The notes under the pieces were generated by a model. It was not told the origin of the DNA. It ran no database searches and saw nothing but the letters and a program-made list of their open reading frames with translations. This document shows, piece by piece, positions 1-64,000 of a stretch of 64,000 nt of DNA. Position numbers and translations under genes: made by a program. Every line of letters starts with the position of its first letter. Position 1 is the first letter of the stretch. The DNA comes from Deltaproteobacteria bacterium. GTDB lineage: Bacteria; Myxococcota_A; UBA796; SXON01. The stretch is from positions 1 through 64,000 of the forward strand of contig BJHF01000028.1 in the NCBI GenBank assembly GCA_014191855.1, in the 5' to 3' direction.

Positions 1-1
1 C

Positions 2-1633
2 GAGCTGTGGTATCAGGCGTTGGTGCTGCAGAACCCGGAGTGGTTCGAGTGGATGGGACTGCATCACGGGAGCATCGACGGGGACGAGCGGGCGCGGATC
101 GAGGATGGGCTGAAGTCGGGGCTGCTTAAGCTCGTCGTGTGTACCTCGTCACTGGATCTCGGCGTGGACCTCGCGCCGGTGGATCGCGTGGTGCAGATCG
201 GCTCGCCCAAAGCCATCGCGAAGCTGATCCAGCGGGCCGGCCGCAGCGCGCACCGCCCCGGGGCTACAGCGGAGCTGCTCTGCGTGCCGACTCACGCCCT
301 GCAATTGTTCGAGATCGCGGCTTGTCGCGACGCGATCGCCCGCGGCGAGGTGGAGCCGCGAACGCCGCTCTCCAAGCCGTTCGACGTGCTCGCCCAGCAC
401 CTCGTGACCTGCGGCCTCGGCGGCGGCTTCGTTCCGGATGCGCTCTTCGAGGAGGTGAGGGGAGCGTGGAGTTACCGCGAGTTGACCCGCCCGGAGTTCG
501 AACGTGCCCTGTCCCTGGTCCGCGAGGGTGGCGTCACGCTCGCCGCCTACCCGGAATTCCACAAGATCGTGGCGGGGGAGGGGGGCGTTCACACGGTGCC
601 GGATACGACGATCGGGCGGTTGCACCGCGCCTCCGTCGGCACCATCGTCGCCGACGCGACCATGAAGGTGCAGATGGCGGGCCGGGGTGTTCTGGGCACG
701 ATCGACGAGGGGTTCATCGCCGCGTTGAACCCGGGGGACGCCTTCGTGTTCGCGGGGGAGCGGCTGGAGTTGATCGGGATTCGCGACACGACGGCTTACG
801 CCCGCAAGGCCACGAAGCGGACCACGAGAACGGTGCATTGGCCTGGGGCGAAGCTCCCGATCACGGGGGCGCTCGGGCACGCGCTGCGGCGTACGTTGCA
901 CGAAGCGGCGGAGGGGCGTCGCGACACGCCCGAGCTCATCGCGGCGGAAGCGTTGTTGACCGAGCAGGCGGCGGTGTCCGCAATACCCCGGGAGGGCACC
1001 CTGCTCGTGGAGGTGGTGGAGACCGACGAGGGGTTTCACTGCTTCGTGTTTCCGTTCGAAGGCCGAAAAGTCCACGAGGGCCTGGGTGCGCTCATCGCGC
1101 TGAGGGTCGGGCGGCAGCACCCTGCGACGTTCACCATCGCCACCGACGATCACGGCCTGGAAATGCTGCATCCCGAGGCGCTGCCGTGGCCCGATCTGCT
1201 GGGCCCTGGCTTGTTCTCCGACGCGGCGCTGGTGGACGACATCCTCGCCAGCGTGCACATCTCGGAGCTGATGCGGCGGCGGTTTCGGGAGATCGCGCGG
1301 GTGGCCGGCTTCATCCACCCCGGCAGCCCGTGGGAGCGTAAGTCCGCGCGTCAGGTGCAGTCCTCCGCCAGCCTGCTGTACGACGTGTTCACACGGTACG
1401 ATCCGGAGAATCCGTTGCTGCAGCAGGCGCGCCGCGAGGTGATCGAACAACACTTCGACCAGGCGCGGCTCGGGGAAGCGCTCGCCCGGCTTCGTGGCTG
1501 CCGGATCGTGTTGACGCGCCCAGCGAAGCCGAGCCCGCTCGCGATGCCGCTGGTGGAGAGCCGCTTGACCAAGAACGTCGCGACCACGGAGACGCCGCGC
1601 CAGCGCGTGGACCGCATGCGGCGGCGGAGATGA
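2..1633 (+). CDS. Lhr-like / ligase-associated DEXH-box helicase, C-terminal part (5' truncated by window edge)
   Basis: Open from the window edge; helicase C motifs 'VVCTSSLDLGVDLAPVDRVVQIGSPKAIAKLIQRAGRSAHRPG' followed by Lhr-type C-terminal region; overlaps pdeM by 4 bp. Confidence 0.9.
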   Translation, partial: ELWYQALVLQNPEWFEWMGLHHGSIDGDERARIEDGLKSGLLKLVVCTSSLDLGVDLAPVDRVVQIGSPKAIAKLIQRAGRSAHRPGATAELLCVPTHALQLFEIAACRDAIARGEVEPRTPLSKPFDVLAQHLVTCGLGGGFVPDALFEEVRGAWSYRELTRPEFERALSLVREGGVTLAAYPEFHKIVAGEGGVHTVPDTTIGRLHRASVGTIVADATMKVQMAGRGVLGTIDEGFIAALNPGDAFVFAGERLELIGIRDTTAYARKATKRTTRTVHWPGAKLPITGALGHALRRTLHEAAEGRRDTPELIAAEALLTEQAAVSAIPREGTLLVEVVETDEGFHCFVFPFEGRKVHEGLGALIALRVGRQHPATFTIATDDHGLEMLHPEALPWPDLLGPGLFSDAALVDDILASVHISELMRRRFREIARVAGFIHPGSPWERKSARQVQSSASLLYDVFTRYDPENPLLQQARREVIEQHFDQARLGEALARLRGCRIVLTRPAKPSPLAMPLVESRLTKNVATTETPRQRVDRMRRRR

Positions 1634-2256
1634 GGCTTGTCCTAAGCGGGGAGTCCGTGACGCTGCTCGGAGAGCGCGCGTTGTTGTGGAACGACCTGCT
1701 CGTGGTGGCCGACGTGCACCTCGGGAAGGGGGATCATTTTCGGGCTCGGGGGCTGCCCCTGCCGCCGGGGGAGCTGAACGACGACCTGGAACGGCTGGCC
1801 GGCTTGCTTCTGGAAACCGGGGCCCGTCGGCTCCGGGTCCTGGGCGATCTCGTTCACGGGCAGGTGAAGCCCGCGACGATCGCCCGGGTGAGCGAGTGGC
1901 GAAGCGGGATCAAGGCGAAGATCGAGCTGGTTCCTGGGAACCACGACCGCCACGCGCCAATCTTGCCGCCCGCCTGGGGCGTGGACCTCCTGGCGCCCGT
2001 CGTGATGGAGGGGCCGTTCGCCTTCGCGCACGAGCCGCGCGAGGTCGCGGGCGCGTTCGCCTGGGCCGGGCATGTTCACCCGACGGTGGCGTTCTCCGGG
2101 CGTGCGGACCGGCTGCGCTTCCCTGCCTTCGTGGTGATGGAGGGCGTGGGGTTGCTCCCGGCCTTTTCGAGGTTCACCGGCGGGCCGGTCGTGCGTCCGG
2201 GCCCCGGCGTGCGCACGTTTGGGTGCGTAGAGGGCGGGGTGGAGGAGTGGGGCTAA
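1630..2256 (+). CDS. pdeM: Ligase-associated DNA damage response metallophosphoesterase PdeM
   Basis: Metallophosphoesterase motifs 'VVADVHLGKGDHFRARG', 'LGDLVHG', 'VPGNHDRH', 'AGHVHP'; coupled to the Lhr-like gene. Confidence 0.88.
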   Translation: MRLVLSGESVTLLGERALLWNDLLVVADVHLGKGDHFRARGLPLPPGELNDDLERLAGLLLETGARRLRVLGDLVHGQVKPATIARVSEWRSGIKAKIELVPGNHDRHAPILPPAWGVDLLAPVVMEGPFAFAHEPREVAGAFAWAGHVHPTVAFSGRADRLRFPAFVVMEGVGLLPAFSRFTGGPVVRPGPGVRTFGCVEGGVEEWG

Positions 2257-4304
2257 GCGTCCGCTTCCTCCTGCCGTTCCCACGCTTTCGCCAGCCTGGT
2301 CTGGGCCCCAGGAGCGACCGGAGCGTAGTGGCTCGGATTCAGCAAGTAGGAGCCGCCCCCGCCGCTCATCGACTTCAGGCGTGAACCGAAGTCGCCCAAT
2401 TCCGCGAGCGGCGCCTCCCCGATCACCGTGGCCATCCCCGCCGCGCGCTGCTCCGTGCCGTTCACGTGCCCCTGGCGGGTGGCCAACTCGGCTGCCACCT
2501 GACCGAGCAGTCCTTGCTCCACGCTCACCTCGATCGCGACGATCGGCTCCAACACGATCGGCTCGGCGGCCTGAACCGCCTGGATCACGGCCTTGCGACC
2601 CGCAGCGAAGAAGGCGACCTCTTTCCCATCCACCGCGTGGGTTTTTCCGTCGTACACGGTCACGCGGATGTCGTACACGGGGAAGCCAGCGACCGCTCCC
2701 TCCAACAGGCCGCGACGGACGCCCTTTTCCACCGCGGGGATGAAGGAGCCCGGGATGACGCCGCCGCGAACGGCGTCGACGAATTCGAAGCCGGCACCAC
2801 GAGCGAGCGGCTCCACCCGCAGGAACACCTCGCCGAACTGACCGGCGCCTCCGGTCTGTTTCTTGTGGCGACAGTGCCCCTCGGCCGGGCGGGTGATGGT
2901 TTCGCGGTAGGGAACCCGGGGAGGGCGCGTCGTGAGGTCCAAGCGGAAGCGGGTGGCGAGGCGCTGAAGGAGGATGCGGAGGTGAAGATCGCCGAGGCCA
3001 AGCAGCACGGTCTCGTTGAGGGTGGGGTGGCGCTCCACCAAAACGCACGGGTCTTCCACCTCCAGCTTGTGCAGCACCTCGAACATGCGCTGTTCGTCGG
3101 TGTGTTTGCGCGTTTCCACCGCGACGCCGTGCATCGGCCGGGGCATCGTGATCGGCGCCACGCGCAGTTGGGCCTCATCCGGGTGGTCGTGGATGACCGT
3201 GAACAGGTTGAGCTCCTCCACCTTGGCGATCGCCCCGATCTCACCGGGCACGAGCGTGTCGACCTCGTCGAATTCCTTGCCGCGGAGGCGGTAGAGGTGG
3301 GCGGCCTTGAACGGGCGCAGCGCATCCCCCGCGAGCAGCGAGTGCTCCTTCTTCATCGTTCCCTGGTGCATCCGGAACGCGGCGATCTTGCCGAGATAAG
3401 GGTCGTACCAGGTGCGAAACACGTGCGCAAGCACGTGGGCGGCCGGATCGGGCCGCACCGGGAATGTCGAGATCTCTTCGCCGTCTACGCGCTCAAACCG
3501 GGGCGGGTTGCCCTCCGCCGGGTTGGGAGCCAAGGTTTCGATCACATGCAGCAATTCCGGCACACCCACAGCCGTGCGTGCGGAAGTGAACACGATGGGG
3601 ACGAGGTGGCCCTGGCGGAGCGCCGCCTCAAAGGGGGCGTGCAGCTCCATCGGGGAGGGGTCCTCGCCCGTGTCGAGGAAACGTGCCAGCAACGCCTCAT
3701 CTTCTTCGACGAGTTGGTCGACGAGCACACGATGTGCCTCTGCGATGCTGCCGAGATCGCCGCTGCCCTGGTCGTGGTCGAGCAGCTCTACGATGTCGCG
3801 ACCGTTGTGAGCAGGGATGTCGAGCAGCAGGCATTGCCGCCCCCAGCGCGCGCGGATATCCGCCACGACCGCCGAGAGGTTCACGTTCGGCGCGTCGATC
3901 TTGTTGACGATGACCATGCGGCACAGGCCCCGTTCGGTCGCCGCTCGCATCATCCGGTCCGCTTGCAGCTCCACGCCGTTGCGCGCATCCACAACCACGG
4001 CCACCATGTCAACGGCGGTGAGGGCCGGGAGCGCGTGCCCGGCGAAATCGGGGAACCCGGGGGTGTCGAGCAGGTGGAGCTCCAGCCCGCGGAAGGCGCC
4101 GTGTGTGATTCCACACTTGATGGAGTGTCCGAGTTCACGCTCCAGGGGGTCGTAGTCGCACACGGTGCTCCCGCGCTCGACTGTTCCGAGGGAGCGCGTG
4201 GCGCCTGCCGCGAAGAGAAGGGCTTCGACAAGGGAGGTTTTGCCGCTACCGGCGTGACCTACGAAGGCGACGGTGCGGAGGTTCTGGATCGGGAGTGCTG
4301 GCAT
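2253..4304 (-). CDS. Elongation factor G-like GTPase (EF-G2/EF-G-like)
   Basis: P-loop 'GHAGSGKTSL', 'LLDTPGFPDF', 'NKID', EF-G domain II-V order; start taken at MPALPIQ. Confidence 0.9.
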   Translation of the reverse strand: MPALPIQNLRTVAFVGHAGSGKTSLVEALLFAAGATRSLGTVERGSTVCDYDPLERELGHSIKCGITHGAFRGLELHLLDTPGFPDFAGHALPALTAVDMVAVVVDARNGVELQADRMMRAATERGLCRMVIVNKIDAPNVNLSAVVADIRARWGRQCLLLDIPAHNGRDIVELLDHDQGSGDLGSIAEAHRVLVDQLVEEDEALLARFLDTGEDPSPMELHAPFEAALRQGHLVPIVFTSARTAVGVPELLHVIETLAPNPAEGNPPRFERVDGEEISTFPVRPDPAAHVLAHVFRTWYDPYLGKIAAFRMHQGTMKKEHSLLAGDALRPFKAAHLYRLRGKEFDEVDTLVPGEIGAIAKVEELNLFTVIHDHPDEAQLRVAPITMPRPMHGVAVETRKHTDEQRMFEVLHKLEVEDPCVLVERHPTLNETVLLGLGDLHLRILLQRLATRFRLDLTTRPPRVPYRETITRPAEGHCRHKKQTGGAGQFGEVFLRVEPLARGAGFEFVDAVRGGVIPGSFIPAVEKGVRRGLLEGAVAGFPVYDIRVTVYDGKTHAVDGKEVAFFAAGRKAVIQAVQAAEPIVLEPIVAIEVSVEQGLLGQVAAELATRQGHVNGTEQRAAGMATVIGEAPLAELGDFGSRLKSMSGGGGSYLLNPSHYAPVAPGAQTRLAKAWERQEEADA

Positions 4305-4462
4305 GTTGAGGCGCCTCGTGGCCAGGACCATGCAAGCGGTAGACCAGCGCGGAGCAGTGGGGCGATCGGCGCAGCCCTGTTGCCTCGGGTCAGGCGGGCA
4401 TTGCGGCCGATCGCGGCGGCCTCCGCGGCGGGATCGCAGACAAATCGACTAAGCTTCTGCCC

Positions 4463-5611
4463 GTGCACCTCCTCCTGCTCCAGTTGGCCCTCGCCGCCCC
4501 GGTCGATGTCCTCCGCGACGAATCGGTCGCCCGCGCCATCTCCGGCGACTGCCCCGGCGCAGAGCCGGGTTTGATCCGCCGTACCGAGGCGATCCCCGAC
4601 GATCTCGGGGCGCGGCTCGTGCTCGACGCGTGTCGCTACGGCGGCACCCAGCGCGGCATGGCGCGCTCGGATCTCGCGAGCCTCTACAACGTGAGCGCGC
4701 CGTACGATCCCGGCGTTCTGCTCAAGCGGCGCGACAGCACCGCGGCGGACGTGGCGCGGCTTCGTCGTGAGGCGCAGTTGGCGCTGGGCACCTTGGTTCG
4801 GGCGATGGTCGCTGCCAAGGAGTTTGAGGAGGCCCAGGAGGCGCTTGCGCAGCTTGAACCCCAGGTCGGCGAGAGCGGAGCCACCGCAGCGCTGCGCCTG
4901 CTCATTGAGCGCAGCCAGAACGGCGCCGCGCCGACGTGGAGCTTGGCTGCGCAGACGTTCGGGGCCTACCCCGACGATCCCGACGTCGTCGAGGAGCTCG
5001 CGCGCCTGACGTTTGACGACGCCGGCCATGCGGCTCCGGAGATGCTCGACGCGATCTTCGCCCGCGGTCGGAGCACCGCGAAGTTCAACGCCCTCCTCGG
5101 GATGCTGCGGAACAAGGACGGCGCCGGTTGTCTCGCCCGCGCCGCCCGCTTTTCCGTTCCCGAGTCCGAGCGGGCGACGCTCGACGCGATCCGCTACCGC
5201 TGCGCGGTGGCCGCCCCAGATCTGCGCGCGGCAGATGCGCTCGTGGGCACGAGCCGAACCGCCCTCGACGCCCGAACCCAAGCCCTCCACGCCCGTTTAC
5301 TGGCCGACAACGGTCGCTACGACGAGGCCCTCGCGCTCTTGGAGCCCAAGCTCGATGCGGAACCCCTCGCCGTGGAGGTTGCGCTTGAGGTGTATGCGAA
5401 GCAAGGGCGTGGCGACAAGGTGGAGGCGCTTGCGGCGGATCAGCCCGCCGGGTCGACGGCGCGGCTGAGCGCAGCGACGGCGCTGGCGAGCGCGAAGCAG
5501 TACGCGCCCGCGCTGTTGCTGGTGGAGGGGACATGCGCCGCGTACTCCGGCAAGAACGCCGCGCTCTGCACGAAGCTCGTGGATGTGTCTCACCGCGGGC
5601 TGGGGCGGTGA
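4463..5611 (+). CDS. Exported TPR-like repeat protein
   Basis: Signal-peptide-like N-terminus 'MHLLLLQLALAAP', helical Ala/Leu repeats typical of TPR/SEL1-like solenoids. Confidence 0.65.
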   Translation: MHLLLLQLALAAPVDVLRDESVARAISGDCPGAEPGLIRRTEAIPDDLGARLVLDACRYGGTQRGMARSDLASLYNVSAPYDPGVLLKRRDSTAADVARLRREAQLALGTLVRAMVAAKEFEEAQEALAQLEPQVGESGATAALRLLIERSQNGAAPTWSLAAQTFGAYPDDPDVVEELARLTFDDAGHAAPEMLDAIFARGRSTAKFNALLGMLRNKDGAGCLARAARFSVPESERATLDAIRYRCAVAAPDLRAADALVGTSRTALDARTQALHARLLADNGRYDEALALLEPKLDAEPLAVEVALEVYAKQGRGDKVEALAADQPAGSTARLSAATALASAKQYAPALLLVEGTCAAYSGKNAALCTKLVDVSHRGLGR

Positions 5612-5675
5612 GCCCGCCGCCGGCCTCGCCCGCGGTGGCGCGGGCCCGCTGGCTCTGGTACGCTCGGGGGGCTTG

Positions 5676-7469
5676 ATGCTCCTCGCCCTCCTTTCCGCGG
5701 CCTTCGCGGCGCCCCCCGATATCGACGTGCCGCTGAAAGGCGCGTCGAAGGTTCGGAAAGACGCTGCGCTGGTGGTATCCGTGGAGGACTACACCTTCCT
5801 TCCGGATCTCGCGGGCGCCACCCGGGACGGCGATGCGCTCTCCGCCTGGTTGGGCACGAGCCGCGGTTTGGAGCGGATCACGCGCGTGTCCGACCCCGAC
5901 CGGGCCCAGCTCCGGAAAGGGGTGTCGGAGGCCGCGCGAAACGTCCGCGGCGGCGGCACGCTGTGGATCTATTTCGCGGGGCACGGCAGCCTCGACGCCA
6001 GCGGGGCGCGCCTCTTGTTGACGAAAGAAACGGCGCCGGACGATCTTCAGGGCGTGCTGCTCGACGACCTGGTGGCCAGCGCCACGACGGGGCGAGCCAA
6101 GCAGGTGTTGGTGGTGTTGGACGCGGACTTTGGTGGTGTTGGCCGGGGAGGGGAGCCGCTCGGCTTGCCCGAGGTGAAGCTGGGCCCGATCCCGACGCCA
6201 GCGAACCCGAAGGTCGCGATCTGGTCGGCCACGGTCGGTGCGGAGCCTGCGGCGGGCTACCCCGCCACCGGCCACGGCCTGTTCACGTGGCTCACCCTCG
6301 GCGCGCTGCGCGGTTGGGCCGACGGTTCGACCGGAGGCAAGGCCAACGGCGAGGTAACGCTCGAAGAAGCTCAGGCCTTTGTGTCGAAGCAGTCGCGATT
6401 GGTGGGCGGGAAGGTGTGGAGCCCCTCGCGCGAGTCGCGGGAAGACGTGATGAAGTGGAGCCTCGCGAGGGGTAATTTCGAGCCGGGCCCGACCAAGGAC
6501 GAGTGGGCCACGATGGCCCAGGAAGAGAAATCGCGGCGGGTTACCGAAGCCACACAGCGGCTTCAGGCGCAGGCCACTGGCGAATGGCTTGAGATCGCAA
6601 TGGTAACGGCGGTGTCCACGCCGCAGGGGATCGAGAAGCTCAACGCCTTCATCGCCAAGTATGAGCTTGCCGTCACCCAGGTGGATGGGCTCGACGTAGC
6701 GGTGAACGTGCCCGAAGTGATCGATGCGCGGGCGCGGCTCGATGGCTTCACGCGAGATGCGCGCAAGCAGAAGGGCAAGAAGCGCCCGAAGAAGGGGACG
6801 AAGAAGAAGAAGGTGGTCACGGCGGCGCCGACGGTCAGCAGCACGGCGATGTGCGACGATCTGGTGAAGCTGGAGATGCCGGCCATGGGCGGCACGATCA
6901 CGCCGGATCAGCTCACCTGCCTCGAGGTGAAGCTCAACAGCGCGACCAAACAAACCGAGCGGGACAAGGTTTCCCGCGTGCTGCTCGCGAACGCCGACGG
7001 CAAGGGCAGCACCAGCGAGTGGATGCGCCTCGCGTCGAGGCACCTCGACGAGATCGACCGGAGCGACCCGGATCTCTGCTTCCGGTACGCGCTCACGCTC
7101 TCCAGGGAAGGCACGATCGAGGAGGCCGACGAGGTGCTGCGATGGGCGGACTACGCGCTGGAGAACAAGTCCCGCTGGGAGGGGCCGACCTTTGTGGCGC
7201 GGGTGTACAACCTGTACCGGCTGCGCGCAGAAACGGCGACGCGCATGTGGATCGACGCCGAAGACGAGCTGGTGAGCGATCGCACCGAAGAGAACATGAT
7301 CGAGGCGGAGGAGTCCCGCGGGCTCGCCAAGAACAGCGCCCGGGAATGGCTGGACTACGCCACCTCCGCCTCCCAACCGAGTGACCGCGCGTACCGGCTC
7401 TGTGAAACCGCGGCGGGAAGCCCGAATTTCTGCACGGCGACCGCGCCGCCCCCGGCCGCCGTTCCGTGA
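5676..7469 (+). CDS. Caspase-fold (peptidase C14) protein, probably catalytically inactive
   Basis: 'VVSVEDYTFLPDLAGATRDGDALSAWL', 'LWIYFAGHGS', 'VLVVLDADFGG' (His kept, Cys replaced by Asp); start at MLLALLSAAFAAP with signal peptide. Confidence 0.82.
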   Translation: MLLALLSAAFAAPPDIDVPLKGASKVRKDAALVVSVEDYTFLPDLAGATRDGDALSAWLGTSRGLERITRVSDPDRAQLRKGVSEAARNVRGGGTLWIYFAGHGSLDASGARLLLTKETAPDDLQGVLLDDLVASATTGRAKQVLVVLDADFGGVGRGGEPLGLPEVKLGPIPTPANPKVAIWSATVGAEPAAGYPATGHGLFTWLTLGALRGWADGSTGGKANGEVTLEEAQAFVSKQSRLVGGKVWSPSRESREDVMKWSLARGNFEPGPTKDEWATMAQEEKSRRVTEATQRLQAQATGEWLEIAMVTAVSTPQGIEKLNAFIAKYELAVTQVDGLDVAVNVPEVIDARARLDGFTRDARKQKGKKRPKKGTKKKKVVTAAPTVSSTAMCDDLVKLEMPAMGGTITPDQLTCLEVKLNSATKQTERDKVSRVLLANADGKGSTSEWMRLASRHLDEIDRSDPDLCFRYALTLSREGTIEEADEVLRWADYALENKSRWEGPTFVARVYNLYRLRAETATRMWIDAEDELVSDRTEENMIEAEESRGLAKNSAREWLDYATSASQPSDRAYRLCETAAGSPNFCTATAPPPAAVP

Positions 7470-7584
7470 CGGGTCTGGGGTTCTCGATGTGGCCCGCGTG
7501 CCACCCTACTGGGCAGGAAAGTTCGCTTTCGGACTGCTTATGCGCCCCCCGCTGACGCCAGCAGACGGGTGACGTCCCTACCGG

Positions 7585-7715
7585 GCGAGGCGCCCGTTGC
7601 GCGCCTCGCGCCAAGGGCGCCGACCCGCGAGCGACAGGTTTGGCCCGCCCGAAGGGATGGAGGGCTAAACCCGAGCGCCGGTGGCAACGAGCGTTGGAGT
7701 GACGGGGCACCCGTC
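7585..7715. other. Run of four stem-loops upstream of miaB
   Basis: GCGAGGCGC/GCGCCTCGC (7585-7609), GGTTTGGCCC/GGGCTAAACC with one wobble (7637-7671), CAACG/CGTTG (7685-7696), GACGGG/CCCGTC (7701-7715). Confidence 0.5.
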
Positions 7716-7787
7716 CCGCCTACGGTGTCAGCACGCCGCCAGAGAGCCCGACCGCACCGGTTTCCCTTTCCGGTTAGCCGGCGCTTC

Positions 7788-9101
7788 GTGCCCCGCGTGT
7801 ACATCAAAACCTTCGGCTGCCAGATGAACGAGTACGACTCGGGCAAGATGCGCGCGTTGCTCGGGAAGGATGGGTTCGAAACCACTGAAGAGCTCTCCGA
7901 CGCGGACGTGGTGCTGGTGAACACGTGCTCCATCCGCGAGAAGCCGGAGGCGAAGCTCCATAGCTTCATTGGGCGCGTGCTCCCCATGAAGCGGCAACGT
8001 CGCGTCATCGTCGGCATCGCCGGCTGCATGGCGCAGGTGGATGGCGAGCGGCTCTACAAGAAGTACCCCAAGGTCGATCTGGTGTTCGGTCCCGACGCGG
8101 TGAGCCGGATCGGCGAGATGGTCGCCACCGCGCAAACCCGTCGGGTGCTCGACACGGAATTCCTCGGCGAAGAAGGCTACCCCTTCCCCAGCGACGTGGA
8201 CCCGGAGTCGGCCCATCGCGTCGGCGCTTTTGTCACCATTCAGAAGGGCTGCGACAACCGATGCACGTTCTGCATCGTGCCGGCCACGCGCGGCGACGAG
8301 GTGAGCCGCCCGATCGCGGAGGTGCTGGCGGAGGTGTCGGCGCTCGTGGCCCAGGGCGTGAAGGAGATCACGCTGATCGGGCAGAACGTGAACAGCTACG
8401 GCCTGAAGATCCCCAATCATCCCACCTTCGCCGATCTGCTGCGAGCCGTGTCTGCGGTGCCGGGCGTCGAGATGATTCGCTTCACGACTTCGCACCCGCG
8501 CGATCTCGGCGACGACGTGATCGCCTGCTACCGGGACCTGCCGAACCTCGCTTCGCACCTGCACTTGCCGGTGCAGAGCGGCAGCGACCGTGTGCTGCGC
8601 CGCATGAAGCGCTTCTACACGCGCGCGCACTATCTCGACGTGATCCGGAAGCTCCGCGAAGCGCGCCCCGATTTCGTGGCCACCACCGACATCATCTCGG
8701 GCTTCCCCGGCGAGTCGGAGGCCGACTTCGACGAGACGATGTCGCTCCTCGAAGCCGTGCGCTTCCACGCTTCGTTCAGCTTCAACTACAGCCCACGCCC
8801 GGGTACGGCCGCGCTTCGCCTGCTCGACGACGCGGTGCCGGACAGCGTGGCGCAAGCGCGGTTGGAGCGCTTCCAGGCGCGGCAGCGCGAGATCGCCATC
8901 GAAGAGCACGCCCGCCTCGTCGGCACCGTGCAGCGGGTGCTGGTGGAGGGCCCCTCCGCACACGACGATGGGGTGGTGTGTGGGCGAACGAGCACCTTCA
9001 AGACCGTGAACTTCCCGGGGGAGGCCGCGCTCACCGGCTCGTGGGTGAACGTGCGGATCACCCGGGGCTTTGCCAACACGTTGCGCGGCGAGGCGGAGTA
9101 G
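7788..9101 (+). CDS. miaB: tRNA-2-methylthio-N6-dimethylallyladenosine synthase
   Basis: 'YIKTFGCQMNEYDSGKM', radical-SAM 'IQKGCDNRCTFCIVPATRG', 'GQNVNSYG', TRAM-like C-terminus; GTG start at 7788. Confidence 0.93.
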   Translation: MPRVYIKTFGCQMNEYDSGKMRALLGKDGFETTEELSDADVVLVNTCSIREKPEAKLHSFIGRVLPMKRQRRVIVGIAGCMAQVDGERLYKKYPKVDLVFGPDAVSRIGEMVATAQTRRVLDTEFLGEEGYPFPSDVDPESAHRVGAFVTIQKGCDNRCTFCIVPATRGDEVSRPIAEVLAEVSALVAQGVKEITLIGQNVNSYGLKIPNHPTFADLLRAVSAVPGVEMIRFTTSHPRDLGDDVIACYRDLPNLASHLHLPVQSGSDRVLRRMKRFYTRAHYLDVIRKLREARPDFVATTDIISGFPGESEADFDETMSLLEAVRFHASFSFNYSPRPGTAALRLLDDAVPDSVAQARLERFQARQREIAIEEHARLVGTVQRVLVEGPSAHDDGVVCGRTSTFKTVNFPGEAALTGSWVNVRITRGFANTLRGEAE

Positions 9102-9107
9102 CTAGCG

Positions 9108-9350
9108 TCAGAAGTTGCTCCCCAGCGCCCCCGCGAACCCGAAGAACAGGATCGCACAGAAATACAGCGCGTAGAACAAGAACAAACAGACGAACATCGC
9201 GCCGAAGATGGTCGTTACCAGGTTCGCCACCATCGCGACGGTGGCCACCGTTTGGCCAGTGGGGGTGAGCGTGCCCTTCTGGGCCTGAAAGGAGCGATAG
9301 AGGCCGATGCACGCGATGGGGAAGGCGATCACCCAGGGGAAGCTGCACAT
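9108..9350 (-). CDS. Small membrane protein, DUF4190-like
   Basis: Two hydrophobic segments; open frame continues upstream as 'ELPADPYGYADITNPGGDELALTALWLGVSSALLGAVAPC' without an ATG/GTG/TTG start. Confidence 0.6.
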   Translation of the reverse strand: MCSFPWVIAFPIACIGLYRSFQAQKGTLTPTGQTVATVAMVANLVTTIFGAMFVCLFLFYALYFCAILFFGFAGALGSNF

Positions 9351-9468
9351 GCACGGCGCTACGGCACCCAGGAGCGCCGACGAAACGCCGAGCCAAAGCG
9401 CGGTGAGCGCGAGCTCGTCGCCTCCGGGGTTGGTGATGTCGGCGTAGCCGTACGGATCGGCGGGCAGC

Positions 9469-10113
9469 TCAGCTCCCGACGGCGTACTTCACGCTGCGCG
9501 TGAACAGGAGCTCGTTCTTCCCGGCGTTGCGGAACACCTTCACCTCCAGCACGCCGCTCGGGGCGCCCACCGGGGCGAACATCCGGAAGAACTGGATCGA
9601 GGGGCCTTTGTCGGCCACCGAGTCCCGGGTGACGTTCGTGCGCGACTCGGCCACCTTCTTGCCATCCGCGTACACCTCCGCGACGAGCCAGTAGGAAACG
9701 CCGTCGAAGTCCTTCTTCGAGTTTGCGTAGAGGACCGGCATCTCAACGATCACCGCATCTTTGTCGGCAACGACGATGCTCGGGGCCCAGTTGTCGGTGA
9801 GCAGCTTGGCGCCGGCCGTGTTCACGGGCATCGCCGTTGAGGCGGGCGTTGAGCCCAGGTCGCGCTCGGAAGCGGGAATGACCGTGACCTTGGCGACCGG
9901 GGGCGGCGCCGCGGCGATGACCAGCTCGTCCTCGTCGTCGAACGACGCAGAGTCGGGAACGCCGGCATTGGCGCCCTTGGTGTCCGCCGACTTCGTGTCG
10001 GTGAAGAACTCATCGTCGTCGTCAGCGACGGCAGCGGCCGATGCGGCCGCGAGCGTATCGCTGGCGAAAGCAGAAGGGGCGATGAGCGTGCTGAGCAACA
10101 GAAGGAAGGTCAT
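9469..10113 (-). CDS. Exported hypothetical protein with acidic N-terminal linker
   Basis: Signal peptide 'MTFLLLLSTLIAPSAFAS'; 'ADDDDEFFTDTKSADTKG'; long reported 424-aa ORF trimmed to this start. Confidence 0.75.
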   Translation of the reverse strand: MTFLLLLSTLIAPSAFASDTLAAASAAAVADDDDEFFTDTKSADTKGANAGVPDSASFDDEDELVIAAAPPPVAKVTVIPASERDLGSTPASTAMPVNTAGAKLLTDNWAPSIVVADKDAVIVEMPVLYANSKKDFDGVSYWLVAEVYADGKKVAESRTNVTRDSVADKGPSIQFFRMFAPVGAPSGVLEVKVFRNAGKNELLFTRSVKYAVGS

Positions 10114-10160
10114 CACGGGCTCCGGGCCATGCTGAGGGCGGGCGCACGATAGACGGCTTT

Positions 10161-11474
10161 GTGGAAATGTCAATGGTTGGTAACCCCTATCTGCTCGCCG
10201 ACGCGCGAGGCAGGCGCGCCGACTCGGGGGGGGCGGCGCACGTCCTTGGGCGTTTCGCGCCGGTGATCGCCGCATGCCTCGCCCTGCCGTTCCTGCGGGA
10301 CAACCTCCTCTCGTTCGCCGCGCTTTCGGGTGTTGCGCGATCCTCCGGAGCCGTGGGCGCGATGGTGCGGGTCGCCTTGTTGCTCGCGGCGGTCCTGGCG
10401 TTGCGCGCCTACGACCTGGTCGTGCGCGGACCCGATCGCGGCGTGGTGGACCTGCATCCGATGCGGGCCACAGCCTATGTGCGGGCGCGGCTCCTGCGGG
10501 CGCTGCGCGAGGGCGCCCCGACCGCTCTGGCCGCGGGTGTGGTGCTGCTACCCGTATGGCCCGACCTACCCACGCTGTTGGGGGGCGTGGCGCTACTTCT
10601 CGGCGCCTGGGCATCCGGCGTGGGGATGGGGGTCGGCGTGAACCTCGCCGCTCCCACCCTCGGCGCGGACCCCCGCTTCGCCGACGCGCTGGACGTCGTT
10701 CGGGGCCAGAACCCACGTGCGCAGGCGGCTTTGGTGTGGGCACCGGCGGTCACGCTCGCCGCCGTTGGTTTGGCCCTGGTCGCCGCTGCCGGGGGTCTCG
10801 ACTCGGGGCTCAGGGGGAATTCATTCGGATACTTCGCGTTGAGCTTGCCTTTTGTCGTCGCGGTGTTCGGGGCGCGGCTCGCCTTCGTGTCGGGCGACAC
10901 GCTGGCGCGGATCCCGGCGGTGCTTGGTGAAGTGGACGCCGCCTATGCGGCGGTCGAAGACGCGGAAGAGGGCCGCCGCGTGTACCTTGAGTGGATCGTT
11001 CCGAGGCTGCCCGCGACGCTCCGCCCGGAGGTGCTCCGGGTGCTGCGTCACGGCTGGCGCGCGGAGCGGACGTGGCTGAGCGCGAGCTTCCTGGCGGCCG
11101 CCGTCGCCGCGGCGGCGGGATGGTCGTCCAGCCCCGAGGCCGCCTCGCGCCTGGTCGGCGCCGGAGGCCTCGCGGCGGTGGGCATCGGGCTCCTGGGCGC
11201 GCGGCTGCGGGCGGGCGATCCAGCATGGCTCTCGCGGCTGTTCCCCACATCGAACGCACGGTTCGCTTCGCTCATCGTTACGTTTGCCTGGGTGCAGCCT
11301 GTTTCCCTGGCAGGGGTCGCGACGCTGCTCGTGCGCCAGGGAACGCCAGCCGGCGGCGCCTGCCTGCGGCTGGAAGCTGTTGCGTTCGCGGCCGCCGCGC
11401 TGGGGGCCACGCTCCCTGTGAGCGGCTATGTGCCGGCGGCGCTCATCGTATGGGCGGTGGGGGTGTGGGCGTGA
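10161..11474 (+). CDS. ABC transporter-associated polytopic membrane protein (permease)
   Basis: Multiple hydrophobic segments; overlaps by GTGA the downstream ABC ATPase. Confidence 0.75.
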   Translation: MEMSMVGNPYLLADARGRRADSGGAAHVLGRFAPVIAACLALPFLRDNLLSFAALSGVARSSGAVGAMVRVALLLAAVLALRAYDLVVRGPDRGVVDLHPMRATAYVRARLLRALREGAPTALAAGVVLLPVWPDLPTLLGGVALLLGAWASGVGMGVGVNLAAPTLGADPRFADALDVVRGQNPRAQAALVWAPAVTLAAVGLALVAAAGGLDSGLRGNSFGYFALSLPFVVAVFGARLAFVSGDTLARIPAVLGEVDAAYAAVEDAEEGRRVYLEWIVPRLPATLRPEVLRVLRHGWRAERTWLSASFLAAAVAAAAGWSSSPEAASRLVGAGGLAAVGIGLLGARLRAGDPAWLSRLFPTSNARFASLIVTFAWVQPVSLAGVATLLVRQGTPAGGACLRLEAVAFAAAALGATLPVSGYVPAALIVWAVGVWA

Positions 11475-12157
11475 TCGTGGCGGAGAACGTGGTGAAGCGC
11501 TTCGGGCGTACGGTGGCGCTGGCCGGCGTGTCGCTCCGGGTCCGCGCCGGTGAGCGGGTGGCGCTGCTGGGACACAACGGCGCCGGGAAAAGCACGCTGA
11601 TGAAGATGCTGGCGGGCCAGCTTCTCCCCGGCGAAGGTCGTATCTTGCTCGCCGGCGTCGATGTCGCCGCGGAGCCGAACCGGGCCCGCGAGGGGCTGGG
11701 GTACGTGCCCGAGGAGCCCGCGATGTGGGACTACCTCAGCGCGCGCGAATGCCTGGAGTTCGTGGTCGGGGTGCGGGGGAGGGGAGACGTCGATGCGGCG
11801 CTCGCGCTCACCGGTCTCGGTGCAGACGCCGAGCGGCTCGTGCGCGAGTACAGCCAGGGGATGCGCCGAAAAGTGGCGATCGCCGCAGCCCTGGTATCGG
11901 AGCCCCCGGTCCTGGTGCTCGACGAGGCGCTCAACGGGCTCGACCCGCCGAGCGCGCTCGTGGTCGTGGACGAGCTCAACCGGCGCGCGCGCGCCGGCGT
12001 GGCGGTGCTGCTGTCCACGCACGTGATCGACCTGGTGCCGCGCGTCGCCGACCGGGTGGTGGTGCTCAGGGCCGGAAAAGTGGAGTTGGACGTGGCGGTT
12101 GCGGAGCTCGGCGCCGATGGCCTCTCACGCGTGTTCCGCGCCGCGCAGAGCGCGTAG
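11471..12157 (+). CDS. ABC transporter ATP-binding protein
   Basis: Walker A 'GHNGAGKST', signature-like 'YSQGMRRKVAIAAAL', Walker B 'VLVLDEALNGLDPPS', H-loop 'STHVID'. Confidence 0.92.
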   Translation: MIVAENVVKRFGRTVALAGVSLRVRAGERVALLGHNGAGKSTLMKMLAGQLLPGEGRILLAGVDVAAEPNRAREGLGYVPEEPAMWDYLSARECLEFVVGVRGRGDVDAALALTGLGADAERLVREYSQGMRRKVAIAAALVSEPPVLVLDEALNGLDPPSALVVVDELNRRARAGVAVLLSTHVIDLVPRVADRVVVLRAGKVELDVAVAELGADGLSRVFRAAQSA

Positions 12158-12982
12158 CTTCGCGAGGATCGCCGCGTTCGCGGCCCGGGGGCCGCCCGCG
12201 ATCCAGTGCGGGCGCTCCGGCCGCTCGCCACGAGGGTGATCGTTGAGCTGAAACCAGGGTAGTTTGCCGGCTGCCGCCGCGGTGATCATGCGTCGCGAAT
12301 GGCGGAGCTCGTCCGGCTGGGCGTGGTCGGGGAAGGCTTGCAGGCGCACGTAGCCGCAGTGCAGCGCCGGCACCCCGCGCACGGCTTCCCGTGGCCGCCA
12401 CCACGCCTCATCGTTCAGCGTGTGTCCGGCTGCGGGCACCAGCATGGTCCCCCCCGCCGTGATGATCTCTCGATCGCACGGGCCTTCCCAGTCTACGAGC
12501 CAGTCCACGGGCAGCGAAGCCCCGTCCCCGGTCAACGCGCCCACGGCGGCCGCGATCCCGAGCGAGAGCGCGAGCACGCCCACGCGGCCGGTGCACGAGG
12601 GGTGCGCGGCGAGCGCGCGGATCGCAACGCGCAGGTCATCCTGGTGTTCGGCACCGCCGAAGTCTTCTTCCCCCCAGCTCCCGCCGCGCCCGGCCGGGTC
12701 GTGGATGAGCACGGTGTACCCCAGCGCCGCGATCTCCATCGCGTTTACCACCGCAACGGTGCCGAGCAGCGCGTCGATACCCTGGTGAATCGCGGGAGAG
12801 ACCACCACCCCCGGGTGGCGCCCGCCCCCGCTCGGACGAATCCGGCGCGCAACGAGGCGATACCCCGCCGTCGAGGTGAGCTCCACGTCCTCGACGACGA
12901 GCTTGTTGCGCTGGCCGAAGCCCCGCAGGGTGCGAACGGCGGCGGTGCTTCGCCAGGACAAAGCGCGGAGAACGGGGTGCAT
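12125..12982 (-). CDS. Alpha/beta hydrolase family protein
   Basis: 'TVLIHDPAGRGGSWG', 'VGVLALSLGIAAAVGALTG', 'DHPRGERP'; start at MHPVLRAL. Confidence 0.75.
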   Translation of the reverse strand: MHPVLRALSWRSTAAVRTLRGFGQRNKLVVEDVELTSTAGYRLVARRIRPSGGGRHPGVVVSPAIHQGIDALLGTVAVVNAMEIAALGYTVLIHDPAGRGGSWGEEDFGGAEHQDDLRVAIRALAAHPSCTGRVGVLALSLGIAAAVGALTGDGASLPVDWLVDWEGPCDREIITAGGTMLVPAAGHTLNDEAWWRPREAVRGVPALHCGYVRLQAFPDHAQPDELRHSRRMITAAAAGKLPWFQLNDHPRGERPERPHWIAGGPRAANAAILAKLRALRGAEHA

Positions 12983-12990
12983 GGCGAACG

Positions 12991-14217
12991 TCAGGGGGAG
13001 TGGGTGGCAACCCAGGCGTCGAGGTAAGCGCGGCGCGCGACCACGTAGGACTGGAGGTCGGCGAGGTAATACGCGTAGGTGTCGTCGTCGTAGTATCGGT
13101 ACGGATCGATGCTGCCCCACGGCTCCGTCTGCTCGACCATCTGCGCGAGCGCCGCGACCATCTCGTCGCCCCCGTAGAGCGGCACCATCTCGGCGATCCG
13201 GGCCTCATATCGGGCTTCCCACTCGGGATCGGCGAGGAGGTAGGCCATGTGCGGCGTCACGCTCGGGTACCACAGCGCGGTCGGGTCCATCGTCGGATCG
13301 GCCACCCAGTCAAAGGTGCCATCCTTGTCCCATGGAACCCAGAGAAAGCCGCGGTCGGGGTGGTCGTAGAGGTAGTAGTTGTGGCCGCAACACCAGTAGC
13401 CGTCGCCATCCGGTAAGATCGCTTCGGCGGCCCACTCTGTGAGCCACTGGTCCGCATCGCCCATGGTCGTCGTCACCGCGGGGTCGTATGTGGCCCAGAA
13501 GTCGCTGATGCGGCTGTAGTCCACCTCTTCGTCTTCGTGGTTGTCGAGCACGGTGCCGTACTTCCAGAGGTCGCCGTCGGCGTCGTCCTTTCCGAAGTTG
13601 CGCTCAAGGAACTCGTGGTCGAGCTCCTCCATGTGGGCGTACAACCCAAAATAGTCGCCGTTCACGTACAGCAGCGCGCTGTTGGTGCAGGCCCCCGGCA
13701 ACCCCGCGCGCAGCAAATACCAGTTCGCGAGCCGGTTCTTGAGCACCGTCGGCTCGTAGTAGGGGGAGTCCAGTGCGATCTTCCGGAGCCCGTGCACGCG
13801 CGCCTCTTCGTCCACCTCGTTGAACGCGACGACGAACTGCATCTTGTCGCCGACCCAGCAGCAGCCGTTGTTCCCTTTCAGGCGGATCTGCGCATCGGGG
13901 ATCACCTCGTCGTTCACCGTGAGCAGGGTGATTGGGAAGTAGTCCTTCGTCCCATCGGATGTGCGCCACTCCGTTTCGAGGCGGTGCCAGTCGCCCTCGT
14001 CGATGGTCACGTCGTAGACCACCAGCGTGTCCTGGTCGAACAGGTCGCTGCAGCCAAAGTCGTCCGGCTCGGGCTCCGCGGTGTCCCCCGTTTCCTCCGT
14101 TTCTTCCTCCGTGTCCCCGTCACCGGGCAGGTCGCTCGCCGCAGTGTCGACAGGCGCCGTGCCTGGCGCGCTCGATTCTTCCGTTCCCATGCATCCAAGC
14201 AGCAGGGCAACGATCAC
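12991..14217 (-). CDS. CotH-family (spore-coat kinase-like fold) lipoprotein
   Basis: Lipobox 'VALLLGC'; 'IRLKGNN', 'VLKNRLANWYLLRAGLPG', 'YFGLYAHMEELDHEFLERNFG', 'VPWDKDGTFDW'. Confidence 0.85.
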   Translation of the reverse strand: MIVALLLGCMGTEESSAPGTAPVDTAASDLPGDGDTEEETEETGDTAEPEPDDFGCSDLFDQDTLVVYDVTIDEGDWHRLETEWRTSDGTKDYFPITLLTVNDEVIPDAQIRLKGNNGCCWVGDKMQFVVAFNEVDEEARVHGLRKIALDSPYYEPTVLKNRLANWYLLRAGLPGACTNSALLYVNGDYFGLYAHMEELDHEFLERNFGKDDADGDLWKYGTVLDNHEDEEVDYSRISDFWATYDPAVTTTMGDADQWLTEWAAEAILPDGDGYWCCGHNYYLYDHPDRGFLWVPWDKDGTFDWVADPTMDPTALWYPSVTPHMAYLLADPEWEARYEARIAEMVPLYGGDEMVAALAQMVEQTEPWGSIDPYRYYDDDTYAYYLADLQSYVVARRAYLDAWVATHSP

Positions 14218-15512
14218 AGCGCCACGCTCGTGGAGTGCACTGCGAGCCGGTAAAACGCACCTTCACCGCTCGTACTACCGCCCCCCCCGCTCACTCGCAC
14301 GCTGTACGCCCCGGCCGGAACCTTCGCGCTCGTCTGCACCTTCGGGTCCACGCCTCCCTCCGCGGCTCCGCTCGCCACGATCACGCCGTCCTGCCAGATC
14401 GAAACATCGGCCACGAGCAGGCTCCCGTAGCTCAGCGCGCCGAAGCTGATGGTGATGTAACCCTCGTCTGTCGTGGTGAATTCGTAGCCGTCCACGTCGC
14501 CTTCCTCGCCGATTCGCCCTTCGGCGTAGTCGGCGAACCAGAAGCCCGCGTCGGGCTCCTGGTCCACGAGGGTGAGCGCCATCCCTTCGCCCTCAAGGTC
14601 GTTCGGCTCCACCTCGCGGGTGTTTCCGTACCCAGCCTCGGCGTTCGCCACGAACACCCACATGCCCTGGGCCGGCCCGCTCCCCAGACTGCTGTCCTCC
14701 ACCCCCAGGATGTACTCGGTGCCGGGCGGGGAGATGAGCTGCCGACCGTCGCTGGGCGCGACGGTCGCGGCGCGGAGCACGGGCTCCGCATCGGAATTAT
14801 AGACCTCAATCGAGGGCTGATACCCGCTGGACTCGATGTGCTCCGCCGCCGCAAACGTGAGTGCGCCGTCGCTGTGTCCAAGCACCAGCTTCACAAAGTC
14901 CTGGTCGCCCACGGTCTCGGCGAGCACCGGGATCGCGTACCAGGAGTTCTCCGTCTCCATCCCGTAGCTCAAGCCTACCGAGAGCACGCTGTCCGGCTCC
15001 TCGGGAACCTGCGAGGGCGAGAGCACGGTGAGCGTGTACCCGGTGGACTCGACGTTGCTGTGCCCGATCTCGAAGGTGCTCTTGTCCTGCACCGTGACGT
15101 AATAGCTCCCATCGGCGGGGAAGAAGCCGAAGCAAACGGTATCGTAGGTGCCGACGTCCCCCACCGGGTGGTCGTCTTCCCAGGCGATGCGGGTGAGGTC
15201 GCTCTTGAACACCTCCACCACCGTGTCGAGGGACTCCTCCGACGCATTCTCGTCGTCGTTCACCACCTGGACGCGGAATTGCTGGCCTGCAGCGCCGGTG
15301 ATCTGGTACCAGTCCACGTCGGTGTCGTGGATCGTGTCGCTGGCCTCTTCGTCGAGCGCGAGGGCGATGGCGTGCTCGGGGTCGTCCGCATCGTCGGGGG
15401 GGCTCGTGTCGGTGTCCGTGTCGTCCGTGCCGCCGTCGTCGGTCGAGTCGGTGGCCGGATCGGTAGAAAAGCACCCGCCGAGGGCGAGGAGCAGGATGGT
15501 CAAGCTGCGCAT
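14214..15512 (-). CDS. Lipoprotein with pre-peptidase C-terminal (PPC)-like domains
   Basis: 'MRSLTILLLALGGCFSTDPATDSTDDGGTDDTDTDTSPP' lipobox plus acidic linker; 'DTDVDWYQITGAAGQQFRVQV...GSYYVTVQD' PPC-like. Confidence 0.75.
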   Translation of the reverse strand: MRSLTILLLALGGCFSTDPATDSTDDGGTDDTDTDTSPPDDADDPEHAIALALDEEASDTIHDTDVDWYQITGAAGQQFRVQVVNDDENASEESLDTVVEVFKSDLTRIAWEDDHPVGDVGTYDTVCFGFFPADGSYYVTVQDKSTFEIGHSNVESTGYTLTVLSPSQVPEEPDSVLSVGLSYGMETENSWYAIPVLAETVGDQDFVKLVLGHSDGALTFAAAEHIESSGYQPSIEVYNSDAEPVLRAATVAPSDGRQLISPPGTEYILGVEDSSLGSGPAQGMWVFVANAEAGYGNTREVEPNDLEGEGMALTLVDQEPDAGFWFADYAEGRIGEEGDVDGYEFTTTDEGYITISFGALSYGSLLVADVSIWQDGVIVASGAAEGGVDPKVQTSAKVPAGAYSVRVSGGGGSTSGEGAFYRLAVHSTSVAL

Positions 15513-15585
15513 CGCGCGAGTATACCCATGGAAATGGTGTGCGGGGGCTTGTCGCGGCGAGGCTCGGTGCCTACTCCCGCCGCCC

Positions 15586-16572
15586 ATGCGCGCCCTGACT
15601 GGAATCAAGCCCACCGCGATGCCGCACATCGGCAATCTCCTCGGGATGATCGAGCCCGCGCTCCGGCTGCAAGATCAGCACGAAGCCTACTACTTCATCG
15701 CAGACTACCATGCGCTCACGACGCTTCACGATCGCGAGCGGATGTCGCAGTACACCCGGGAGGTTGCGGCCACGTGGCTGGCCCTCGGCCTCGACCCGCG
15801 GCGCACCGCCCTGTTCGCCCAGTCCGATGTCCCTGAGGTAACGGAGCTGGCCTGGTTGCTCGCGTGCGTCACCGGAATTGGAGGATTAGAGCGCGCGCAC
15901 GCCTATAAGTCGGCGCAGGCGGATGGTCGGGACATCAACGTCGCTACCTTCCTCTACCCCGTGCTCATGGCGGCCGACATCCTGATCTACGACAGCAATC
16001 TGGTGCCCGTGGGGCGCGATCAGAAGCAGCACGTGGAGATGGCGCGCGACATGGCGGCGGCGTTCAACAGCCGCTTCGGTGAGGTTTTTGTGCTTCCCGA
16101 GCCGCTGATCCGCGATGATGTGGCCACCATCCCCGGCCTCGACGGCCGGAAGATGTCGAAGTCGTACGCGAACACCATCGAGGTGTGGTTGCCGCAGAAG
16201 GCGCTGCGCAAGAAGTTGATGGGGATCGTTACGGACTCCAAGGGCGTAGACGACGTGAAGGACCCGGACACCTGCAACGTGTTCGGGCTCTACAAGCACT
16301 TCGCCAGCCCGGCCCAGCAGGCGGCGCTCGCCGCGCGCTATCGGGCGCCGGGCCTCGGCTACGGCCACGCGAAACAGGAGCTGTTCGAGGTGATGGACGC
16401 GCGCTTCGCCCCGGCGCGCGAGCGCTACGACGCGCTGATGGCCGATGGAGCGGAGATCGAGGCGGTGCTCCTCGACGGGGCTCGTCGGGCTCGAACGGTC
16501 GCTTCTGGCGTTCTCACCCGCGCCCGTACCGCCGTGGGCTTGGGTGCCGCGCCGCGCGCGCCGATCCTTTGA
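15586..16572 (+). CDS. trpS: Tryptophanyl-tRNA synthetase
   Basis: 'TGIKPTAMPHIGNLLGMIEPAL', 'YPVLMAADILIYDSNLVPVGRDQKQHVEMARDMA', 'GRKMSKSYANTI'. Confidence 0.95.
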   Translation: MRALTGIKPTAMPHIGNLLGMIEPALRLQDQHEAYYFIADYHALTTLHDRERMSQYTREVAATWLALGLDPRRTALFAQSDVPEVTELAWLLACVTGIGGLERAHAYKSAQADGRDINVATFLYPVLMAADILIYDSNLVPVGRDQKQHVEMARDMAAAFNSRFGEVFVLPEPLIRDDVATIPGLDGRKMSKSYANTIEVWLPQKALRKKLMGIVTDSKGVDDVKDPDTCNVFGLYKHFASPAQQAALAARYRAPGLGYGHAKQELFEVMDARFAPARERYDALMADGAEIEAVLLDGARRARTVASGVLTRARTAVGLGAAPRAPIL

Positions 16573-16654
16573 TGGCTCCCCCTTGCGCCCCGCAACTATC
16601 CGCGGTGTGCAAAAATGGTGCAAGGATGTCCGATGCAAGGGTATCGAATGGCTC

Positions 16655-16671
16655 TTGACACTTTCTTGACA
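16655..16671 (+). promoter_or_regulatory. Tandem TTGACA motifs (CTTGACA-CTTT-CTTGACA), possible -35/operator region of the sigma factor gene
   Basis: Two TTGACA hexamers with 11-bp start-to-start spacing in an AT-richer island; no convincing -10 at canonical spacing. Confidence 0.35.
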
Positions 16672-16848
16672 ATCTTCATCTCCGGATGCCCCTATTAACG
16701 GCGGCCAGGGCTTCGCATCGTGGCCCCTCCACCGCCCGCTTCGCCGGGAATAAACCTTTCGCCCGGCGCGATTCACGCCCTCCCGGCCGCCTCCACCCCG
16801 GCCACACTCCGCACCCGCCTGTTTCCAATCTCGCATCCCAGGTGATCC

Positions 16849-17895
16849 ATGTCGCTCCGCTTGCGCTCATCCTCCTCCGACGGCAACCGTCGCCGCTCCG
16901 AGCGTCTCACCGCTGAAGAAGAGAAGTTGATTGCCCGAGAGATCCGAAAGGCCGAACAGGTTGCGCGCGAGTGCGTGGCCGGCATCGACGCCGCGGAGAA
17001 CATCTTGCGGCGTCGCCCCGATCGTGCCGAGCGCACCCGCGCCGGCGCGGTAGACCGTTTGGAGGAGGCCGTCCGCGCCGTGGCGAAGGCCGCGCGCAAA
17101 GAGGACGATCTGAAGACCTACGCGCGCAAGGCCCAGGGCGCCTGGCAGCAGGCGGAGGAGCTCCGTTGGCGCCTCGCCATGAGCGGTCGTCGGATCGCGC
17201 ACGGGGAAGCCCGCAAGTTGGCCGGCCCGTTCATGGACGAAGAGGATCTGGTGCAGGAGGGCTACATCGGCCTGCTCCGCGCCGCCAAGCGCTTCGATCC
17301 GGACCGTGGCATCCGCTTCTCCACCTACGCGCGGTGGTGGGTGCGCGCGCAGATGACCCGCGCCATTGATCACACCGGCCGCCCCGTGCGTCTCCCCGGC
17401 TGCGCCGTGGAGCAGACTCGCAACCTCCGCAAGGCGATGAAGCGCTTCGAAGCGGCGGGAATCGAGTACAACGTCGGTGACCTCGCCGAGGAAGTGGGCA
17501 TCGACAAGGAGCGCGCCGAGCTGCTCCTCTCGCAGGGCAACACCATCTCACTGGAGCAGCCCGTCGATGACGGCCCGCGTCCGCGCCCGCTGGAGCGATT
17601 CCTCTCGGATGAAGATGCCGTTTCGCCCGACGACGAGAGCATCCAGATCCAGGAGCTCTCCCGCATGGGCAAGGCGTTCAACAACGTGCTCAGCGAACGC
17701 CAGCGCTTCGTGCTCACCCGCCGCTACGGCCTCGAAGACGGCGAATTCCGCACGCTTTCCGAGGTGGGCAAGGAGATGGGCCTGAGCCGCGAGCGCGTGC
17801 GCCAGATCGAGCGCGAGGCGCTCATCCGCCTGCGCGACCAGTCGGGCATCCGCGATCTGCGCGGCATGCCGCTTCCGGAGCCGGGCGAGGCGTAG
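16849..17895 (+). CDS. RNA polymerase sigma-70 family sigma factor (RpoD/RpoS-like)
   Basis: 'DEEDLVQEGYIGLLRAAKRFDPDRGIRFSTYARWWVRAQMTRAID', 'LSERQRFVLTRRYGL...TLSEVGKEMGLSRERVRQIEREAL'. Confidence 0.95.
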   Translation: MSLRLRSSSSDGNRRRSERLTAEEEKLIAREIRKAEQVARECVAGIDAAENILRRRPDRAERTRAGAVDRLEEAVRAVAKAARKEDDLKTYARKAQGAWQQAEELRWRLAMSGRRIAHGEARKLAGPFMDEEDLVQEGYIGLLRAAKRFDPDRGIRFSTYARWWVRAQMTRAIDHTGRPVRLPGCAVEQTRNLRKAMKRFEAAGIEYNVGDLAEEVGIDKERAELLLSQGNTISLEQPVDDGPRPRPLERFLSDEDAVSPDDESIQIQELSRMGKAFNNVLSERQRFVLTRRYGLEDGEFRTLSEVGKEMGLSRERVRQIEREALIRLRDQSGIRDLRGMPLPEPGEA

Positions 17896-17952
17896 TCGAT
17901 TCGGGGCGTCCTACCCGGGAAACCGGGGGGGGCGCGCCGTGCCTGCTCATGA

Positions 17953-18384
17953 TCAGTGGAACTCGGGCTCGCTGAGGCGCTCGGGCGCTTCGCCGTCGGC
18001 CGCGATGGGCGAGCCGTGGTGCAACACCATGCGCCACTGGCTCCCACGCCGAAGGAACAGGTGCGTCACGGCCACGCGGCCGATGGCTTCGCGTTCCCCG
18101 GCCACCGAGATGTTCTCCACGTTGTGCACCCGCGCGATGTCGCCGAGGAGCTGCACCACGAGGTCGGACACGGTGAATTGCATCGGTACACCGGTGGCAA
18201 AGATCCCGGCCCAGGCCTCCATCACCGCTTCGTTCCCGTACACGGGCTCCCAGCCCGGGTGGATGCAGGCATCGCCGTCCGTACCCGACCAGCACGCCGC
18301 CATCGCGGCCAGATCGCGACGTTCGAACGCGCGATAGAAGCGCTCGTTGGCAGCGATCACGGCGGAGCGGTCATCCATGCCCAT
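17953..18384 (-). CDS. SnoaL-like / NTF2-fold protein
   Basis: 'ANERFYRAFERRDLAAMAACW...CIHPGWEPVYGNEAVMEAWAGIF' typical NTF2-like family. Confidence 0.85.
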   Translation of the reverse strand: MGMDDRSAVIAANERFYRAFERRDLAAMAACWSGTDGDACIHPGWEPVYGNEAVMEAWAGIFATGVPMQFTVSDLVVQLLGDIARVHNVENISVAGEREAIGRVAVTHLFLRRGSQWRMVLHHGSPIAADGEAPERLSEPEFH

Positions 18385-18388
18385 CCCG

Positions 18389-19408
18389 TTAACCGCCGCA
18401 GCCCGCGTCGATGACGCGCAAGACGTTCTCTCCGTACGCGGCGTGCACCTCGTCGGCCGACCAGCCGAGGTTCAAGAGCGCCTGCGTGAGATTCGGTAGC
18501 TTCTCCGCGCTGTCCAGGTCGGAGGGGTACAGCGCGAACCCCTCCCAGTCCGTGCCCAGGGCGCAGTGCCGCACGCCCACGGTGCGCTTGATGTGGTCGA
18601 GGTGGCGCGCGGCGGTGGCGGCCCCTCCGGCGCCGATGAACGGCGTCACGAAGATGATCCCGATCACCCCGTCCGTATCCGCGACGGCGCGCAGCACGTC
18701 GTCGTCGACTCCTCGCGGGGAGCTGTACAGGGCGGTGCAGCCGGTGTGGGAGATGAGCACCGGGCGCCTGGACCGGCGGCAAACCTCCAGGACCGCCGCC
18801 TTCCCGAGGTGAGCGGCGTCCACGAGGATGCCGAGACGCCAGAGCTCGTCAACAAGGTCCAGCCCGTGGGGCGAGAGCGTCGCCACATTGCTCCCACCCC
18901 AGCCGACCATCGGCCGCGCCGCTGCATTTTTCGTGAAGTGGACGAGCCCGACGTAGCGGAGCCCTTTCGCGCGGAATCGAGGCAGGTCTTCCAACTTGCC
19001 GTTGAGCCCGTGCGCGCCTTCCAGGCCGGTAAAGCAGGCGATCAGGCCAGCCGCACGCGCGGAGCGGATCGACTGCGCGTTGCCACACATCGCGAGTGTT
19101 TCGGGGCTGCGCGCTACCTCGGCGGCGAGCGCGTCGAGGTCGGACTCGATGGCCGAGGGCCCGGAGGAGCGGCGGAGCGGGTTGGTGACCACCCCGAACG
19201 CGATGGCGCCGACGTTGCCTTCGCGAAGCCGAGGAACGTCGCAGTGCCCAAACAAGGCGGCGCCCGGCAACGGGTTCGGGCGGTGCCGCTTCTGGAAGTC
19301 CCACCCGAAGAAGTGGCGGGTAAGCAGGAGATCGCAGTGCAGGTCGACGATCAGCGCCGCCTGGTGAACAGCGAGCGCTTCAGCGGAGGGGGCAACCGGG
19401 GAGACCAT
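18389..19408 (-). CDS. Membrane dipeptidase-like (peptidase M19) protein
   Basis: 'LIVDLHCDLLL', 'GLEGAHGLNGKLEDL', 'LISHTGC', 'CALGTDWEGF'. Confidence 0.9.
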   Translation of the reverse strand: MVSPVAPSAEALAVHQAALIVDLHCDLLLTRHFFGWDFQKRHRPNPLPGAALFGHCDVPRLREGNVGAIAFGVVTNPLRRSSGPSAIESDLDALAAEVARSPETLAMCGNAQSIRSARAAGLIACFTGLEGAHGLNGKLEDLPRFRAKGLRYVGLVHFTKNAAARPMVGWGGSNVATLSPHGLDLVDELWRLGILVDAAHLGKAAVLEVCRRSRRPVLISHTGCTALYSSPRGVDDDVLRAVADTDGVIGIIFVTPFIGAGGAATAARHLDHIKRTVGVRHCALGTDWEGFALYPSDLDSAEKLPNLTQALLNLGWSADEVHAAYGENVLRVIDAGCGG

Positions 19409-19414
19409 GGGACA

Positions 19415-19472
19415 GGGGGCTGGCGCCCCCCGTAACGCCCCCCGGCCCCTCGCTCGGCGGGCGTCGCCCGCC
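19415..19472. repeat. Two GC hairpins in the divergent M19/LuxC-like intergenic region
   Basis: GGGGGC-TGGC-GCCCCC (19415-19430) and GGCGGGC-GTC-GCCCGCC (19456-19472). Confidence 0.55.
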
Positions 19473-19500
19473 ACGGGAACGGCTATGTGCGCCGCACGCC

Positions 19501-20523
19501 ATGTCCCCGCTCGACGCCCTCGCCGCTCTGGACGCCGCCGCTTTCGGCACGGGGCTGAGCCCCCAGAACGCGCGCGCGTGCTGGGCGGCCGCGCTTGAAG
19601 GGGCGCAGCAGGTGCCGCTCGACCGGGAGCTGCAGGGCGAACCCCCGCGATGTGTCACCATCGTCGCGAGCGCAAACGTGTTCACGGCGCCGATCGAGTG
19701 GGCCTGGGCGCTCTCGGCGCGCGGGGTCCGGGTGATCCTGAAGTCGGCGCGCGGGCTCGCGCCGGTGGGGGAGGCGGTCGCGGCGGCGCTCCCGGGCGTG
19801 GAGCATCGCGCGTGGCGGGGAGGGGAGCTTGCTGCCGAAGCCGCGGCGCTCGCCGAGTCGAGCGCGGCGATCGTGTTCGGGGGCGCGGAGACGATCGCCG
19901 CGATCCGGCAGCGCTCGCCGGTGCCGGTGCTCGGGTTTGGACCGCGCTTCGGTGTCGCGATGTTGGAGCAGCTTGGCGCGGTGGAGGCGGCGGACGTGGC
20001 CCTCGATCACGCGCTGTACGATGGGCGAGGGTGCATGTCGCCGGCGGGGGTTTTTGTCAGGGGGGAGGTGAATTTGGCGGCGGTGGCGGAGGCCATGGCG
20101 GCGGCGGAGCGTGGGTTGCCGGTAGGGGAGGTGTCTGGCGCCGAGGCGGGCGCGCTTCGGGCGCTGGAGCTGCTCGCGAGGGTGGAAGGGCGCGTGGTGA
20201 AGGGGGAGGGCTGGCTGGTGGTGGAGCTGCCGATTCACAGGTTTGCACCACGTGGTTTGCCGAGGGTCGTGGTGATACATCGGGGGGATGTATCAGATGT
20301 ATCAGCGGCGTTGGCGCCCTGGCGGGGGGAGCTGGGGACGGTGGCCGTGGGAGGCGCGGGCGCCGTGGGCGGGAGGACCGGCGAGCTGACGAGCCCGCTC
20401 GGCGGCACCGAGCGCGTGTGTTGGGTCGGGGAGATGCAGCGCCCGCGCGGGGATCGTGTGCTGCACGATGGGGTGGATGTGTTGGGGGTTTTGTGGGGGG
20501 TGGGGGCGCGGCCGCACGAGTAG
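19501..20523 (+). CDS. LuxC-like acyl-CoA/acyl-protein reductase family protein
   Basis: 'IVASANVFTAPIEWAWALSARGVRVILKSA', 'DVALDHALYDGRGCMSPAGVFV' (nucleophile Cys motif GCMSP). Confidence 0.75.
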   Translation: MSPLDALAALDAAAFGTGLSPQNARACWAAALEGAQQVPLDRELQGEPPRCVTIVASANVFTAPIEWAWALSARGVRVILKSARGLAPVGEAVAAALPGVEHRAWRGGELAAEAAALAESSAAIVFGGAETIAAIRQRSPVPVLGFGPRFGVAMLEQLGAVEAADVALDHALYDGRGCMSPAGVFVRGEVNLAAVAEAMAAAERGLPVGEVSGAEAGALRALELLARVEGRVVKGEGWLVVELPIHRFAPRGLPRVVVIHRGDVSDVSAALAPWRGELGTVAVGGAGAVGGRTGELTSPLGGTERVCWVGEMQRPRGDRVLHDGVDVLGVLWGVGARPHE

Positions 20524-20670
20524 GGCGGTCCCCCCGTGGCCGCCCGAGGATCGCCGAGAAGGGCCACGCAAAGGCGCGAAGTCGCGAAGGGGAGGGGGCG
20601 GAGCACCAGCGGAGTTGGGTTCGCCCCCCCCCATTTGTGTGACGAACGTTCTGCAAATCACGACGAGCGG

Positions 20671-20716
20671 CTCTCCTTGCGCCATGGGTGGCGCGCCACC
20701 CCCTGCGCAAGGAGAG
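20671..20716. repeat. Nested palindromic element, copy 1
   Basis: CTCTCCTTGCGC ... GCGCAAGGAGAG perfect 12-bp arms enclosing perfect 16-bp palindrome GGGTGGCGCGCCACCC. Confidence 0.8.
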
Positions 20717-20836
20717 TCTGGCGGCGGCTTGGAGGTGAGCGTGTCTGCCCGCGCGACCCTGAGCAACGGTACAACGCTGTGAATTTCGTACTGCCGTCGA
20801 GCCAATCCCCACCGGCGGCGGTCGTCTGGCCGTTTT

Positions 20837-20886
20837 GGCTCTCCTTGCCGCAGGGGTGACGGGCCACCCCCCTCGCAAGGAGAGCC
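20837..20886. repeat. Nested palindromic element, copy 2
   Basis: GGCTCTCCTTGC ... GCAAGGAGAGCC perfect 12-bp arms, imperfect inner palindrome GGGGTGACGGGCCACCCC. Confidence 0.8.
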
Positions 20887-20939
20887 GGGCCATCGTCGCC
20901 GCCCGCCCGCGTCGCCATCGAGAAGAGTATAGTTCGACC

Positions 20940-21941
20940 GTGAGTCCGGCCTCAATTCGCCTCCGGTTCGTCGTGGTGATCGCGGGTGCGATGACGTCGT
21001 GCAACGGTTGCGCGCCGGAGCGGTGCGTTGGGTTTCGCCCGGTTGCCCTGGCGGACCATGCGATCGTCGTCGGTGAGTTGACGATCCCCAGCTACGTGAC
21101 CGCCGAGCGGGTTGACGTACTGATCGACTGGTCGGCGCTCACGTCCGACTTCGACTGCCAGCCGCTCGACCCGGTGGACGACATCGGCGCCGTGGTCCTC
21201 ACACGGTTCCCGCACCTGTCAGAGTCGGAAGTGGCGTCGTCGCTGGTCAACAACACGATGCTGCAAAGTGACACCAACGGGTTCGTGTGGTGTTCGCCGC
21301 GGGAGGTGACCCAGTGCTGGCTGTCCGAGTTCGGCTTCGGCGGGTCGGGCTACAGCATGATCGACGCATACTCTGAGGATGGCGGCGTCTATCTCCTCAT
21401 GTTCCTCGAAGACGGCGAGGAATTTTCCTCGGTCCGGTTCTTCGCTTTCCTCAGCCCACAGTCCGACAGCACCGTTACCGTCGCCGCCATCGTCGCGGAC
21501 TGCCCGCAGGCCATGCTCACCGCGAGCCTCGACCTGTCAACGCCAGTCGAGATCTCCGCCGCCGGAGCTGGCGAGGCGATCCCTCGCGCTCTCCCCCTCG
21601 ACGACTCCGCCACGTGCGATACCGACACGGGTCCTTCCTGGCCGGTGGACTGGGAGGACCTCGGCGTCAACGCGAGTGAGTTGGTCGTTTCCAGGTACAC
21701 CCTGCCGATCGCGGAGCTTGAGGCGCGGTTCGGTGAGCGTGACGCCCTCGCCGCCGAGCGGTACGCCCTCGCCGTCAGCGAGACGAACGCCGACCTGGCC
21801 GACGCGGTATCCACCGCGGGCTCCCGATTCGCCGGGTTCACCGGCGAGGGGTTGTGGCTGGTTGAGCTGCGAGGGTCCTCGTGGTTCGAAGGTGCGGCTC
21901 CGTTGGTGGTGACGGTCGTCGAGCCGACGGCACGACCATGA
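20940..21941 (+). CDS. Putative exported lipoprotein of unknown function
   Basis: GTG start, 'VSPASIRLRFVVVIAGAMTSCNGC' signal/lipobox-like N-terminus, no recognised domain. Confidence 0.65.
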   Translation: MSPASIRLRFVVVIAGAMTSCNGCAPERCVGFRPVALADHAIVVGELTIPSYVTAERVDVLIDWSALTSDFDCQPLDPVDDIGAVVLTRFPHLSESEVASSLVNNTMLQSDTNGFVWCSPREVTQCWLSEFGFGGSGYSMIDAYSEDGGVYLLMFLEDGEEFSSVRFFAFLSPQSDSTVTVAAIVADCPQAMLTASLDLSTPVEISAAGAGEAIPRALPLDDSATCDTDTGPSWPVDWEDLGVNASELVVSRYTLPIAELEARFGERDALAAERYALAVSETNADLADAVSTAGSRFAGFTGEGLWLVELRGSSWFEGAAPLVVTVVEPTARP

Positions 21942-22066
21942 GCGCGGACGAATATGTGCCGCTCCAGCCCAAGGAGCCGCAGGGGGTGGACCATGCGTTC
22001 TACACGATCAACCTCGCCGGCAAAGGCGACGCGACGGCAACCTGCACGGCGGTAGCGGCGAAGTAG
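21938..22066 (+). CDS. Possible 42-aa micro-ORF translationally coupled to upstream gene
   Basis: ATGA overlap with upstream stop; 'MSADEYVPLQPKEPQGVDHAFYTINLAGKGDATATCTAVAAK'. Confidence 0.3.
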   Translation: MSADEYVPLQPKEPQGVDHAFYTINLAGKGDATATCTAVAAK

Positions 22067-22192
22067 GGGAGGGGAGTTCGCCTGCGGAAGGGTATCGGCG
22101 CCCGGCGGCGCCGCGATGCGTTGCGACGCCCGTCCGCCCGGGCCCCGCCCGGAGGACCGAGCCTTGCGCATCGCCCGACAGCGTTTCCGCCC

Positions 22193-22741
22193 TCAGCGGC
22201 CCCCGAACATCCGGGTGAGCGCACCGAGGTAGTTTCGTGAGGTGGGACCCTCTTTCCACTGCCTCGCCGATTTGCCAAGCCGGGCGAACACCGCCTCGAA
22301 TTCCGCGGCCGACAGGGGGAAGAGGCCCAGGGTGAGCGCGGCGATCTGCCAGATCGTGTCGTGTGTTACGCCGAGGCTACGACCATCCGGGCGGCGCCGG
22401 ACGTTGGAGTAGATCTCCTCCAGCTCGCCGTCGGTGGGAGCGCGGTCTACCCGGGACGCGAACCACACCCGCTGCTCGATCGCCGAGAACACGGGCACGT
22501 ACTCCGGCGGATAGTCCTTCATCTCGGGAGGTTGGCGATTCCCCCGGCACAAGGAGGTGAGTGAGCCTACGTTCCAGGTCGCGAAGCGGTCGCCTTCGCC
22601 AACCACGAACACCTCGGAGCGGGGTGGGCGCGCGGCGGGCTGCTCCCCCCGCATCGGCGTGCCAAGGTTGAACTTCTGCGGGTCAATCCCCCCTGCGGTG
22701 AGCGCAGCCTGCAAGGATGGGTGAAGGGACTCAGCGAGCAT
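22193..22741 (-). CDS. Hypothetical protein (182 aa)
   Basis: Good coding character, immediately upstream of nothing on its strand but 9 bp downstream of the LuxE-like gene. Confidence 0.6.
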   Translation of the reverse strand: MLAESLHPSLQAALTAGGIDPQKFNLGTPMRGEQPAARPPRSEVFVVGEGDRFATWNVGSLTSLCRGNRQPPEMKDYPPEYVPVFSAIEQRVWFASRVDRAPTDGELEEIYSNVRRRPDGRSLGVTHDTIWQIAALTLGLFPLSAAEFEAVFARLGKSARQWKEGPTSRNYLGALTRMFGGR

Positions 22742-22750
22742 TCGCGACGC

Positions 22751-23737
22751 TTAACCGTTCACCCGCAACGAGCACCCGCGTAATTCCGCGCCTTCGAGCC
22801 GCCCGAGGAGCGTGACGCGGTCGCCTCCGGGATCGTGCTCGACGCGGCCGAGATCCTGCGTTTCGATGGCGAGCACGCTGCCGAGGTTGGCGAGATCCAC
22901 AAAGCGGAGGAGGCCTTCGCCGTTTACCGGCGCGCCCGTCTGCGGATGAACGGCGTACACCGCCAACCAGGGTGGCGCGATGAACGCACCCGGGACTTCG
23001 CCCGCGAACACCGGATCGGTCCAGAGCTGCGAGGACAACTCGGTCATCCCATACTCCCCGAACACGCGCGGGGAGCCGAGGCGCGCTGCGAGGGCGCGAT
23101 AGAGCCCGGGCGGATCGAGTCGCGTCGTGCGCCCCTTGAAGCCACCGGTAACCATCACGACGCTACGTTCGTCCAGGCAGGCGTTCCCAGGCATGGCAAG
23201 CAGCGCGTCGAGCGCGAAGGCGGTGGCGGCGAGGAAGATCGGCTCGGTGCGTGATACATCCGTGATACGCTTCCATGTATCGGCGTGTACGGTACCATCG
23301 GAGAAGCACTGCTCAACCGTCCCGAAAAGGCGCAGCATGTGCCCCAGCGAGCTGTCGGGTTCCGCGGGGCAGAGCGATACAACTCGGCCGGGGCGATGTG
23401 TCACCCGTGCGTTGGCGTGGAGCACGGCACCGAGGTCGTAGAGGCGGGTGCTCCGGGTCCGGTGCACGCCGCGAACCTGCCCGGTAGTGCCGCTGGTACG
23501 AAACAGGGCGTCGCTCGGAAGCGGGGGTTGTGGGCCTAGATCTAGCTCCTTGAACAGGGAAACGGGCACGGCGGGGATGTCGGCGAGGCGCGAGGGGTGG
23601 GCTGCGCCGAACATGGCCGCGAGCGTCGGGTTCGTCGCGAGCTGGTGGGCGAAGGCTGCGACCGCCAACGCCTCACGATCGCCCTCGCCAGAGCGGATGA
23701 ACGTCGCGATTGCAGCGTCCAGGCTCATATCTGCCAC
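22751..23737 (-). CDS. LuxE/PaaK-like acyl-protein synthetase (adenylating enzyme)
   Basis: 'VPVSLFKELDL', 'FRTSGTTGQVRGVHRT', 'VVMVTGGFKGRTTRLD', 'FGEYGMTELSSQLW'. Confidence 0.88.
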   Translation of the reverse strand: MADMSLDAAIATFIRSGEGDREALAVAAFAHQLATNPTLAAMFGAAHPSRLADIPAVPVSLFKELDLGPQPPLPSDALFRTSGTTGQVRGVHRTRSTRLYDLGAVLHANARVTHRPGRVVSLCPAEPDSSLGHMLRLFGTVEQCFSDGTVHADTWKRITDVSRTEPIFLAATAFALDALLAMPGNACLDERSVVMVTGGFKGRTTRLDPPGLYRALAARLGSPRVFGEYGMTELSSQLWTDPVFAGEVPGAFIAPPWLAVYAVHPQTGAPVNGEGLLRFVDLANLGSVLAIETQDLGRVEHDPGGDRVTLLGRLEGAELRGCSLRVNG

Positions 23738-24975
23738 TGGAGGACCTCGCGGAGCGCGGCCAGGAGTCCGCCGGCTTGCTCTGAGGTGAGCCCGTATGGA
23801 GGCGTGAGCCCCAGGGCTTCCGCGCGCTCGCCGCAGGGGAGCACGAGGTAGCCGCGGTCGAGCAGGTCGTGGGTGGCTTGGAGTGCGTTCGGGACGTGAA
23901 CGCCCAACATCAGGCCGCGACCGGTGACTTCACGCACGCCGGGGACGGCGCGAAGGGCCTCGCTTAGCATGGGCCCGTTCGCCGCGACGGCCGGCGCGAG
24001 CGCGTCGAGCTCCGCCAAGGCTGCGAGCGCCGCAGCGCAGCCGACCGGGTGGCCGAGGAAGGTTTGGGTGTGGATCGCGGCGCCGGTGCTCGCGCCCCAG
24101 GCATCCATCGCTGCCGACGTGCCGAGGCAGGCGGAGACGGGAAATCCTCCGCCAAGCGCCTTTCCGAGGCAGAGCAAGTCGGGGGCCAGCTCGGAAGCGA
24201 GGAAGCGCCCGGTGCGTCCGCAACCGCTGTAGATCTCGTCGTGGATGACCAGGGCGCCGGCCGATTTTGCCGCTGCGTGCAGCCCGGCCAGCCAACCAGC
24301 GGGCGGCTCGCGCATCCCGCCGCGGCCCTGCACCGGCTCAACGAGGACGGCCGCGATGTCGGCGAGATCGGGGAGCTTTCCGCCGTACCGCGCCCACTCC
24401 ACGTGGGTGCCGAGCAGCTTGTCGAAGGGCTGCCGCATCGTGTGGCGGAGGTATCCCAGACTCGCGAGGGGGCCGAAAGCGAGGCCGTGATATCCCCCGT
24501 CGAAGGCGAGGATCCGGTGGCGGCTGGTGGCCACGACCGCGGTTTTCACGGCGGCGTCGATCGCATCGCTCCCCGAGGTGCCGAGGATCACGCGGTCGAG
24601 GCCGGTGCGCGCGGCGAGCGCCTCCATGAGCTCAATGCGCCGCGGGTCGGGAAAGGCATCGCCCATGGCGTGCACGAGGCTCCCCATCTGGGCCGTGACG
24701 GCGGCGATGACCCGCGGGTTTCGGTGGCCCACCGCCGCGACGCCGAAGCCGGCGGTGAGGTCCACAAAGATGTTTCCATCCGCGTCTTTCACGTTCGCGC
24801 CGAGGGCTTCGGCCCACACGATCGGGTCGGTATCGGCGGCGCCGATCTGCGCGGCGCGGCGCGCCCGCCGAGACGTGATCGCAGGACATTCGCGGAGCGC
24901 CAGGCGATCCACCCACGCGCGGCTCGCGGGCCCGGGCACGGCCGTTACGAGGTGGGGGAGATCGGTGCCGGTCAT
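23725..24975 (-). CDS. Class III PLP-dependent aminotransferase
   Basis: 'NIFVDLTAGFGVAAVGHRNPRVIAAV', 'GTSGSDAIDAAVKTA', 'ALVIHDEIYSGCGRTGRFLASE...LCLGKALGGGFPVSA'. Confidence 0.93.
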   Translation of the reverse strand: MTGTDLPHLVTAVPGPASRAWVDRLALRECPAITSRRARRAAQIGAADTDPIVWAEALGANVKDADGNIFVDLTAGFGVAAVGHRNPRVIAAVTAQMGSLVHAMGDAFPDPRRIELMEALAARTGLDRVILGTSGSDAIDAAVKTAVVATSRHRILAFDGGYHGLAFGPLASLGYLRHTMRQPFDKLLGTHVEWARYGGKLPDLADIAAVLVEPVQGRGGMREPPAGWLAGLHAAAKSAGALVIHDEIYSGCGRTGRFLASELAPDLLCLGKALGGGFPVSACLGTSAAMDAWGASTGAAIHTQTFLGHPVGCAAALAALAELDALAPAVAANGPMLSEALRAVPGVREVTGRGLMLGVHVPNALQATHDLLDRGYLVLPCGERAEALGLTPPYGLTSEQAGGLLAALREVLQWQI

Positions 24976-24985
24976 GCCCGCGCGC

Positions 24986-25453
24986 CTAACGCGCTTCGCG
25001 CCGAATCCCCTCCGCCTCCACCCACGCCTGGAGCCGCTCGAGGTCGTCCGTGGGGAGCGTTTGGTTCGCCTCGCCGGTGAGGCCGGCGAACACGCTAAGC
25101 GTCCAGGACGACGCGGAATCGGTCCACACCGGTGCGAACTCGAGGTTCCAGTAGTACACGCCGGGGCCCCCCCAGCTCTCCGTGTGGCAACAACTGCACG
25201 TGCACCGCCTCACTTCGGCGGTCATCCACAGGAATTCTGGATCGCTGAGCCGCGGATCGACCGGGTCGGGCTCGGTGCCCGACTTGTTGCCGCCGTGCGT
25301 GGGCAAGCGACCGTCTTCTTCCACGACCGCGCGACAGGTCGCCTCCGACATCGCCTCACCTTCTGGCAAACACTCGTTGTGCCGGGGGACGTAGGGGGCG
25401 GCGCCGGAGTCGCGCTCGCCGGGTGCGCACGCGAGGAAGGAGAAGAACACCAT
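24986..25453 (-). CDS. Putative lipoprotein with CTCSCCH cysteine cluster
   Basis: 'MVFFSFLACAPGERDSG' lipobox; 'RRCTCSCCHTESWGGPGVYYWNLEFAPVW'. Confidence 0.7.
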   Translation of the reverse strand: MVFFSFLACAPGERDSGAAPYVPRHNECLPEGEAMSEATCRAVVEEDGRLPTHGGNKSGTEPDPVDPRLSDPEFLWMTAEVRRCTCSCCHTESWGGPGVYYWNLEFAPVWTDSASSWTLSVFAGLTGEANQTLPTDDLERLQAWVEAEGIRREAR

Positions 25454-25480
25454 CTGGGCGAACCCGTTAAGCCGGCGGCG

Positions 25481-26917
25481 ATGCTCCTGCTCGCGGCGCT
25501 CGGCTGCAAAGACCCGGTGGTGACCACGATCCGTGGCGAGGATGGCGCGCTGACCCTGCGGTTGGTGAATCCGACCTCCTGTAGCGGGTGCGATCCCTTC
25601 GACGGCGTGGACACGATCCAGCTCGATGTCGTGCAGAACGGTGCGGTGCTCGCCACGCAGCGGTTTGCCTGGCCCGATGCCGAGCTCAGCCTGCCCGATC
25701 TGGAGGGCTTCGGCGTGGTGCGGGTGCGGATGCGCGGCGAAGGCGGCGGCGAGGTCGTGAGCTACGGCCAAACGCCGGAGATCGTGATGGGTCCGGGGGA
25801 GCAGCGGGAGGCGACGCTACAATTCCTGCCGGCAAACGTGGCGTTGCCGCTCACGCAGTCGATGGTGGAGGGGCGCCGGCGGCACATGAGCGTGAGCCTG
25901 CGCGATGGGCGTGCGCTGCTCCTCGGCGGCTTCGCCGGCCCCCAGGGAAGCGCGCTGCGATCTGGCGAGGTCTACGATCCGGAGGACGGCAGCTTCGCCG
26001 TGGCAGACGTGGCGCTGCCCTCCGGCCTCGCGGACGCGGCGGTGGGCACGGCGCTTCGGGAGGGGGTCGTGCTCTTCGTGGGAGGGGCGTCCGCCGTGGA
26101 GGGCGGGGCGGATGTGCCCAGCGCGGAGGCGGCCATCTTCGCGGAAGAGGCGGGCACGCTGGAGTCGATGGAGCCCATGGGGGTCGCGCGCGCGGGGCAT
26201 TGTCTCGCCCGGGTGCAGAGCGACAAGCTGCTGGCGCTCGGCGGCCACGTGGGGACCTCTTCGGGGGACTTCGCACGGTGGGATTCTTCGGTTTCGACAT
26301 GGGTGTTCGGTGATGTGCCGTTTACGGACCTTGACGAGACGCTGGTGGGCGGCTGCGCCGGCCTCGTGGACCATCGCACGTTTGTGCAGGGGAGCACGCC
26401 AGAGAGCACCGGCCTGTGGACGTACACGGCGAGCGGCGGGCCGGAGGAGCCGCTGATGGAAACCGCGTTCTTGGCCACCCCGGGCGCAGATCCCGGGGAG
26501 GGAGCCGCGTTCGTGCTGGGCGCGGCGATCGTGCCGCTTTCGAGCGGCGATGCGTGGGTGGGGGGCGGTATCGACCCGCGCAGCGGCAGCCTGGCAGCCG
26601 CCGCGCGCGAGTTCCGGGTGGACACCCAGCGCTTCGACCCGGCAGACGCTCAGGCGCTCCCTCGGGTGTTCGGGCCGATCCGGGCGCTCGACGGGACGGG
26701 GACGGTTGCCTGGGGGTGCGGGTGGCGCGACCTGGCGCGGACCCAGGAGATCTCAAGCGTGGACCTCTTCAACGTCGAGTCGGGCGCCAGCATCGCCACC
26801 GTGGAGCTGGTGGAGGCGCGCTCGGGCTGCGAGCTTACCGTGCTGCCGGACGGGGCGATCCTCGTGTCCGGCGGCGGGTCGGCGTCGGCCGAGCTGGTGG
26901 TCCCCTACTGGCCCTGA
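25481..26917 (+). CDS. Kelch-like repeat lipoprotein
   Basis: 'MLLLAALGCKDP' lipobox; repeated 'R..HMSVSLRDGRALLLGGF...GEVYDPEDGSF' Kelch/galactose-oxidase-like blades. Confidence 0.78.
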   Translation: MLLLAALGCKDPVVTTIRGEDGALTLRLVNPTSCSGCDPFDGVDTIQLDVVQNGAVLATQRFAWPDAELSLPDLEGFGVVRVRMRGEGGGEVVSYGQTPEIVMGPGEQREATLQFLPANVALPLTQSMVEGRRRHMSVSLRDGRALLLGGFAGPQGSALRSGEVYDPEDGSFAVADVALPSGLADAAVGTALREGVVLFVGGASAVEGGADVPSAEAAIFAEEAGTLESMEPMGVARAGHCLARVQSDKLLALGGHVGTSSGDFARWDSSVSTWVFGDVPFTDLDETLVGGCAGLVDHRTFVQGSTPESTGLWTYTASGGPEEPLMETAFLATPGADPGEGAAFVLGAAIVPLSSGDAWVGGGIDPRSGSLAAAAREFRVDTQRFDPADAQALPRVFGPIRALDGTGTVAWGCGWRDLARTQEISSVDLFNVESGASIATVELVEARSGCELTVLPDGAILVSGGGSASAELVVPYWP

Positions 26918-28350
26918 GGGGCGGTGGCCTCGATTGCGGCGATCAGCTTCTTGTGCAGGCCGTCGAACCCGCCATTGCTGAGCACCGCCACCACATCCCA
27001 CGGGAGGGCGTTCGCCGCCACGACCGCGACGATCTCCTCCACCGAGCGGTAGGTGAACGCCTCCTGACCATGGGCGCGCAGCGCGGCGACGAGCGTGGCC
27101 GCCTCGAAGCGCTCGCCCGCCTCGATCCTCGACTGATCGTGCGCGCCCGCGACCACCACCACGTCGGCCGCGCCAAATGCGGCGGCGTAGGCGTCCTGGA
27201 ACACCTTTCGGCGGGATGTGGCGCTGCGCGGCTCGAAGATCGCCCACATCCGGCGCTTGCCGAAGCGCAAGCGGAGCGCCTCCAGGGTGACTTTGACGGC
27301 GGTGGGGTGGTGTGCGAAGTCATCCAGCACCGTGATGTGGCGGGGCTCGCCGATCACCTCCTGGCGCCGCTTCACCCCGCCGAAGCTGGCGAAGCCTTTG
27401 GCGAGCGCCGCTGGAGTCAGCCCCTGCCGCTCCAGCGCGGCGACGGCCGCGACCTGGTTGTAGAGGTTGTGCTCACCCACAAGCACCGACTCGAAGCGCC
27501 CCCAAACATTGCCCTCGTACAACACCGAGAACGTCTGAACGCCGCGCGTCGTATCCACCGATTCGATGCGACCATCCCACGTCTGCCCGACGCCGTAGCG
27601 GCGGACTTCGCACGCTGCGTCGAGGCAAACGTCTCGAACATCGTCGTGATCCCACCTTGCGACGATGCAGCCATCGGTCGGGAGGATCGCGACGAGGCGC
27701 CGGAAGCTCGACTTTACGTGGTCGAGGTCGGTGTAGATGTCGGCATGGTCGAACTCGACGGAGGTGATCAGCGCTGTCTTGGGGCGGTAGTGTAGGAACT
27801 TCGGACCTTTATCGAAGAAGGCGGTGTCGTACTCGTCCCCCTCGATCACAAAGTGGGGGCCGGTTCCCGTGCGCGCCGTGCGATCGAAGTTCTTGGCGAG
27901 CCCGCCGATCAGGAAGCCGGGATCGGCCCCGGCGGCGTCCAGGAGCTGCGCCATGAGCGCCGTGGTCGTGGTCTTGCCGTGCGTTCCCGAAACCACAATG
28001 CTGTGTCGTGACTCCAGGAATCGAGCGCCGAGGAGCTGCGGCATCGATGCGTAGGTGAGGGGACCGGCGAGCAGCGCCTGGGCCTCCGCGTACTCGGCGC
28101 GGATGACGTTGCCGACGACCACGAGGTCGGGCTTGTGGTCGAGGTTCTTGGCGTTGTAGCCGATCATGACCTCGATCCCCAGTGAGGCCAGGTAGTCGCT
28201 CATCGGAGGGTACACGCCCGTATCGCTCCCGGTTACGACGTAGCCTGCATCCTTCAGCATGCCGGCGAACGCCGCCATGGCGGTGCCGCCGATGCCCATG
28301 ATGTGCACAGACTTTACGGTGTCGGGGAGGGGGCCCGAGAGGAGCGGCAT
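26905..28350 (-). CDS. mpl: UDP-N-acetylmuramate:L-alanyl-gamma-D-glutamyl-meso-diaminopimelate ligase
   Basis: 'VHIMGIGGTAMAAFAGMLKDAGYVVTGSD', 'VVSGTHGKTTTTAL', 'EGDEYDTAFFDKGPKFLHY', 'DDFAHHPTAVKVTLEAL'. Confidence 0.95.
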   Translation of the reverse strand: MPLLSGPLPDTVKSVHIMGIGGTAMAAFAGMLKDAGYVVTGSDTGVYPPMSDYLASLGIEVMIGYNAKNLDHKPDLVVVGNVIRAEYAEAQALLAGPLTYASMPQLLGARFLESRHSIVVSGTHGKTTTTALMAQLLDAAGADPGFLIGGLAKNFDRTARTGTGPHFVIEGDEYDTAFFDKGPKFLHYRPKTALITSVEFDHADIYTDLDHVKSSFRRLVAILPTDGCIVARWDHDDVRDVCLDAACEVRRYGVGQTWDGRIESVDTTRGVQTFSVLYEGNVWGRFESVLVGEHNLYNQVAAVAALERQGLTPAALAKGFASFGGVKRRQEVIGEPRHITVLDDFAHHPTAVKVTLEALRLRFGKRRMWAIFEPRSATSRRKVFQDAYAAAFGAADVVVVAGAHDQSRIEAGERFEAATLVAALRAHGQEAFTYRSVEEIVAVVAANALPWDVVAVLSNGGFDGLHKKLIAAIEATAPQGQ

Positions 28351-28409
28351 GGGGATTCCGAGGCGGGGAGGGGAGCGGTGGCGGGGCGGCCAGTGTAACG
28401 CGGAGATAC

Positions 28410-29126
28410 GTGGCCGCCTCCGGGGTGCACGTGCGGCTGTACATTGCCAACCAGAACTCCACGTCCTGGTCGTTGCGACCGTGGGTATTGATGAAGCAAC
28501 GTGGGCATTCGTTCGAGGAAATCGTGGTTCCTTTCGAGCGGGATGGCGGGCATGTCGCCGCCTACAGGGCGTTGTCACCGACCGGTCGCTTGCCCGCCTT
28601 GCACGTCGACGGCGTCGTGATCTGGGACTCTCTGGCAATCGTCGAGTACCTGGCCGAACGGGATCCCGAGGTATGGCCGCAGGAGCCCGTGGCGCGTGCG
28701 TGGGCTCGATCGGCGGCGGCCGAAATGCACAGCGGGTTCGCCGCGCTTCGGAGCGTCTGCTCGATGAGCTGCGGCCATCGGGTGCGGCTGAGGGCCCATC
28801 CCCAAGCGCTCGAAGCCGACATCGCTCGCCTCGACGAGCTCTGGCGCGATGGCTTGGGGCGCTTTGGCGGGCCGTTTCTGGCCGATGAGCGGTTCACTGC
28901 GGTGGATGCGTTCTTTGCCCCGGTCGCATTTCGCCTGCAGACCTACGGACTGCGGGTGAGCCCGAGCGCCTTGGAGTATTGTCGCCGCTTGCTCGCGTTG
29001 CCTTCCATGCAGGCTTGGTACAGTGCGGCGTTGGCGGAGCCCTGGCGAGACGAGGAACACGACGCCGACACCGCACGCCATGGCGAGGTTGAGGCCGACC
29101 TACGTGCGCCCCCGGGTTCGCCGTGA
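28410..29126 (+). CDS. Glutathione S-transferase family protein
   Basis: 'RLYIANQNSTSWSLRPWVLMKQRGHSFEEIVVPFE', 'SPTGRLPALHVDGVVIWDSLAIVEYLAER'. Confidence 0.9.
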   Translation: MAASGVHVRLYIANQNSTSWSLRPWVLMKQRGHSFEEIVVPFERDGGHVAAYRALSPTGRLPALHVDGVVIWDSLAIVEYLAERDPEVWPQEPVARAWARSAAAEMHSGFAALRSVCSMSCGHRVRLRAHPQALEADIARLDELWRDGLGRFGGPFLADERFTAVDAFFAPVAFRLQTYGLRVSPSALEYCRRLLALPSMQAWYSAALAEPWRDEEHDADTARHGEVEADLRAPPGSP

Positions 29127-29728
29127 TCACCATCTTCGCCCGAGTGCCGGAGCCCGGAAAGACGAAAACGCGCCTGATCCCCCGACTTGGTCCGGCCGGG
29201 GCCGCACGTCTCGCCGCGGCCATGACGGCCGACGTGGTGGAGACGGTGCGGGCAACCGGGTTGCCGTTCCGGCTCGCGCTCGCAGGAGACACATCGCATC
29301 CGTGGGTGCGGATGCTGGACTGCGAGTGGGAACCGCAAGCCGAGGGGGATCTCGGTCGGAAGCTCGCTCATGCGCTGCGAGAGGGCGGTGTGGCCATCGG
29401 CACGGATGCGCCGACCTTGCCCCCGGCGCTCCTGCACGAGGCGCACGGTTCCAGCGCCGATGTGGTGATCGCCCCAGCGTTCGACGGGGGCTATGTCCTG
29501 ATCGGTGTCACGGATCCCGCGGACATCTTCGAGCTCGTGCCGTGGTCGGCGCCGGACACGTTTGCCCGCCAGCACCAGCGCGCGCTCGACCTGGAGCGGA
29601 GCGTGCGCGTCTTGCCCTTCTGGTACGACGTAGACGAGCCGGCCGACCTGGACTTCCTCGCGCGGCACCTTCGCACGCTCCCCGATCGGACTGCGCCGCG
29701 AACGCGGGGGTTCTTGGCGGGGTTGTGA
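29123..29728 (+). CDS. DUF2064 / TIGR04282-family glycosyltransferase-like protein
   Basis: 'ITIFARVPEPGKTKTRLIPRLG', 'GTDAPTLP', 'VVIAPAFDGGYVLIGV', 'DVDEPADLDFL'; GTGA overlap with the GST gene. Confidence 0.88.
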   Translation: MITIFARVPEPGKTKTRLIPRLGPAGAARLAAAMTADVVETVRATGLPFRLALAGDTSHPWVRMLDCEWEPQAEGDLGRKLAHALREGGVAIGTDAPTLPPALLHEAHGSSADVVIAPAFDGGYVLIGVTDPADIFELVPWSAPDTFARQHQRALDLERSVRVLPFWYDVDEPADLDFLARHLRTLPDRTAPRTRGFLAGL

Positions 29729-29738
29729 GCTCGCGGGC

Positions 29739-30341
29739 TCAGTCGCGACGCACGAGGATGAAGCAGAACGGCATCGCGCCGGCAATCCCCCACGGTTTGC
29801 CGACGCAGACGGTGTCATTCACGCGACGCATGAAGTCGCGCGTGCCACCGTACACTGCGATCTGCGGCCCCACCCAGTTGGGAACGACCCAAGGCCACCC
29901 CGGCGCCACGGCCGTATCCGGCACCTTGTGGTAGTCCACCACCCAGGCGCCCCGAGCCTCGAACTCGGTATTGCCCGCCGTGGGCACGAGCTGGAAGTAG
30001 CCCGGACCGATGAGGTAGCGCAATGAACCCTCGTTGTAGCCGAAGATCCTGGGGGAACCACCGGGCGCCGGGCGGCAGAACACCTTCTGGAACGTGCGCG
30101 CGACGGACGGCAGCGGCAGCGAGTTCCACCCATCGTGCGCGACCGGTTCGAGGGGCCCCTTCTCGCCCACGAAGTGGTTGTCGTCGATGTTGGGATCGGC
30201 GATCTCGTAGAGGCGACCCAGTTCGACCGTACCGCAGCCGCGAAAAGCGGCGTAGCGTGCGGCCTGGTCGAGCGGATCGAGGATCGCGCAAACGTCTGCG
30301 AGGGTGCTCGAGGGTGTGCGGAGGAGCGCGGCGAGGTCCAT
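29739..30341 (-). CDS. Hypothetical protein
   Basis: Start MDLAALLRTPSSTLADV; last gene in the run downstream of the T2SS operon; no recognised domain. Confidence 0.6.
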   Translation of the reverse strand: MDLAALLRTPSSTLADVCAILDPLDQAARYAAFRGCGTVELGRLYEIADPNIDDNHFVGEKGPLEPVAHDGWNSLPLPSVARTFQKVFCRPAPGGSPRIFGYNEGSLRYLIGPGYFQLVPTAGNTEFEARGAWVVDYHKVPDTAVAPGWPWVVPNWVGPQIAVYGGTRDFMRRVNDTVCVGKPWGIAGAMPFCFILVRRD

Positions 30342-30375
30342 GCGGGCGGTTAGCCCGGCGAGAGTCGGTTCGCCT

Positions 30376-31860
30376 CTATGGCGGCTCGTACGCATCTCCG
30401 TGTCCACCAACGCCCACGGGGACCGCGAACACCCCCTTGCGGTCCCGATCCATCACGTACAACGTTTGCGTGTCCCAACCCCCCCGGCCATTTCCCCAGT
30501 GCATATTGGGAATCCAACTCGACCGGAGCTGTGACACCTTCTCGGCCTCGGCGCCTTCGGTCGCAAACCGCCACACCACGCCCTCGATGTATTCGCTGAC
30601 GTAGAGGTTGCCGCACTCGTCGGTGTTGATCGCGTCGAGACCGCCATTCTCCGAGTAGGCGCCGGGGGCGAGGCAGATGAGCCCCGGCATGCCCCAGGCG
30701 GAGCCATCGGTGCAGCTCCCCACGCTCGGGTACACGTCGTCGTGCGTTTCGCAGTCCGCACCCTCCAGGTGATCGGCACACCCCTCGGCGATCGCGGCGT
30801 AGTAGTCCTCGTAGTTCCAACACGCGTTCACGCCCTCGAAGCTCATCGCGCACGTACCGGGCTTGCTGCCCATCATGCACGCGGCGCCCTCACCCAGTCC
30901 CTCGCAGGCCTCGGTGGCCTCGGCCGACGTGCGCGGGCAGAAGAGCCCGAAGGTGCCAGTCTCGCAGCGGGACTCGAGCGGCTCGCCGAAGCGGCTCGTG
31001 GTGCACGCGCCGCCGATCGCAAGGCCGTCGCAAGCAGCCGTGTCGGTTGCGTCCGCGCAGTCGAGGTCCCCGCTGCCATCGTCGGCGCACACGCCGAGGC
31101 CGTATCCATAGTAGGTTGGGCATTCATCGCCCGCCGGATGGGAGTCGCACCAGTCGGGAGGCACGCCGGGGGCCTCGGGTGTTGTGGCAACAATACGAGG
31201 TTCAGTCCACGTAGTGTCGGCGATGCGGTCCGCCGCCCAAACGACGCCGGCGCCGAAGCTCCCGACGTAGAGCGTTTGGTATCCGGGCGCGAAGGTGACG
31301 CCGTTGGGTTGGTATAGTCCCTCCACGATCACGGTGTACTCGCCCGTTTCGGGGTCAACGCGACGAACACGCCCGCCCGATTGTTCGGACACGTAGACGA
31401 ACCCGTCGAGCCCCACATCCAGCCCGTTCGGGTACTCGAGCCCGCTGAGTACGACGGAGGTCGCGCCCGTCGCCATCTCCACGCGGATCAGGCTGCCGTT
31501 CGTCACGTCGCAGAACACCAGGTCCCCATTGGGCAGGAACCGGGTTCCCGCGCCATACGTCGTCGCGCCGGCGACGATCACGCGCGTTTCCCCTCCCTGA
31601 TTGATCCCCACGAGGTTCCCGTTCTCGTCGATGCTGACGAGGTACCCCTCCGCGTCGAACGCAAAATCTTCGGCGCCAGTGAATCCAGAGAGATAATCCG
31701 CCTTCAACGGGAGTTCGGCGAGCGAGTCACATTCCGCGGGCGTTCCGCCTGTGTCGCCCGAGTCGTCGGTGTCGGTGTCGGGGACGCCAGTCTCCCCATT
31801 CCGCTCAAGGGGGTCGGCCTCGGTGCTGCAGGCGATCGCAAGAAACAGCAGGGCGCGCAT
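30376..31860 (-). CDS. NHL/SMP-30-like beta-propeller lipoprotein with cysteine-rich insert (paralog A)
   Basis: Lipobox 'LFLAIAC', 'DTDTDDSGDTGG' linker, 'YPNGLDVGLDGFVYVSEQSGGRVRRVD', Cys-rich mid-region, C-terminal 'SSWIPNMHWGNGRGGW'. Confidence 0.82.
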   Translation of the reverse strand: MRALLFLAIACSTEADPLERNGETGVPDTDTDDSGDTGGTPAECDSLAELPLKADYLSGFTGAEDFAFDAEGYLVSIDENGNLVGINQGGETRVIVAGATTYGAGTRFLPNGDLVFCDVTNGSLIRVEMATGATSVVLSGLEYPNGLDVGLDGFVYVSEQSGGRVRRVDPETGEYTVIVEGLYQPNGVTFAPGYQTLYVGSFGAGVVWAADRIADTTWTEPRIVATTPEAPGVPPDWCDSHPAGDECPTYYGYGLGVCADDGSGDLDCADATDTAACDGLAIGGACTTSRFGEPLESRCETGTFGLFCPRTSAEATEACEGLGEGAACMMGSKPGTCAMSFEGVNACWNYEDYYAAIAEGCADHLEGADCETHDDVYPSVGSCTDGSAWGMPGLICLAPGAYSENGGLDAINTDECGNLYVSEYIEGVVWRFATEGAEAEKVSQLRSSWIPNMHWGNGRGGWDTQTLYVMDRDRKGVFAVPVGVGGHGDAYEPP

Positions 31861-31866
31861 GGAACC

Positions 31867-33393
31867 TCAGGGCGTCGGGTCGAAGGCTTCGCCGTGGCCG
31901 GGAACGCCGATGGGGATGGCAAATACGCTGCCGCGATCGCGGTTGGCGAGGTACAACACGTTCTCTTCCCAGCCACCCACCCCATTGCCGAAGTGCATGT
32001 TGGGGATCCAGCTTGCGCGTACGTTCATCACCAGCTCTGGCTCTTGGCCCTCCGACGCCCAGCGCCAAACGGTGCCGTCCACATAGGCGGAGGCATAGAC
32101 ATTTCCGCACGCATCGACATTCAGTCCGTCCAACCCCGAAGCAGCGCCTCCCCCGATCGGCGGAGCCGAACACACGTCGCTCGCGGCGCCCCACGCTGCG
32201 CCGTCGGAGCACACACCCACGATGGGGTAGGACCAGCTCTCGACGACACACGCATCGCCGCGGGCCTTCTCCAGGCAAGGCGCCGTATAGGCATCCAGGG
32301 TATCGGACACATAACAGAGTGGTGCGCCTTCGTAGTTTTGCGAGCAGGAGCCACCCATGCCCTCGGGGCTGCTGCATCGCCTCCCCGTCCGGTCAACGCA
32401 GGGCTCCACCCACTCGGTGGGCGCGGACGGGCAGATGAGGTCGGGCGCGTAGGGCGTGCCGACGCAGATGGACTCAATGGGTTGGCCGAACGCATCCGTC
32501 GTGCAGGCGTCGCCCGCGACCTTCCCGGCGCAGGCGCCCGTTTCGTAGGCTACTTCGCACGTGGCATACCCAAGGTCTCCAGTCGAACATTCGCCGATGC
32601 CATACCCCGCTGCGGGGGTGCAAGGGGTGCCGATCGGATTCGTGTCACACACGTCGGCGGGTGGGCCCGCGGAGCCTGGCGTCAGCCCGAAGCTGCGAGG
32701 GCGCGACCAGGACCCGTCGCTCCCGAGATCCATCCGGTACACCACGCCTCCGCCGAAGCTCCCCACGTACAAAGAGTCAAAGTTGGGCCCGAAGCTGACA
32801 CCGTTGGGCGCATACAGCCCCTTGGCGATGATCGTGGACTCGCCAGTCTCGGCGTTCACCTTGCGGACCTGCCCGGCCGAGGTTTCGGCGACGTACACAA
32901 ATCCGTCGATGCCAACGTCGAGGCCGTTTGGGTAGGAGAGCCCGGCCAACAGCACCGTGCTGCTAAGTGAAGCCGGGTCTACGCGGACGATCGCGTTGTT
33001 GCCGACGTCGGCGTACACAATCTGCCCATCCGCGAGCATGTGCGTTCCCGCCCCCATGCCCGCGCCGGCCAGCATGATCTTCTTGCTGCCGTCTTGCTTG
33101 ATCCCCACGAGGTTGCTGTGGAGGTCGATGCTCACCAGATAGCCTTCGCCATCGAGCGCGAAGTCCTCGGCGTTGGTGAATCCTTGTAGCTCTTCGGCGG
33201 CTTCGATGGGGAGCGCCGGGAGCGCGTCACAATCGTAGACCGCCGAGTCTTCGGGCGGGGCCGTATCGGTGTCGGCCGTGTCGCCGCTGTCGGGCTGCCC
33301 CCGCGCAGCGCTGTCGCCTACGACCTCCACCGACACCGGATCGCACGCCGCGAGCACCAGGAAGGCGGGGAGGAGCCTCACGTGCTCACTCAC
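31867..33393 (-). CDS. NHL/SMP-30-like beta-propeller lipoprotein with cysteine-rich insert (paralog B)
   Basis: Lipobox 'LVLAAC'; 'YPNGLDVGIDGFVYVAETSAGQVRKVN', C-terminal 'ASWIPNMHFGNGVGGW'; clearly paralogous to 30376-31860. Confidence 0.82.
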   Translation of the reverse strand: MSEHVRLLPAFLVLAACDPVSVEVVGDSAARGQPDSGDTADTDTAPPEDSAVYDCDALPALPIEAAEELQGFTNAEDFALDGEGYLVSIDLHSNLVGIKQDGSKKIMLAGAGMGAGTHMLADGQIVYADVGNNAIVRVDPASLSSTVLLAGLSYPNGLDVGIDGFVYVAETSAGQVRKVNAETGESTIIAKGLYAPNGVSFGPNFDSLYVGSFGGGVVYRMDLGSDGSWSRPRSFGLTPGSAGPPADVCDTNPIGTPCTPAAGYGIGECSTGDLGYATCEVAYETGACAGKVAGDACTTDAFGQPIESICVGTPYAPDLICPSAPTEWVEPCVDRTGRRCSSPEGMGGSCSQNYEGAPLCYVSDTLDAYTAPCLEKARGDACVVESWSYPIVGVCSDGAAWGAASDVCSAPPIGGGAASGLDGLNVDACGNVYASAYVDGTVWRWASEGQEPELVMNVRASWIPNMHFGNGVGGWEENVLYLANRDRGSVFAIPIGVPGHGEAFDPTP

Positions 33394-34342
33394 ACGTCTG
33401 CAACGCGAGGTTGCACGTTTGTCCCTCCGGGCAATCCCCCGGGCCAGCGCATGGCGTGTGTCCGGTTACGCTCACATGCGCCACCAGCTCGTAGTCCACC
33501 GTGAAGTCAGCGCATCCTTCGCCGAGCATCACCTTGTCGACCGTCCGCCGCTGGATGCGCGCGCTTGGGTATCCGGTCACGCCAAAATCCAGCAACGCAT
33601 CCATGACGCTCGACGCGATCTCCGCGCTCCCATCGTCGACGAACGTACACTCCAGGGTAACCGGAGTGATCCCATGCTGGTCTACGTTCACGCTCACGAA
33701 GAGCTCGCTCCGCACCGCTTGTGGCGGAGCGTCCCAAGTGAGCGCCAGCGCTGTGCCCTCCGTGATCACCCAATCGAGGGTGGTGGGGACGAGCGGCACC
33801 ACGCCTACGCCGTGCATCGTGAGCGCCTCATACGCGCCGCCCTCGGTCTGAAGCCGGATGAGCTTGCCGGGCTCGAAGGCAGGATTGTCAAGGTCCGTGT
33901 AGCTGTATTTGTTCCCCGTGCTCAGCGGATCCATGCTCACCGGCGTGGTGAGCCCGGCGATGGTGACGGTGCCGAGGTTCTGGTTGAGCGGGTACTCGAT
34001 GCACTCACCGTCGAAATCGCACGTGTCGCCGGGATCGCACGTCGGGTTGCAGTACGGGTTCCCGCGCTTGAGCAGCCGACAATCGCCCTCCGCCGCCACT
34101 TCCGTGAGCACGGCAACCGGCACGACGCCGTTCGCGATGGTGCCATCGGCCACGGAGTAGCTCTCATTGGCCTCCACCTCGAAGCCGCCCCACCGCCGAT
34201 CGAGGTCGCACGGCCCGTTCAACGCAATGGTGTCGGGGTCTCCGTCGGGCTCGGAGGTGTCGATCGGCACGGAGTCGGCGGGCGGAGCGGAGTCCTCGGC
34301 GGTGAAGCAACCGACGAGGCCGAGGAGGAGGACGAGGCGCAT
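33386..34342 (-). CDS. Exported lipoprotein with Cys-rich motifs
   Basis: Lipobox 'LLLGLVGC'; 'CNPTCDPGDTCDFDGECIEYP' and C-terminal 'CAGPGDCPEGQTCNLALQTCE'. Confidence 0.75.
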   Translation of the reverse strand: MRLVLLLGLVGCFTAEDSAPPADSVPIDTSEPDGDPDTIALNGPCDLDRRWGGFEVEANESYSVADGTIANGVVPVAVLTEVAAEGDCRLLKRGNPYCNPTCDPGDTCDFDGECIEYPLNQNLGTVTIAGLTTPVSMDPLSTGNKYSYTDLDNPAFEPGKLIRLQTEGGAYEALTMHGVGVVPLVPTTLDWVITEGTALALTWDAPPQAVRSELFVSVNVDQHGITPVTLECTFVDDGSAEIASSVMDALLDFGVTGYPSARIQRRTVDKVMLGEGCADFTVDYELVAHVSVTGHTPCAGPGDCPEGQTCNLALQTCE

Positions 34343-34353
34343 GGCGCAGTATG

Positions 34354-36162
34354 CTAGGCTTTGCGGCGGCGCGCGAGCACGATCGCGGCAACCGCCAATT
34401 CCAAGCCGTGAAGCGGGAGTCCCGCGGGGCCACCGGCGTTGCACTCGGCGCCGTCGGGTCGATCGGGGTCGGTGCCGCAGCCGATGGGATCCACGCCTGT
34501 ATCGCCGCCCGTGGGGTCGCCGGAGTCGTCCGGATCCTCCGTTGCGCCGGGATCGGAGTTCGCTTCGCCGGGGGTCGGCGATGCGTCGGGGTGCCAATCC
34601 GTATGTTGGTCCGAGTCCTCGCCGTCGGCGTACCGACCGATCGAGGTGCCGGCGGAGACCTTGTCCACCACGTCGGTGGCCCCGCCGTCCCCCGTCAGCC
34701 CGTCGCCCTCGGCGCCGCCGTACAGCACCGTGTCGAGCACGACCCCGGTGCAATCCAACACCCGCACGCCGTCTCCATCGGTGCCGTTTCCAAGGTCCAA
34801 CTTACTCGCCGAGTAGTCCTGGTTGTCGACGTCACCGCCGCCCACGACGTAGAATTCGCCGGGCGCCAGCGAGGCACCCTTCTCCAGCGTGGCGTTGGTG
34901 GCCCAACTGCTTTTGGCGGCTTCCACGACAAAGCCTTCCAGGTTGATCGTCGAGGTTCCGGCGTTGTAGAGCTCTACGAACTCGTACGTGGCGTCGTCTT
35001 CCGTGGAATCGTAGAGCACCTCGTTCACCTTGAGGCCCTCGCCGCCCGTCGCATCACACTGAGGCGTGATGTTTGCGCTGCCCGGGGTGTTGCTGCTGGA
35101 TTCGGTCCAGTCGTCGCCGCTCAGATCGGTGTCCACGCCGTCGAGCCTTCGGGCGAGGCTCACATCCTCGCCCGGCACGACCGCGAGCGACGTCGCGATG
35201 ACGCCGCTGTCGTCGAAGAGGTTGTCCCCGTTTGAATCGCCGTACACCACGCTGTCGACCAGATAGTCCCCGCACACGAGGTACGCGCCGTCGCCATTTG
35301 TGCCGTTTCCGAGGGACACCTCGTCCGTCACCGTGCCGCCAGCGCCGACCACCAGAAAGCCAAGCGCCTCGATGATCGTGCCTTCCGGCAGCGCCACGTC
35401 GTTGCCGCCGGTGCTTTTCGTGGCGCCGCGGACGATCCAGCCCGACACGTCTACGGGGGCGGTGCCGCGGTTGTAGAGCTCGATCCACTCCAAGCCATCG
35501 TCGCTGCCGGCCGGATTGGAGAGCAGCTCGTTGAGGCGGATATCGGCGATGCTGGTGCAGTCGGCCGTGGAGGCCGTGCCGGTGTCGCCCGTGTCGCCCG
35601 TGTCTTCCGGGTCGACCACCGGCGGCTCGGGGTTCGCCGCGCCGGGGGACGGGGCCTCGTAGTCGAGGAAGTCTACGCCGGAGACGTCCGTATCGGTGCA
35701 GTCGGCGCTGCCGTTCCAGCGGGCGATGGAGTGCCCACCTGAGACGTCGGGGGCGGGGAGGCTCGTGCTTGTGCCAAGATCGTCAAGCAGGCCGTTGGTG
35801 TTGCTGTCGGTGTCGTACAGCACCGTGTCGATGACGGTGCCGTCGGCGCTCAGGATGCGGACGCCGTCGGTTTCGGAGCCTCCATTCTGGAGGTTGCTCG
35901 GCTTGAACTCGCCCGTGAGGTCCCCCGTGGTGCCGCCGATTACGACGTAGCTTCCCGGCGCGAGCGTGAGCGCCCCGAGGGTGAACGACGTTTCGAAGCT
36001 GCCACCGCCCGACTCGATGGTCCAGCCGGTCAGGTCCACCGATTCCGTGCCGTTGTTACACAGCTCGATCCACTCATTTCCCCCGTCCGACTCCGGATCG
36101 GGATCGTAGTAGACCTCGTTGACGAGCACGCCGGCGAAGGACTGAGCAAGGAGGAGCAACAT
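34354..36162 (-). CDS. Multi-lamin-tail-domain (LTD) surface protein with MYXO-CTERM-like tail
   Basis: Signal peptide; three repeats of 'VNEVYYDP..GNEWIELCNNGT..VDLTGW' type; C-terminus 'ECNAGGPAGLPLHGLELAVAAIVLARRRKA'. Confidence 0.85.
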   Translation of the reverse strand: MLLLLAQSFAGVLVNEVYYDPDPESDGGNEWIELCNNGTESVDLTGWTIESGGGSFETSFTLGALTLAPGSYVVIGGTTGDLTGEFKPSNLQNGGSETDGVRILSADGTVIDTVLYDTDSNTNGLLDDLGTSTSLPAPDVSGGHSIARWNGSADCTDTDVSGVDFLDYEAPSPGAANPEPPVVDPEDTGDTGDTGTASTADCTSIADIRLNELLSNPAGSDDGLEWIELYNRGTAPVDVSGWIVRGATKSTGGNDVALPEGTIIEALGFLVVGAGGTVTDEVSLGNGTNGDGAYLVCGDYLVDSVVYGDSNGDNLFDDSGVIATSLAVVPGEDVSLARRLDGVDTDLSGDDWTESSSNTPGSANITPQCDATGGEGLKVNEVLYDSTEDDATYEFVELYNAGTSTINLEGFVVEAAKSSWATNATLEKGASLAPGEFYVVGGGDVDNQDYSASKLDLGNGTDGDGVRVLDCTGVVLDTVLYGGAEGDGLTGDGGATDVVDKVSAGTSIGRYADGEDSDQHTDWHPDASPTPGEANSDPGATEDPDDSGDPTGGDTGVDPIGCGTDPDRPDGAECNAGGPAGLPLHGLELAVAAIVLARRRKA

Positions 36163-36177
36163 CGCCGGCAGTATAGC

Positions 36178-37503
36178 TCACTCCTCGTTCTCGCCACCGA
36201 ACTCGCCCATGGGCGGCCCCATGTCGGGCATCTCTCGTTGGTTCGGGCCGGCGCCGTTGTCGAACTCCAGCTCACGACCGCCGTCTTCCTGGATCGGCCG
36301 GTCCTCGTCATCGCCAGGTCGGCCGGGGTTCATCATCGGCCCGTCTTCTTCGCCGCCCCCGAAGTCGTCGTCGCCGCGCTCGCCCTGCTGCACGATGGAC
36401 TGATCCTCGCGACGCTTCTTGAGCCGCTCGCGCCGCTCCTTGATCCGCTCTTCGCGGCGCTTGCGCCGCTCCTCGCGCGCCTCGTCAGGATCAAGCCCCT
36501 CGTCCATCCCCGCGCTACCGATCTTCTCGGCGCCCCCATCGAAGCGCGGCAGCGTCGGTTCGCCGCCATCGTCCTGCGCGAGCTTGCTGGCCACGCCCCG
36601 GCCGGGCCTGAACGTGGGGCTCAGGATCGTGCCGCCGATGTTGAAGTGGTAGCCGCCGTCGGCATCGCGAGCGCGCTTCATCTGGGGCGCGAGCTTGGCG
36701 AGGCGGTCGAGATCCTCGGGCAGGGTGACCGTGAGCTCGAGCCGGTTTCGGCTGCGAAGGAGCTTCTTGTTCAGCGACACGTCGCCCGTGAGCGTCATGT
36801 CGAGGACATCGCCATCAAACGTGCCTTCGGTGACTTCGAGCTTGCCTTCCTTCGCCTCGAGCCGCACCTTCGCGGCGGTGAACGTGACGACGGGGAGCGC
36901 AAGGCCCATCACCTTGCTCCCTTCCGCGAGCTGGAGTCCATCAAACGACAGCTCGATCGCGCCGGTGGAGTTCTTCACATCCTCCCCGTCGAGCGCGAGA
37001 TCGCTCGTGCCGGAGAGCTTCCCGGCGAGGTGAACGAGGATGTCGTCCTTCTCGATGGGCATCAGCGAGAGGTCAAGGTCGTTGGCGGTGAAGTCGAGCC
37101 CCAGGGTCGACTCGCCCTGGCTGAAGCTCCCGTCGACATCCCCCCCCATCAGCGCGGCATCGAAGCCGAAGCTCCACTTTCCGGCGAGCCGTGGGAGGAG
37201 CTGGAGGCGCACGCCCAGTGAGTCGAGCTTCACCATCTCGGTGCGCACCATGCCCGGCTTCGGTTCGTCCTTCGTGCGCTTCCCGCGCTTCACCGTGTAG
37301 ATCGTAACGTCCGTGGCGCGGACACCCGGCAGCCACCAGGGGCGAACGTCTCCCAGCTCCAGGGCGTAGTCCTTGTTCGCTTCGTGGAATTTGTACTCGG
37401 CGAAGTCGGACATCTCCGCCGAGGGGAAGGTGGCGTAGAACCCGACGGCGAGCCCGAGGACACCGGCGCCGACGCACCCGGCGGCGAGGAGGAGCCAACG
37501 CAT
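36178..37503 (-). CDS. gspN: Type II secretion system protein N
   Basis: 'GFYATFPSAEMSDF', AsmA/GspN-like body; last gene of gsp operon; acidic C-terminal tail. Confidence 0.8.
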   Translation of the reverse strand: MRWLLLAAGCVGAGVLGLAVGFYATFPSAEMSDFAEYKFHEANKDYALELGDVRPWWLPGVRATDVTIYTVKRGKRTKDEPKPGMVRTEMVKLDSLGVRLQLLPRLAGKWSFGFDAALMGGDVDGSFSQGESTLGLDFTANDLDLSLMPIEKDDILVHLAGKLSGTSDLALDGEDVKNSTGAIELSFDGLQLAEGSKVMGLALPVVTFTAAKVRLEAKEGKLEVTEGTFDGDVLDMTLTGDVSLNKKLLRSRNRLELTVTLPEDLDRLAKLAPQMKRARDADGGYHFNIGGTILSPTFRPGRGVASKLAQDDGGEPTLPRFDGGAEKIGSAGMDEGLDPDEAREERRKRREERIKERRERLKKRREDQSIVQQGERGDDDFGGGEEDGPMMNPGRPGDDEDRPIQEDGGRELEFDNGAGPNQREMPDMGPPMGEFGGENEE

Positions 37504-38111
37504 TACTTTTCTCCTTCGGCTGCAGGGATGGCGGCCGTTTCATCAAGGCGGAACGCGCTGATCTCGAAGGTAGCGGAGAGCAATCGCGCGCCCGCAGCGC
37601 CGGAGGTCTTCACGCGGCTGGTGCGGATGCGCATCGGGAAGCCGTTGGTCTCGATCTCGAACAGGAAGTCCGTGAGTTGGCTGAGCGTGACCTTGTCGAT
37701 ATCGACGGTGTAGGACTTCTCTTCGAGGTTTCCCTGGGTGGACACGCCCTTCTCACGTACGGCCTTGAGGTTTGTTCCCACCCCCACCTTCTGCGCCGCC
37801 TTCTCGACGTAGCTCGGGAGGTCCTGGTTCGCGTTCTTCCGGAGGGTGTCCTCGATCTCCACGACCTTGGCCTGGTTTGCCGAATACTCGGCTTGCATGG
37901 CCTCAAGGTGCGTGAGCGCCGCCTGCTTCGTGGTGATGCGGGATTGAACGTCCGACAACAGGGACTTCCCGCCCCAGGCGGTCACCCCCAGCGCGCCGAG
38001 GTAGGCCGTGATGACCAGGCCCAGAAACAGGCTGCGGTCGCGCGGGCTCATGTCGGCGACGAGCGCCGAGAACCGGCTTCGCACCGGCTCGAACATCGTG
38101 AATCCAGCCAT
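37503..38111 (-). CDS. gspM: Type II secretion system protein M
   Basis: Single N-terminal TM 'LFLGLVITAYLGALGVTAW', position between gspL and gspN. Confidence 0.75.
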   Translation of the reverse strand: MAGFTMFEPVRSRFSALVADMSPRDRSLFLGLVITAYLGALGVTAWGGKSLLSDVQSRITTKQAALTHLEAMQAEYSANQAKVVEIEDTLRKNANQDLPSYVEKAAQKVGVGTNLKAVREKGVSTQGNLEEKSYTVDIDKVTLSQLTDFLFEIETNGFPMRIRTSRVKTSGAAGARLLSATFEISAFRLDETAAIPAAEGEK

Positions 38112-39721
38112 CAGCCCTCCTCGCCGGCCGGCGCGCCGGCGGCCTTGTCATCGGGGGTTTCCGGGGTGCCGAGCGGGATGCTCATGTTGAACCGGAGGTA
38201 GTCGCCCAGCTTCTTCTCGTCCGACTTGTGCGCCTGGGCAAAAGTCTCGTTGTTCTTCAAGGTTTCTTCGATCTTGGCCGCCGACTCGTAGGTGTCGGTC
38301 TCGGCCTTGAAGCTCACCGCCTCCTGGGTGATGGTGAGCTCGAGCACATCGATCTTGGCGGTGTTGTTGGCCGGAAGCACGTCCGCCAGCTTCTTGAGCA
38401 TCGCGAGCGTGGGGGGCTCCCCACCCACGATGCTCCCCAGCGCCTCGACGCGCGCCTTCGTTTCGTCGGCGTGTCCCTGGAAGATCGCCAGGGCCGTAGA
38501 CGTGTCGGTGAGCAGATCCTTGTTGGTTTCGGGGAAGCTCTCCATCACCGTGTCGGCGATCTTGGTGTCGAGGCCCGAGAGCTTGTCCCACGCCTGCGTT
38601 GCGCGCAGCCCGACGACCAGCGTTCCCACGACCAACGCAGCGGCCGTTGCCAGCGCACCATAACTCACGACGTTCCACAGGATGTCGGCGTGGCCGCGGT
38701 AGGCGAGCTCGCCGATTCGGAGGTCGGTAACCGGGACATCGCCCGTGGCCGCACGAGCGAGCGCGACCGCGAGTGCGCATGCGGGGGGGTGCCCGCCGGG
38801 GACTACCACCGCGCGGGTGGGCAGCCCGGTCCACGCGGCGAGGCGACCGGCGAGGCCCGTGAGCTGGCTGGCCCCACCGGCGAGGAGCACCTCGTCGACC
38901 CCGAAGCCGAGCTCGTCCTCCAGCGCGATGAGGCGGGCGCGGATCTCCGCGAGCTGCTCGTCCAGCGCGCCGGTGAGCGCGGCGACAGCCTCGGGGTTCC
39001 TGGGGGTTTCCCCTGCATCCGTCGGCTCGGGGTCGGTCCACCCGGCGCTCGGCTGCGCCGCCACGGGCACGCTCAATGTGTGCTTGGCAGCCTCGGCCTC
39101 GGCGTCCGTGACCCCGAGCACCGCGGCCAACGCCTCGGTGAGCTGCAGGCCGCCCAGCGGGATCAGCCGGGCGGCGATGAGCTGGCCACCCTGGCAGAGG
39201 GCGATGACCGTGCGGGCGTGCCCCATGTCCACCACGGCTTGAACGCCGCGATTTGAGTAGGAAGCCAGCGCCTCGGCGTCGATCACGAGCTGCTTGGGCT
39301 CGGCGCCAACGCCCTTGAGCAACGCGAGCAGCTCCGTGACCTCCTCCTTGCGAGCGATGACGACCCGCGTTCGGGAGCCCGACTTGTCCTGGTCGACCGG
39401 GTGGGTGCCGAGCACCATCTCCTCAAGATCATAAGGGACGTTGCTCTCGACCTCGGCCGGCAGCGCCTTGGCGATCGTGGCGCGGTCGGTGAACGGCAGC
39501 TTCACGACGCGCACGGTGCCGCGGTCGAGCGGCAGCGCGGCGACGCGCTCGGCTTGCCCCCAGATCGGCTCGTCGGCCCGGATGGCTTCAATCGCCGCGG
39601 CGATGCCCACGGAAGACTCCATCTCCACCACGTCGCGCAATACCCACCGGCGGAAGCTGCCTTCCATCGTGGCGACGCGCACGCGCCATGCGCCGGTGTC
39701 GATGCCTTGTACAAATGCCAT
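38111..39721 (-). CDS. gspL: Type II secretion system protein L (PilM-like actin fold plus periplasmic domain)
   Basis: 'VVDMGHARTVIALCQGGQLIAARLIPLGG', 'VLLAGGASQLTGLAGRLA', TM then periplasmic region. Confidence 0.85.
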   Translation of the reverse strand: MAFVQGIDTGAWRVRVATMEGSFRRWVLRDVVEMESSVGIAAAIEAIRADEPIWGQAERVAALPLDRGTVRVVKLPFTDRATIAKALPAEVESNVPYDLEEMVLGTHPVDQDKSGSRTRVVIARKEEVTELLALLKGVGAEPKQLVIDAEALASYSNRGVQAVVDMGHARTVIALCQGGQLIAARLIPLGGLQLTEALAAVLGVTDAEAEAAKHTLSVPVAAQPSAGWTDPEPTDAGETPRNPEAVAALTGALDEQLAEIRARLIALEDELGFGVDEVLLAGGASQLTGLAGRLAAWTGLPTRAVVVPGGHPPACALAVALARAATGDVPVTDLRIGELAYRGHADILWNVVSYGALATAAALVVGTLVVGLRATQAWDKLSGLDTKIADTVMESFPETNKDLLTDTSTALAIFQGHADETKARVEALGSIVGGEPPTLAMLKKLADVLPANNTAKIDVLELTITQEAVSFKAETDTYESAAKIEETLKNNETFAQAHKSDEKKLGDYLRFNMSIPLGTPETPDDKAAGAPAGEEG

Positions 39722-39724
39722 GGG

Positions 39725-40960
39725 TTACTCCACGTGCCAGTATTTCACCCGGCCCGCGTCCGAGTTGGTTTGGTCGATCACGGCAACAATCGTGACCTGA
39801 ACGTTGCTGACCACGCCGGTGGAGGTGACGGTGTAGACCGTGTTCCGGTTGGTGCAGGCCGAGTCGAAGTCGCTGCTCATGGTGTATCCGCCCTCTTCCA
39901 GCGCCGACTTGAAGTCCTTGCACGTGCCGATCACGTTGCCTTCGAGCTTCCACTGCGAGAGGATGGCGATGGCGCTGTCGGCCTGGGCGTCGGTGGTGAT
40001 CGAGCCGCCGCTGTAGGCCCGCAGCATCATCTTGAGGATCTCGTTGTCGGCGCAGGTGATGTTGATCTTCTTGCTGCCGTAGATCGTGAGCTTGTCGCCC
40101 CATCGGTCGTACACGGAATCCTGCCACCCTTCCACCAGGCGGATCTCCTGGGTGCTGTCGAAGGGAGCGTTCTTGGCCAGGTAGGGGGAGATCAGTCCGT
40201 TGTAGAAGTTGTCTTCGTAGCCGCCATTTCCGCTCGCGACGGTGCTGTCGGAGTCCACCCAGTCCGCGAGGTTGCCGATCAGCTCCAGCTTCGTGAGGTT
40301 GCGGTCGCGCAGCCACTCCTCGTTCGCCTCGCCCGACATCAGGGATTCAAGCAGCTTGTAGGTTGGGTCTTCACTGATGGGGTCGGTGTGGTCCGCCAGC
40401 GCCGAAACGTTGACCTTGCAGTCCTCTCCGGAGGCCTTGGTCGTGAAGTCCCCTGTGAAGTCGAGGAAGTTCTTCTTGCCGAAGCGAGACCCTCCCTCTC
40501 GGGACTCCTCGGTCGTCTTCTCGCTGGCCTGGCCAGTCGCGAGGAGCTCGTCGACATCTTCATCTTCAACGTCTCCCCCGCCCACCAACATGCTCCGCAG
40601 CATGCCCGTGTTGATGAACGGGAGAAAGGTCAGGAGCGGATCGCTGCAGGAGATGCCGTACCCGGACACCATCACGCAATAGTCTTTGTTCTTCGTGAGG
40701 TAGGTGCCCATCTGCTTGTTGCCCATCAGCACCAGGCGGAACAGACTCATCCCGGAGTTCGCGATCCAGTAGGCTTGGGAGCCATCGCGCGTGTGTGCCG
40801 CGGCGACGTACCGAACCCGAGTGCCAAAATCGATGTCCGTGACGAGCACGGTCAGGAACATGATCGCCGCCACGACGACGAGCAGCGCGATCCCGCCGCG
40901 GGAGCGACGCTCGCGTTGGCGGCGGAGGAGGTGGCGACCGAAGATCGACGCCTTGGACAT
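39725..40960 (-). CDS. gspK: Type II secretion system minor pseudopilin K
   Basis: 'GGIALLVVVAAIMFLTVLVTDIDF' prepilin-like N-terminus and GspK-like length/position. Confidence 0.82.
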   Translation of the reverse strand: MSKASIFGRHLLRRQRERRSRGGIALLVVVAAIMFLTVLVTDIDFGTRVRYVAAAHTRDGSQAYWIANSGMSLFRLVLMGNKQMGTYLTKNKDYCVMVSGYGISCSDPLLTFLPFINTGMLRSMLVGGGDVEDEDVDELLATGQASEKTTEESREGGSRFGKKNFLDFTGDFTTKASGEDCKVNVSALADHTDPISEDPTYKLLESLMSGEANEEWLRDRNLTKLELIGNLADWVDSDSTVASGNGGYEDNFYNGLISPYLAKNAPFDSTQEIRLVEGWQDSVYDRWGDKLTIYGSKKINITCADNEILKMMLRAYSGGSITTDAQADSAIAILSQWKLEGNVIGTCKDFKSALEEGGYTMSSDFDSACTNRNTVYTVTSTGVVSNVQVTIVAVIDQTNSDAGRVKYWHVE

Positions 40961-41667
40961 CAGTTGTTGTCCTCCGTCGTGGTGCTGTCGCTGCTGCTGA
41001 CTTCGGTGGTAAGCTTGTCGGCGTAGTGGAGCAGCACCGTGGTTGCGTAGGGACGCTCGACGAGTTTTTCAGGGTCATCCGCGTCGGCGACGAGGAACAC
41101 GAGCGCGATCTGCACCGCCCGCGGCAGGGCGTTTGGGGTTTCCCCGCCTGTCGTGTCCCACTCCTCCAGCCACTCGTTCGTCTTCGGGTTGATGAAGCGG
41201 AAGTTCACTTCCTTGAGGTGATAGGCGAGCGGCGAGATCAGCCCATCCTTCTCGGGTTCCTGGTCGATCCGGGGTGCCTCACGGCGCAGCAGCACCTTCG
41301 CCCCATCCATCGTGGGATCGTCCTCGGTCCAGTAGGTGACCTCGGTTTGATCACACTCGCGGGACTCGCGGTACATCCGGTGGTGGGAGAGCGTGGTGAA
41401 CCACAGCGAGTCGGGATCGTTGTTCTTGCCGATGAATTCGGTACGGTAGGTGTTCACCGCGCTGGTGTTGGCCGTGAGGTAGGCGAGGCGCAAGTCGCGC
41501 CGGAGCCGGTCGAGTGCCACCCGCGCCGACTGGTTCGATTGATCCTCCTCCTCCAACACATCGCGCGTATCGAGCGCGCTGCCGATGGTCTCGAATGTGA
41601 TCGCGCCGATCAACGACAGGATGCCCAGCGCGACGACGACTTCGAGGAGCGTGAAGGCGCGACGCAT
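40960..41667 (-). CDS. gspJ: Type II secretion system minor pseudopilin J
   Basis: 'MRRAFTLLEVVVALGILSLIGAITFETIG' prepilin motif. Confidence 0.88.
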   Translation of the reverse strand: MRRAFTLLEVVVALGILSLIGAITFETIGSALDTRDVLEEEDQSNQSARVALDRLRRDLRLAYLTANTSAVNTYRTEFIGKNNDPDSLWFTTLSHHRMYRESRECDQTEVTYWTEDDPTMDGAKVLLRREAPRIDQEPEKDGLISPLAYHLKEVNFRFINPKTNEWLEEWDTTGGETPNALPRAVQIALVFLVADADDPEKLVERPYATTVLLHYADKLTTEVSSSDSTTTEDNN

Positions 41668-42326
41668 CAGGAGCCGCTCGGGTTCATGGCGCCGGTTTCG
41701 CTGTCCACGATCTTGCCGCTCGGGTTGAACACGTGTGTCACGACCTCGATGCAGTTTTCACATTCCACGTCCTCTTCGAGGTCGCCCGGGTCTTCTCCCC
41801 ACCACACCACGACGCGCACTTCACGCATCCACGGCGAAAGCATCTCGTCCATCTGCTCGGGGGACAAGAAGCTGCTCAGGGCGCTTGCGCTCAGCCCATC
41901 TTCGTCGGCAACCTGGGTTTGTTCGTCGTCTTGCGTTCCGGTGATGCCCGACTGTTCGAGCTCCTCGAGCGTGCCCGCGATGTCGCCCATCTGCATTTCG
42001 ACCTTTCGGATGGTCCAAGCGTAGCCGTAGTCGTCGTATTCGCCCTCGAAGTCCACGACCTGGCCATACTCGCCTTCATCGCCGAATTCTTCGAAGCTCC
42101 CTTCTTCGCCCTGGGTGGTGTCCGAGAAACCCTTCATCTCCAACTGAAGCAGCACCTCGGCGAGCTTGGCTTCGGCGAGGGAGTTGGCGGTGAGCATGCG
42201 TTGGCTGTCCATCGTTTGGAGCACGCTCATCGACTGCGACTCGACGAGCACCATCAGCGCCACCGACAAGATCGCCAACGAGATGACGATCTCCAAGAGC
42301 GTGAAGCCGGCGCGGGCGCGGTTCAT
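41667..42326 (-). CDS. gspI: Type II secretion system minor pseudopilin I
   Basis: 'MNRARAGFTLLEIVISLAILSVALMVL' prepilin motif; start corrected to 42326 (ATGA overlap with gspH). Confidence 0.83.
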   Translation of the reverse strand: MNRARAGFTLLEIVISLAILSVALMVLVESQSMSVLQTMDSQRMLTANSLAEAKLAEVLLQLEMKGFSDTTQGEEGSFEEFGDEGEYGQVVDFEGEYDDYGYAWTIRKVEMQMGDIAGTLEELEQSGITGTQDDEQTQVADEDGLSASALSSFLSPEQMDEMLSPWMREVRVVVWWGEDPGDLEEDVECENCIEVVTHVFNPSGKIVDSETGAMNPSGS

Positions 42327-43027
42327 CGGGAGGTCGGGGCCTCGGAGGGAATCCACGACAGGCTGGCTCCGATGGCCGTTTCTTCCGTGTCGAGCCGAAT
42401 CTCGCCGGAGAACGGCTCGACTTCCATGGTGTAGCCATCCGCCGGATCGTCCACCGCCACGATGCGCACCACCGTGAATTCCATCGTTCCATCGGGGAAG
42501 ATGTGGCTGTAGACCACGCGCTCGTCTTCCTCGGTCTTCGGCTCCTTGTCCGACGGGGTGATCGGCTCCGCGTACTGCGGCGTGTACACATAGGCGTATC
42601 GGCAACTTGAGGGCAGCTCGCCGCCGCTCGGGAAGCCCGATGCGTTGAGTCCAGCGAATCGGCCGTCCTGTTTTTGCAGATCCGCGGCTTCGCCCTCCTC
42701 GATCTCCTTCTTGGAGAACATCTTGAGCTTCTGCTGCTGCTCCTTCTCCCAGCGATCCCGAGCGTCGGGCTCGGAAAAGATGAGCGCGCCGGGATCCCCC
42801 ACCTCGATCTTGTAGGTGCCGCGATCGAGGTAATAGGCCACCCGGAAGGTGACGTTTCGCAGCATGGCCTCGGTTTGGAGGAGCTTGTACGTTTCCGCTA
42901 GCTGCTTGGCGGCGCCGCGCTGCTGCAGATCGAACACCGAGGTGAGGACGGGCGCACCGATGGCGAGGACGATGGCGATCACCGCCATCACCACGACCAT
43001 CTCGATGAGCGACATCCCCCGGCGCAT
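42323..43027 (-). CDS. gspH: Type II secretion system minor pseudopilin H
   Basis: 'MRRGMSLIEMVVVMAVIAIVLAIGAPVL' prepilin motif. Confidence 0.83.
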   Translation of the reverse strand: MRRGMSLIEMVVVMAVIAIVLAIGAPVLTSVFDLQQRGAAKQLAETYKLLQTEAMLRNVTFRVAYYLDRGTYKIEVGDPGALIFSEPDARDRWEKEQQQKLKMFSKKEIEEGEAADLQKQDGRFAGLNASGFPSGGELPSSCRYAYVYTPQYAEPITPSDKEPKTEEDERVVYSHIFPDGTMEFTVVRIVAVDDPADGYTMEVEPFSGEIRLDTEETAIGASLSWIPSEAPTSR

Positions 43028-43031
43028 GATG

Positions 43032-43460
43032 CTAGTCCCTCATGTCCCAGGACAGGATGTCGGCGTTCGAGTCCTCGCCGCCCTCCTTGCCGTCCTTGCC
43101 GAGGGAGATGATCTCGTAGTCGTGGTTGCCGTGCGTGCCGGGCGCAAAATACTGGAACGGGGCGCCCCACGCATCGGTGGGCGTTTCGTTGTTCGGGAAG
43201 TACTTCTTCGCGGCGTCCAACCCCTCACCGGTGGTGGGGTACTTCCCCTTGTGCTTGTACGAGTAGGCTGCGAGCGCCTTCTCGATGTTGTTGATCTCAA
43301 TCTTGGTGGCCGATGCGTTGGCATCGTCGAGGTAGCCGGTGACGTTCACCGCGATGACCGTCATCAGCACGCCGATGATGGCGATCACGACCATGATCTC
43401 GACGAGCGACATGCCTTTCTTGTTGTTCAACAGACGAGTACGGGACACAGGGACCTCCAA
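43032..43460 (-). CDS. gspG: Type II secretion system major pseudopilin G
   Basis: 'KKGMSLVEIMVVIAIIGVLMTVIAVNV', 'YPTTGEGLDAAKKYFPNNETPTDAWGAPFQYFAPG'. Confidence 0.93.
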   Translation of the reverse strand: MEVPVSRTRLLNNKKGMSLVEIMVVIAIIGVLMTVIAVNVTGYLDDANASATKIEINNIEKALAAYSYKHKGKYPTTGEGLDAAKKYFPNNETPTDAWGAPFQYFAPGTHGNHDYEIISLGKDGKEGGEDSNADILSWDMRD

Positions 43461-44693
43461 TCAGTGAATGGCAGATGACAATTGAAGCATGGGGAGCAGG
43501 ATGCCGAGCGCGATGGTGGCGACGACGAGGCCCATGAAGATGGTCATGATCGGGGTGAGCAGCGAAGTGAGCTGGTTCACCGTGTTCTCCACCTCGGTGT
43601 CGTAGGCGTCGGCGACCTTGCTCAGCATCGTTTCCAGTTCGCCCGTTTTTTCACCGATGGTGATCATGTGGGTGACGATCGGCGGGAATTCGCCGCTGGC
43701 CTTGAGCGGCCCCGCGATGGACTGGCCCTCGGCGATGTTCTTGCCCGCGCCTTCTACCGCCGCGGCGATCACGTCGTTTCCGACTACGGTTTTGACGATC
43801 GCGAGCGCCGTGAGGATCGGTACGCCGGAGACGAGGAGCGTGCCCAGGGTACGACAGAACCGGGACACCGCGACGGTGCGGTTGAGCGGGCCGAACACCG
43901 GCAGCTTCAGTTGGGTGCGGTGCCACCAGGCACGGCCCTTTGGTGTCTTGATCCACCGCGACACGCCGTACATCGCCAGCGGCACCCCGAAGAGCAGGAA
44001 CCACTTGTAGTTGACGATGAAGTTCGAGATCCCGAAGAGGATCTGGGTGATCAGCGGCAGTGCTTTCCCGAAGCTATCGAAGATGCGCTTGATGCGCGGG
44101 ATGACGAAGGTGAACAGCCCGAGCACGAGGGCGGACGAGACCACCAACATGAGGACCGGGTAGGTGATCGCGGCGACGAGCTTGCCGCGGAGCGCAACGC
44201 TCGCTTCGGTGTAGGCGCTGAGACGCTCCAGCACGAGCTCCAGCGCGCCCGATTGTTCGCCGGCATCGACCATGTTCACGAACAGGTCGTCGAACACGGT
44301 GGGATGGGCCCGCAGCGCCTTGGCCAACGTAGTGCCTTCGTTCACCTTCTCGCGCACGTCGGTGAGCACCCCCTTCAGCTTGGGGTTCTCCGTTTGTTCC
44401 TGCAAAGCACCGAGCGCCTCCACCATCGGGATGTTCGCCCCGACGAGCGTGGACATCTGCGACGTGAGCGTTGCGAGGTCCTGCGGGCTTACCCGCTGGA
44501 AGATCTTGGCGAAGTCGACCTCGATGGAGAGGCCCTTGCCGCGCACGTTCCCGGATTTCTGTTCGTTGACGTCGGTCGGAAATAGCCCCTTCTTACGCAG
44601 GCTCGCGCGTGCGGCTTTGCCGCTGTCGGCGTCGAGCACACCCTTCACGGGTTTGCCGGCGCCATCGAAGCCAACGTATTCGAAGACCGGCAT
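43461..44693 (-). CDS. gspF: Type II secretion system inner-membrane protein F
   Basis: 'MPVFEYVGFDGAGKPVKGVLDADSGKAARASLRKKGLFP', 'FCRTLGTLLVSGVPILTAL'. Confidence 0.95.
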   Translation of the reverse strand: MPVFEYVGFDGAGKPVKGVLDADSGKAARASLRKKGLFPTDVNEQKSGNVRGKGLSIEVDFAKIFQRVSPQDLATLTSQMSTLVGANIPMVEALGALQEQTENPKLKGVLTDVREKVNEGTTLAKALRAHPTVFDDLFVNMVDAGEQSGALELVLERLSAYTEASVALRGKLVAAITYPVLMLVVSSALVLGLFTFVIPRIKRIFDSFGKALPLITQILFGISNFIVNYKWFLLFGVPLAMYGVSRWIKTPKGRAWWHRTQLKLPVFGPLNRTVAVSRFCRTLGTLLVSGVPILTALAIVKTVVGNDVIAAAVEGAGKNIAEGQSIAGPLKASGEFPPIVTHMITIGEKTGELETMLSKVADAYDTEVENTVNQLTSLLTPIMTIFMGLVVATIALGILLPMLQLSSAIH

Positions 44694-46402
44694 CAGGCCT
44701 CCGCGATGTCTTCTTGGGTTACGCGCATCACCTCGTCGAGGGAGGTGCCTCCTTCGAGGACGACGCGGATGCCGTCGTCGCGAAGCGAGCGCATGCCCAG
44801 CTCGCGAGCCCGGCGGGCCACCGCGCTGGTCGGCGCGTTCTTGAGCACCAATTCGCGAACGTCGTCGTGAACGGGAAGGAACTCGTAGATGCCCGTTCGG
44901 CCTTTGTAGCCCGTAGACAAGCACGCCGGACAGCCCACGGACTTGTACACGATGTTCGTGCCGATCAGCGCGCGGGTGATGCCGGCTTCGGCGAGCTCGC
45001 CATCGCTCGGAACATACGCCGCCTTGCACTGCGGGCAGAGCCGCCGCACGAGCCGCTGCGCGAGCACGGCCAACAACGAGCTGGTGACGAGGAATTTCTC
45101 CACGCCCATGTCGATGAGCCGGGTGAACGCCGTGGCGGCGTCGTTCGTGTGCAGCGTGCTGAACACGAGGTGGCCGGTGAGCGAGGCCTGCACGGCGTTG
45201 TCAGCCGTTTCTTTGTCGCGGATTTCGCCGACGAGGATAACGTCGGGATCCTGCCGGAGGTGGGCGCGGAGGGCCGAGGCGAACGTAAGGTCGATCTTCG
45301 GGTTTACCTGCGTTTGGCCGATGCCGCGCAGCTCGTACTCGATCGGATCCTCGATGGTGAGGATGTTGAGATCGGGGGCGTTGATCTCCGCGAGCGCGGA
45401 GTAGAGCGTGGTCGTTTTTCCGGAGCCCGTCGGGCCGGTGACGAGCACGATGCCGTGCGGACGTTGGATGACCTCGCGGAAGAGCGCCACCGTGTCCTTG
45501 GCCATGCCCACGCCATCGAGGGAAAACACGGTTCCCTTCTCGAGGATACGCATGACCACCCGCTCGCCGTGGCGCACCGGGAGGGTGGATACGCGCAAGT
45601 CGATTTCGCGGCCGGCGAACCGCGTACGGATGCGGCCGTCCTGCGGGATGCGCTTCTCGGCGATGTTGAGGCCGGCCATGATCTTCACGCGGCTCACGAT
45701 GCTCGCCTGGAGCTTTGGCGGCGGCTTCACGATCTCGTACAGGACACCGTCGATGCGGAACCGCACCACGAGCTCCTTCTCGAAGGGCTCGATGTGGATG
45801 TCGCTCGCCCGGTCCTTCACGGCGTTCGACAACAAGGAGTTGACGAACTTGATGATCGGCGCCTGGTTGGGATCATCGACGATATCGCCGGCGAGGTTGA
45901 GATCTCCCTCCTCGTCGTCCAGCCCATCCTCGATGATGCCTTCGAGCGTGGCCGACGCGCTCTTCGCGGCGCGGTCGTAGGCCTTGTTCGTGGCGTTCCG
46001 CAGCACGTCCGCGGAGACGACGAACGGGCGCACGGGCGTTTTGTAGAGGAGGCGGAGATCCTCCAGCATGCTCAAGGCGCGACCATCGGCGATGGCGACG
46101 CGCACGAAGGCGCCATCGCGCCAACAGGGGAGGAAGCCCTCTTCACGGGCCATCGCGAGGGAGATCGGACGCACGAGCTCCACGTCCACGGCTTCGTGTT
46201 CGATCGCATCGCGGTAGGGGAGGCCGAGCATCTCGGCAAGGGCCTGGCCCACGGCCGTGGAGCTGGCGACGTTCCCCCGTTGGATGCCCTCGAGGATCGA
46301 GATGCCGCTGCGCTCCGCGTCTTTCTTGGCGTCGCGCATCTTGGCGGGGTCGGCCCCCGCCTTGAGCAACATCTCCTCCATGCCGACGCGACGCACAGCC
46401 AT
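44693..46402 (-). CDS. gspE: Type II secretion system ATPase E
   Basis: 'GLNIAEKRIPQDGRIRTRFAGREIDLRVSTLP', Walker A 'VTGPTGSGKTTTLYSAL', 'LVGEIRDKETADNAVQASLTGHLVFSTLHTNDA', tetracysteine 'CPQC...CPAC'. Confidence 0.97.
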   Translation of the reverse strand: MAVRRVGMEEMLLKAGADPAKMRDAKKDAERSGISILEGIQRGNVASSTAVGQALAEMLGLPYRDAIEHEAVDVELVRPISLAMAREEGFLPCWRDGAFVRVAIADGRALSMLEDLRLLYKTPVRPFVVSADVLRNATNKAYDRAAKSASATLEGIIEDGLDDEEGDLNLAGDIVDDPNQAPIIKFVNSLLSNAVKDRASDIHIEPFEKELVVRFRIDGVLYEIVKPPPKLQASIVSRVKIMAGLNIAEKRIPQDGRIRTRFAGREIDLRVSTLPVRHGERVVMRILEKGTVFSLDGVGMAKDTVALFREVIQRPHGIVLVTGPTGSGKTTTLYSALAEINAPDLNILTIEDPIEYELRGIGQTQVNPKIDLTFASALRAHLRQDPDVILVGEIRDKETADNAVQASLTGHLVFSTLHTNDAATAFTRLIDMGVEKFLVTSSLLAVLAQRLVRRLCPQCKAAYVPSDGELAEAGITRALIGTNIVYKSVGCPACLSTGYKGRTGIYEFLPVHDDVRELVLKNAPTSAVARRARELGMRSLRDDGIRVVLEGGTSLDEVMRVTQEDIAEA

Positions 46403-46405
46403 GGC

Positions 46406-49396
46406 TCAGTTGCCTCCGGCGGCGGGAGCGGGGGCGGGCGTGTCGGTCGGCGGCGGCGCCGTCGGCGTGGTGCCGGCGGGGCCGCTCGGCGGAGGGGCGC
46501 TGCCCGTGGGCGGCAGGATGCTACCGGCGCCGGAGTCTCCACCGATCATCTCGCTGCCCGCGTGGGGCGGCTCTTTGGTGCGGTACTGGCTTGGCTGGTC
46601 GATGGCGGTCATCGAGCCAGAGAGGATGGTCTGCAGCTCCTTCTGCTGCTCGTCGCGCGACTTGCCGTAGAAACGCTTGATGAACTCCTGGCGTTGCGCC
46701 CACTTTACGCGGTACACCTCCTCCAGGTCGGCGCTGTCGTTGATCACATGGGGCGTAAGGAAGATGAGGAGGTTGGTCTTGCGCTCGGTGTCCCGCTTGC
46801 CGCGAAACAGCGCGCCGATCAGCGGGATGTCGCCAAGGATGGGGATCTTCGTCTCCACCTGGGTCGTCGTCTTCCCGATGAGGCCGCCGATCACGATGGT
46901 CTGGTTGTCGTCCACCACCGCCACATTTTCGAGCTCGCGCTCGGAGGTGATGAAGCCCGCGGTGGTGACATCGAGCCCCGAGCTGTCTTCTTCGACCTCG
47001 GCCACCTTGAGCGAAAGCTCCATCGTTACCGAGTTCGTCTCGTTGATCTGCGGCGTGACCGTGAGCTCGATGCCGACATCTTCCCGCTGGTAGCTCACGA
47101 TTGGGTTGTTGTTGTTGTCCCGACCGCTCGAAACGGGGAACGGCACGTTTCGGCCAACGGTGATCTTCGCTTCCTCGTTGTCGACGATCAACAACGACGG
47201 GTTCGAGAGGATGTCCACGCCTGAGTTGGACGCAAGCGCGTTGAGCGCGATCCCGAACGTGGGGATGCTCAGCACGGACGATTCGCCGGTTGACGAGAAG
47301 ATCGGGAGCTCAATCGTCTCCGCGCCGAAGATGCCCATCGCGAGGCCCGAGAGCGCATCCGTGGTGGCGCCGAACGAGGTGCCGTTGAGCTGCGCGGAGG
47401 CGAGCTGGAAGTTGCCGTCGCTGTCCGGGAGGCCGCCGTGGTAGCCAATCCCGAGGTCGAGCTCGTCTTCGCTGCCGATCTCAAGGACCACCGCCTCGAC
47501 GAACACCTGCCGCCGGCGAATATCCAGCTTGGAGATCACGCTCTGGATGACCCGATAATCCTCGGGCGCCGCGATGATCACCAGCGAGTTGGTGTTTTCG
47601 TCGGCCGTCACGCGCATGCCGTTGTCAAACGCGGCCACCACGCCGGTGCCGCCGCCGCCTCCCATCGCCGGCCCGCCCATACCGCCACCGCCGGGGCCGC
47701 CCATCCCGCCGCCCATCGGGTCCCCCGGTGCGCCGCCGGGCATCATGCCGCCGCCGCTGGAGCTCCGACCGCCGCCACCACCGCCGCTGCTCCCGCCGCC
47801 AAATCCAGAGCGGTTGCTGCCGGAGCTGCCGGAGCTGCCGGAGCTTCGGTTGCTGCTCCCCGACTTTTGGCTGCTCCCTGACTTCTTCGAAGAGGAAGAG
47901 GAAGACGACCGGCTGCTTCCGCCGCCGGAGCTGCTGTTGGAGCTGCTGAGATCCTGGAGCACCGAGGCCACGTCGGAGGCCTTCGCGTTCTCCAGGTAGA
48001 TCACGTGGATCTGGGAGCGGCTGGAGGGATCGATGTCCTGGTCGAGCCTGTCGATCAGCGACTTGATGTCGGCCAGCGCTTCCTCGTTGGCGAGGAGGAT
48101 GAGCGAATTGGTGCGCTCATCCGACATGATCTTGGAGATGTAGGCGCCCTCGGCGCCGAGGGTCGTCGAGCTTCCCCCTGCCGCGGCCGCCGCGTTCTCC
48201 CCCTTGCCCTTCTTGCTGCGGCTGCTCCGGTCGTTTGTGCTCTGCGAGCTGCTCGACGTGCCGGTTGCCGCAACGCCATACAGATCTTCAAGGATCTTCT
48301 CCACGTCGGCCGCCGTTGCGTGCTTCAGCGGCACGATCTCCAGCTTCGACTTGGGCGCCGCCACATCGAGCTGCGAGACGATTCGGCTGACTCGCCGGAT
48401 GTTGTACGAGGAGTCGGTGATGATGAGCGTGTTCGTCGGCGCGTAGGCGACGACGCGCACCTTCGAGCCCGCAAGCTCCTTCACGACCGAGGCCATGTCG
48501 GAGACGTTGACGTTTTCGACCTGGAGGATCTGGGTGACGAAGTTGTCGGTTTGCGGCAGCGCGTCATCCGCCTGGTACACGCGCAGCGGCGTGTTGGCCG
48601 CTTCCGACGTCGGCACCACCTTCGTGTTCTTCCCGACCTGCACCGTGGTGTAGCCATTGACCTCGAGCGCGCTCAGAAACGCCTCGTAGGCCTCATCCAC
48701 CGACACCTGCTGGTGGCTGATGATGGTGATCTTCCCGCTCAGGTCATCCTTGATGATGAAGTTCTTGCAGGTGATCTCGGCCATGTACTTCACGACATCC
48801 CCCACGGGGGCGTCCACAAAGTCCATCGTGATCTTCGCCTTGCTCTGCACGCACGGCGCGTGCTGGATCGTCGCGCTCGCGCCAGGTGCCGGCGCTCCGG
48901 CTCCCTGAGCGTCTCCTCCTGGGGCGACGCCCCCGGGTGTCACGCCCCCGGGCATCGCGCCGCCGCCACCTTCTGCGCCGCCCATCTGGCCGCCGGGCCC
49001 GCCCATTTGCCCCCCCTGGCCGCCGGGGCCGCCCATCTGGCCGCCTTGACCCCCGGGGCCGCCCATCTGGCCGCCCTGGCCGCCGGGCCCGCCCATCTGG
49101 CCGCCGGGCCCGCCCATCTGGCCGCCGGGCCCGCCCATCTGGCCGCCGGGGCCGCCCATCTGGCCACCCATCTGCCCGCCCTGACCGCCCTGGCCCCCTG
49201 GGAACGGCATCTTGCCGTTGAGTGGCGTGATTCGGTTCGGGCCGCCGGGCTCGCTGCCGTCGCCGTTCTCGCCGCCCTTGTCCTCCGGCGGGTCCTCGCC
49301 TTCATCCTGTGCAAAGGCGTGGGAGAAGCCGAGGAGCCCGAGGAGGAGCACCGCGCTGAGGCGAGACGCAAACTGTACAAATGGAACCGGCATCAT
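46406..49396 (-). CDS. gspD: Type II secretion system secretin D with two low-complexity inserts
   Basis: 'VFVEAVVLEIGSEDELDLGIGYHGG', 'TVGRNVPFPVSSG', 'VVDDNQTIVIGGLIGKTTTQVETKIPILGDIPLIGALFR', N-domain repeats. Confidence 0.95.
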   Translation of the reverse strand: MMPVPFVQFASRLSAVLLLGLLGFSHAFAQDEGEDPPEDKGGENGDGSEPGGPNRITPLNGKMPFPGGQGGQGGQMGGQMGGPGGQMGGPGGQMGGPGGQMGGPGGQGGQMGGPGGQGGQMGGPGGQGGQMGGPGGQMGGAEGGGGAMPGGVTPGGVAPGGDAQGAGAPAPGASATIQHAPCVQSKAKITMDFVDAPVGDVVKYMAEITCKNFIIKDDLSGKITIISHQQVSVDEAYEAFLSALEVNGYTTVQVGKNTKVVPTSEAANTPLRVYQADDALPQTDNFVTQILQVENVNVSDMASVVKELAGSKVRVVAYAPTNTLIITDSSYNIRRVSRIVSQLDVAAPKSKLEIVPLKHATAADVEKILEDLYGVAATGTSSSSQSTNDRSSRSKKGKGENAAAAAGGSSTTLGAEGAYISKIMSDERTNSLILLANEEALADIKSLIDRLDQDIDPSSRSQIHVIYLENAKASDVASVLQDLSSSNSSSGGGSSRSSSSSSSKKSGSSQKSGSSNRSSGSSGSSGSNRSGFGGGSSGGGGGGRSSSGGGMMPGGAPGDPMGGGMGGPGGGGMGGPAMGGGGGTGVVAAFDNGMRVTADENTNSLVIIAAPEDYRVIQSVISKLDIRRRQVFVEAVVLEIGSEDELDLGIGYHGGLPDSDGNFQLASAQLNGTSFGATTDALSGLAMGIFGAETIELPIFSSTGESSVLSIPTFGIALNALASNSGVDILSNPSLLIVDNEEAKITVGRNVPFPVSSGRDNNNNPIVSYQREDVGIELTVTPQINETNSVTMELSLKVAEVEEDSSGLDVTTAGFITSERELENVAVVDDNQTIVIGGLIGKTTTQVETKIPILGDIPLIGALFRGKRDTERKTNLLIFLTPHVINDSADLEEVYRVKWAQRQEFIKRFYGKSRDEQQKELQTILSGSMTAIDQPSQYRTKEPPHAGSEMIGGDSGAGSILPPTGSAPPPSGPAGTTPTAPPPTDTPAPAPAAGGN
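47640..47960. repeat. Ser/Gly-rich low-complexity tract inside gspD
   Basis: Encodes 'SSSNSSSGGGSSRSSSSSSSKKSGSSQKSGSSNRSSGSSGSSGSNRSGFGGGSSGGGGGGRSSSGGG...'. Confidence 0.75.
48990..49195. repeat. 21-bp tandem repeats inside gspD
   Basis: Near-identical units 'cgcccatctggccgccgggcc' encoding (GGPGGQM)n / GGQGGQM. Confidence 0.88.
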
Positions 49397-50346
49397 CAGC
49401 GTACCTCGTACTCAATCGTCATCTTCTGGTTGCGACGCGTGATCTCGAAGTTGAATCCGCGCTCGTTTTGCAAGGAGCCGTAGGCGCTCATCGCAGTTTC
49501 CATGCTGTTCATGGCTTGACCGTTCACGGTGTGGACCACGTCACCGTTCTTGATCCCCAGCTTGTCGAACACGCTGCCCTTGCGAATTGCGGAGAGGCGG
49601 AAGCCGACCACCGCGCCATCCTCCGTCTTCGGCGAGGCCCGGATCTGCGTGGCCAGCGACTCCACGTTGCCGAGCTGCTTCTCAAGGAAGGAGCGATCGA
49701 CGAGGAATTTCGTGTCGGAGACTTTGGTGACGCCATCGCCTTCGGCTGCAGCGGTGCCGGCATCGGCCACCGCACCGCCGATCCGCTTGTCGTCGCTCCC
49801 CATGCACAAGCAGCCGCCGCCCGCAAGGCATACCTTCTTCTGCTCGATCGTGAGGATCTTGCCCTCGCTCCCCACGTCGTCCCCCACCTTGTACCCGTTG
49901 GCGCGCGAGGACTTGGAACCATCGCTGATGAGCGCGCTGGAGTACTCGGGGAGGCTTGCCACGACCGTGGCGAGGAGCTGCGCCTTGGAATCCTTACAAT
50001 CCTGGGTGGTGGCATCCCCCGCGGCCGCGCTGAACGTGGCCGCCGAGTCGAAGATGTTCCGCCGCACCACGGAGTCGGTGAAGACCCGCTTGTCGGCGTG
50101 AAACGTCATGTCATCCTCCGGGGAGGGGAGGGCCCCTTCCTGGTCGGACATCGGCGGTTCTGGGGTGGAGGTGGACTTCGCGGACAGCGGGGCGTCTTCG
50201 TACTCCGCCGGTTCGGCGCCCTCTGGAAGGGAGAGGCGCGTTCCGACGGCCACGTTGACGCCCGCTCCGACCGCGAAGCCTGTGGCGAGCGCGACGCCGA
50301 GCGTGATCAGCGCCAGGGTGCGGGTGAGGACGGGCAGGCTCGGCAT
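49396..50346 (-). CDS. gspC: Type II secretion system protein C
   Basis: N-terminal TM, HR-like region and PDZ-like C-terminus 'GFRLSAIRKGSVFDKLGIKNGDVVHTVNGQAMNS'; start set at MPSLPVLTRTL. Confidence 0.88.
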   Translation of the reverse strand: MPSLPVLTRTLALITLGVALATGFAVGAGVNVAVGTRLSLPEGAEPAEYEDAPLSAKSTSTPEPPMSDQEGALPSPEDDMTFHADKRVFTDSVVRRNIFDSAATFSAAAGDATTQDCKDSKAQLLATVVASLPEYSSALISDGSKSSRANGYKVGDDVGSEGKILTIEQKKVCLAGGGCLCMGSDDKRIGGAVADAGTAAAEGDGVTKVSDTKFLVDRSFLEKQLGNVESLATQIRASPKTEDGAVVGFRLSAIRKGSVFDKLGIKNGDVVHTVNGQAMNSMETAMSAYGSLQNERGFNFEITRRNQKMTIEYEVR

Positions 50347-50562
50347 GCGTGTCAAGGCCCAGCAAGAACCGTGCCGTCGAATGTGCGTAGGAAGAAGGGT
50401 GAGAAAGCAGACTTTTGACGCCACTCTGTCAAAGTGGCACCGCGGTGTCGGCGCGCCGTGACAAGCTGTCCGTCAAGGGGTGTCGGGGGGCGTCACGGCG
50501 CGTTCCTTCGCGATTGGGCTTCGACTTCGGTCGCCAGAGGCGATAGAGTGGGGCGCCGAGGG

Positions 50563-52113
50563 ATGTCGTTGGAGCTCCGCACGCGAACGCAGACGGTGGT
50601 GTTCACCGACATGGCCGACTACACGCGGTCCGTCGTGAACAGCGATCGGGAGGCGTTGCGCCTGTTGCTGGAGCGCCACCAGACCATGGTCGAGCCGGTG
50701 CTCACCCGCCGCGGCGGGAGAATCGTCAAGGGGATCGGCGATAGTTTCATGGCGTTGTTCGACAGCGCCACGGATGCGGTGCGCGCCTGCGTAGACCTCG
50801 TGGAGGCCCACGGGCCGGGAAGCGGGAGTTCGGTCACGTTCCGCGCGAGCTGCGCCACGGGGGACGTGGAGGAGACCAGCAACGACGCCTTCGGCGAAAC
50901 GGTGAACCTCTCCTCACGCATCAACGCGAAGACGCCCGCCGGCGAGGTATGGCTCTCCAGCGGCACCTGGCATTGTATGAACCAGGCGGAGATCGCGTGG
51001 GAAACCACCGGCCGGCATGTGCTCAAGGGCATTCCGGGGGAGGTCGAGGTCTTTCGCGCGGTGGGTCGGCATCAGGCCACGATGCCCGAGCCGCTGATCG
51101 CGGCGGTGCGAACCTCTCGCCTCGTGGTGTGGAACGCCGGAGATCCGGTGCCGCCGACGCCTCCGAGCGGGCACGTCGTGTTGGTTGGCTTCAAGCCAGG
51201 CTCTCCCGCGCTGGTGCAGGCGGTCGATTCGTTGCCGATCGCGGACCCTTCCCACGTGTGGCTGCTCGGCTACCAGCTCGGCCCTGCGGAGCGCCTGGAG
51301 TGGCAGCGCCACGGGCGAGGGTTGCTTGTTGCCACGCCGGAGGCCTTCGGCAATACCGTAGCTCGCTACAGCGCGCCGCTTCAGCGCGCGGTCGGAAGCG
51401 ACACGATCATCCTCGATGCCGGCGCGGTATCGGTGATCAACCTGGTCGTGGCGGGGCTCTGCCTCCCGGCGGTGCCGTTCGCGGAGGTGGTGGCTGGCTA
51501 CAGCTACGATCTCCTGGCTGACGGGCGATGGGTCAACCGCAGCGAACGGGCGACGCTTCGGGTGGATGTCGGCTCGGGCGGCGCCACGGTTTCCGTGCTC
51601 GTACCCGGGGTAACCGTGAGCGGGCAGGTGGCTGGCATCAATTCCACGTGGCCGCTCCGCGCGGGCACTGCCATCTCCACGCCCTCTGGGAGTCTGAAGT
51701 TCGTCCCGTTCTCCCTTGAAGGCTTCATGGGTGCGCTGGTCGGGGACTCCCAGATGCATCTCGGCGTGGGCCCCGGCCAGCGTGTGGAGTTGGGTCGCGA
51801 GCCGAACCATCCCGGCCTGCTGCTCCCCGACCGCAACAACCAGGACAACATCCGGTGGTGCCCGGGGCCGCGGGCCGCGCGTGCCCGAGAGAAGGGGTTC
51901 ACCATGGACAAGTCGCTCACCGGCCGTCGGCAAACCGCGGTCGAGGTGCTGGACGACGGGCTGCGGATCGTTCCGCTTCACGAAACCTGCCCGACCCTGC
52001 TGCTCACGGAGCACGGCATCGTAAGTCGGCTCCCGGGGCCGCACACGGCGCAGGTGGGGGATGCGATCCTGGTTGGCACCACCGTTGTCGCTTTGCGCGA
52101 TGCGAGCCTCTGA
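50563..52113 (+). CDS. Class III adenylate cyclase-domain protein with C-terminal regulatory (possibly FHA-like) region
   Basis: 'VVFTDMADYTRSV', 'GGRIVKGIGDSFMALF', 'NDAFGETVNLSSRINAKTPAGEVWLS'. Confidence 0.88.
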   Translation: MSLELRTRTQTVVFTDMADYTRSVVNSDREALRLLLERHQTMVEPVLTRRGGRIVKGIGDSFMALFDSATDAVRACVDLVEAHGPGSGSSVTFRASCATGDVEETSNDAFGETVNLSSRINAKTPAGEVWLSSGTWHCMNQAEIAWETTGRHVLKGIPGEVEVFRAVGRHQATMPEPLIAAVRTSRLVVWNAGDPVPPTPPSGHVVLVGFKPGSPALVQAVDSLPIADPSHVWLLGYQLGPAERLEWQRHGRGLLVATPEAFGNTVARYSAPLQRAVGSDTIILDAGAVSVINLVVAGLCLPAVPFAEVVAGYSYDLLADGRWVNRSERATLRVDVGSGGATVSVLVPGVTVSGQVAGINSTWPLRAGTAISTPSGSLKFVPFSLEGFMGALVGDSQMHLGVGPGQRVELGREPNHPGLLLPDRNNQDNIRWCPGPRAARAREKGFTMDKSLTGRRQTAVEVLDDGLRIVPLHETCPTLLLTEHGIVSRLPGPHTAQVGDAILVGTTVVALRDASL

Positions 52114-52114
52114 C

Positions 52115-52630
52115 ATGTCGTACAACGAGCTCGCGCGGCTGCTCCAGCGCCTCCCGGTATTCAGCTCCCTTGGTGGGGAAGAGGCAGTTGCCCTTGCCTC
52201 CCGATGCACTGGCCTTCGATACAAGCCAGGTATGCGGATCTTCAACGAGGGTGAGTTCGCCGACAGCGTGACCATCGTCGTGAGCGGGCTCGTCCAGATC
52301 TCGGTGACCGTTCCCGACGGCCCGGATCTGGTCGTGAGCACGGAGTCCCCCGGCGCCATCATCGGCGAGATGGCGTTGATCGACCCGGCCCCGCGTGCCG
52401 CCACGGCGACGGCAATCGAAGAAACGGTCGTGCTCACCATCGATGCGCATGCGTTCGCCGACCTCCTGGCTGCCGGGCACCCTGCCGCGAGCGGCATCCT
52501 CCGCACCATCTCGTTGCAGGTGTGCTCGCGGTTGCGCGCCATCGAGGGCAAGCTCGACCGCCTGCTCACCGGATCCGGCGCCGATCTGCGTCGCGATCTT
52601 GTGGATACCCGGGAGAAGATCGCGCGATGA
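52115..52630 (+). CDS. Stand-alone cyclic-nucleotide-binding domain protein (intact PBC)
   Basis: 'LQRLPVFSSLGGEEAVALA', 'IIGEMALIDPAPRAATATA' phosphate-binding cassette with Glu and Arg. Confidence 0.87.
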   Translation: MSYNELARLLQRLPVFSSLGGEEAVALASRCTGLRYKPGMRIFNEGEFADSVTIVVSGLVQISVTVPDGPDLVVSTESPGAIIGEMALIDPAPRAATATAIEETVVLTIDAHAFADLLAAGHPAASGILRTISLQVCSRLRAIEGKLDRLLTGSGADLRRDLVDTREKIAR

Positions 52631-53130
52631 CCCTCCTCTCCGAGCTCCGCTCTCTCGAAACCTTCGCCGAGTTCCCCGATCACGACATCGCGTTGTTGGC
52701 CGGAATCTGCCGCACCCTCACGTTCCCGGCCGGGAGCGCCATCATCGAGCAAGGGGAGCGCGGGCGCGCCGCCTACTTCCTGTTGGAGGGGAGCGTCGAG
52801 GTCGTACGCCGCCTGCCCGGCGGCAATCGTACGCGGCTCGGCGTGCTCACGCGGGGCGCGATTTTCGGCGGGGTGGCCCTGCTGGACGGCGGCATGCGCG
52901 CCGCGAGCTGCCGCGCAGAAACGGAAACGCGGGTGCTTGAGCTCTCCGCTGCCGACTTTCAGCGGCTGACCGAAGCCTCCACGCCGCTCGGCGCGCGCTT
53001 CCTGATGCTCATCTGCAAGCAGTTGGTGCGGGATTTGCGCGCGACCAACCAACGAATCGCCGAGCTGGCGGGCGTGGCCACGCTCACCGCGGATGATGTC
53101 GCGGCTTCGGTGGGCGGGAGCTTGTTGTAG
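52627..53130 (+). CDS. Stand-alone cyclic-nucleotide-binding-fold protein (degenerate PBC)
   Basis: 'LETFAEFPDHDIALLAGICRTLTFPAGSAIIEQGERGRAAYFLLEGSVEV', 'IFGGVALLDGGMRAASC' (canonical Glu is Gly); ATGA overlap with upstream gene. Confidence 0.85.
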   Translation: MTLLSELRSLETFAEFPDHDIALLAGICRTLTFPAGSAIIEQGERGRAAYFLLEGSVEVVRRLPGGNRTRLGVLTRGAIFGGVALLDGGMRAASCRAETETRVLELSAADFQRLTEASTPLGARFLMLICKQLVRDLRATNQRIAELAGVATLTADDVAASVGGSLL

Positions 53131-53200
53131 TCGATTGGCGGGGGAGGCACGGGGAACCGCCCGAATGCCTCCGCGGCCGACGAGCGGGCGCCGGCCGCCG

Positions 53201-54523
53201 CTACTCCGCCAGCGCCAGCGCCGCCAAGCCGTCGCTGATCCGAACATCGCGAGCGCCCGTCGCGACGGGCAGCCGTAGGGGACCTGGCAGTGCCTGCACC
53301 ATCGCGGCTCGCCGATCGCGGATCGTCGTGAGCGCCTCGGGCTCCGACAGGCGGCGCCCCGCCGCCATCACCGGGCGGAGCAGCGCCGCGCCGGTTCGCG
53401 ACCAGGCACCGGCCTCGACATCGAGGCACAGCAGGTCGTGCGACTCGAAGCGGATCACTTGCTTCTTCCCGGGGTAACGAGCGCTGCCGGCGCGCGTGAC
53501 CGGTGAGCGCACGGCGCCGCGCTGCAATTCCGCGATCCGGAACGCAAGCTGCATCCCCGGCTCGACCCCGGCCGCGAGGGCGCGCCCGACCGCGAACATC
53601 TGGATTGGCGCTTCGAGGCGAACAAGGCGCGCGATCGCCGTTTCATCGAGCTGCCCCGAGCCCAGGATCCGGGTGTGCTTCATGCCGGCCGTATCGAGCG
53701 AGGCCCGGACGCTGCGGGAGAGCGGCAGCAGATCCTCGTGATCGATGCGCACCGCGTTCACGCGGTCCTTGAACCGGGCGAAGCGCGCGATGCCGTCGAG
53801 CGGGTCGTGGTCGGGGAGGGCGAAGTAGCCGAGGTCGGGGAAGTGGAGCCGGAAGGCGTCGTATGCGGCCGCGTCCCGCCCGTAGGCGGCGAGGAAGGTG
53901 TCGGACATCGTGCCGAAGGGTGGGATTCCGAGGGCGATGGCGGCGTGCGCGTTGGTGGTGCCGGAGACGCCTCCGATCCAGGCGGCGCGCGCCGCAAGCA
54001 ACGAGCTCTCGCCGCCCGCCGAGCGTCGCGAGCCAAAGTCGAGGACCGGCCGGCCCGCGGCCGCATCCACCATGCGCGCCGCGCGGGTGGCGACCGCCGT
54101 CGCCGTGCCGGCGAGCTGGATCAGGCGCGTTTCGAGCATCGTCGCTACCCAGATCGGCGCAGTGATCCGCACGATCGGCTCGTTGGGGAACACGGGCGTG
54201 CCCTCGGGGATCGCGGCGACGTCCCCGGCGAACCGCAAGCGGCCCAGCGCATCGAAGAAGCTGGACGGCGCTCGTGAAAACGCGGGGAGCGCTGCGAGCT
54301 GGCGCACCTCGGCCTCCGTGAACGAGAAGGCTTCGAGCATGGAAAGAATCGGCTCCAGCCCCGCCGCGACGAGGTACCCCCAGCCGGCAGGCAGGGCACG
54401 TGGGTAGAGGTCGAACGTCGCCTCGCCCCAGAGGCCATCGCCGTGGTAGGTGGCCGCCAGAACAAGCTGGTAGAACTCCCCAACCAGCCCCGCGGACGCG
54501 TGCATGAACGGTGGGCGATCCAA
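53201..54523 (-). CDS. pncB: Nicotinate phosphoribosyltransferase
   Basis: 'TFDLYPRALPAGWGYLVAAGLEPIL', 'VLDFGSRRS', 'GVSGTTNAHAA', 'GTMSDTFL'. Confidence 0.92.
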   Translation of the reverse strand: MDRPPFMHASAGLVGEFYQLVLAATYHGDGLWGEATFDLYPRALPAGWGYLVAAGLEPILSMLEAFSFTEAEVRQLAALPAFSRAPSSFFDALGRLRFAGDVAAIPEGTPVFPNEPIVRITAPIWVATMLETRLIQLAGTATAVATRAARMVDAAAGRPVLDFGSRRSAGGESSLLAARAAWIGGVSGTTNAHAAIALGIPPFGTMSDTFLAAYGRDAAAYDAFRLHFPDLGYFALPDHDPLDGIARFARFKDRVNAVRIDHEDLLPLSRSVRASLDTAGMKHTRILGSGQLDETAIARLVRLEAPIQMFAVGRALAAGVEPGMQLAFRIAELQRGAVRSPVTRAGSARYPGKKQVIRFESHDLLCLDVEAGAWSRTGAALLRPVMAAGRRLSEPEALTTIRDRRAAMVQALPGPLRLPVATGARDVRISDGLAALALAE

Positions 54524-55718
54524 ACCGAAGCTCCAAGCCAGCGCTGATCGTAGCGCAACGGGCGAGGTCGTGGTGAACGCCTACTCCACGGGATGGCTGA
54601 AACGTGGCTTTCCGTGGGTGTACCCAGCGGAGGTGGTGCGGGGGCGGGTGGAGATCGGTAGCACGGTGCGGTTGCGCGGCGAGGGTGGCGCCGATCTTGG
54701 TGTTGGCATTGGGGATTCCGGGTGGATCTCCGTGCGGCGGTTCCGACGAGACGACGGGCCCATCGACGAGGCCTGGCTCGGCTCCCGAGTGGCCGCTGCC
54801 CACCGTCGTCGCGCTGCCATCGAGCCGGACACCACGGCATATCGCTTGGTAAACGCAGAGAATGATGAGCTTCCCGGCGTCCGGGTGGACATCTGGGGGC
54901 GTCATGCCGTGATCACGACGGACTCGCCGAGCCTTACGGGGTTGGTCCCCGGCCTCGTTCGGGGCGTGGCGTCGGCGGTAGGGGAGCTCGACAGCGTGTG
55001 GCTGGCGGAGCGGCGGGATCCGCGGGATGTGGCGAGGGCGGCCGCGCCGGTGCGATGCTTGTCGGGCGGCGCTGAGGACGTCGTCGTGACCGAGGCCGGC
55101 CTCCGGTACGTGGTGCGCCCCTCCTTGGGGAAAGACGCCGGCTTGTTCACGGACATGGCCAGCAACCGGGCTTGGCTCGCGCGTCACTGGCGCGGCGCTC
55201 GCGTGCTGAACCTGTTCGCACACACCGGCGCTTTCTCCGTTTCTGCGCGCGCAAATGGGGCCGAGGAGGTGGTGAGCGTGGACCTCTCGGAGGGCTACCT
55301 CACGCGGGCGCGGCGGAACTTCGAGATCAACGGCTTGGAGCCGGGTGAGCTCCTCGCGGAAGATGCGTTCAAGGTGCTGGACCGCTTCCGGCGGCAGGGT
55401 CGGATTTTTGACCGCGTGGTGGTCGATCCTCCGGGGTTCAGCCACTCCGAAGCGGGGGCCTGGCAGGGAGAGAAGGAGTGGCCCCGGCTCGCGGCGGCTT
55501 GCTTGCGGGTGATCGCGCCGGGTGGCTGGCTCGTTGCGGCGAGCAACCTGGGGAGCCAGTCGCCAAAGGCCTTCGGCGGCGCGCTGCAGGAGGGCGCGGA
55601 GCGGGCGGGGAGGGAGCTGAGGCTGATCCATGAGGGCACGCCGGGCGCCGACCATCCGGCGGCGCTGCACTTCCCCGAGTCGCGTTACCTCAAGTTCTGG
55701 GTCATGGAGGCCAATTAG
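54504..55718 (+). CDS. Class I SAM-dependent rRNA methyltransferase, RlmI-like (PUA domain)
   Basis: 'LKRGFPWVYPAEV', 'GLFTDMASNRAWLA', 'VLNLFAHTGAFSVSARANGAEEVVSVDLSEGYL', 'VVVDPPGFSHSE'. Confidence 0.9.
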   Translation: MNGGRSKPKLQASADRSATGEVVVNAYSTGWLKRGFPWVYPAEVVRGRVEIGSTVRLRGEGGADLGVGIGDSGWISVRRFRRDDGPIDEAWLGSRVAAAHRRRAAIEPDTTAYRLVNAENDELPGVRVDIWGRHAVITTDSPSLTGLVPGLVRGVASAVGELDSVWLAERRDPRDVARAAAPVRCLSGGAEDVVVTEAGLRYVVRPSLGKDAGLFTDMASNRAWLARHWRGARVLNLFAHTGAFSVSARANGAEEVVSVDLSEGYLTRARRNFEINGLEPGELLAEDAFKVLDRFRRQGRIFDRVVVDPPGFSHSEAGAWQGEKEWPRLAAACLRVIAPGGWLVAASNLGSQSPKAFGGALQEGAERAGRELRLIHEGTPGADHPAALHFPESRYLKFWVMEAN

Positions 55719-56698
55719 TGGCGCGCAGCGTTTCGCGGGTGACCTTCGGTAGCCGAGGCTCGGACCTTGTGGTCGTCTCCATCACGGCGGTGCCGGAGCG
55801 TCGGAAGGCGGAGTCGCGCGGCCCCGTCGTGGTGATCACCGCGAACGTGCACGGGGACGAATGTACCGGAACGGGGGCGGTGCTACGGCTGATTCCGCTG
55901 CTTGAAGCGGAGCTGGTGCGCGGGACGGTGCATCTGTACCCGAGCCTGAACCCCGACGGCCTGGAGCGGCGCGCGCGGCGCGTGCCGGAGGACGACCAGG
56001 ATCTCAATCGGCTGTTTCCGGGAGATCCTCAGGGATCTCCGGCCGAGCGCCTCGCGTACGCGGCCTGGACCGACATCGAGGCGCGCCACCCGGACCTGCT
56101 CATCGACCTTCACGCCGATTCGCCGGGCGCCGTGCCGTATGCCCTGCTCGACCGTGCCACGTCGCTGAGGGGGGAAGCGCGATCCCGGCTCGAGGGCGCC
56201 GCCGAGTCGTTCGCGCGCGCCACCGGACTGACCGTGATCCATGAATACCCGGACGACCGCTACCAGAGGTTTCGACTGGATCGTTCGCTCACCGGCGCGG
56301 CGCTGAACCGCTTGCGCGTGCCCGCCGTTACCGTGGAGGCCGGGCCACGGTTGGTGCTCGATGCGAACGCAGTGGACGTGACCTTGCGCGCCGTGCTCGG
56401 GTGCCTGCGTGAGCTGGGGATGGTGGACGGGCCCGCGGCGGCGCCCTCCGGCATCGCCGGGACTTGGCGGCGGGAGAGCGGACCGCGCGTTTCAACGGCG
56501 GGCGTGCTGGTGCCACGCGCTCCGGCGGGGGTCTTGATGGAGCGCGGCGCCGTGGTGGCCGAGGTGCGATCCCTGGCGTCGAACCTCCTCGAAGAGGTGG
56601 TGGCTGAGAGTCGTGGCTTCGTGCTCGCGCCCGCCGAACGTGCGCATGTGGTGGCCGGGGTGGCGGTGTGCACGTGGGCGCTGGCGGAGTCGTCGTGA
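55718..56698 (+). CDS. Succinylglutamate desuccinylase/aspartoacylase-like (M14) protein
   Basis: 'VVVITANVHGDECTGTGAVLRLIPLL', 'LNPDGLERR', 'LLIDLHADSPGAVPYALLD', 'VTVEAGP'. Confidence 0.87.
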   Translation: MARSVSRVTFGSRGSDLVVVSITAVPERRKAESRGPVVVITANVHGDECTGTGAVLRLIPLLEAELVRGTVHLYPSLNPDGLERRARRVPEDDQDLNRLFPGDPQGSPAERLAYAAWTDIEARHPDLLIDLHADSPGAVPYALLDRATSLRGEARSRLEGAAESFARATGLTVIHEYPDDRYQRFRLDRSLTGAALNRLRVPAVTVEAGPRLVLDANAVDVTLRAVLGCLRELGMVDGPAAAPSGIAGTWRRESGPRVSTAGVLVPRAPAGVLMERGAVVAEVRSLASNLLEEVVAESRGFVLAPAERAHVVAGVAVCTWALAESS

Positions 56699-57531
56699 GG
56701 GAGGGGGGCGGTCCGGGGCGCCTCTCCGTGGTGGCCGTCCCCATCGGTAACGCAGAGGACATCACGCTCCGGGCGCTGCGGGTGCTCCGGGAGGCCGATG
56801 TGGTGGCGGCGGAGGACACGCGCACGACCTCCGCGCTCCTCGCCCATCACGGCCAGACGGCCCGTTTGTTGAGTTACCACGACCACTCCGAGGCAGACCG
56901 CCTCCCGGCGCTGCTCGCGCGGATCGCGGCGGGGGAGCACGTGGCCCTCGTAAGCGAGGCGGGTACGCCGCTCGTGAACGATCCTGGCTTCCGCCTCGTG
57001 CGCGCCTGCGTGGAGGCCGGGCTGCAGGTGGACGTGCTCCCCGGCGCAAGCGCGCCGATGGCGGCGCTTGTCGGCGCCGGGCTTCCCGTAGATCGTTTCT
57101 TCTATGGCGGGTTTTTTCCGCGCGATGCGGGGCCGCGGACCGCGCTCGCCGACGAGCTCGGCGGCCTACGCGCAACCCTCGTGTTCTTCGAGTCGCCCCA
57201 GCGCTTGGGCGCCACGCTAGACTGGTTGGCGTCGAATTGGGCCGAGCGCCAGGTGGTCGTGGCGCGAAACATCACCCGCAAGCACGAACAATGGCTGCGC
57301 GGTACGGCGGCCGAGGTGCGCCTCTTGCTGGGCGACGAAGATCGCGGAGAGGTGGTGCTGCTTTTGGGACCGCCCCCCGAGCGCCCGCTTGCGGAGGACC
57401 CGGATGCGCTCGCCGCCACCCTGCTGGCGAGCGGGATGGACGCGCGCGCGGCGCGGGATGCGCTTGCGGAGGCTACGGGGCTCAGCAAGCGGGACGCCTA
57501 CCGGAAGATCCTGGATCGGCTAGGGAAGTAG
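56695..57531 (+). CDS. rsmI: 16S rRNA (cytidine-1402-2'-O)-methyltransferase
   Basis: 'LSVVAVPIGNAEDITLRALRVLREADVVAAEDTRTTSALLAHHG', 'SEAGTPLVNDPGFRLVRA', 'LPGASAPMAAL'; GTG start overlaps upstream stop. Confidence 0.95.
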   Translation: MREGGGPGRLSVVAVPIGNAEDITLRALRVLREADVVAAEDTRTTSALLAHHGQTARLLSYHDHSEADRLPALLARIAAGEHVALVSEAGTPLVNDPGFRLVRACVEAGLQVDVLPGASAPMAALVGAGLPVDRFFYGGFFPRDAGPRTALADELGGLRATLVFFESPQRLGATLDWLASNWAERQVVVARNITRKHEQWLRGTAAEVRLLLGDEDRGEVVLLLGPPPERPLAEDPDALAATLLASGMDARAARDALAEATGLSKRDAYRKILDRLGK

Positions 57532-57540
57532 GCGCGGGGA

Positions 57541-57612
57541 GCGGCCCTTTCGGGCCGCGCCGCGATCGCCCGCGATCAGCGCCCGGCAGTGGCTGCCGGG
57601 CCTGGGCGATCG
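57541..57612. terminator. Compound hairpin region between convergent rsmI and pepA
   Basis: GCGGCCC-TTTC-GGGCCGC (57541-57558); CGATCGCCC/GGGCGATCG (57563-57612) enclosing GCCCGGCA/TGCCGGGC. Confidence 0.65.
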
Positions 57613-57622
57613 CCCCGGAAAA

Positions 57623-59086
57623 TCAGGCGCCCAACCCGCCGATCCACCTGCACAACGTGCGAACCATCGTGCCGGTGCCGCCCTGGACGTAGTGGAGCAG
57701 CGCGCTGTCGAGGAAAGCCGGGCCTGCGATGTCGATGTGAGCCCACTTGGGCGTCGTTACGAAGTCGCTGAGGAACAGCGCGGCGGTGATGCTGCCCGCC
57801 GAGCGCCCACCGGTGTTCTTGGTTTCACCCCATTCAGCCTTGATCTTGTCGCGGTAGAGGTCGGGGAGGGGCATGCGCCAGGCGGCCTCGCCGCAGGTAT
57901 CTGCCGCGGCGAGGAGGCCCGCCGCCACGCTGTCTTCACGGGAGTACAACGCCGAATACCAGTCGCCGAGCGCCACGACGGCCGCGCCCGTGAGGGTGGC
58001 CAGATCCACCACGACATCGGGCTTCAGCTCGCTCGCGTAGTGCAGGCAGTCCGCCAGCACGAGGCGCCCCTCGGCGTCCGTATTGTGGATCTCCACCCGC
58101 TTGCCGCTGTACATTTTGAGGATGTCCCCAAGCTTGTAGCTGTTGCCGCTCGGCATGTTCTCTACGGCACCAAAGATCACATCTACCCGCACGTTCGGCT
58201 TGAGCTCGGAGATGGCGCGCATGGCGCCGATGACCGCGGCCGCCCCGGCCATGTCGCAACGCATCGTGAGCATGCCGTCGTTCGGCTTGATGGAGAGCCC
58301 GCCCGAATCGAACGTGACGCCCTTGCCCACGAGGGCGACGTGCGCCTTCGCGCCTCCCGGCGGCTCGTAACGAAGGTGAACGAACCTCGGCTTCTTGTCG
58401 CTCCCCTGCCCAACGCCGGCGATGCCGCCCATGCCCTTGGCCACGATGGCCTCGAACCCCAGCGATGCCACCACGCTCACGTTGGGCCCCGCGAGTCCCT
58501 CGGCGATGGCGGCGATGCTGTCCGGGTGGATCTCAGCGGCGGGCTCATTCACGAGGTTCCGAGCCAGCTCCTGGCCCGCAGCCAGCGCGAGGGCCGCGGC
58601 TACGGTCGCGGAGTCCTCCTGCACGCCCACGTAGGTGAGCGTGTCGGTTGGCGCCTTGCGCTGCCCGGCCGGCTTGTACTTGTCGAATCGGTAGTTCCCC
58701 TCGGCGAAGGCCTCGATTGTGAGGGAGAGCGCGTTGGCGCCCATCGCGGCTTCGGAGCAGACGATCGCGACGCTCCGCGCGCTCTTGTTTCGGGACTGGT
58801 TCCCCACGAGCCCCGCCGCGGCGCGCAGCTCGCCCGGCGTGCCACCGCCGCAGCCGATAAGCATCACCCGCTTGGCCGCGACCTTTCCAAGGCCGGGCGA
58901 CCAGAACGAGGTGCCCGCGCGGCCTTCGAAGCCATCGTCGCGCGCGGCGCCGGCGAGGGCACCGGCGAACGCATCGGGCGCATCTACGTCGGCGATGGCA
59001 GCGGCCAGCTTGCCGTGGGGGACGAAAACGGCGAGGACATCGGCCAGCGCGGCGGCGGCGCGGCCAGGGGTGAAGGCGATCAACAT
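57623..59086 (-). CDS. pepA: Leucyl aminopeptidase (M17)
   Basis: 'VALVGKGVTFDSGGLSIKPNDGMLTMRCDMAGAAAVIGAM', 'NTDAEGRLVLADCLHYA'. Confidence 0.95.
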   Translation of the reverse strand: MLIAFTPGRAAAALADVLAVFVPHGKLAAAIADVDAPDAFAGALAGAARDDGFEGRAGTSFWSPGLGKVAAKRVMLIGCGGGTPGELRAAAGLVGNQSRNKSARSVAIVCSEAAMGANALSLTIEAFAEGNYRFDKYKPAGQRKAPTDTLTYVGVQEDSATVAAALALAAGQELARNLVNEPAAEIHPDSIAAIAEGLAGPNVSVVASLGFEAIVAKGMGGIAGVGQGSDKKPRFVHLRYEPPGGAKAHVALVGKGVTFDSGGLSIKPNDGMLTMRCDMAGAAAVIGAMRAISELKPNVRVDVIFGAVENMPSGNSYKLGDILKMYSGKRVEIHNTDAEGRLVLADCLHYASELKPDVVVDLATLTGAAVVALGDWYSALYSREDSVAAGLLAAADTCGEAAWRMPLPDLYRDKIKAEWGETKNTGGRSAGSITAALFLSDFVTTPKWAHIDIAGPAFLDSALLHYVQGGTGTMVRTLCRWIGGLGA

Positions 59087-59089
59087 GGG

Positions 59090-61096
59090 TCAGCTCCGAA
59101 TGGCGAGATACACGAGGAGAAGCAGGGCAATGAGGCCGCCAAGGCTGGTCATCACCAGGACGAAGGGGTCGTTCTTGATGGCGGAGAGGAAGCGCTGCAC
59201 CGGGCCGGGCTCGCTGTCTTCGTCGGGCTCGAGGTCTACGGTGGAGGGCGGATCCTCGTGACGCGGCGCCGCGGCATCCTTGTTCCGGGGGATGGGCTCG
59301 TACGTCCAGTTCTTTGGCGCTTCGAACGCGGGTTCATCGTTGGTGCCGGGGCCGCCCATCGCCGCGGGGCTCGGCGGCAGGGGTGAGGCCATGGGGGCCG
59401 GAACGATGGGTGCGCCGACGCGAGGTGCCGGGGCGGCCTCCGCCGGGCGGTCGGAGCTGGCCGGGAGCAGGGGCATCGGGCGCCGGGGCGGCAGCGGCGC
59501 GGGCTCTGGAGCGGGTACTGGCACCGAAACCGGGAACGGATCCACGGGGGCGGCGCGGTTCGGGTGGAGGTCCACGACGGGCGCCGGCGCGGCCGGGGCG
59601 GCACGGGGGAGTGGCCGAGGGGGCGCGACCGGCGCCGTGGCGGGGGCGGCCGGCTGGGCGGCTTGCGAAGGCGCAGGCTGGGCCGCGACGGGGGTGGCAA
59701 CCGGCAGCGGTGCCGGAACCGGGGCCTCCGGCGCCAGTTGGGGGTTCGTGAGCGAGGTATTTTCGCGTGCGAACGGGAGCGCGGCCGAGCTGGCAGGCGG
59801 CTCCGCGGGCGGCACCCAGCCGGGCGCCGCGCGAACCTCAAACTCCGTTTCGGCCGTGGCGGGGGGCTGCCCGCTGTCCCGCACCGCGAACGCCACGCGC
59901 GCTTTGTAGTGCCCGGGAACCAACCCCGTGATCCTGAACGCAAAGCGGTAGCGACCCGAAGGGTGCTTGTCGGCCGTGTAGCCCAGGTCGAGGTTCGGGA
60001 TCTTCGTATTTGTGGCAAGGTCGTACACCGCGATGCCGACGCCGATCTCCTCCCGGCCATCCACCCCCGCGGAGGCGCCGACGGTGACGGAGAAGCTGAC
60101 CGTCTCCTCGGTGTCGAACCAGCCCTTCGCGGCCGGACGATCGTGGAGCACCTTACCGATGTTGGTGACATGCGGGCGGATCAAGGCGGCGATCTCTTCG
60201 AGGCGCGTGGCGAACTCGTCGAGCCGGGTGAACCGATAGGGGGGAGACGGGGCCGTTTCGAGCGAGAGCGCCCGCGTGAGCAGCACGCCAACGCGCTCGG
60301 CGAGGCGACCCGTGAAACGCGGGTTGCTGTCTTCCTGCTTCATGTTGGCGGCGAGCTTGTCCTTCACGGCGCCGACCGCCGCTTTGTCGAGCCCGCGGGC
60401 AGGAAACGCGATCGGCGCCTCCGGGCCCACGATCCCCCGCCACAGGATCATCGCCAGCGACCAGGTATCAACCTCCGAGCTCCAGCCCGGCTCGGTGGAG
60501 GCGCCCGAAACTTCTGGCGGGAGCCAAGGATTTCCGCCCGGAATCATTGAGCTGAAGGTGCCGATGTTCCGGCGCACGGCCGGGGTGGCAACGTCGGTGA
60601 GCACGATCTCGCCCGACTCCGTGAAGAGGATGTTGTTCGGACGCAAGCCGCCGTGCAGCGGCGCCCCGGTTGCGCCACTCGCGGCCAGCGCGCGAACGTG
60701 CGTGCAGACGCGCACCAGCACGTCGATGAGCGGGCCCACGCCCAGGCCATCCTGGATGCGGCGCTCCAGCGAGTCGGCGAGGCGGGGCAGGAGCATCGCC
60801 GGCTGGCCATCGGGTGCCGTGAACCGCGCTTCGATCCTGGGCAGGAAGGGGAGGCGCCCCTGCTCGTAGAGCCGGGCTTCTTCCATGAGCGCATCGCGAG
60901 AGGCCGCGAAGATGGACTCAGGCGCGCCGCCATCGCCCTTGAGATCCTCAGGGCCGAGGGGCACTTTCAACACGAACAACTGGTCGGTCGTTTCGCGGCG
61001 CGCGAGAAAAGACTTCCCCCACAGCCCCCGCCCCAGCAGTTGGCCGACCTGGTACGCGTTGCCCTGACCGTCCCGGACCGTGTCCCCGGTGCGCAT
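59090..61096 (-). CDS. Membrane-anchored Ser/Thr kinase-fold protein, probable pseudokinase
   Basis: 'LLGRGLWGKSFLARR', 'LFVLKVPL', 'LHGGLRPNNILF', 'VLTDVATP', Pro/Ala-rich linker, C-terminal TM. Confidence 0.85.
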   Translation of the reverse strand: MRTGDTVRDGQGNAYQVGQLLGRGLWGKSFLARRETTDQLFVLKVPLGPEDLKGDGGAPESIFAASRDALMEEARLYEQGRLPFLPRIEARFTAPDGQPAMLLPRLADSLERRIQDGLGVGPLIDVLVRVCTHVRALAASGATGAPLHGGLRPNNILFTESGEIVLTDVATPAVRRNIGTFSSMIPGGNPWLPPEVSGASTEPGWSSEVDTWSLAMILWRGIVGPEAPIAFPARGLDKAAVGAVKDKLAANMKQEDSNPRFTGRLAERVGVLLTRALSLETAPSPPYRFTRLDEFATRLEEIAALIRPHVTNIGKVLHDRPAAKGWFDTEETVSFSVTVGASAGVDGREEIGVGIAVYDLATNTKIPNLDLGYTADKHPSGRYRFAFRITGLVPGHYKARVAFAVRDSGQPPATAETEFEVRAAPGWVPPAEPPASSAALPFARENTSLTNPQLAPEAPVPAPLPVATPVAAQPAPSQAAQPAAPATAPVAPPRPLPRAAPAAPAPVVDLHPNRAAPVDPFPVSVPVPAPEPAPLPPRRPMPLLPASSDRPAEAAPAPRVGAPIVPAPMASPLPPSPAAMGGPGTNDEPAFEAPKNWTYEPIPRNKDAAAPRHEDPPSTVDLEPDEDSEPGPVQRFLSAIKNDPFVLVMTSLGGLIALLLLVYLAIRS

Positions 61097-61167
61097 TCCC
61101 TATCCGAAGGCACCGAAGCTAACGGACGCGCCCCCCGTCCGCTACCGTCAAGAGTTACCTCAGGGCC

Positions 61168-62718
61168 GTGATCTTTCCGGCGCAAGGCAACGGTCCGTAC
61201 CGACTCCTGCGCGCGCTGGGCGGGGCGCCCGTGGCCGCGTTCGAGGAATCACTCGATAAACCAGAGAAAACACAGGGAAAGCGCCTGTCGTTGATTGCTG
61301 GCCAGGTGGCGGGGTCGGTGTTCGGGCGCGAGGCGGGCCTCACGGGGCGGGAGGACTTCACGGCGTGGCGCGAGGCCATCCCGATCCGGACGTATGCGGA
61401 GCTCGCGCCGTGGCTGGACCGCGTGGACGCGGGGGAGCCGGAGGTGCTCACCGAACGGGCGGTGGATCAGCTCGTTCAGACCAGCGGAACCACAGGAAAG
61501 CCGAAGCGGGTGCCGGTAACGCCGGCCTGGGCGGCGAGCGTGGCGGGCGCCCAACGGCTGTGGGTGCTGGGCCTGTTGCGCGACGACGAGGGCCTCGCCG
61601 GAGGGTCGGCGCTCTCGATCGTGTCGCCGGCGTTCGTGACGCGGAGCGTGGGCGGGCTGCCCGTCGGCAGCAACACCGGGCGCATGTTCCTGGAGCAGCC
61701 GTTCTGGGTGCGGTGGCGGGCCCCGGTACCCTACTCGGTGTACTGCATCGAGGACGTTCAAACCCGGCAGTACGCGATTTTACGCCACGCGCTGGCGGCG
61801 GATGTGCGGAGCTGGACAGCCGCGAACCCGTCGACGATCCTGCTTTACACGCGGAGGTTGAGGGAGTGGTGGGAGGAGCTGTGTCGCGACTTGCGAGATG
61901 GGACGCTCGGACGTACGGGCGCCAAGGGGCTGCCTCGGAGGGCGCTCGGGAGCGAGCCGGCATGGCCGTGGGATCTGCGGCGTGTGAACTGCTGGAAGGG
62001 AGGGCCGGCAGCGTTCTTCGTGGAGAAGCTGCCGGCGGCGCTGGGGCGCGACGTCCCGATTCGGGAGGTGGGGATCACCGCCTCTGAGGGTTACTTCGCG
62101 GTGCCGGTGGATGATGGCGACCCGGTGGCGTGGCTCGCGGGGCACCTGCTGGAGTTCGTGGACGAGCGGGGGCGTGAACACTGGGCCTGGGAGGTGGAGG
62201 CCGGGCGCGAGTACCGTTTGGTGGTGAGCACTGAAGCCGGCCTTTGTCGCTATGATCTCGGCGATATCGTTCGCGTTACCGGCTTCGCCGGGCGGGCGCC
62301 GCGGCTGGTGTTTGTGCGCCGCGCCGGGGCGGAGCTGAGCGCGGTCGGCGAGCGGGTGACCGAGGCGCAGCTCCAAGCGGTTGCGACGCGCGTGTGCCCG
62401 GGGGTGCAGGCGGTGGCGGCGTGCATTCGCTGGGCGGAGGTGCCCCGTCTGCGTGTGGTTTTGGGTGTGTCGGAGCGGGGAGGGCGAGTAGATCCTGGTC
62501 AGTTCGACGCCGAGCTGCGGCGCGAGAACATGGAGTACGACGATCGTCGTGAGACGGGTCGGTATGGCCCGCCGGAGGTCACGCTGTTGCCGGCGGTGGC
62601 CTGGGAACGGTGGAAGGCGGCGCGGGTGGCGGCAGGGGCGCCGGAGGCGCAAGTGAAGGACCCGGTGGTTGTGGACGAGGCGCGCTTTGAGGAGTTGGTG
62701 AGGTTGGGGGAGAGGTAG
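61168..62718 (+). CDS. GH3 auxin-responsive-promoter-superfamily acyl-adenylase-like protein
   Basis: 'LVQTSGTTGKPKRVPVT', 'VGITASEGYFAVP', 'YRLVVSTEAGLCRYDLGDIVRVTGF'. Confidence 0.88.
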   Translation: MIFPAQGNGPYRLLRALGGAPVAAFEESLDKPEKTQGKRLSLIAGQVAGSVFGREAGLTGREDFTAWREAIPIRTYAELAPWLDRVDAGEPEVLTERAVDQLVQTSGTTGKPKRVPVTPAWAASVAGAQRLWVLGLLRDDEGLAGGSALSIVSPAFVTRSVGGLPVGSNTGRMFLEQPFWVRWRAPVPYSVYCIEDVQTRQYAILRHALAADVRSWTAANPSTILLYTRRLREWWEELCRDLRDGTLGRTGAKGLPRRALGSEPAWPWDLRRVNCWKGGPAAFFVEKLPAALGRDVPIREVGITASEGYFAVPVDDGDPVAWLAGHLLEFVDERGREHWAWEVEAGREYRLVVSTEAGLCRYDLGDIVRVTGFAGRAPRLVFVRRAGAELSAVGERVTEAQLQAVATRVCPGVQAVAACIRWAEVPRLRVVLGVSERGGRVDPGQFDAELRRENMEYDDRRETGRYGPPEVTLLPAVAWERWKAARVAAGAPEAQVKDPVVVDEARFEELVRLGER

Positions 62719-62818
62719 TTTGGGGGGAGGGCGTTGTGCGGGTCCCGGTCCCTTCGTCAGGCGCGGATCGCGGCACAACGCGGTGTCAGTCGGAGCGGGG
62801 GTCTTGGGTGGGGGCGTC

Positions 62819-63020
62819 CATCGCCACCCAGATGAAACGCCCCGGAGCGCATCCCCAACCAGGTGAAACACCACCCCGGTCGCCGGGCGAGGGCGCCGCG
62901 TTCACGAGTGGGTGAACGCCGGTTTTGACGGAGGCTTCGCGCGCCTCGGCCTGGCGACTTGACCTCCCCGTTTCATCCACGGTGGGATGCGATTCACCTC
63001 GTTTCATCCAAGGCGGGATG
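62819..63020. repeat. Four dyad-containing 20-bp repeats in two mirrored pairs
   Basis: + strand CATCGCCACCCAGATGAAAC (62819-62838) and CATCCCCAACCAGGTGAAAC (62850-62869); - strand CATCCCACCGTGGATGAAAC (62970-62989) and CATCCCGCCTTGGATGAAAC (63001-63020); each pair has 31-bp period. Confidence 0.78.
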
Positions 63021-63130
63021 GTCGGAGGGGCGGGGCTCGACACCGTGTACACCGCGGCTCGCCCGGGACGCTCGGATCTCTGAGGGGGAGCGGGAGACGT
63101 CGCTTGGCGCTGGGGGGCTGCGGCGCCGGC

Positions 63131-63946
63131 CTACGGCACCAAAAAGCAAGGTGCTGCCTCGAAGGCAAACGCCATCGACACCGCGTCGGGCTCGCCATCG
63201 CTGTCGAGGTCGAGGTCGGCCAGCGCGACCAGCGTGGAGATGATCCCCGCGTCCGTCCCTTCGGCCTCCAGCGCGATCGTGAGCGCATCGACGCTCACGC
63301 CGAAGCCGATCAGCCCGGTTTCGCCCACCGCCCTCGGCGCGGCCGCGATCCACAGGCCGGTGGCAAACTCCAGCTCGTAGCTCCCGACCGGGAGCGACCC
63401 CGTTGCCAGCGAGACCGTGTACGCTCCCCCTTCGAGCGCGGTTTCCGTGGTGACGAGCACGGCGCCTTCGACATCCACCGCGGCCCCACCGGCGAACGAC
63501 TCGGTGCCGGAGGCGTTGTTCGTGCCGTCGCCGTCGGGGTCTGCCGCGGTGACCACGCCGACTCGCACCGCGTCGTCGGTCGAGAAGTCGTTGACACCGG
63601 ACAGCTGCTCGATCGCGACGTGCTGCGCCGTGGCGATCTGCCCGGCGATGAGGGGATCGAGCACGGCCCCGAGCGGCCACACCGCGTTGTCTACGGCGCC
63701 GTCTCCGTCGAGATCGAAGCCCTCGCCGCGGTTTGCGACGGTGTAGGCCGTGATCACGTAGTTAACCACCATGTCGGCCGGGCCCGTGTCGCCGGTATCA
63801 GCGGAGTCCCCGGAGTCGGCGGTGTCGCCGGCCGAGGTGTCCAGGGGGGAGGTGTCGGGGCCGCCGCATTCGACGCCGCGGCCGTCGGCGCATCCGTAGA
63901 CCGTGCAGGCGAGGAGGGAGCCGAGGGCTGAGATGATCAGAAGCAT
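63131..63946 (-). CDS. Lipoprotein with acidic Asp/Thr/Gly linker and Dx[DS]xDG motifs
   Basis: 'MLLIISALGSLLACTVYGC', 'DTSPLDTSAGDTADSGDSADTGDTGP', 'DLDGDGAVDN', 'DPDGDGTNN', 'DLDSDGEPD'. Confidence 0.75.
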   Translation of the reverse strand: MLLIISALGSLLACTVYGCADGRGVECGGPDTSPLDTSAGDTADSGDSADTGDTGPADMVVNYVITAYTVANRGEGFDLDGDGAVDNAVWPLGAVLDPLIAGQIATAQHVAIEQLSGVNDFSTDDAVRVGVVTAADPDGDGTNNASGTESFAGGAAVDVEGAVLVTTETALEGGAYTVSLATGSLPVGSYELEFATGLWIAAAPRAVGETGLIGFGVSVDALTIALEAEGTDAGIISTLVALADLDLDSDGEPDAVSMAFAFEAAPCFLVP

Positions 63947-64000
63947 CGCGCGGCGCTATCCGGTACCGGGTCGCGATGAGGCGGTTAGCCGAGCCGCATC

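Follow-up and report, generated by a model that had tools for sequence, protein, structure and literature searches.

The window, a 64,000-nucleotide stretch of one contig (C28) from a group of lake-dwelling myxobacterial relatives, contains a complete and contiguous minus-strand set of T2SS genes, gspC to gspN, followed by five further genes, here called T1 to T5 (Table 1). The secretin, ATPase, platform protein, and major pseudopilin lie within one operon, and in profile searches GspD (550 bits), GspE (676 bits), GspF (462 bits), GspG (99.5 bits), GspC, and GspN exceed their curated cutoffs. GspH, GspI, GspJ, GspK, GspL, and GspM gave sub-threshold matches, yet their positions follow the expected order. 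GspN belongs to the TIGR04411 type and has no Pfam match at an E value of ≤1, so that it does not qualify as a GspN of the Pfam type.

Table 1. Features of the T2SS locus and the genes behind it (positions in the window)
Feature	Position	Strand	Evidence
T2SS operon gspC-D-E-F-G-H-I-J-K-L-M-N	36178..50424	-	NCBIfam/Pfam matches, gene order, contiguous ORFs
gspN, TIGR04411 type, final core gene	36178..37503	-	147.8 bits, cutoff 50
T1, 602-aa surface protein with three LTD domains	34354..36162	-	PF00932 x3, tail alignment
C-terminal sorting tail of T1, MYXO-CTERM-like, under curated cutoff	34354..34503	-	tail alignment and profile comparisons
T2, Cys-rich 318-aa lipoprotein of no known family	33386..34342	-	low-confidence beta-rich model
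T3, beta-propeller lipoprotein with Cys-rich insertion	31867..33393	-	SGL PF08450, E 2.9e-8; PDB propeller matches
T4, paralogue of T3 (46% identity)	30376..31860	-	family match and pairwise comparison
T5, 200-aa protein without signal peptide or family	29739..30341	-	predicted barrel-like fold, pLDDT 94

By ORF reading, all junctions from gspN to T5 measure −8 to +34 bp, with gaps of 15 bp between gspN and T1, 11 bp between T1 and T2, and 6 bp between T3 and T4. T3 starts at GTG 33393 (an 8-bp overlap with T2) or at GTG 33381 (a gap of 4 bp), and T5 starts at ATG 30341, 34 bp after T4; an alternative start at TTG 30410, in the same frame, would make T5 overlap T4. A preliminary description of this DNA had reported a five-gene run with little or no gap behind the T2SS operon, and the ORFs and junctions agree with it. 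A sequence scan, weak for GC-rich deltaproteobacterial promoters, found neither a promoter-like site at the gspN-T1 junction nor a minus-strand terminator-like site from gspN to T2. Because the gaps are tight in several genomes, co-transcription of gspN and the tail in this species is likely.

The domain composition also stands as first described: a multi-LTD protein with a sorting tail, a Cys-rich lipoprotein, two propeller lipoproteins, and one protein without a family. The accompanying statement that the tail is mostly exported holds for T1 to T4, which are exported-like, but not for T5, the last gene. The same crude rule classes ∼34% of the genes in the loci of the genus as exported-like, and four of five is mildly unusual against this background (P about 0.05).

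T1 has three LTD domains (E = 1.6e-47), a very short Sec-type signal at its N terminus, and a C-terminal tail of the form Cys..Cys-TM-RRRK. When the tails were aligned, all 19 orthologues were found to share two invariant cysteines followed by a hydrophobic stretch and an Arg/Lys cluster, and most have a P[LF]xGxE-like stretch between the cysteines and the hydrophobic segment. T1 thus possesses the tripartite organization of MYXO-CTERM tails (invariant Cys, TM helix, and Arg cluster). The curated model TIGR03901 (cutoff of 20 bits) gave no match to T1 at an E value of ≤1 and scored only 8.4 bits in two T1 orthologues. A profile of the T1 tail aligned with canonical MYXO-CTERM tails at 88.7% probability, both profiles being short and of low complexity, and 11 of its 16 further matches in the same genome at an E value of ≤1 were also in the TIGR03901 list. 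With profiles of this kind, the alignment is only suggestive of a relationship between the two types of tail. A search of one paper collection found none on LTD proteins in myxobacteria, and a PDB sequence search with T1 returned nothing useful.

In M. xanthus, MrtX cleaves MYXO-CTERM proteins, which reportedly arrive at the surface via the T2SS (PMC11980579). The present genome contains a potential cognate enzyme, a CPBP protease of the myxosortase family (G000:C2:150481), which matches Mrt_core (NF040914) at 111 bits (cutoff of 100) and passes no single Mrt subfamily cutoff. Given its Sec signal, LTD domains, and Cys-containing, MYXO-CTERM-related tripartite tail, T1 is a credible and probable T2SS client. 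At least 30 MYXO-CTERM proteins above the cutoff are scattered elsewhere in the genome, and the genome-wide TIGR03901 search located none of them on contig C28; T1 is therefore not a dedicated substrate and is probably one among several dozen T2SS clients.

T2, T3, and T4 carry lipobox signals. Profile searches match T3 and T4, both with a Cys-rich insertion, to SGL/strictosidine-synthase propellers, and an alignment-based PDB search with T3 likewise returned propellers. T2 has no match in NCBIfam or Pfam, and a PDB sequence search with it gave nothing useful. An Fn3/Ig-repeat fold was considered for T2 and rejected, as the Foldseek matches were not meaningful and the confidence of the model was low (pLDDT of 68).

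GspN is required for T2SS surface transport of the lipoproteins InvL (Acinetobacter) and PulA (Klebsiella), and a Gly/Ser or Asn/Asp motif directly behind the lipobox marks GspN-dependent T2SS lipoproteins (PMC12802150). No such motif follows the lipidated Cys of T2 (CFTAEDSA), T3 (CDPVSVEV), or T4 (CSTEADPL). In M. xanthus, Ala at position +7 directs lipoproteins to the extracellular matrix and Lys at position +2 retains them in the inner membrane (PMC3222651); T2, T3, and T4 have Ser, Glu, and Pro at +7 and Phe, Asp, and Ser at +2, respectively, and satisfy neither rule. As known sorting motifs are absent and linkage to gspN is not kept, the simplest reading under the M. xanthus rules is that T2 to T4 would be ordinary outer-membrane lipoproteins.

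The position of gspN as the last core gene, directly ahead of four predicted lipid-anchored proteins, could be read together with the requirement of InvL and PulA for GspN: T1 (through its lipidated tail) and T2 to T4 (through their lipoboxes) would be GspN clients that gain from joint, but not exclusive, expression with gspN. We consider this unlikely, given the missing motifs, a GspN of the TIGR04411 type rather than one with a Pfam match, and the loss of linkage in sister species. A stronger version, in which gspN and the tail form a T2SS branch for lipid-anchored proteins, with GspN handing over C-terminally (T1) and N-terminally (T2 to T4) lipidated proteins and gene order recording the recruitment of clients, appears equally doubtful.

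Very short lipoprotein signals, with the predicted lipobox Cys at residues 9 to 14 (MLLLAALGC, MVFFSFLAC, and MRALLFLAIAC), occur in the window at 24986-25453 (−), 25481-26917 (+), 30376-31860 (−), and 33386-34342 (−) and elsewhere at L041:11913-13100. The median position of this Cys is 11 in the genus, versus 15 outside the family, with start codons taken from a simple gene caller. A second T2-like gene in the same genome (L151:6529-10192, G000 contig C15) precedes genes for lipoproteins that contain ASH/HYDIN Ig-like and beta-helix domains, and the window encodes a CotH kinase-domain protein (12991-14190, minus strand; PF08757, E = 1.2e-26) adjoining a lipoprotein gene at 14214-15512.

T5 is predicted to be a cytosolic barrel protein: it has no signal peptide, and its confident model resembles a barrel, with weak barrel- or lipocalin-like structural matches (best, 4mve; E = 6e-3). 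Searches of Pfam and NCBIfam gave no match, and a PDB sequence search gave nothing useful. The family is present in 79 of 94 relatives, and its members (window positions 29739-30341; L154-L178) are 200 aa long, with strong conservation of FQKRFCRP, GPGYF, and TRDFMRRVSxHVSIG. Recoding in T5 paralogues, suggested by apparent in-frame stops, was dismissed when five loci were re-read and the aligned stretch had no premature stop.

Gene order was compared among ten genomes of the same genus (G001 to G010), all of them fragmented MAGs. The order gspN-T1-T2-T3-T5, with a single propeller gene, occurs in G003, G004, and G005, and G001 has gspN-T1-T2 up to the contig end. A short LTD gene stands between gspN and T1 in G007 and G008, with T2-T3-T5 on another contig; in G010, gspN is followed by the extra LTD gene and then by the contig end. 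G002, G006, and G009 keep T1-T2-T3-T5 together and apart from gspN. The gspN contigs of G002 and G006 continue into other genes, while that of G009 stops ∼0.3 kb past gspN, with T1 on another contig behind a long opposite-strand gene. GenBank contigs show the same three arrangements. An LTD gene thus adjoins gspN in seven of the ten genomes (including G010, with the short LTD gene only) and nowhere else in the sample, gspN and T1 are separated in three, and T2-T3-T5 lie away from gspN in six.

The genes downstream of T5 in G002, G006, and G009 (a glycosyltransferase gene and then an opposite-strand lipoprotein gene) recur behind T5 in G003, and these common neighbors place the break between gspN and T1. 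In a gspL-M-N tree, G007, G008, and G010 are basal, and G002, G006, and G009 are nested among the genomes with the complete order (one inner branch has a support of 0.80), a placement that argues for gain followed by separation. The simplest history would begin with gspN-T1, with T2 to T5 appended later and gspN separated in one clade. The extra LTD gene encodes 215 aa (L045:3415-4062 and L046:3398-4045) and begins directly at the gspN stop; the MYXO-CTERM tail of its product comes close to the cutoff (18.8 bits for G007; cutoff of 20), and translation from the called start gives no clear signal peptide.

Opposite-strand or unrelated genes come after gspN in the loci sampled from other genera and families (some contigs end early), and T1 is never directly behind it. 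The operon ends at gspN in most other genera, which bears out the earlier view that T2SS loci usually lack such a tail. T1 orthologues are widespread, and eleven of their neighborhoods in other genera contain no adjacent gspN, gspD, or gspE homologue. Several other families carry T2-T3 pairs unaccompanied by T2SS genes, in several cases beside a PPDK_N-domain protein of 640 to 677 aa that is predicted to be exported. These PPDK_N (PEP-synthase ATP-binding) proteins (L142:3657-5615, L143:4680-6602, L145:4485-6458, and L149:4355-6388) have a lipobox-like signal in some cases; one would not expect to find such a nucleotide-binding domain outside the cytoplasm.

The preliminary description had interpreted the locus as a secretion machine co-transcribed with dedicated surface substrates, every exported tail protein being its cargo. 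Tight junctions, the four exported-like products, the LTD gene behind gspN in most of the genus, and the T2SS lipoprotein clients PulA and InvL elsewhere (PMC12802150) are compatible with this proposal. It is nevertheless very unlikely: both kinds of separation from gspN occur within the genus, T1 is unlinked in other genera, the many MYXO-CTERM proteins are unlinked too, and T5 has no signal. Co-transcription with substrates is accordingly not a conserved design, and the tail was rejected as a conserved cargo cluster on the synteny breaks in sister species and other genera. Lack of conserved synteny, named in advance as grounds for refutation, applies to T2 to T5 and by half to T1. The gene neighborhood is recent and loose and does not reflect a secretion machine that was assembled together with cargo reserved for it. 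Despite the broken synteny, a functional link between T2SS and tail may exist specifically in this lineage.

Confinement of the synteny to one genus, and its breakage there, would also suit a neutral juxtaposition in which no tail gene is functionally linked to the T2SS and T1 takes another route to the surface. This is rather unlikely, as the gspN-LTD adjacency has persisted since the basal clade, despite the insertion of an additional LTD/CTERM gene, and the T1 tail is MYXO-CTERM-like. We favor, as moderately probable, a general T2SS with T1 as one client among dozens and T2 to T5 as an older module, mainly of lipoproteins, joined by rearrangement. The T2SS of the window would be a general-purpose machine of the myxobacterial lineage. 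T1 would leave the cytoplasm through Sec, with its C-terminal helix retaining it in the inner membrane; after presumed lipidation at a tail cysteine and cleavage by a myxosortase-type CPBP protease, it would cross the outer membrane via the T2SS and stay anchored at the surface. The lipoproteins T2 and T3/T4, with the cytosolic T5, would have been attached behind T1 within the genus, and in the sister clade the module would have parted from gspN again, taking T1 along.

The locus therefore offers a probable MYXO-CTERM-type client gene placed beside gspN in one genus. It also reveals a split-cysteine variant of the MYXO-CTERM tail, conserved in 19 orthologues and missed by the curated model, so that the number of T2SS surface clients in Myxococcota has probably been underestimated; interest beyond this variant is limited. 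Within-genus synteny can tell a possible operon partner from passengers, and an apparent "cargo operon" falls apart when sister species are taken into account.

Among known systems, pulA sits at the Klebsiella pul locus. That system (PulA with PulC-O, PulN being needed for PulA; PMC12802150) resembles the present locus in combining a T2SS with lipid-anchored surface protein(s), but here no enzyme-specific regulon is seen, and adjacency is confined to a single genus, in parts of which it is broken. The GspN-dependent lipoproteins of Acinetobacter (InvL; PMC12802150) offer a second parallel, with gspN present and lipobox lipoproteins nearby, whereas T2 to T4 lack a GGG/NDN-type motif after the Cys and GspN is of the TIGR04411 type, with no Pfam match. 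The MYXO-CTERM/myxosortase/T2SS sorting system (PMC11980579) shares with T1 an N-terminal signal, a C-terminal Cys motif, a TM helix, and an Arg-rich end and shares with this genome a myxosortase-family CPBP gene and dozens of MYXO-CTERM proteins. Unlike that system, (i) T1 has its invariant cysteines roughly 10 to 15 residues apart, rather than in the adjacent GCGC of canonical tails, (ii) its tail falls below TIGR03901, with the P[LF]xGxE stretch behind the Cys pair in most orthologues, and (iii) its gene adjoins the gsp genes.
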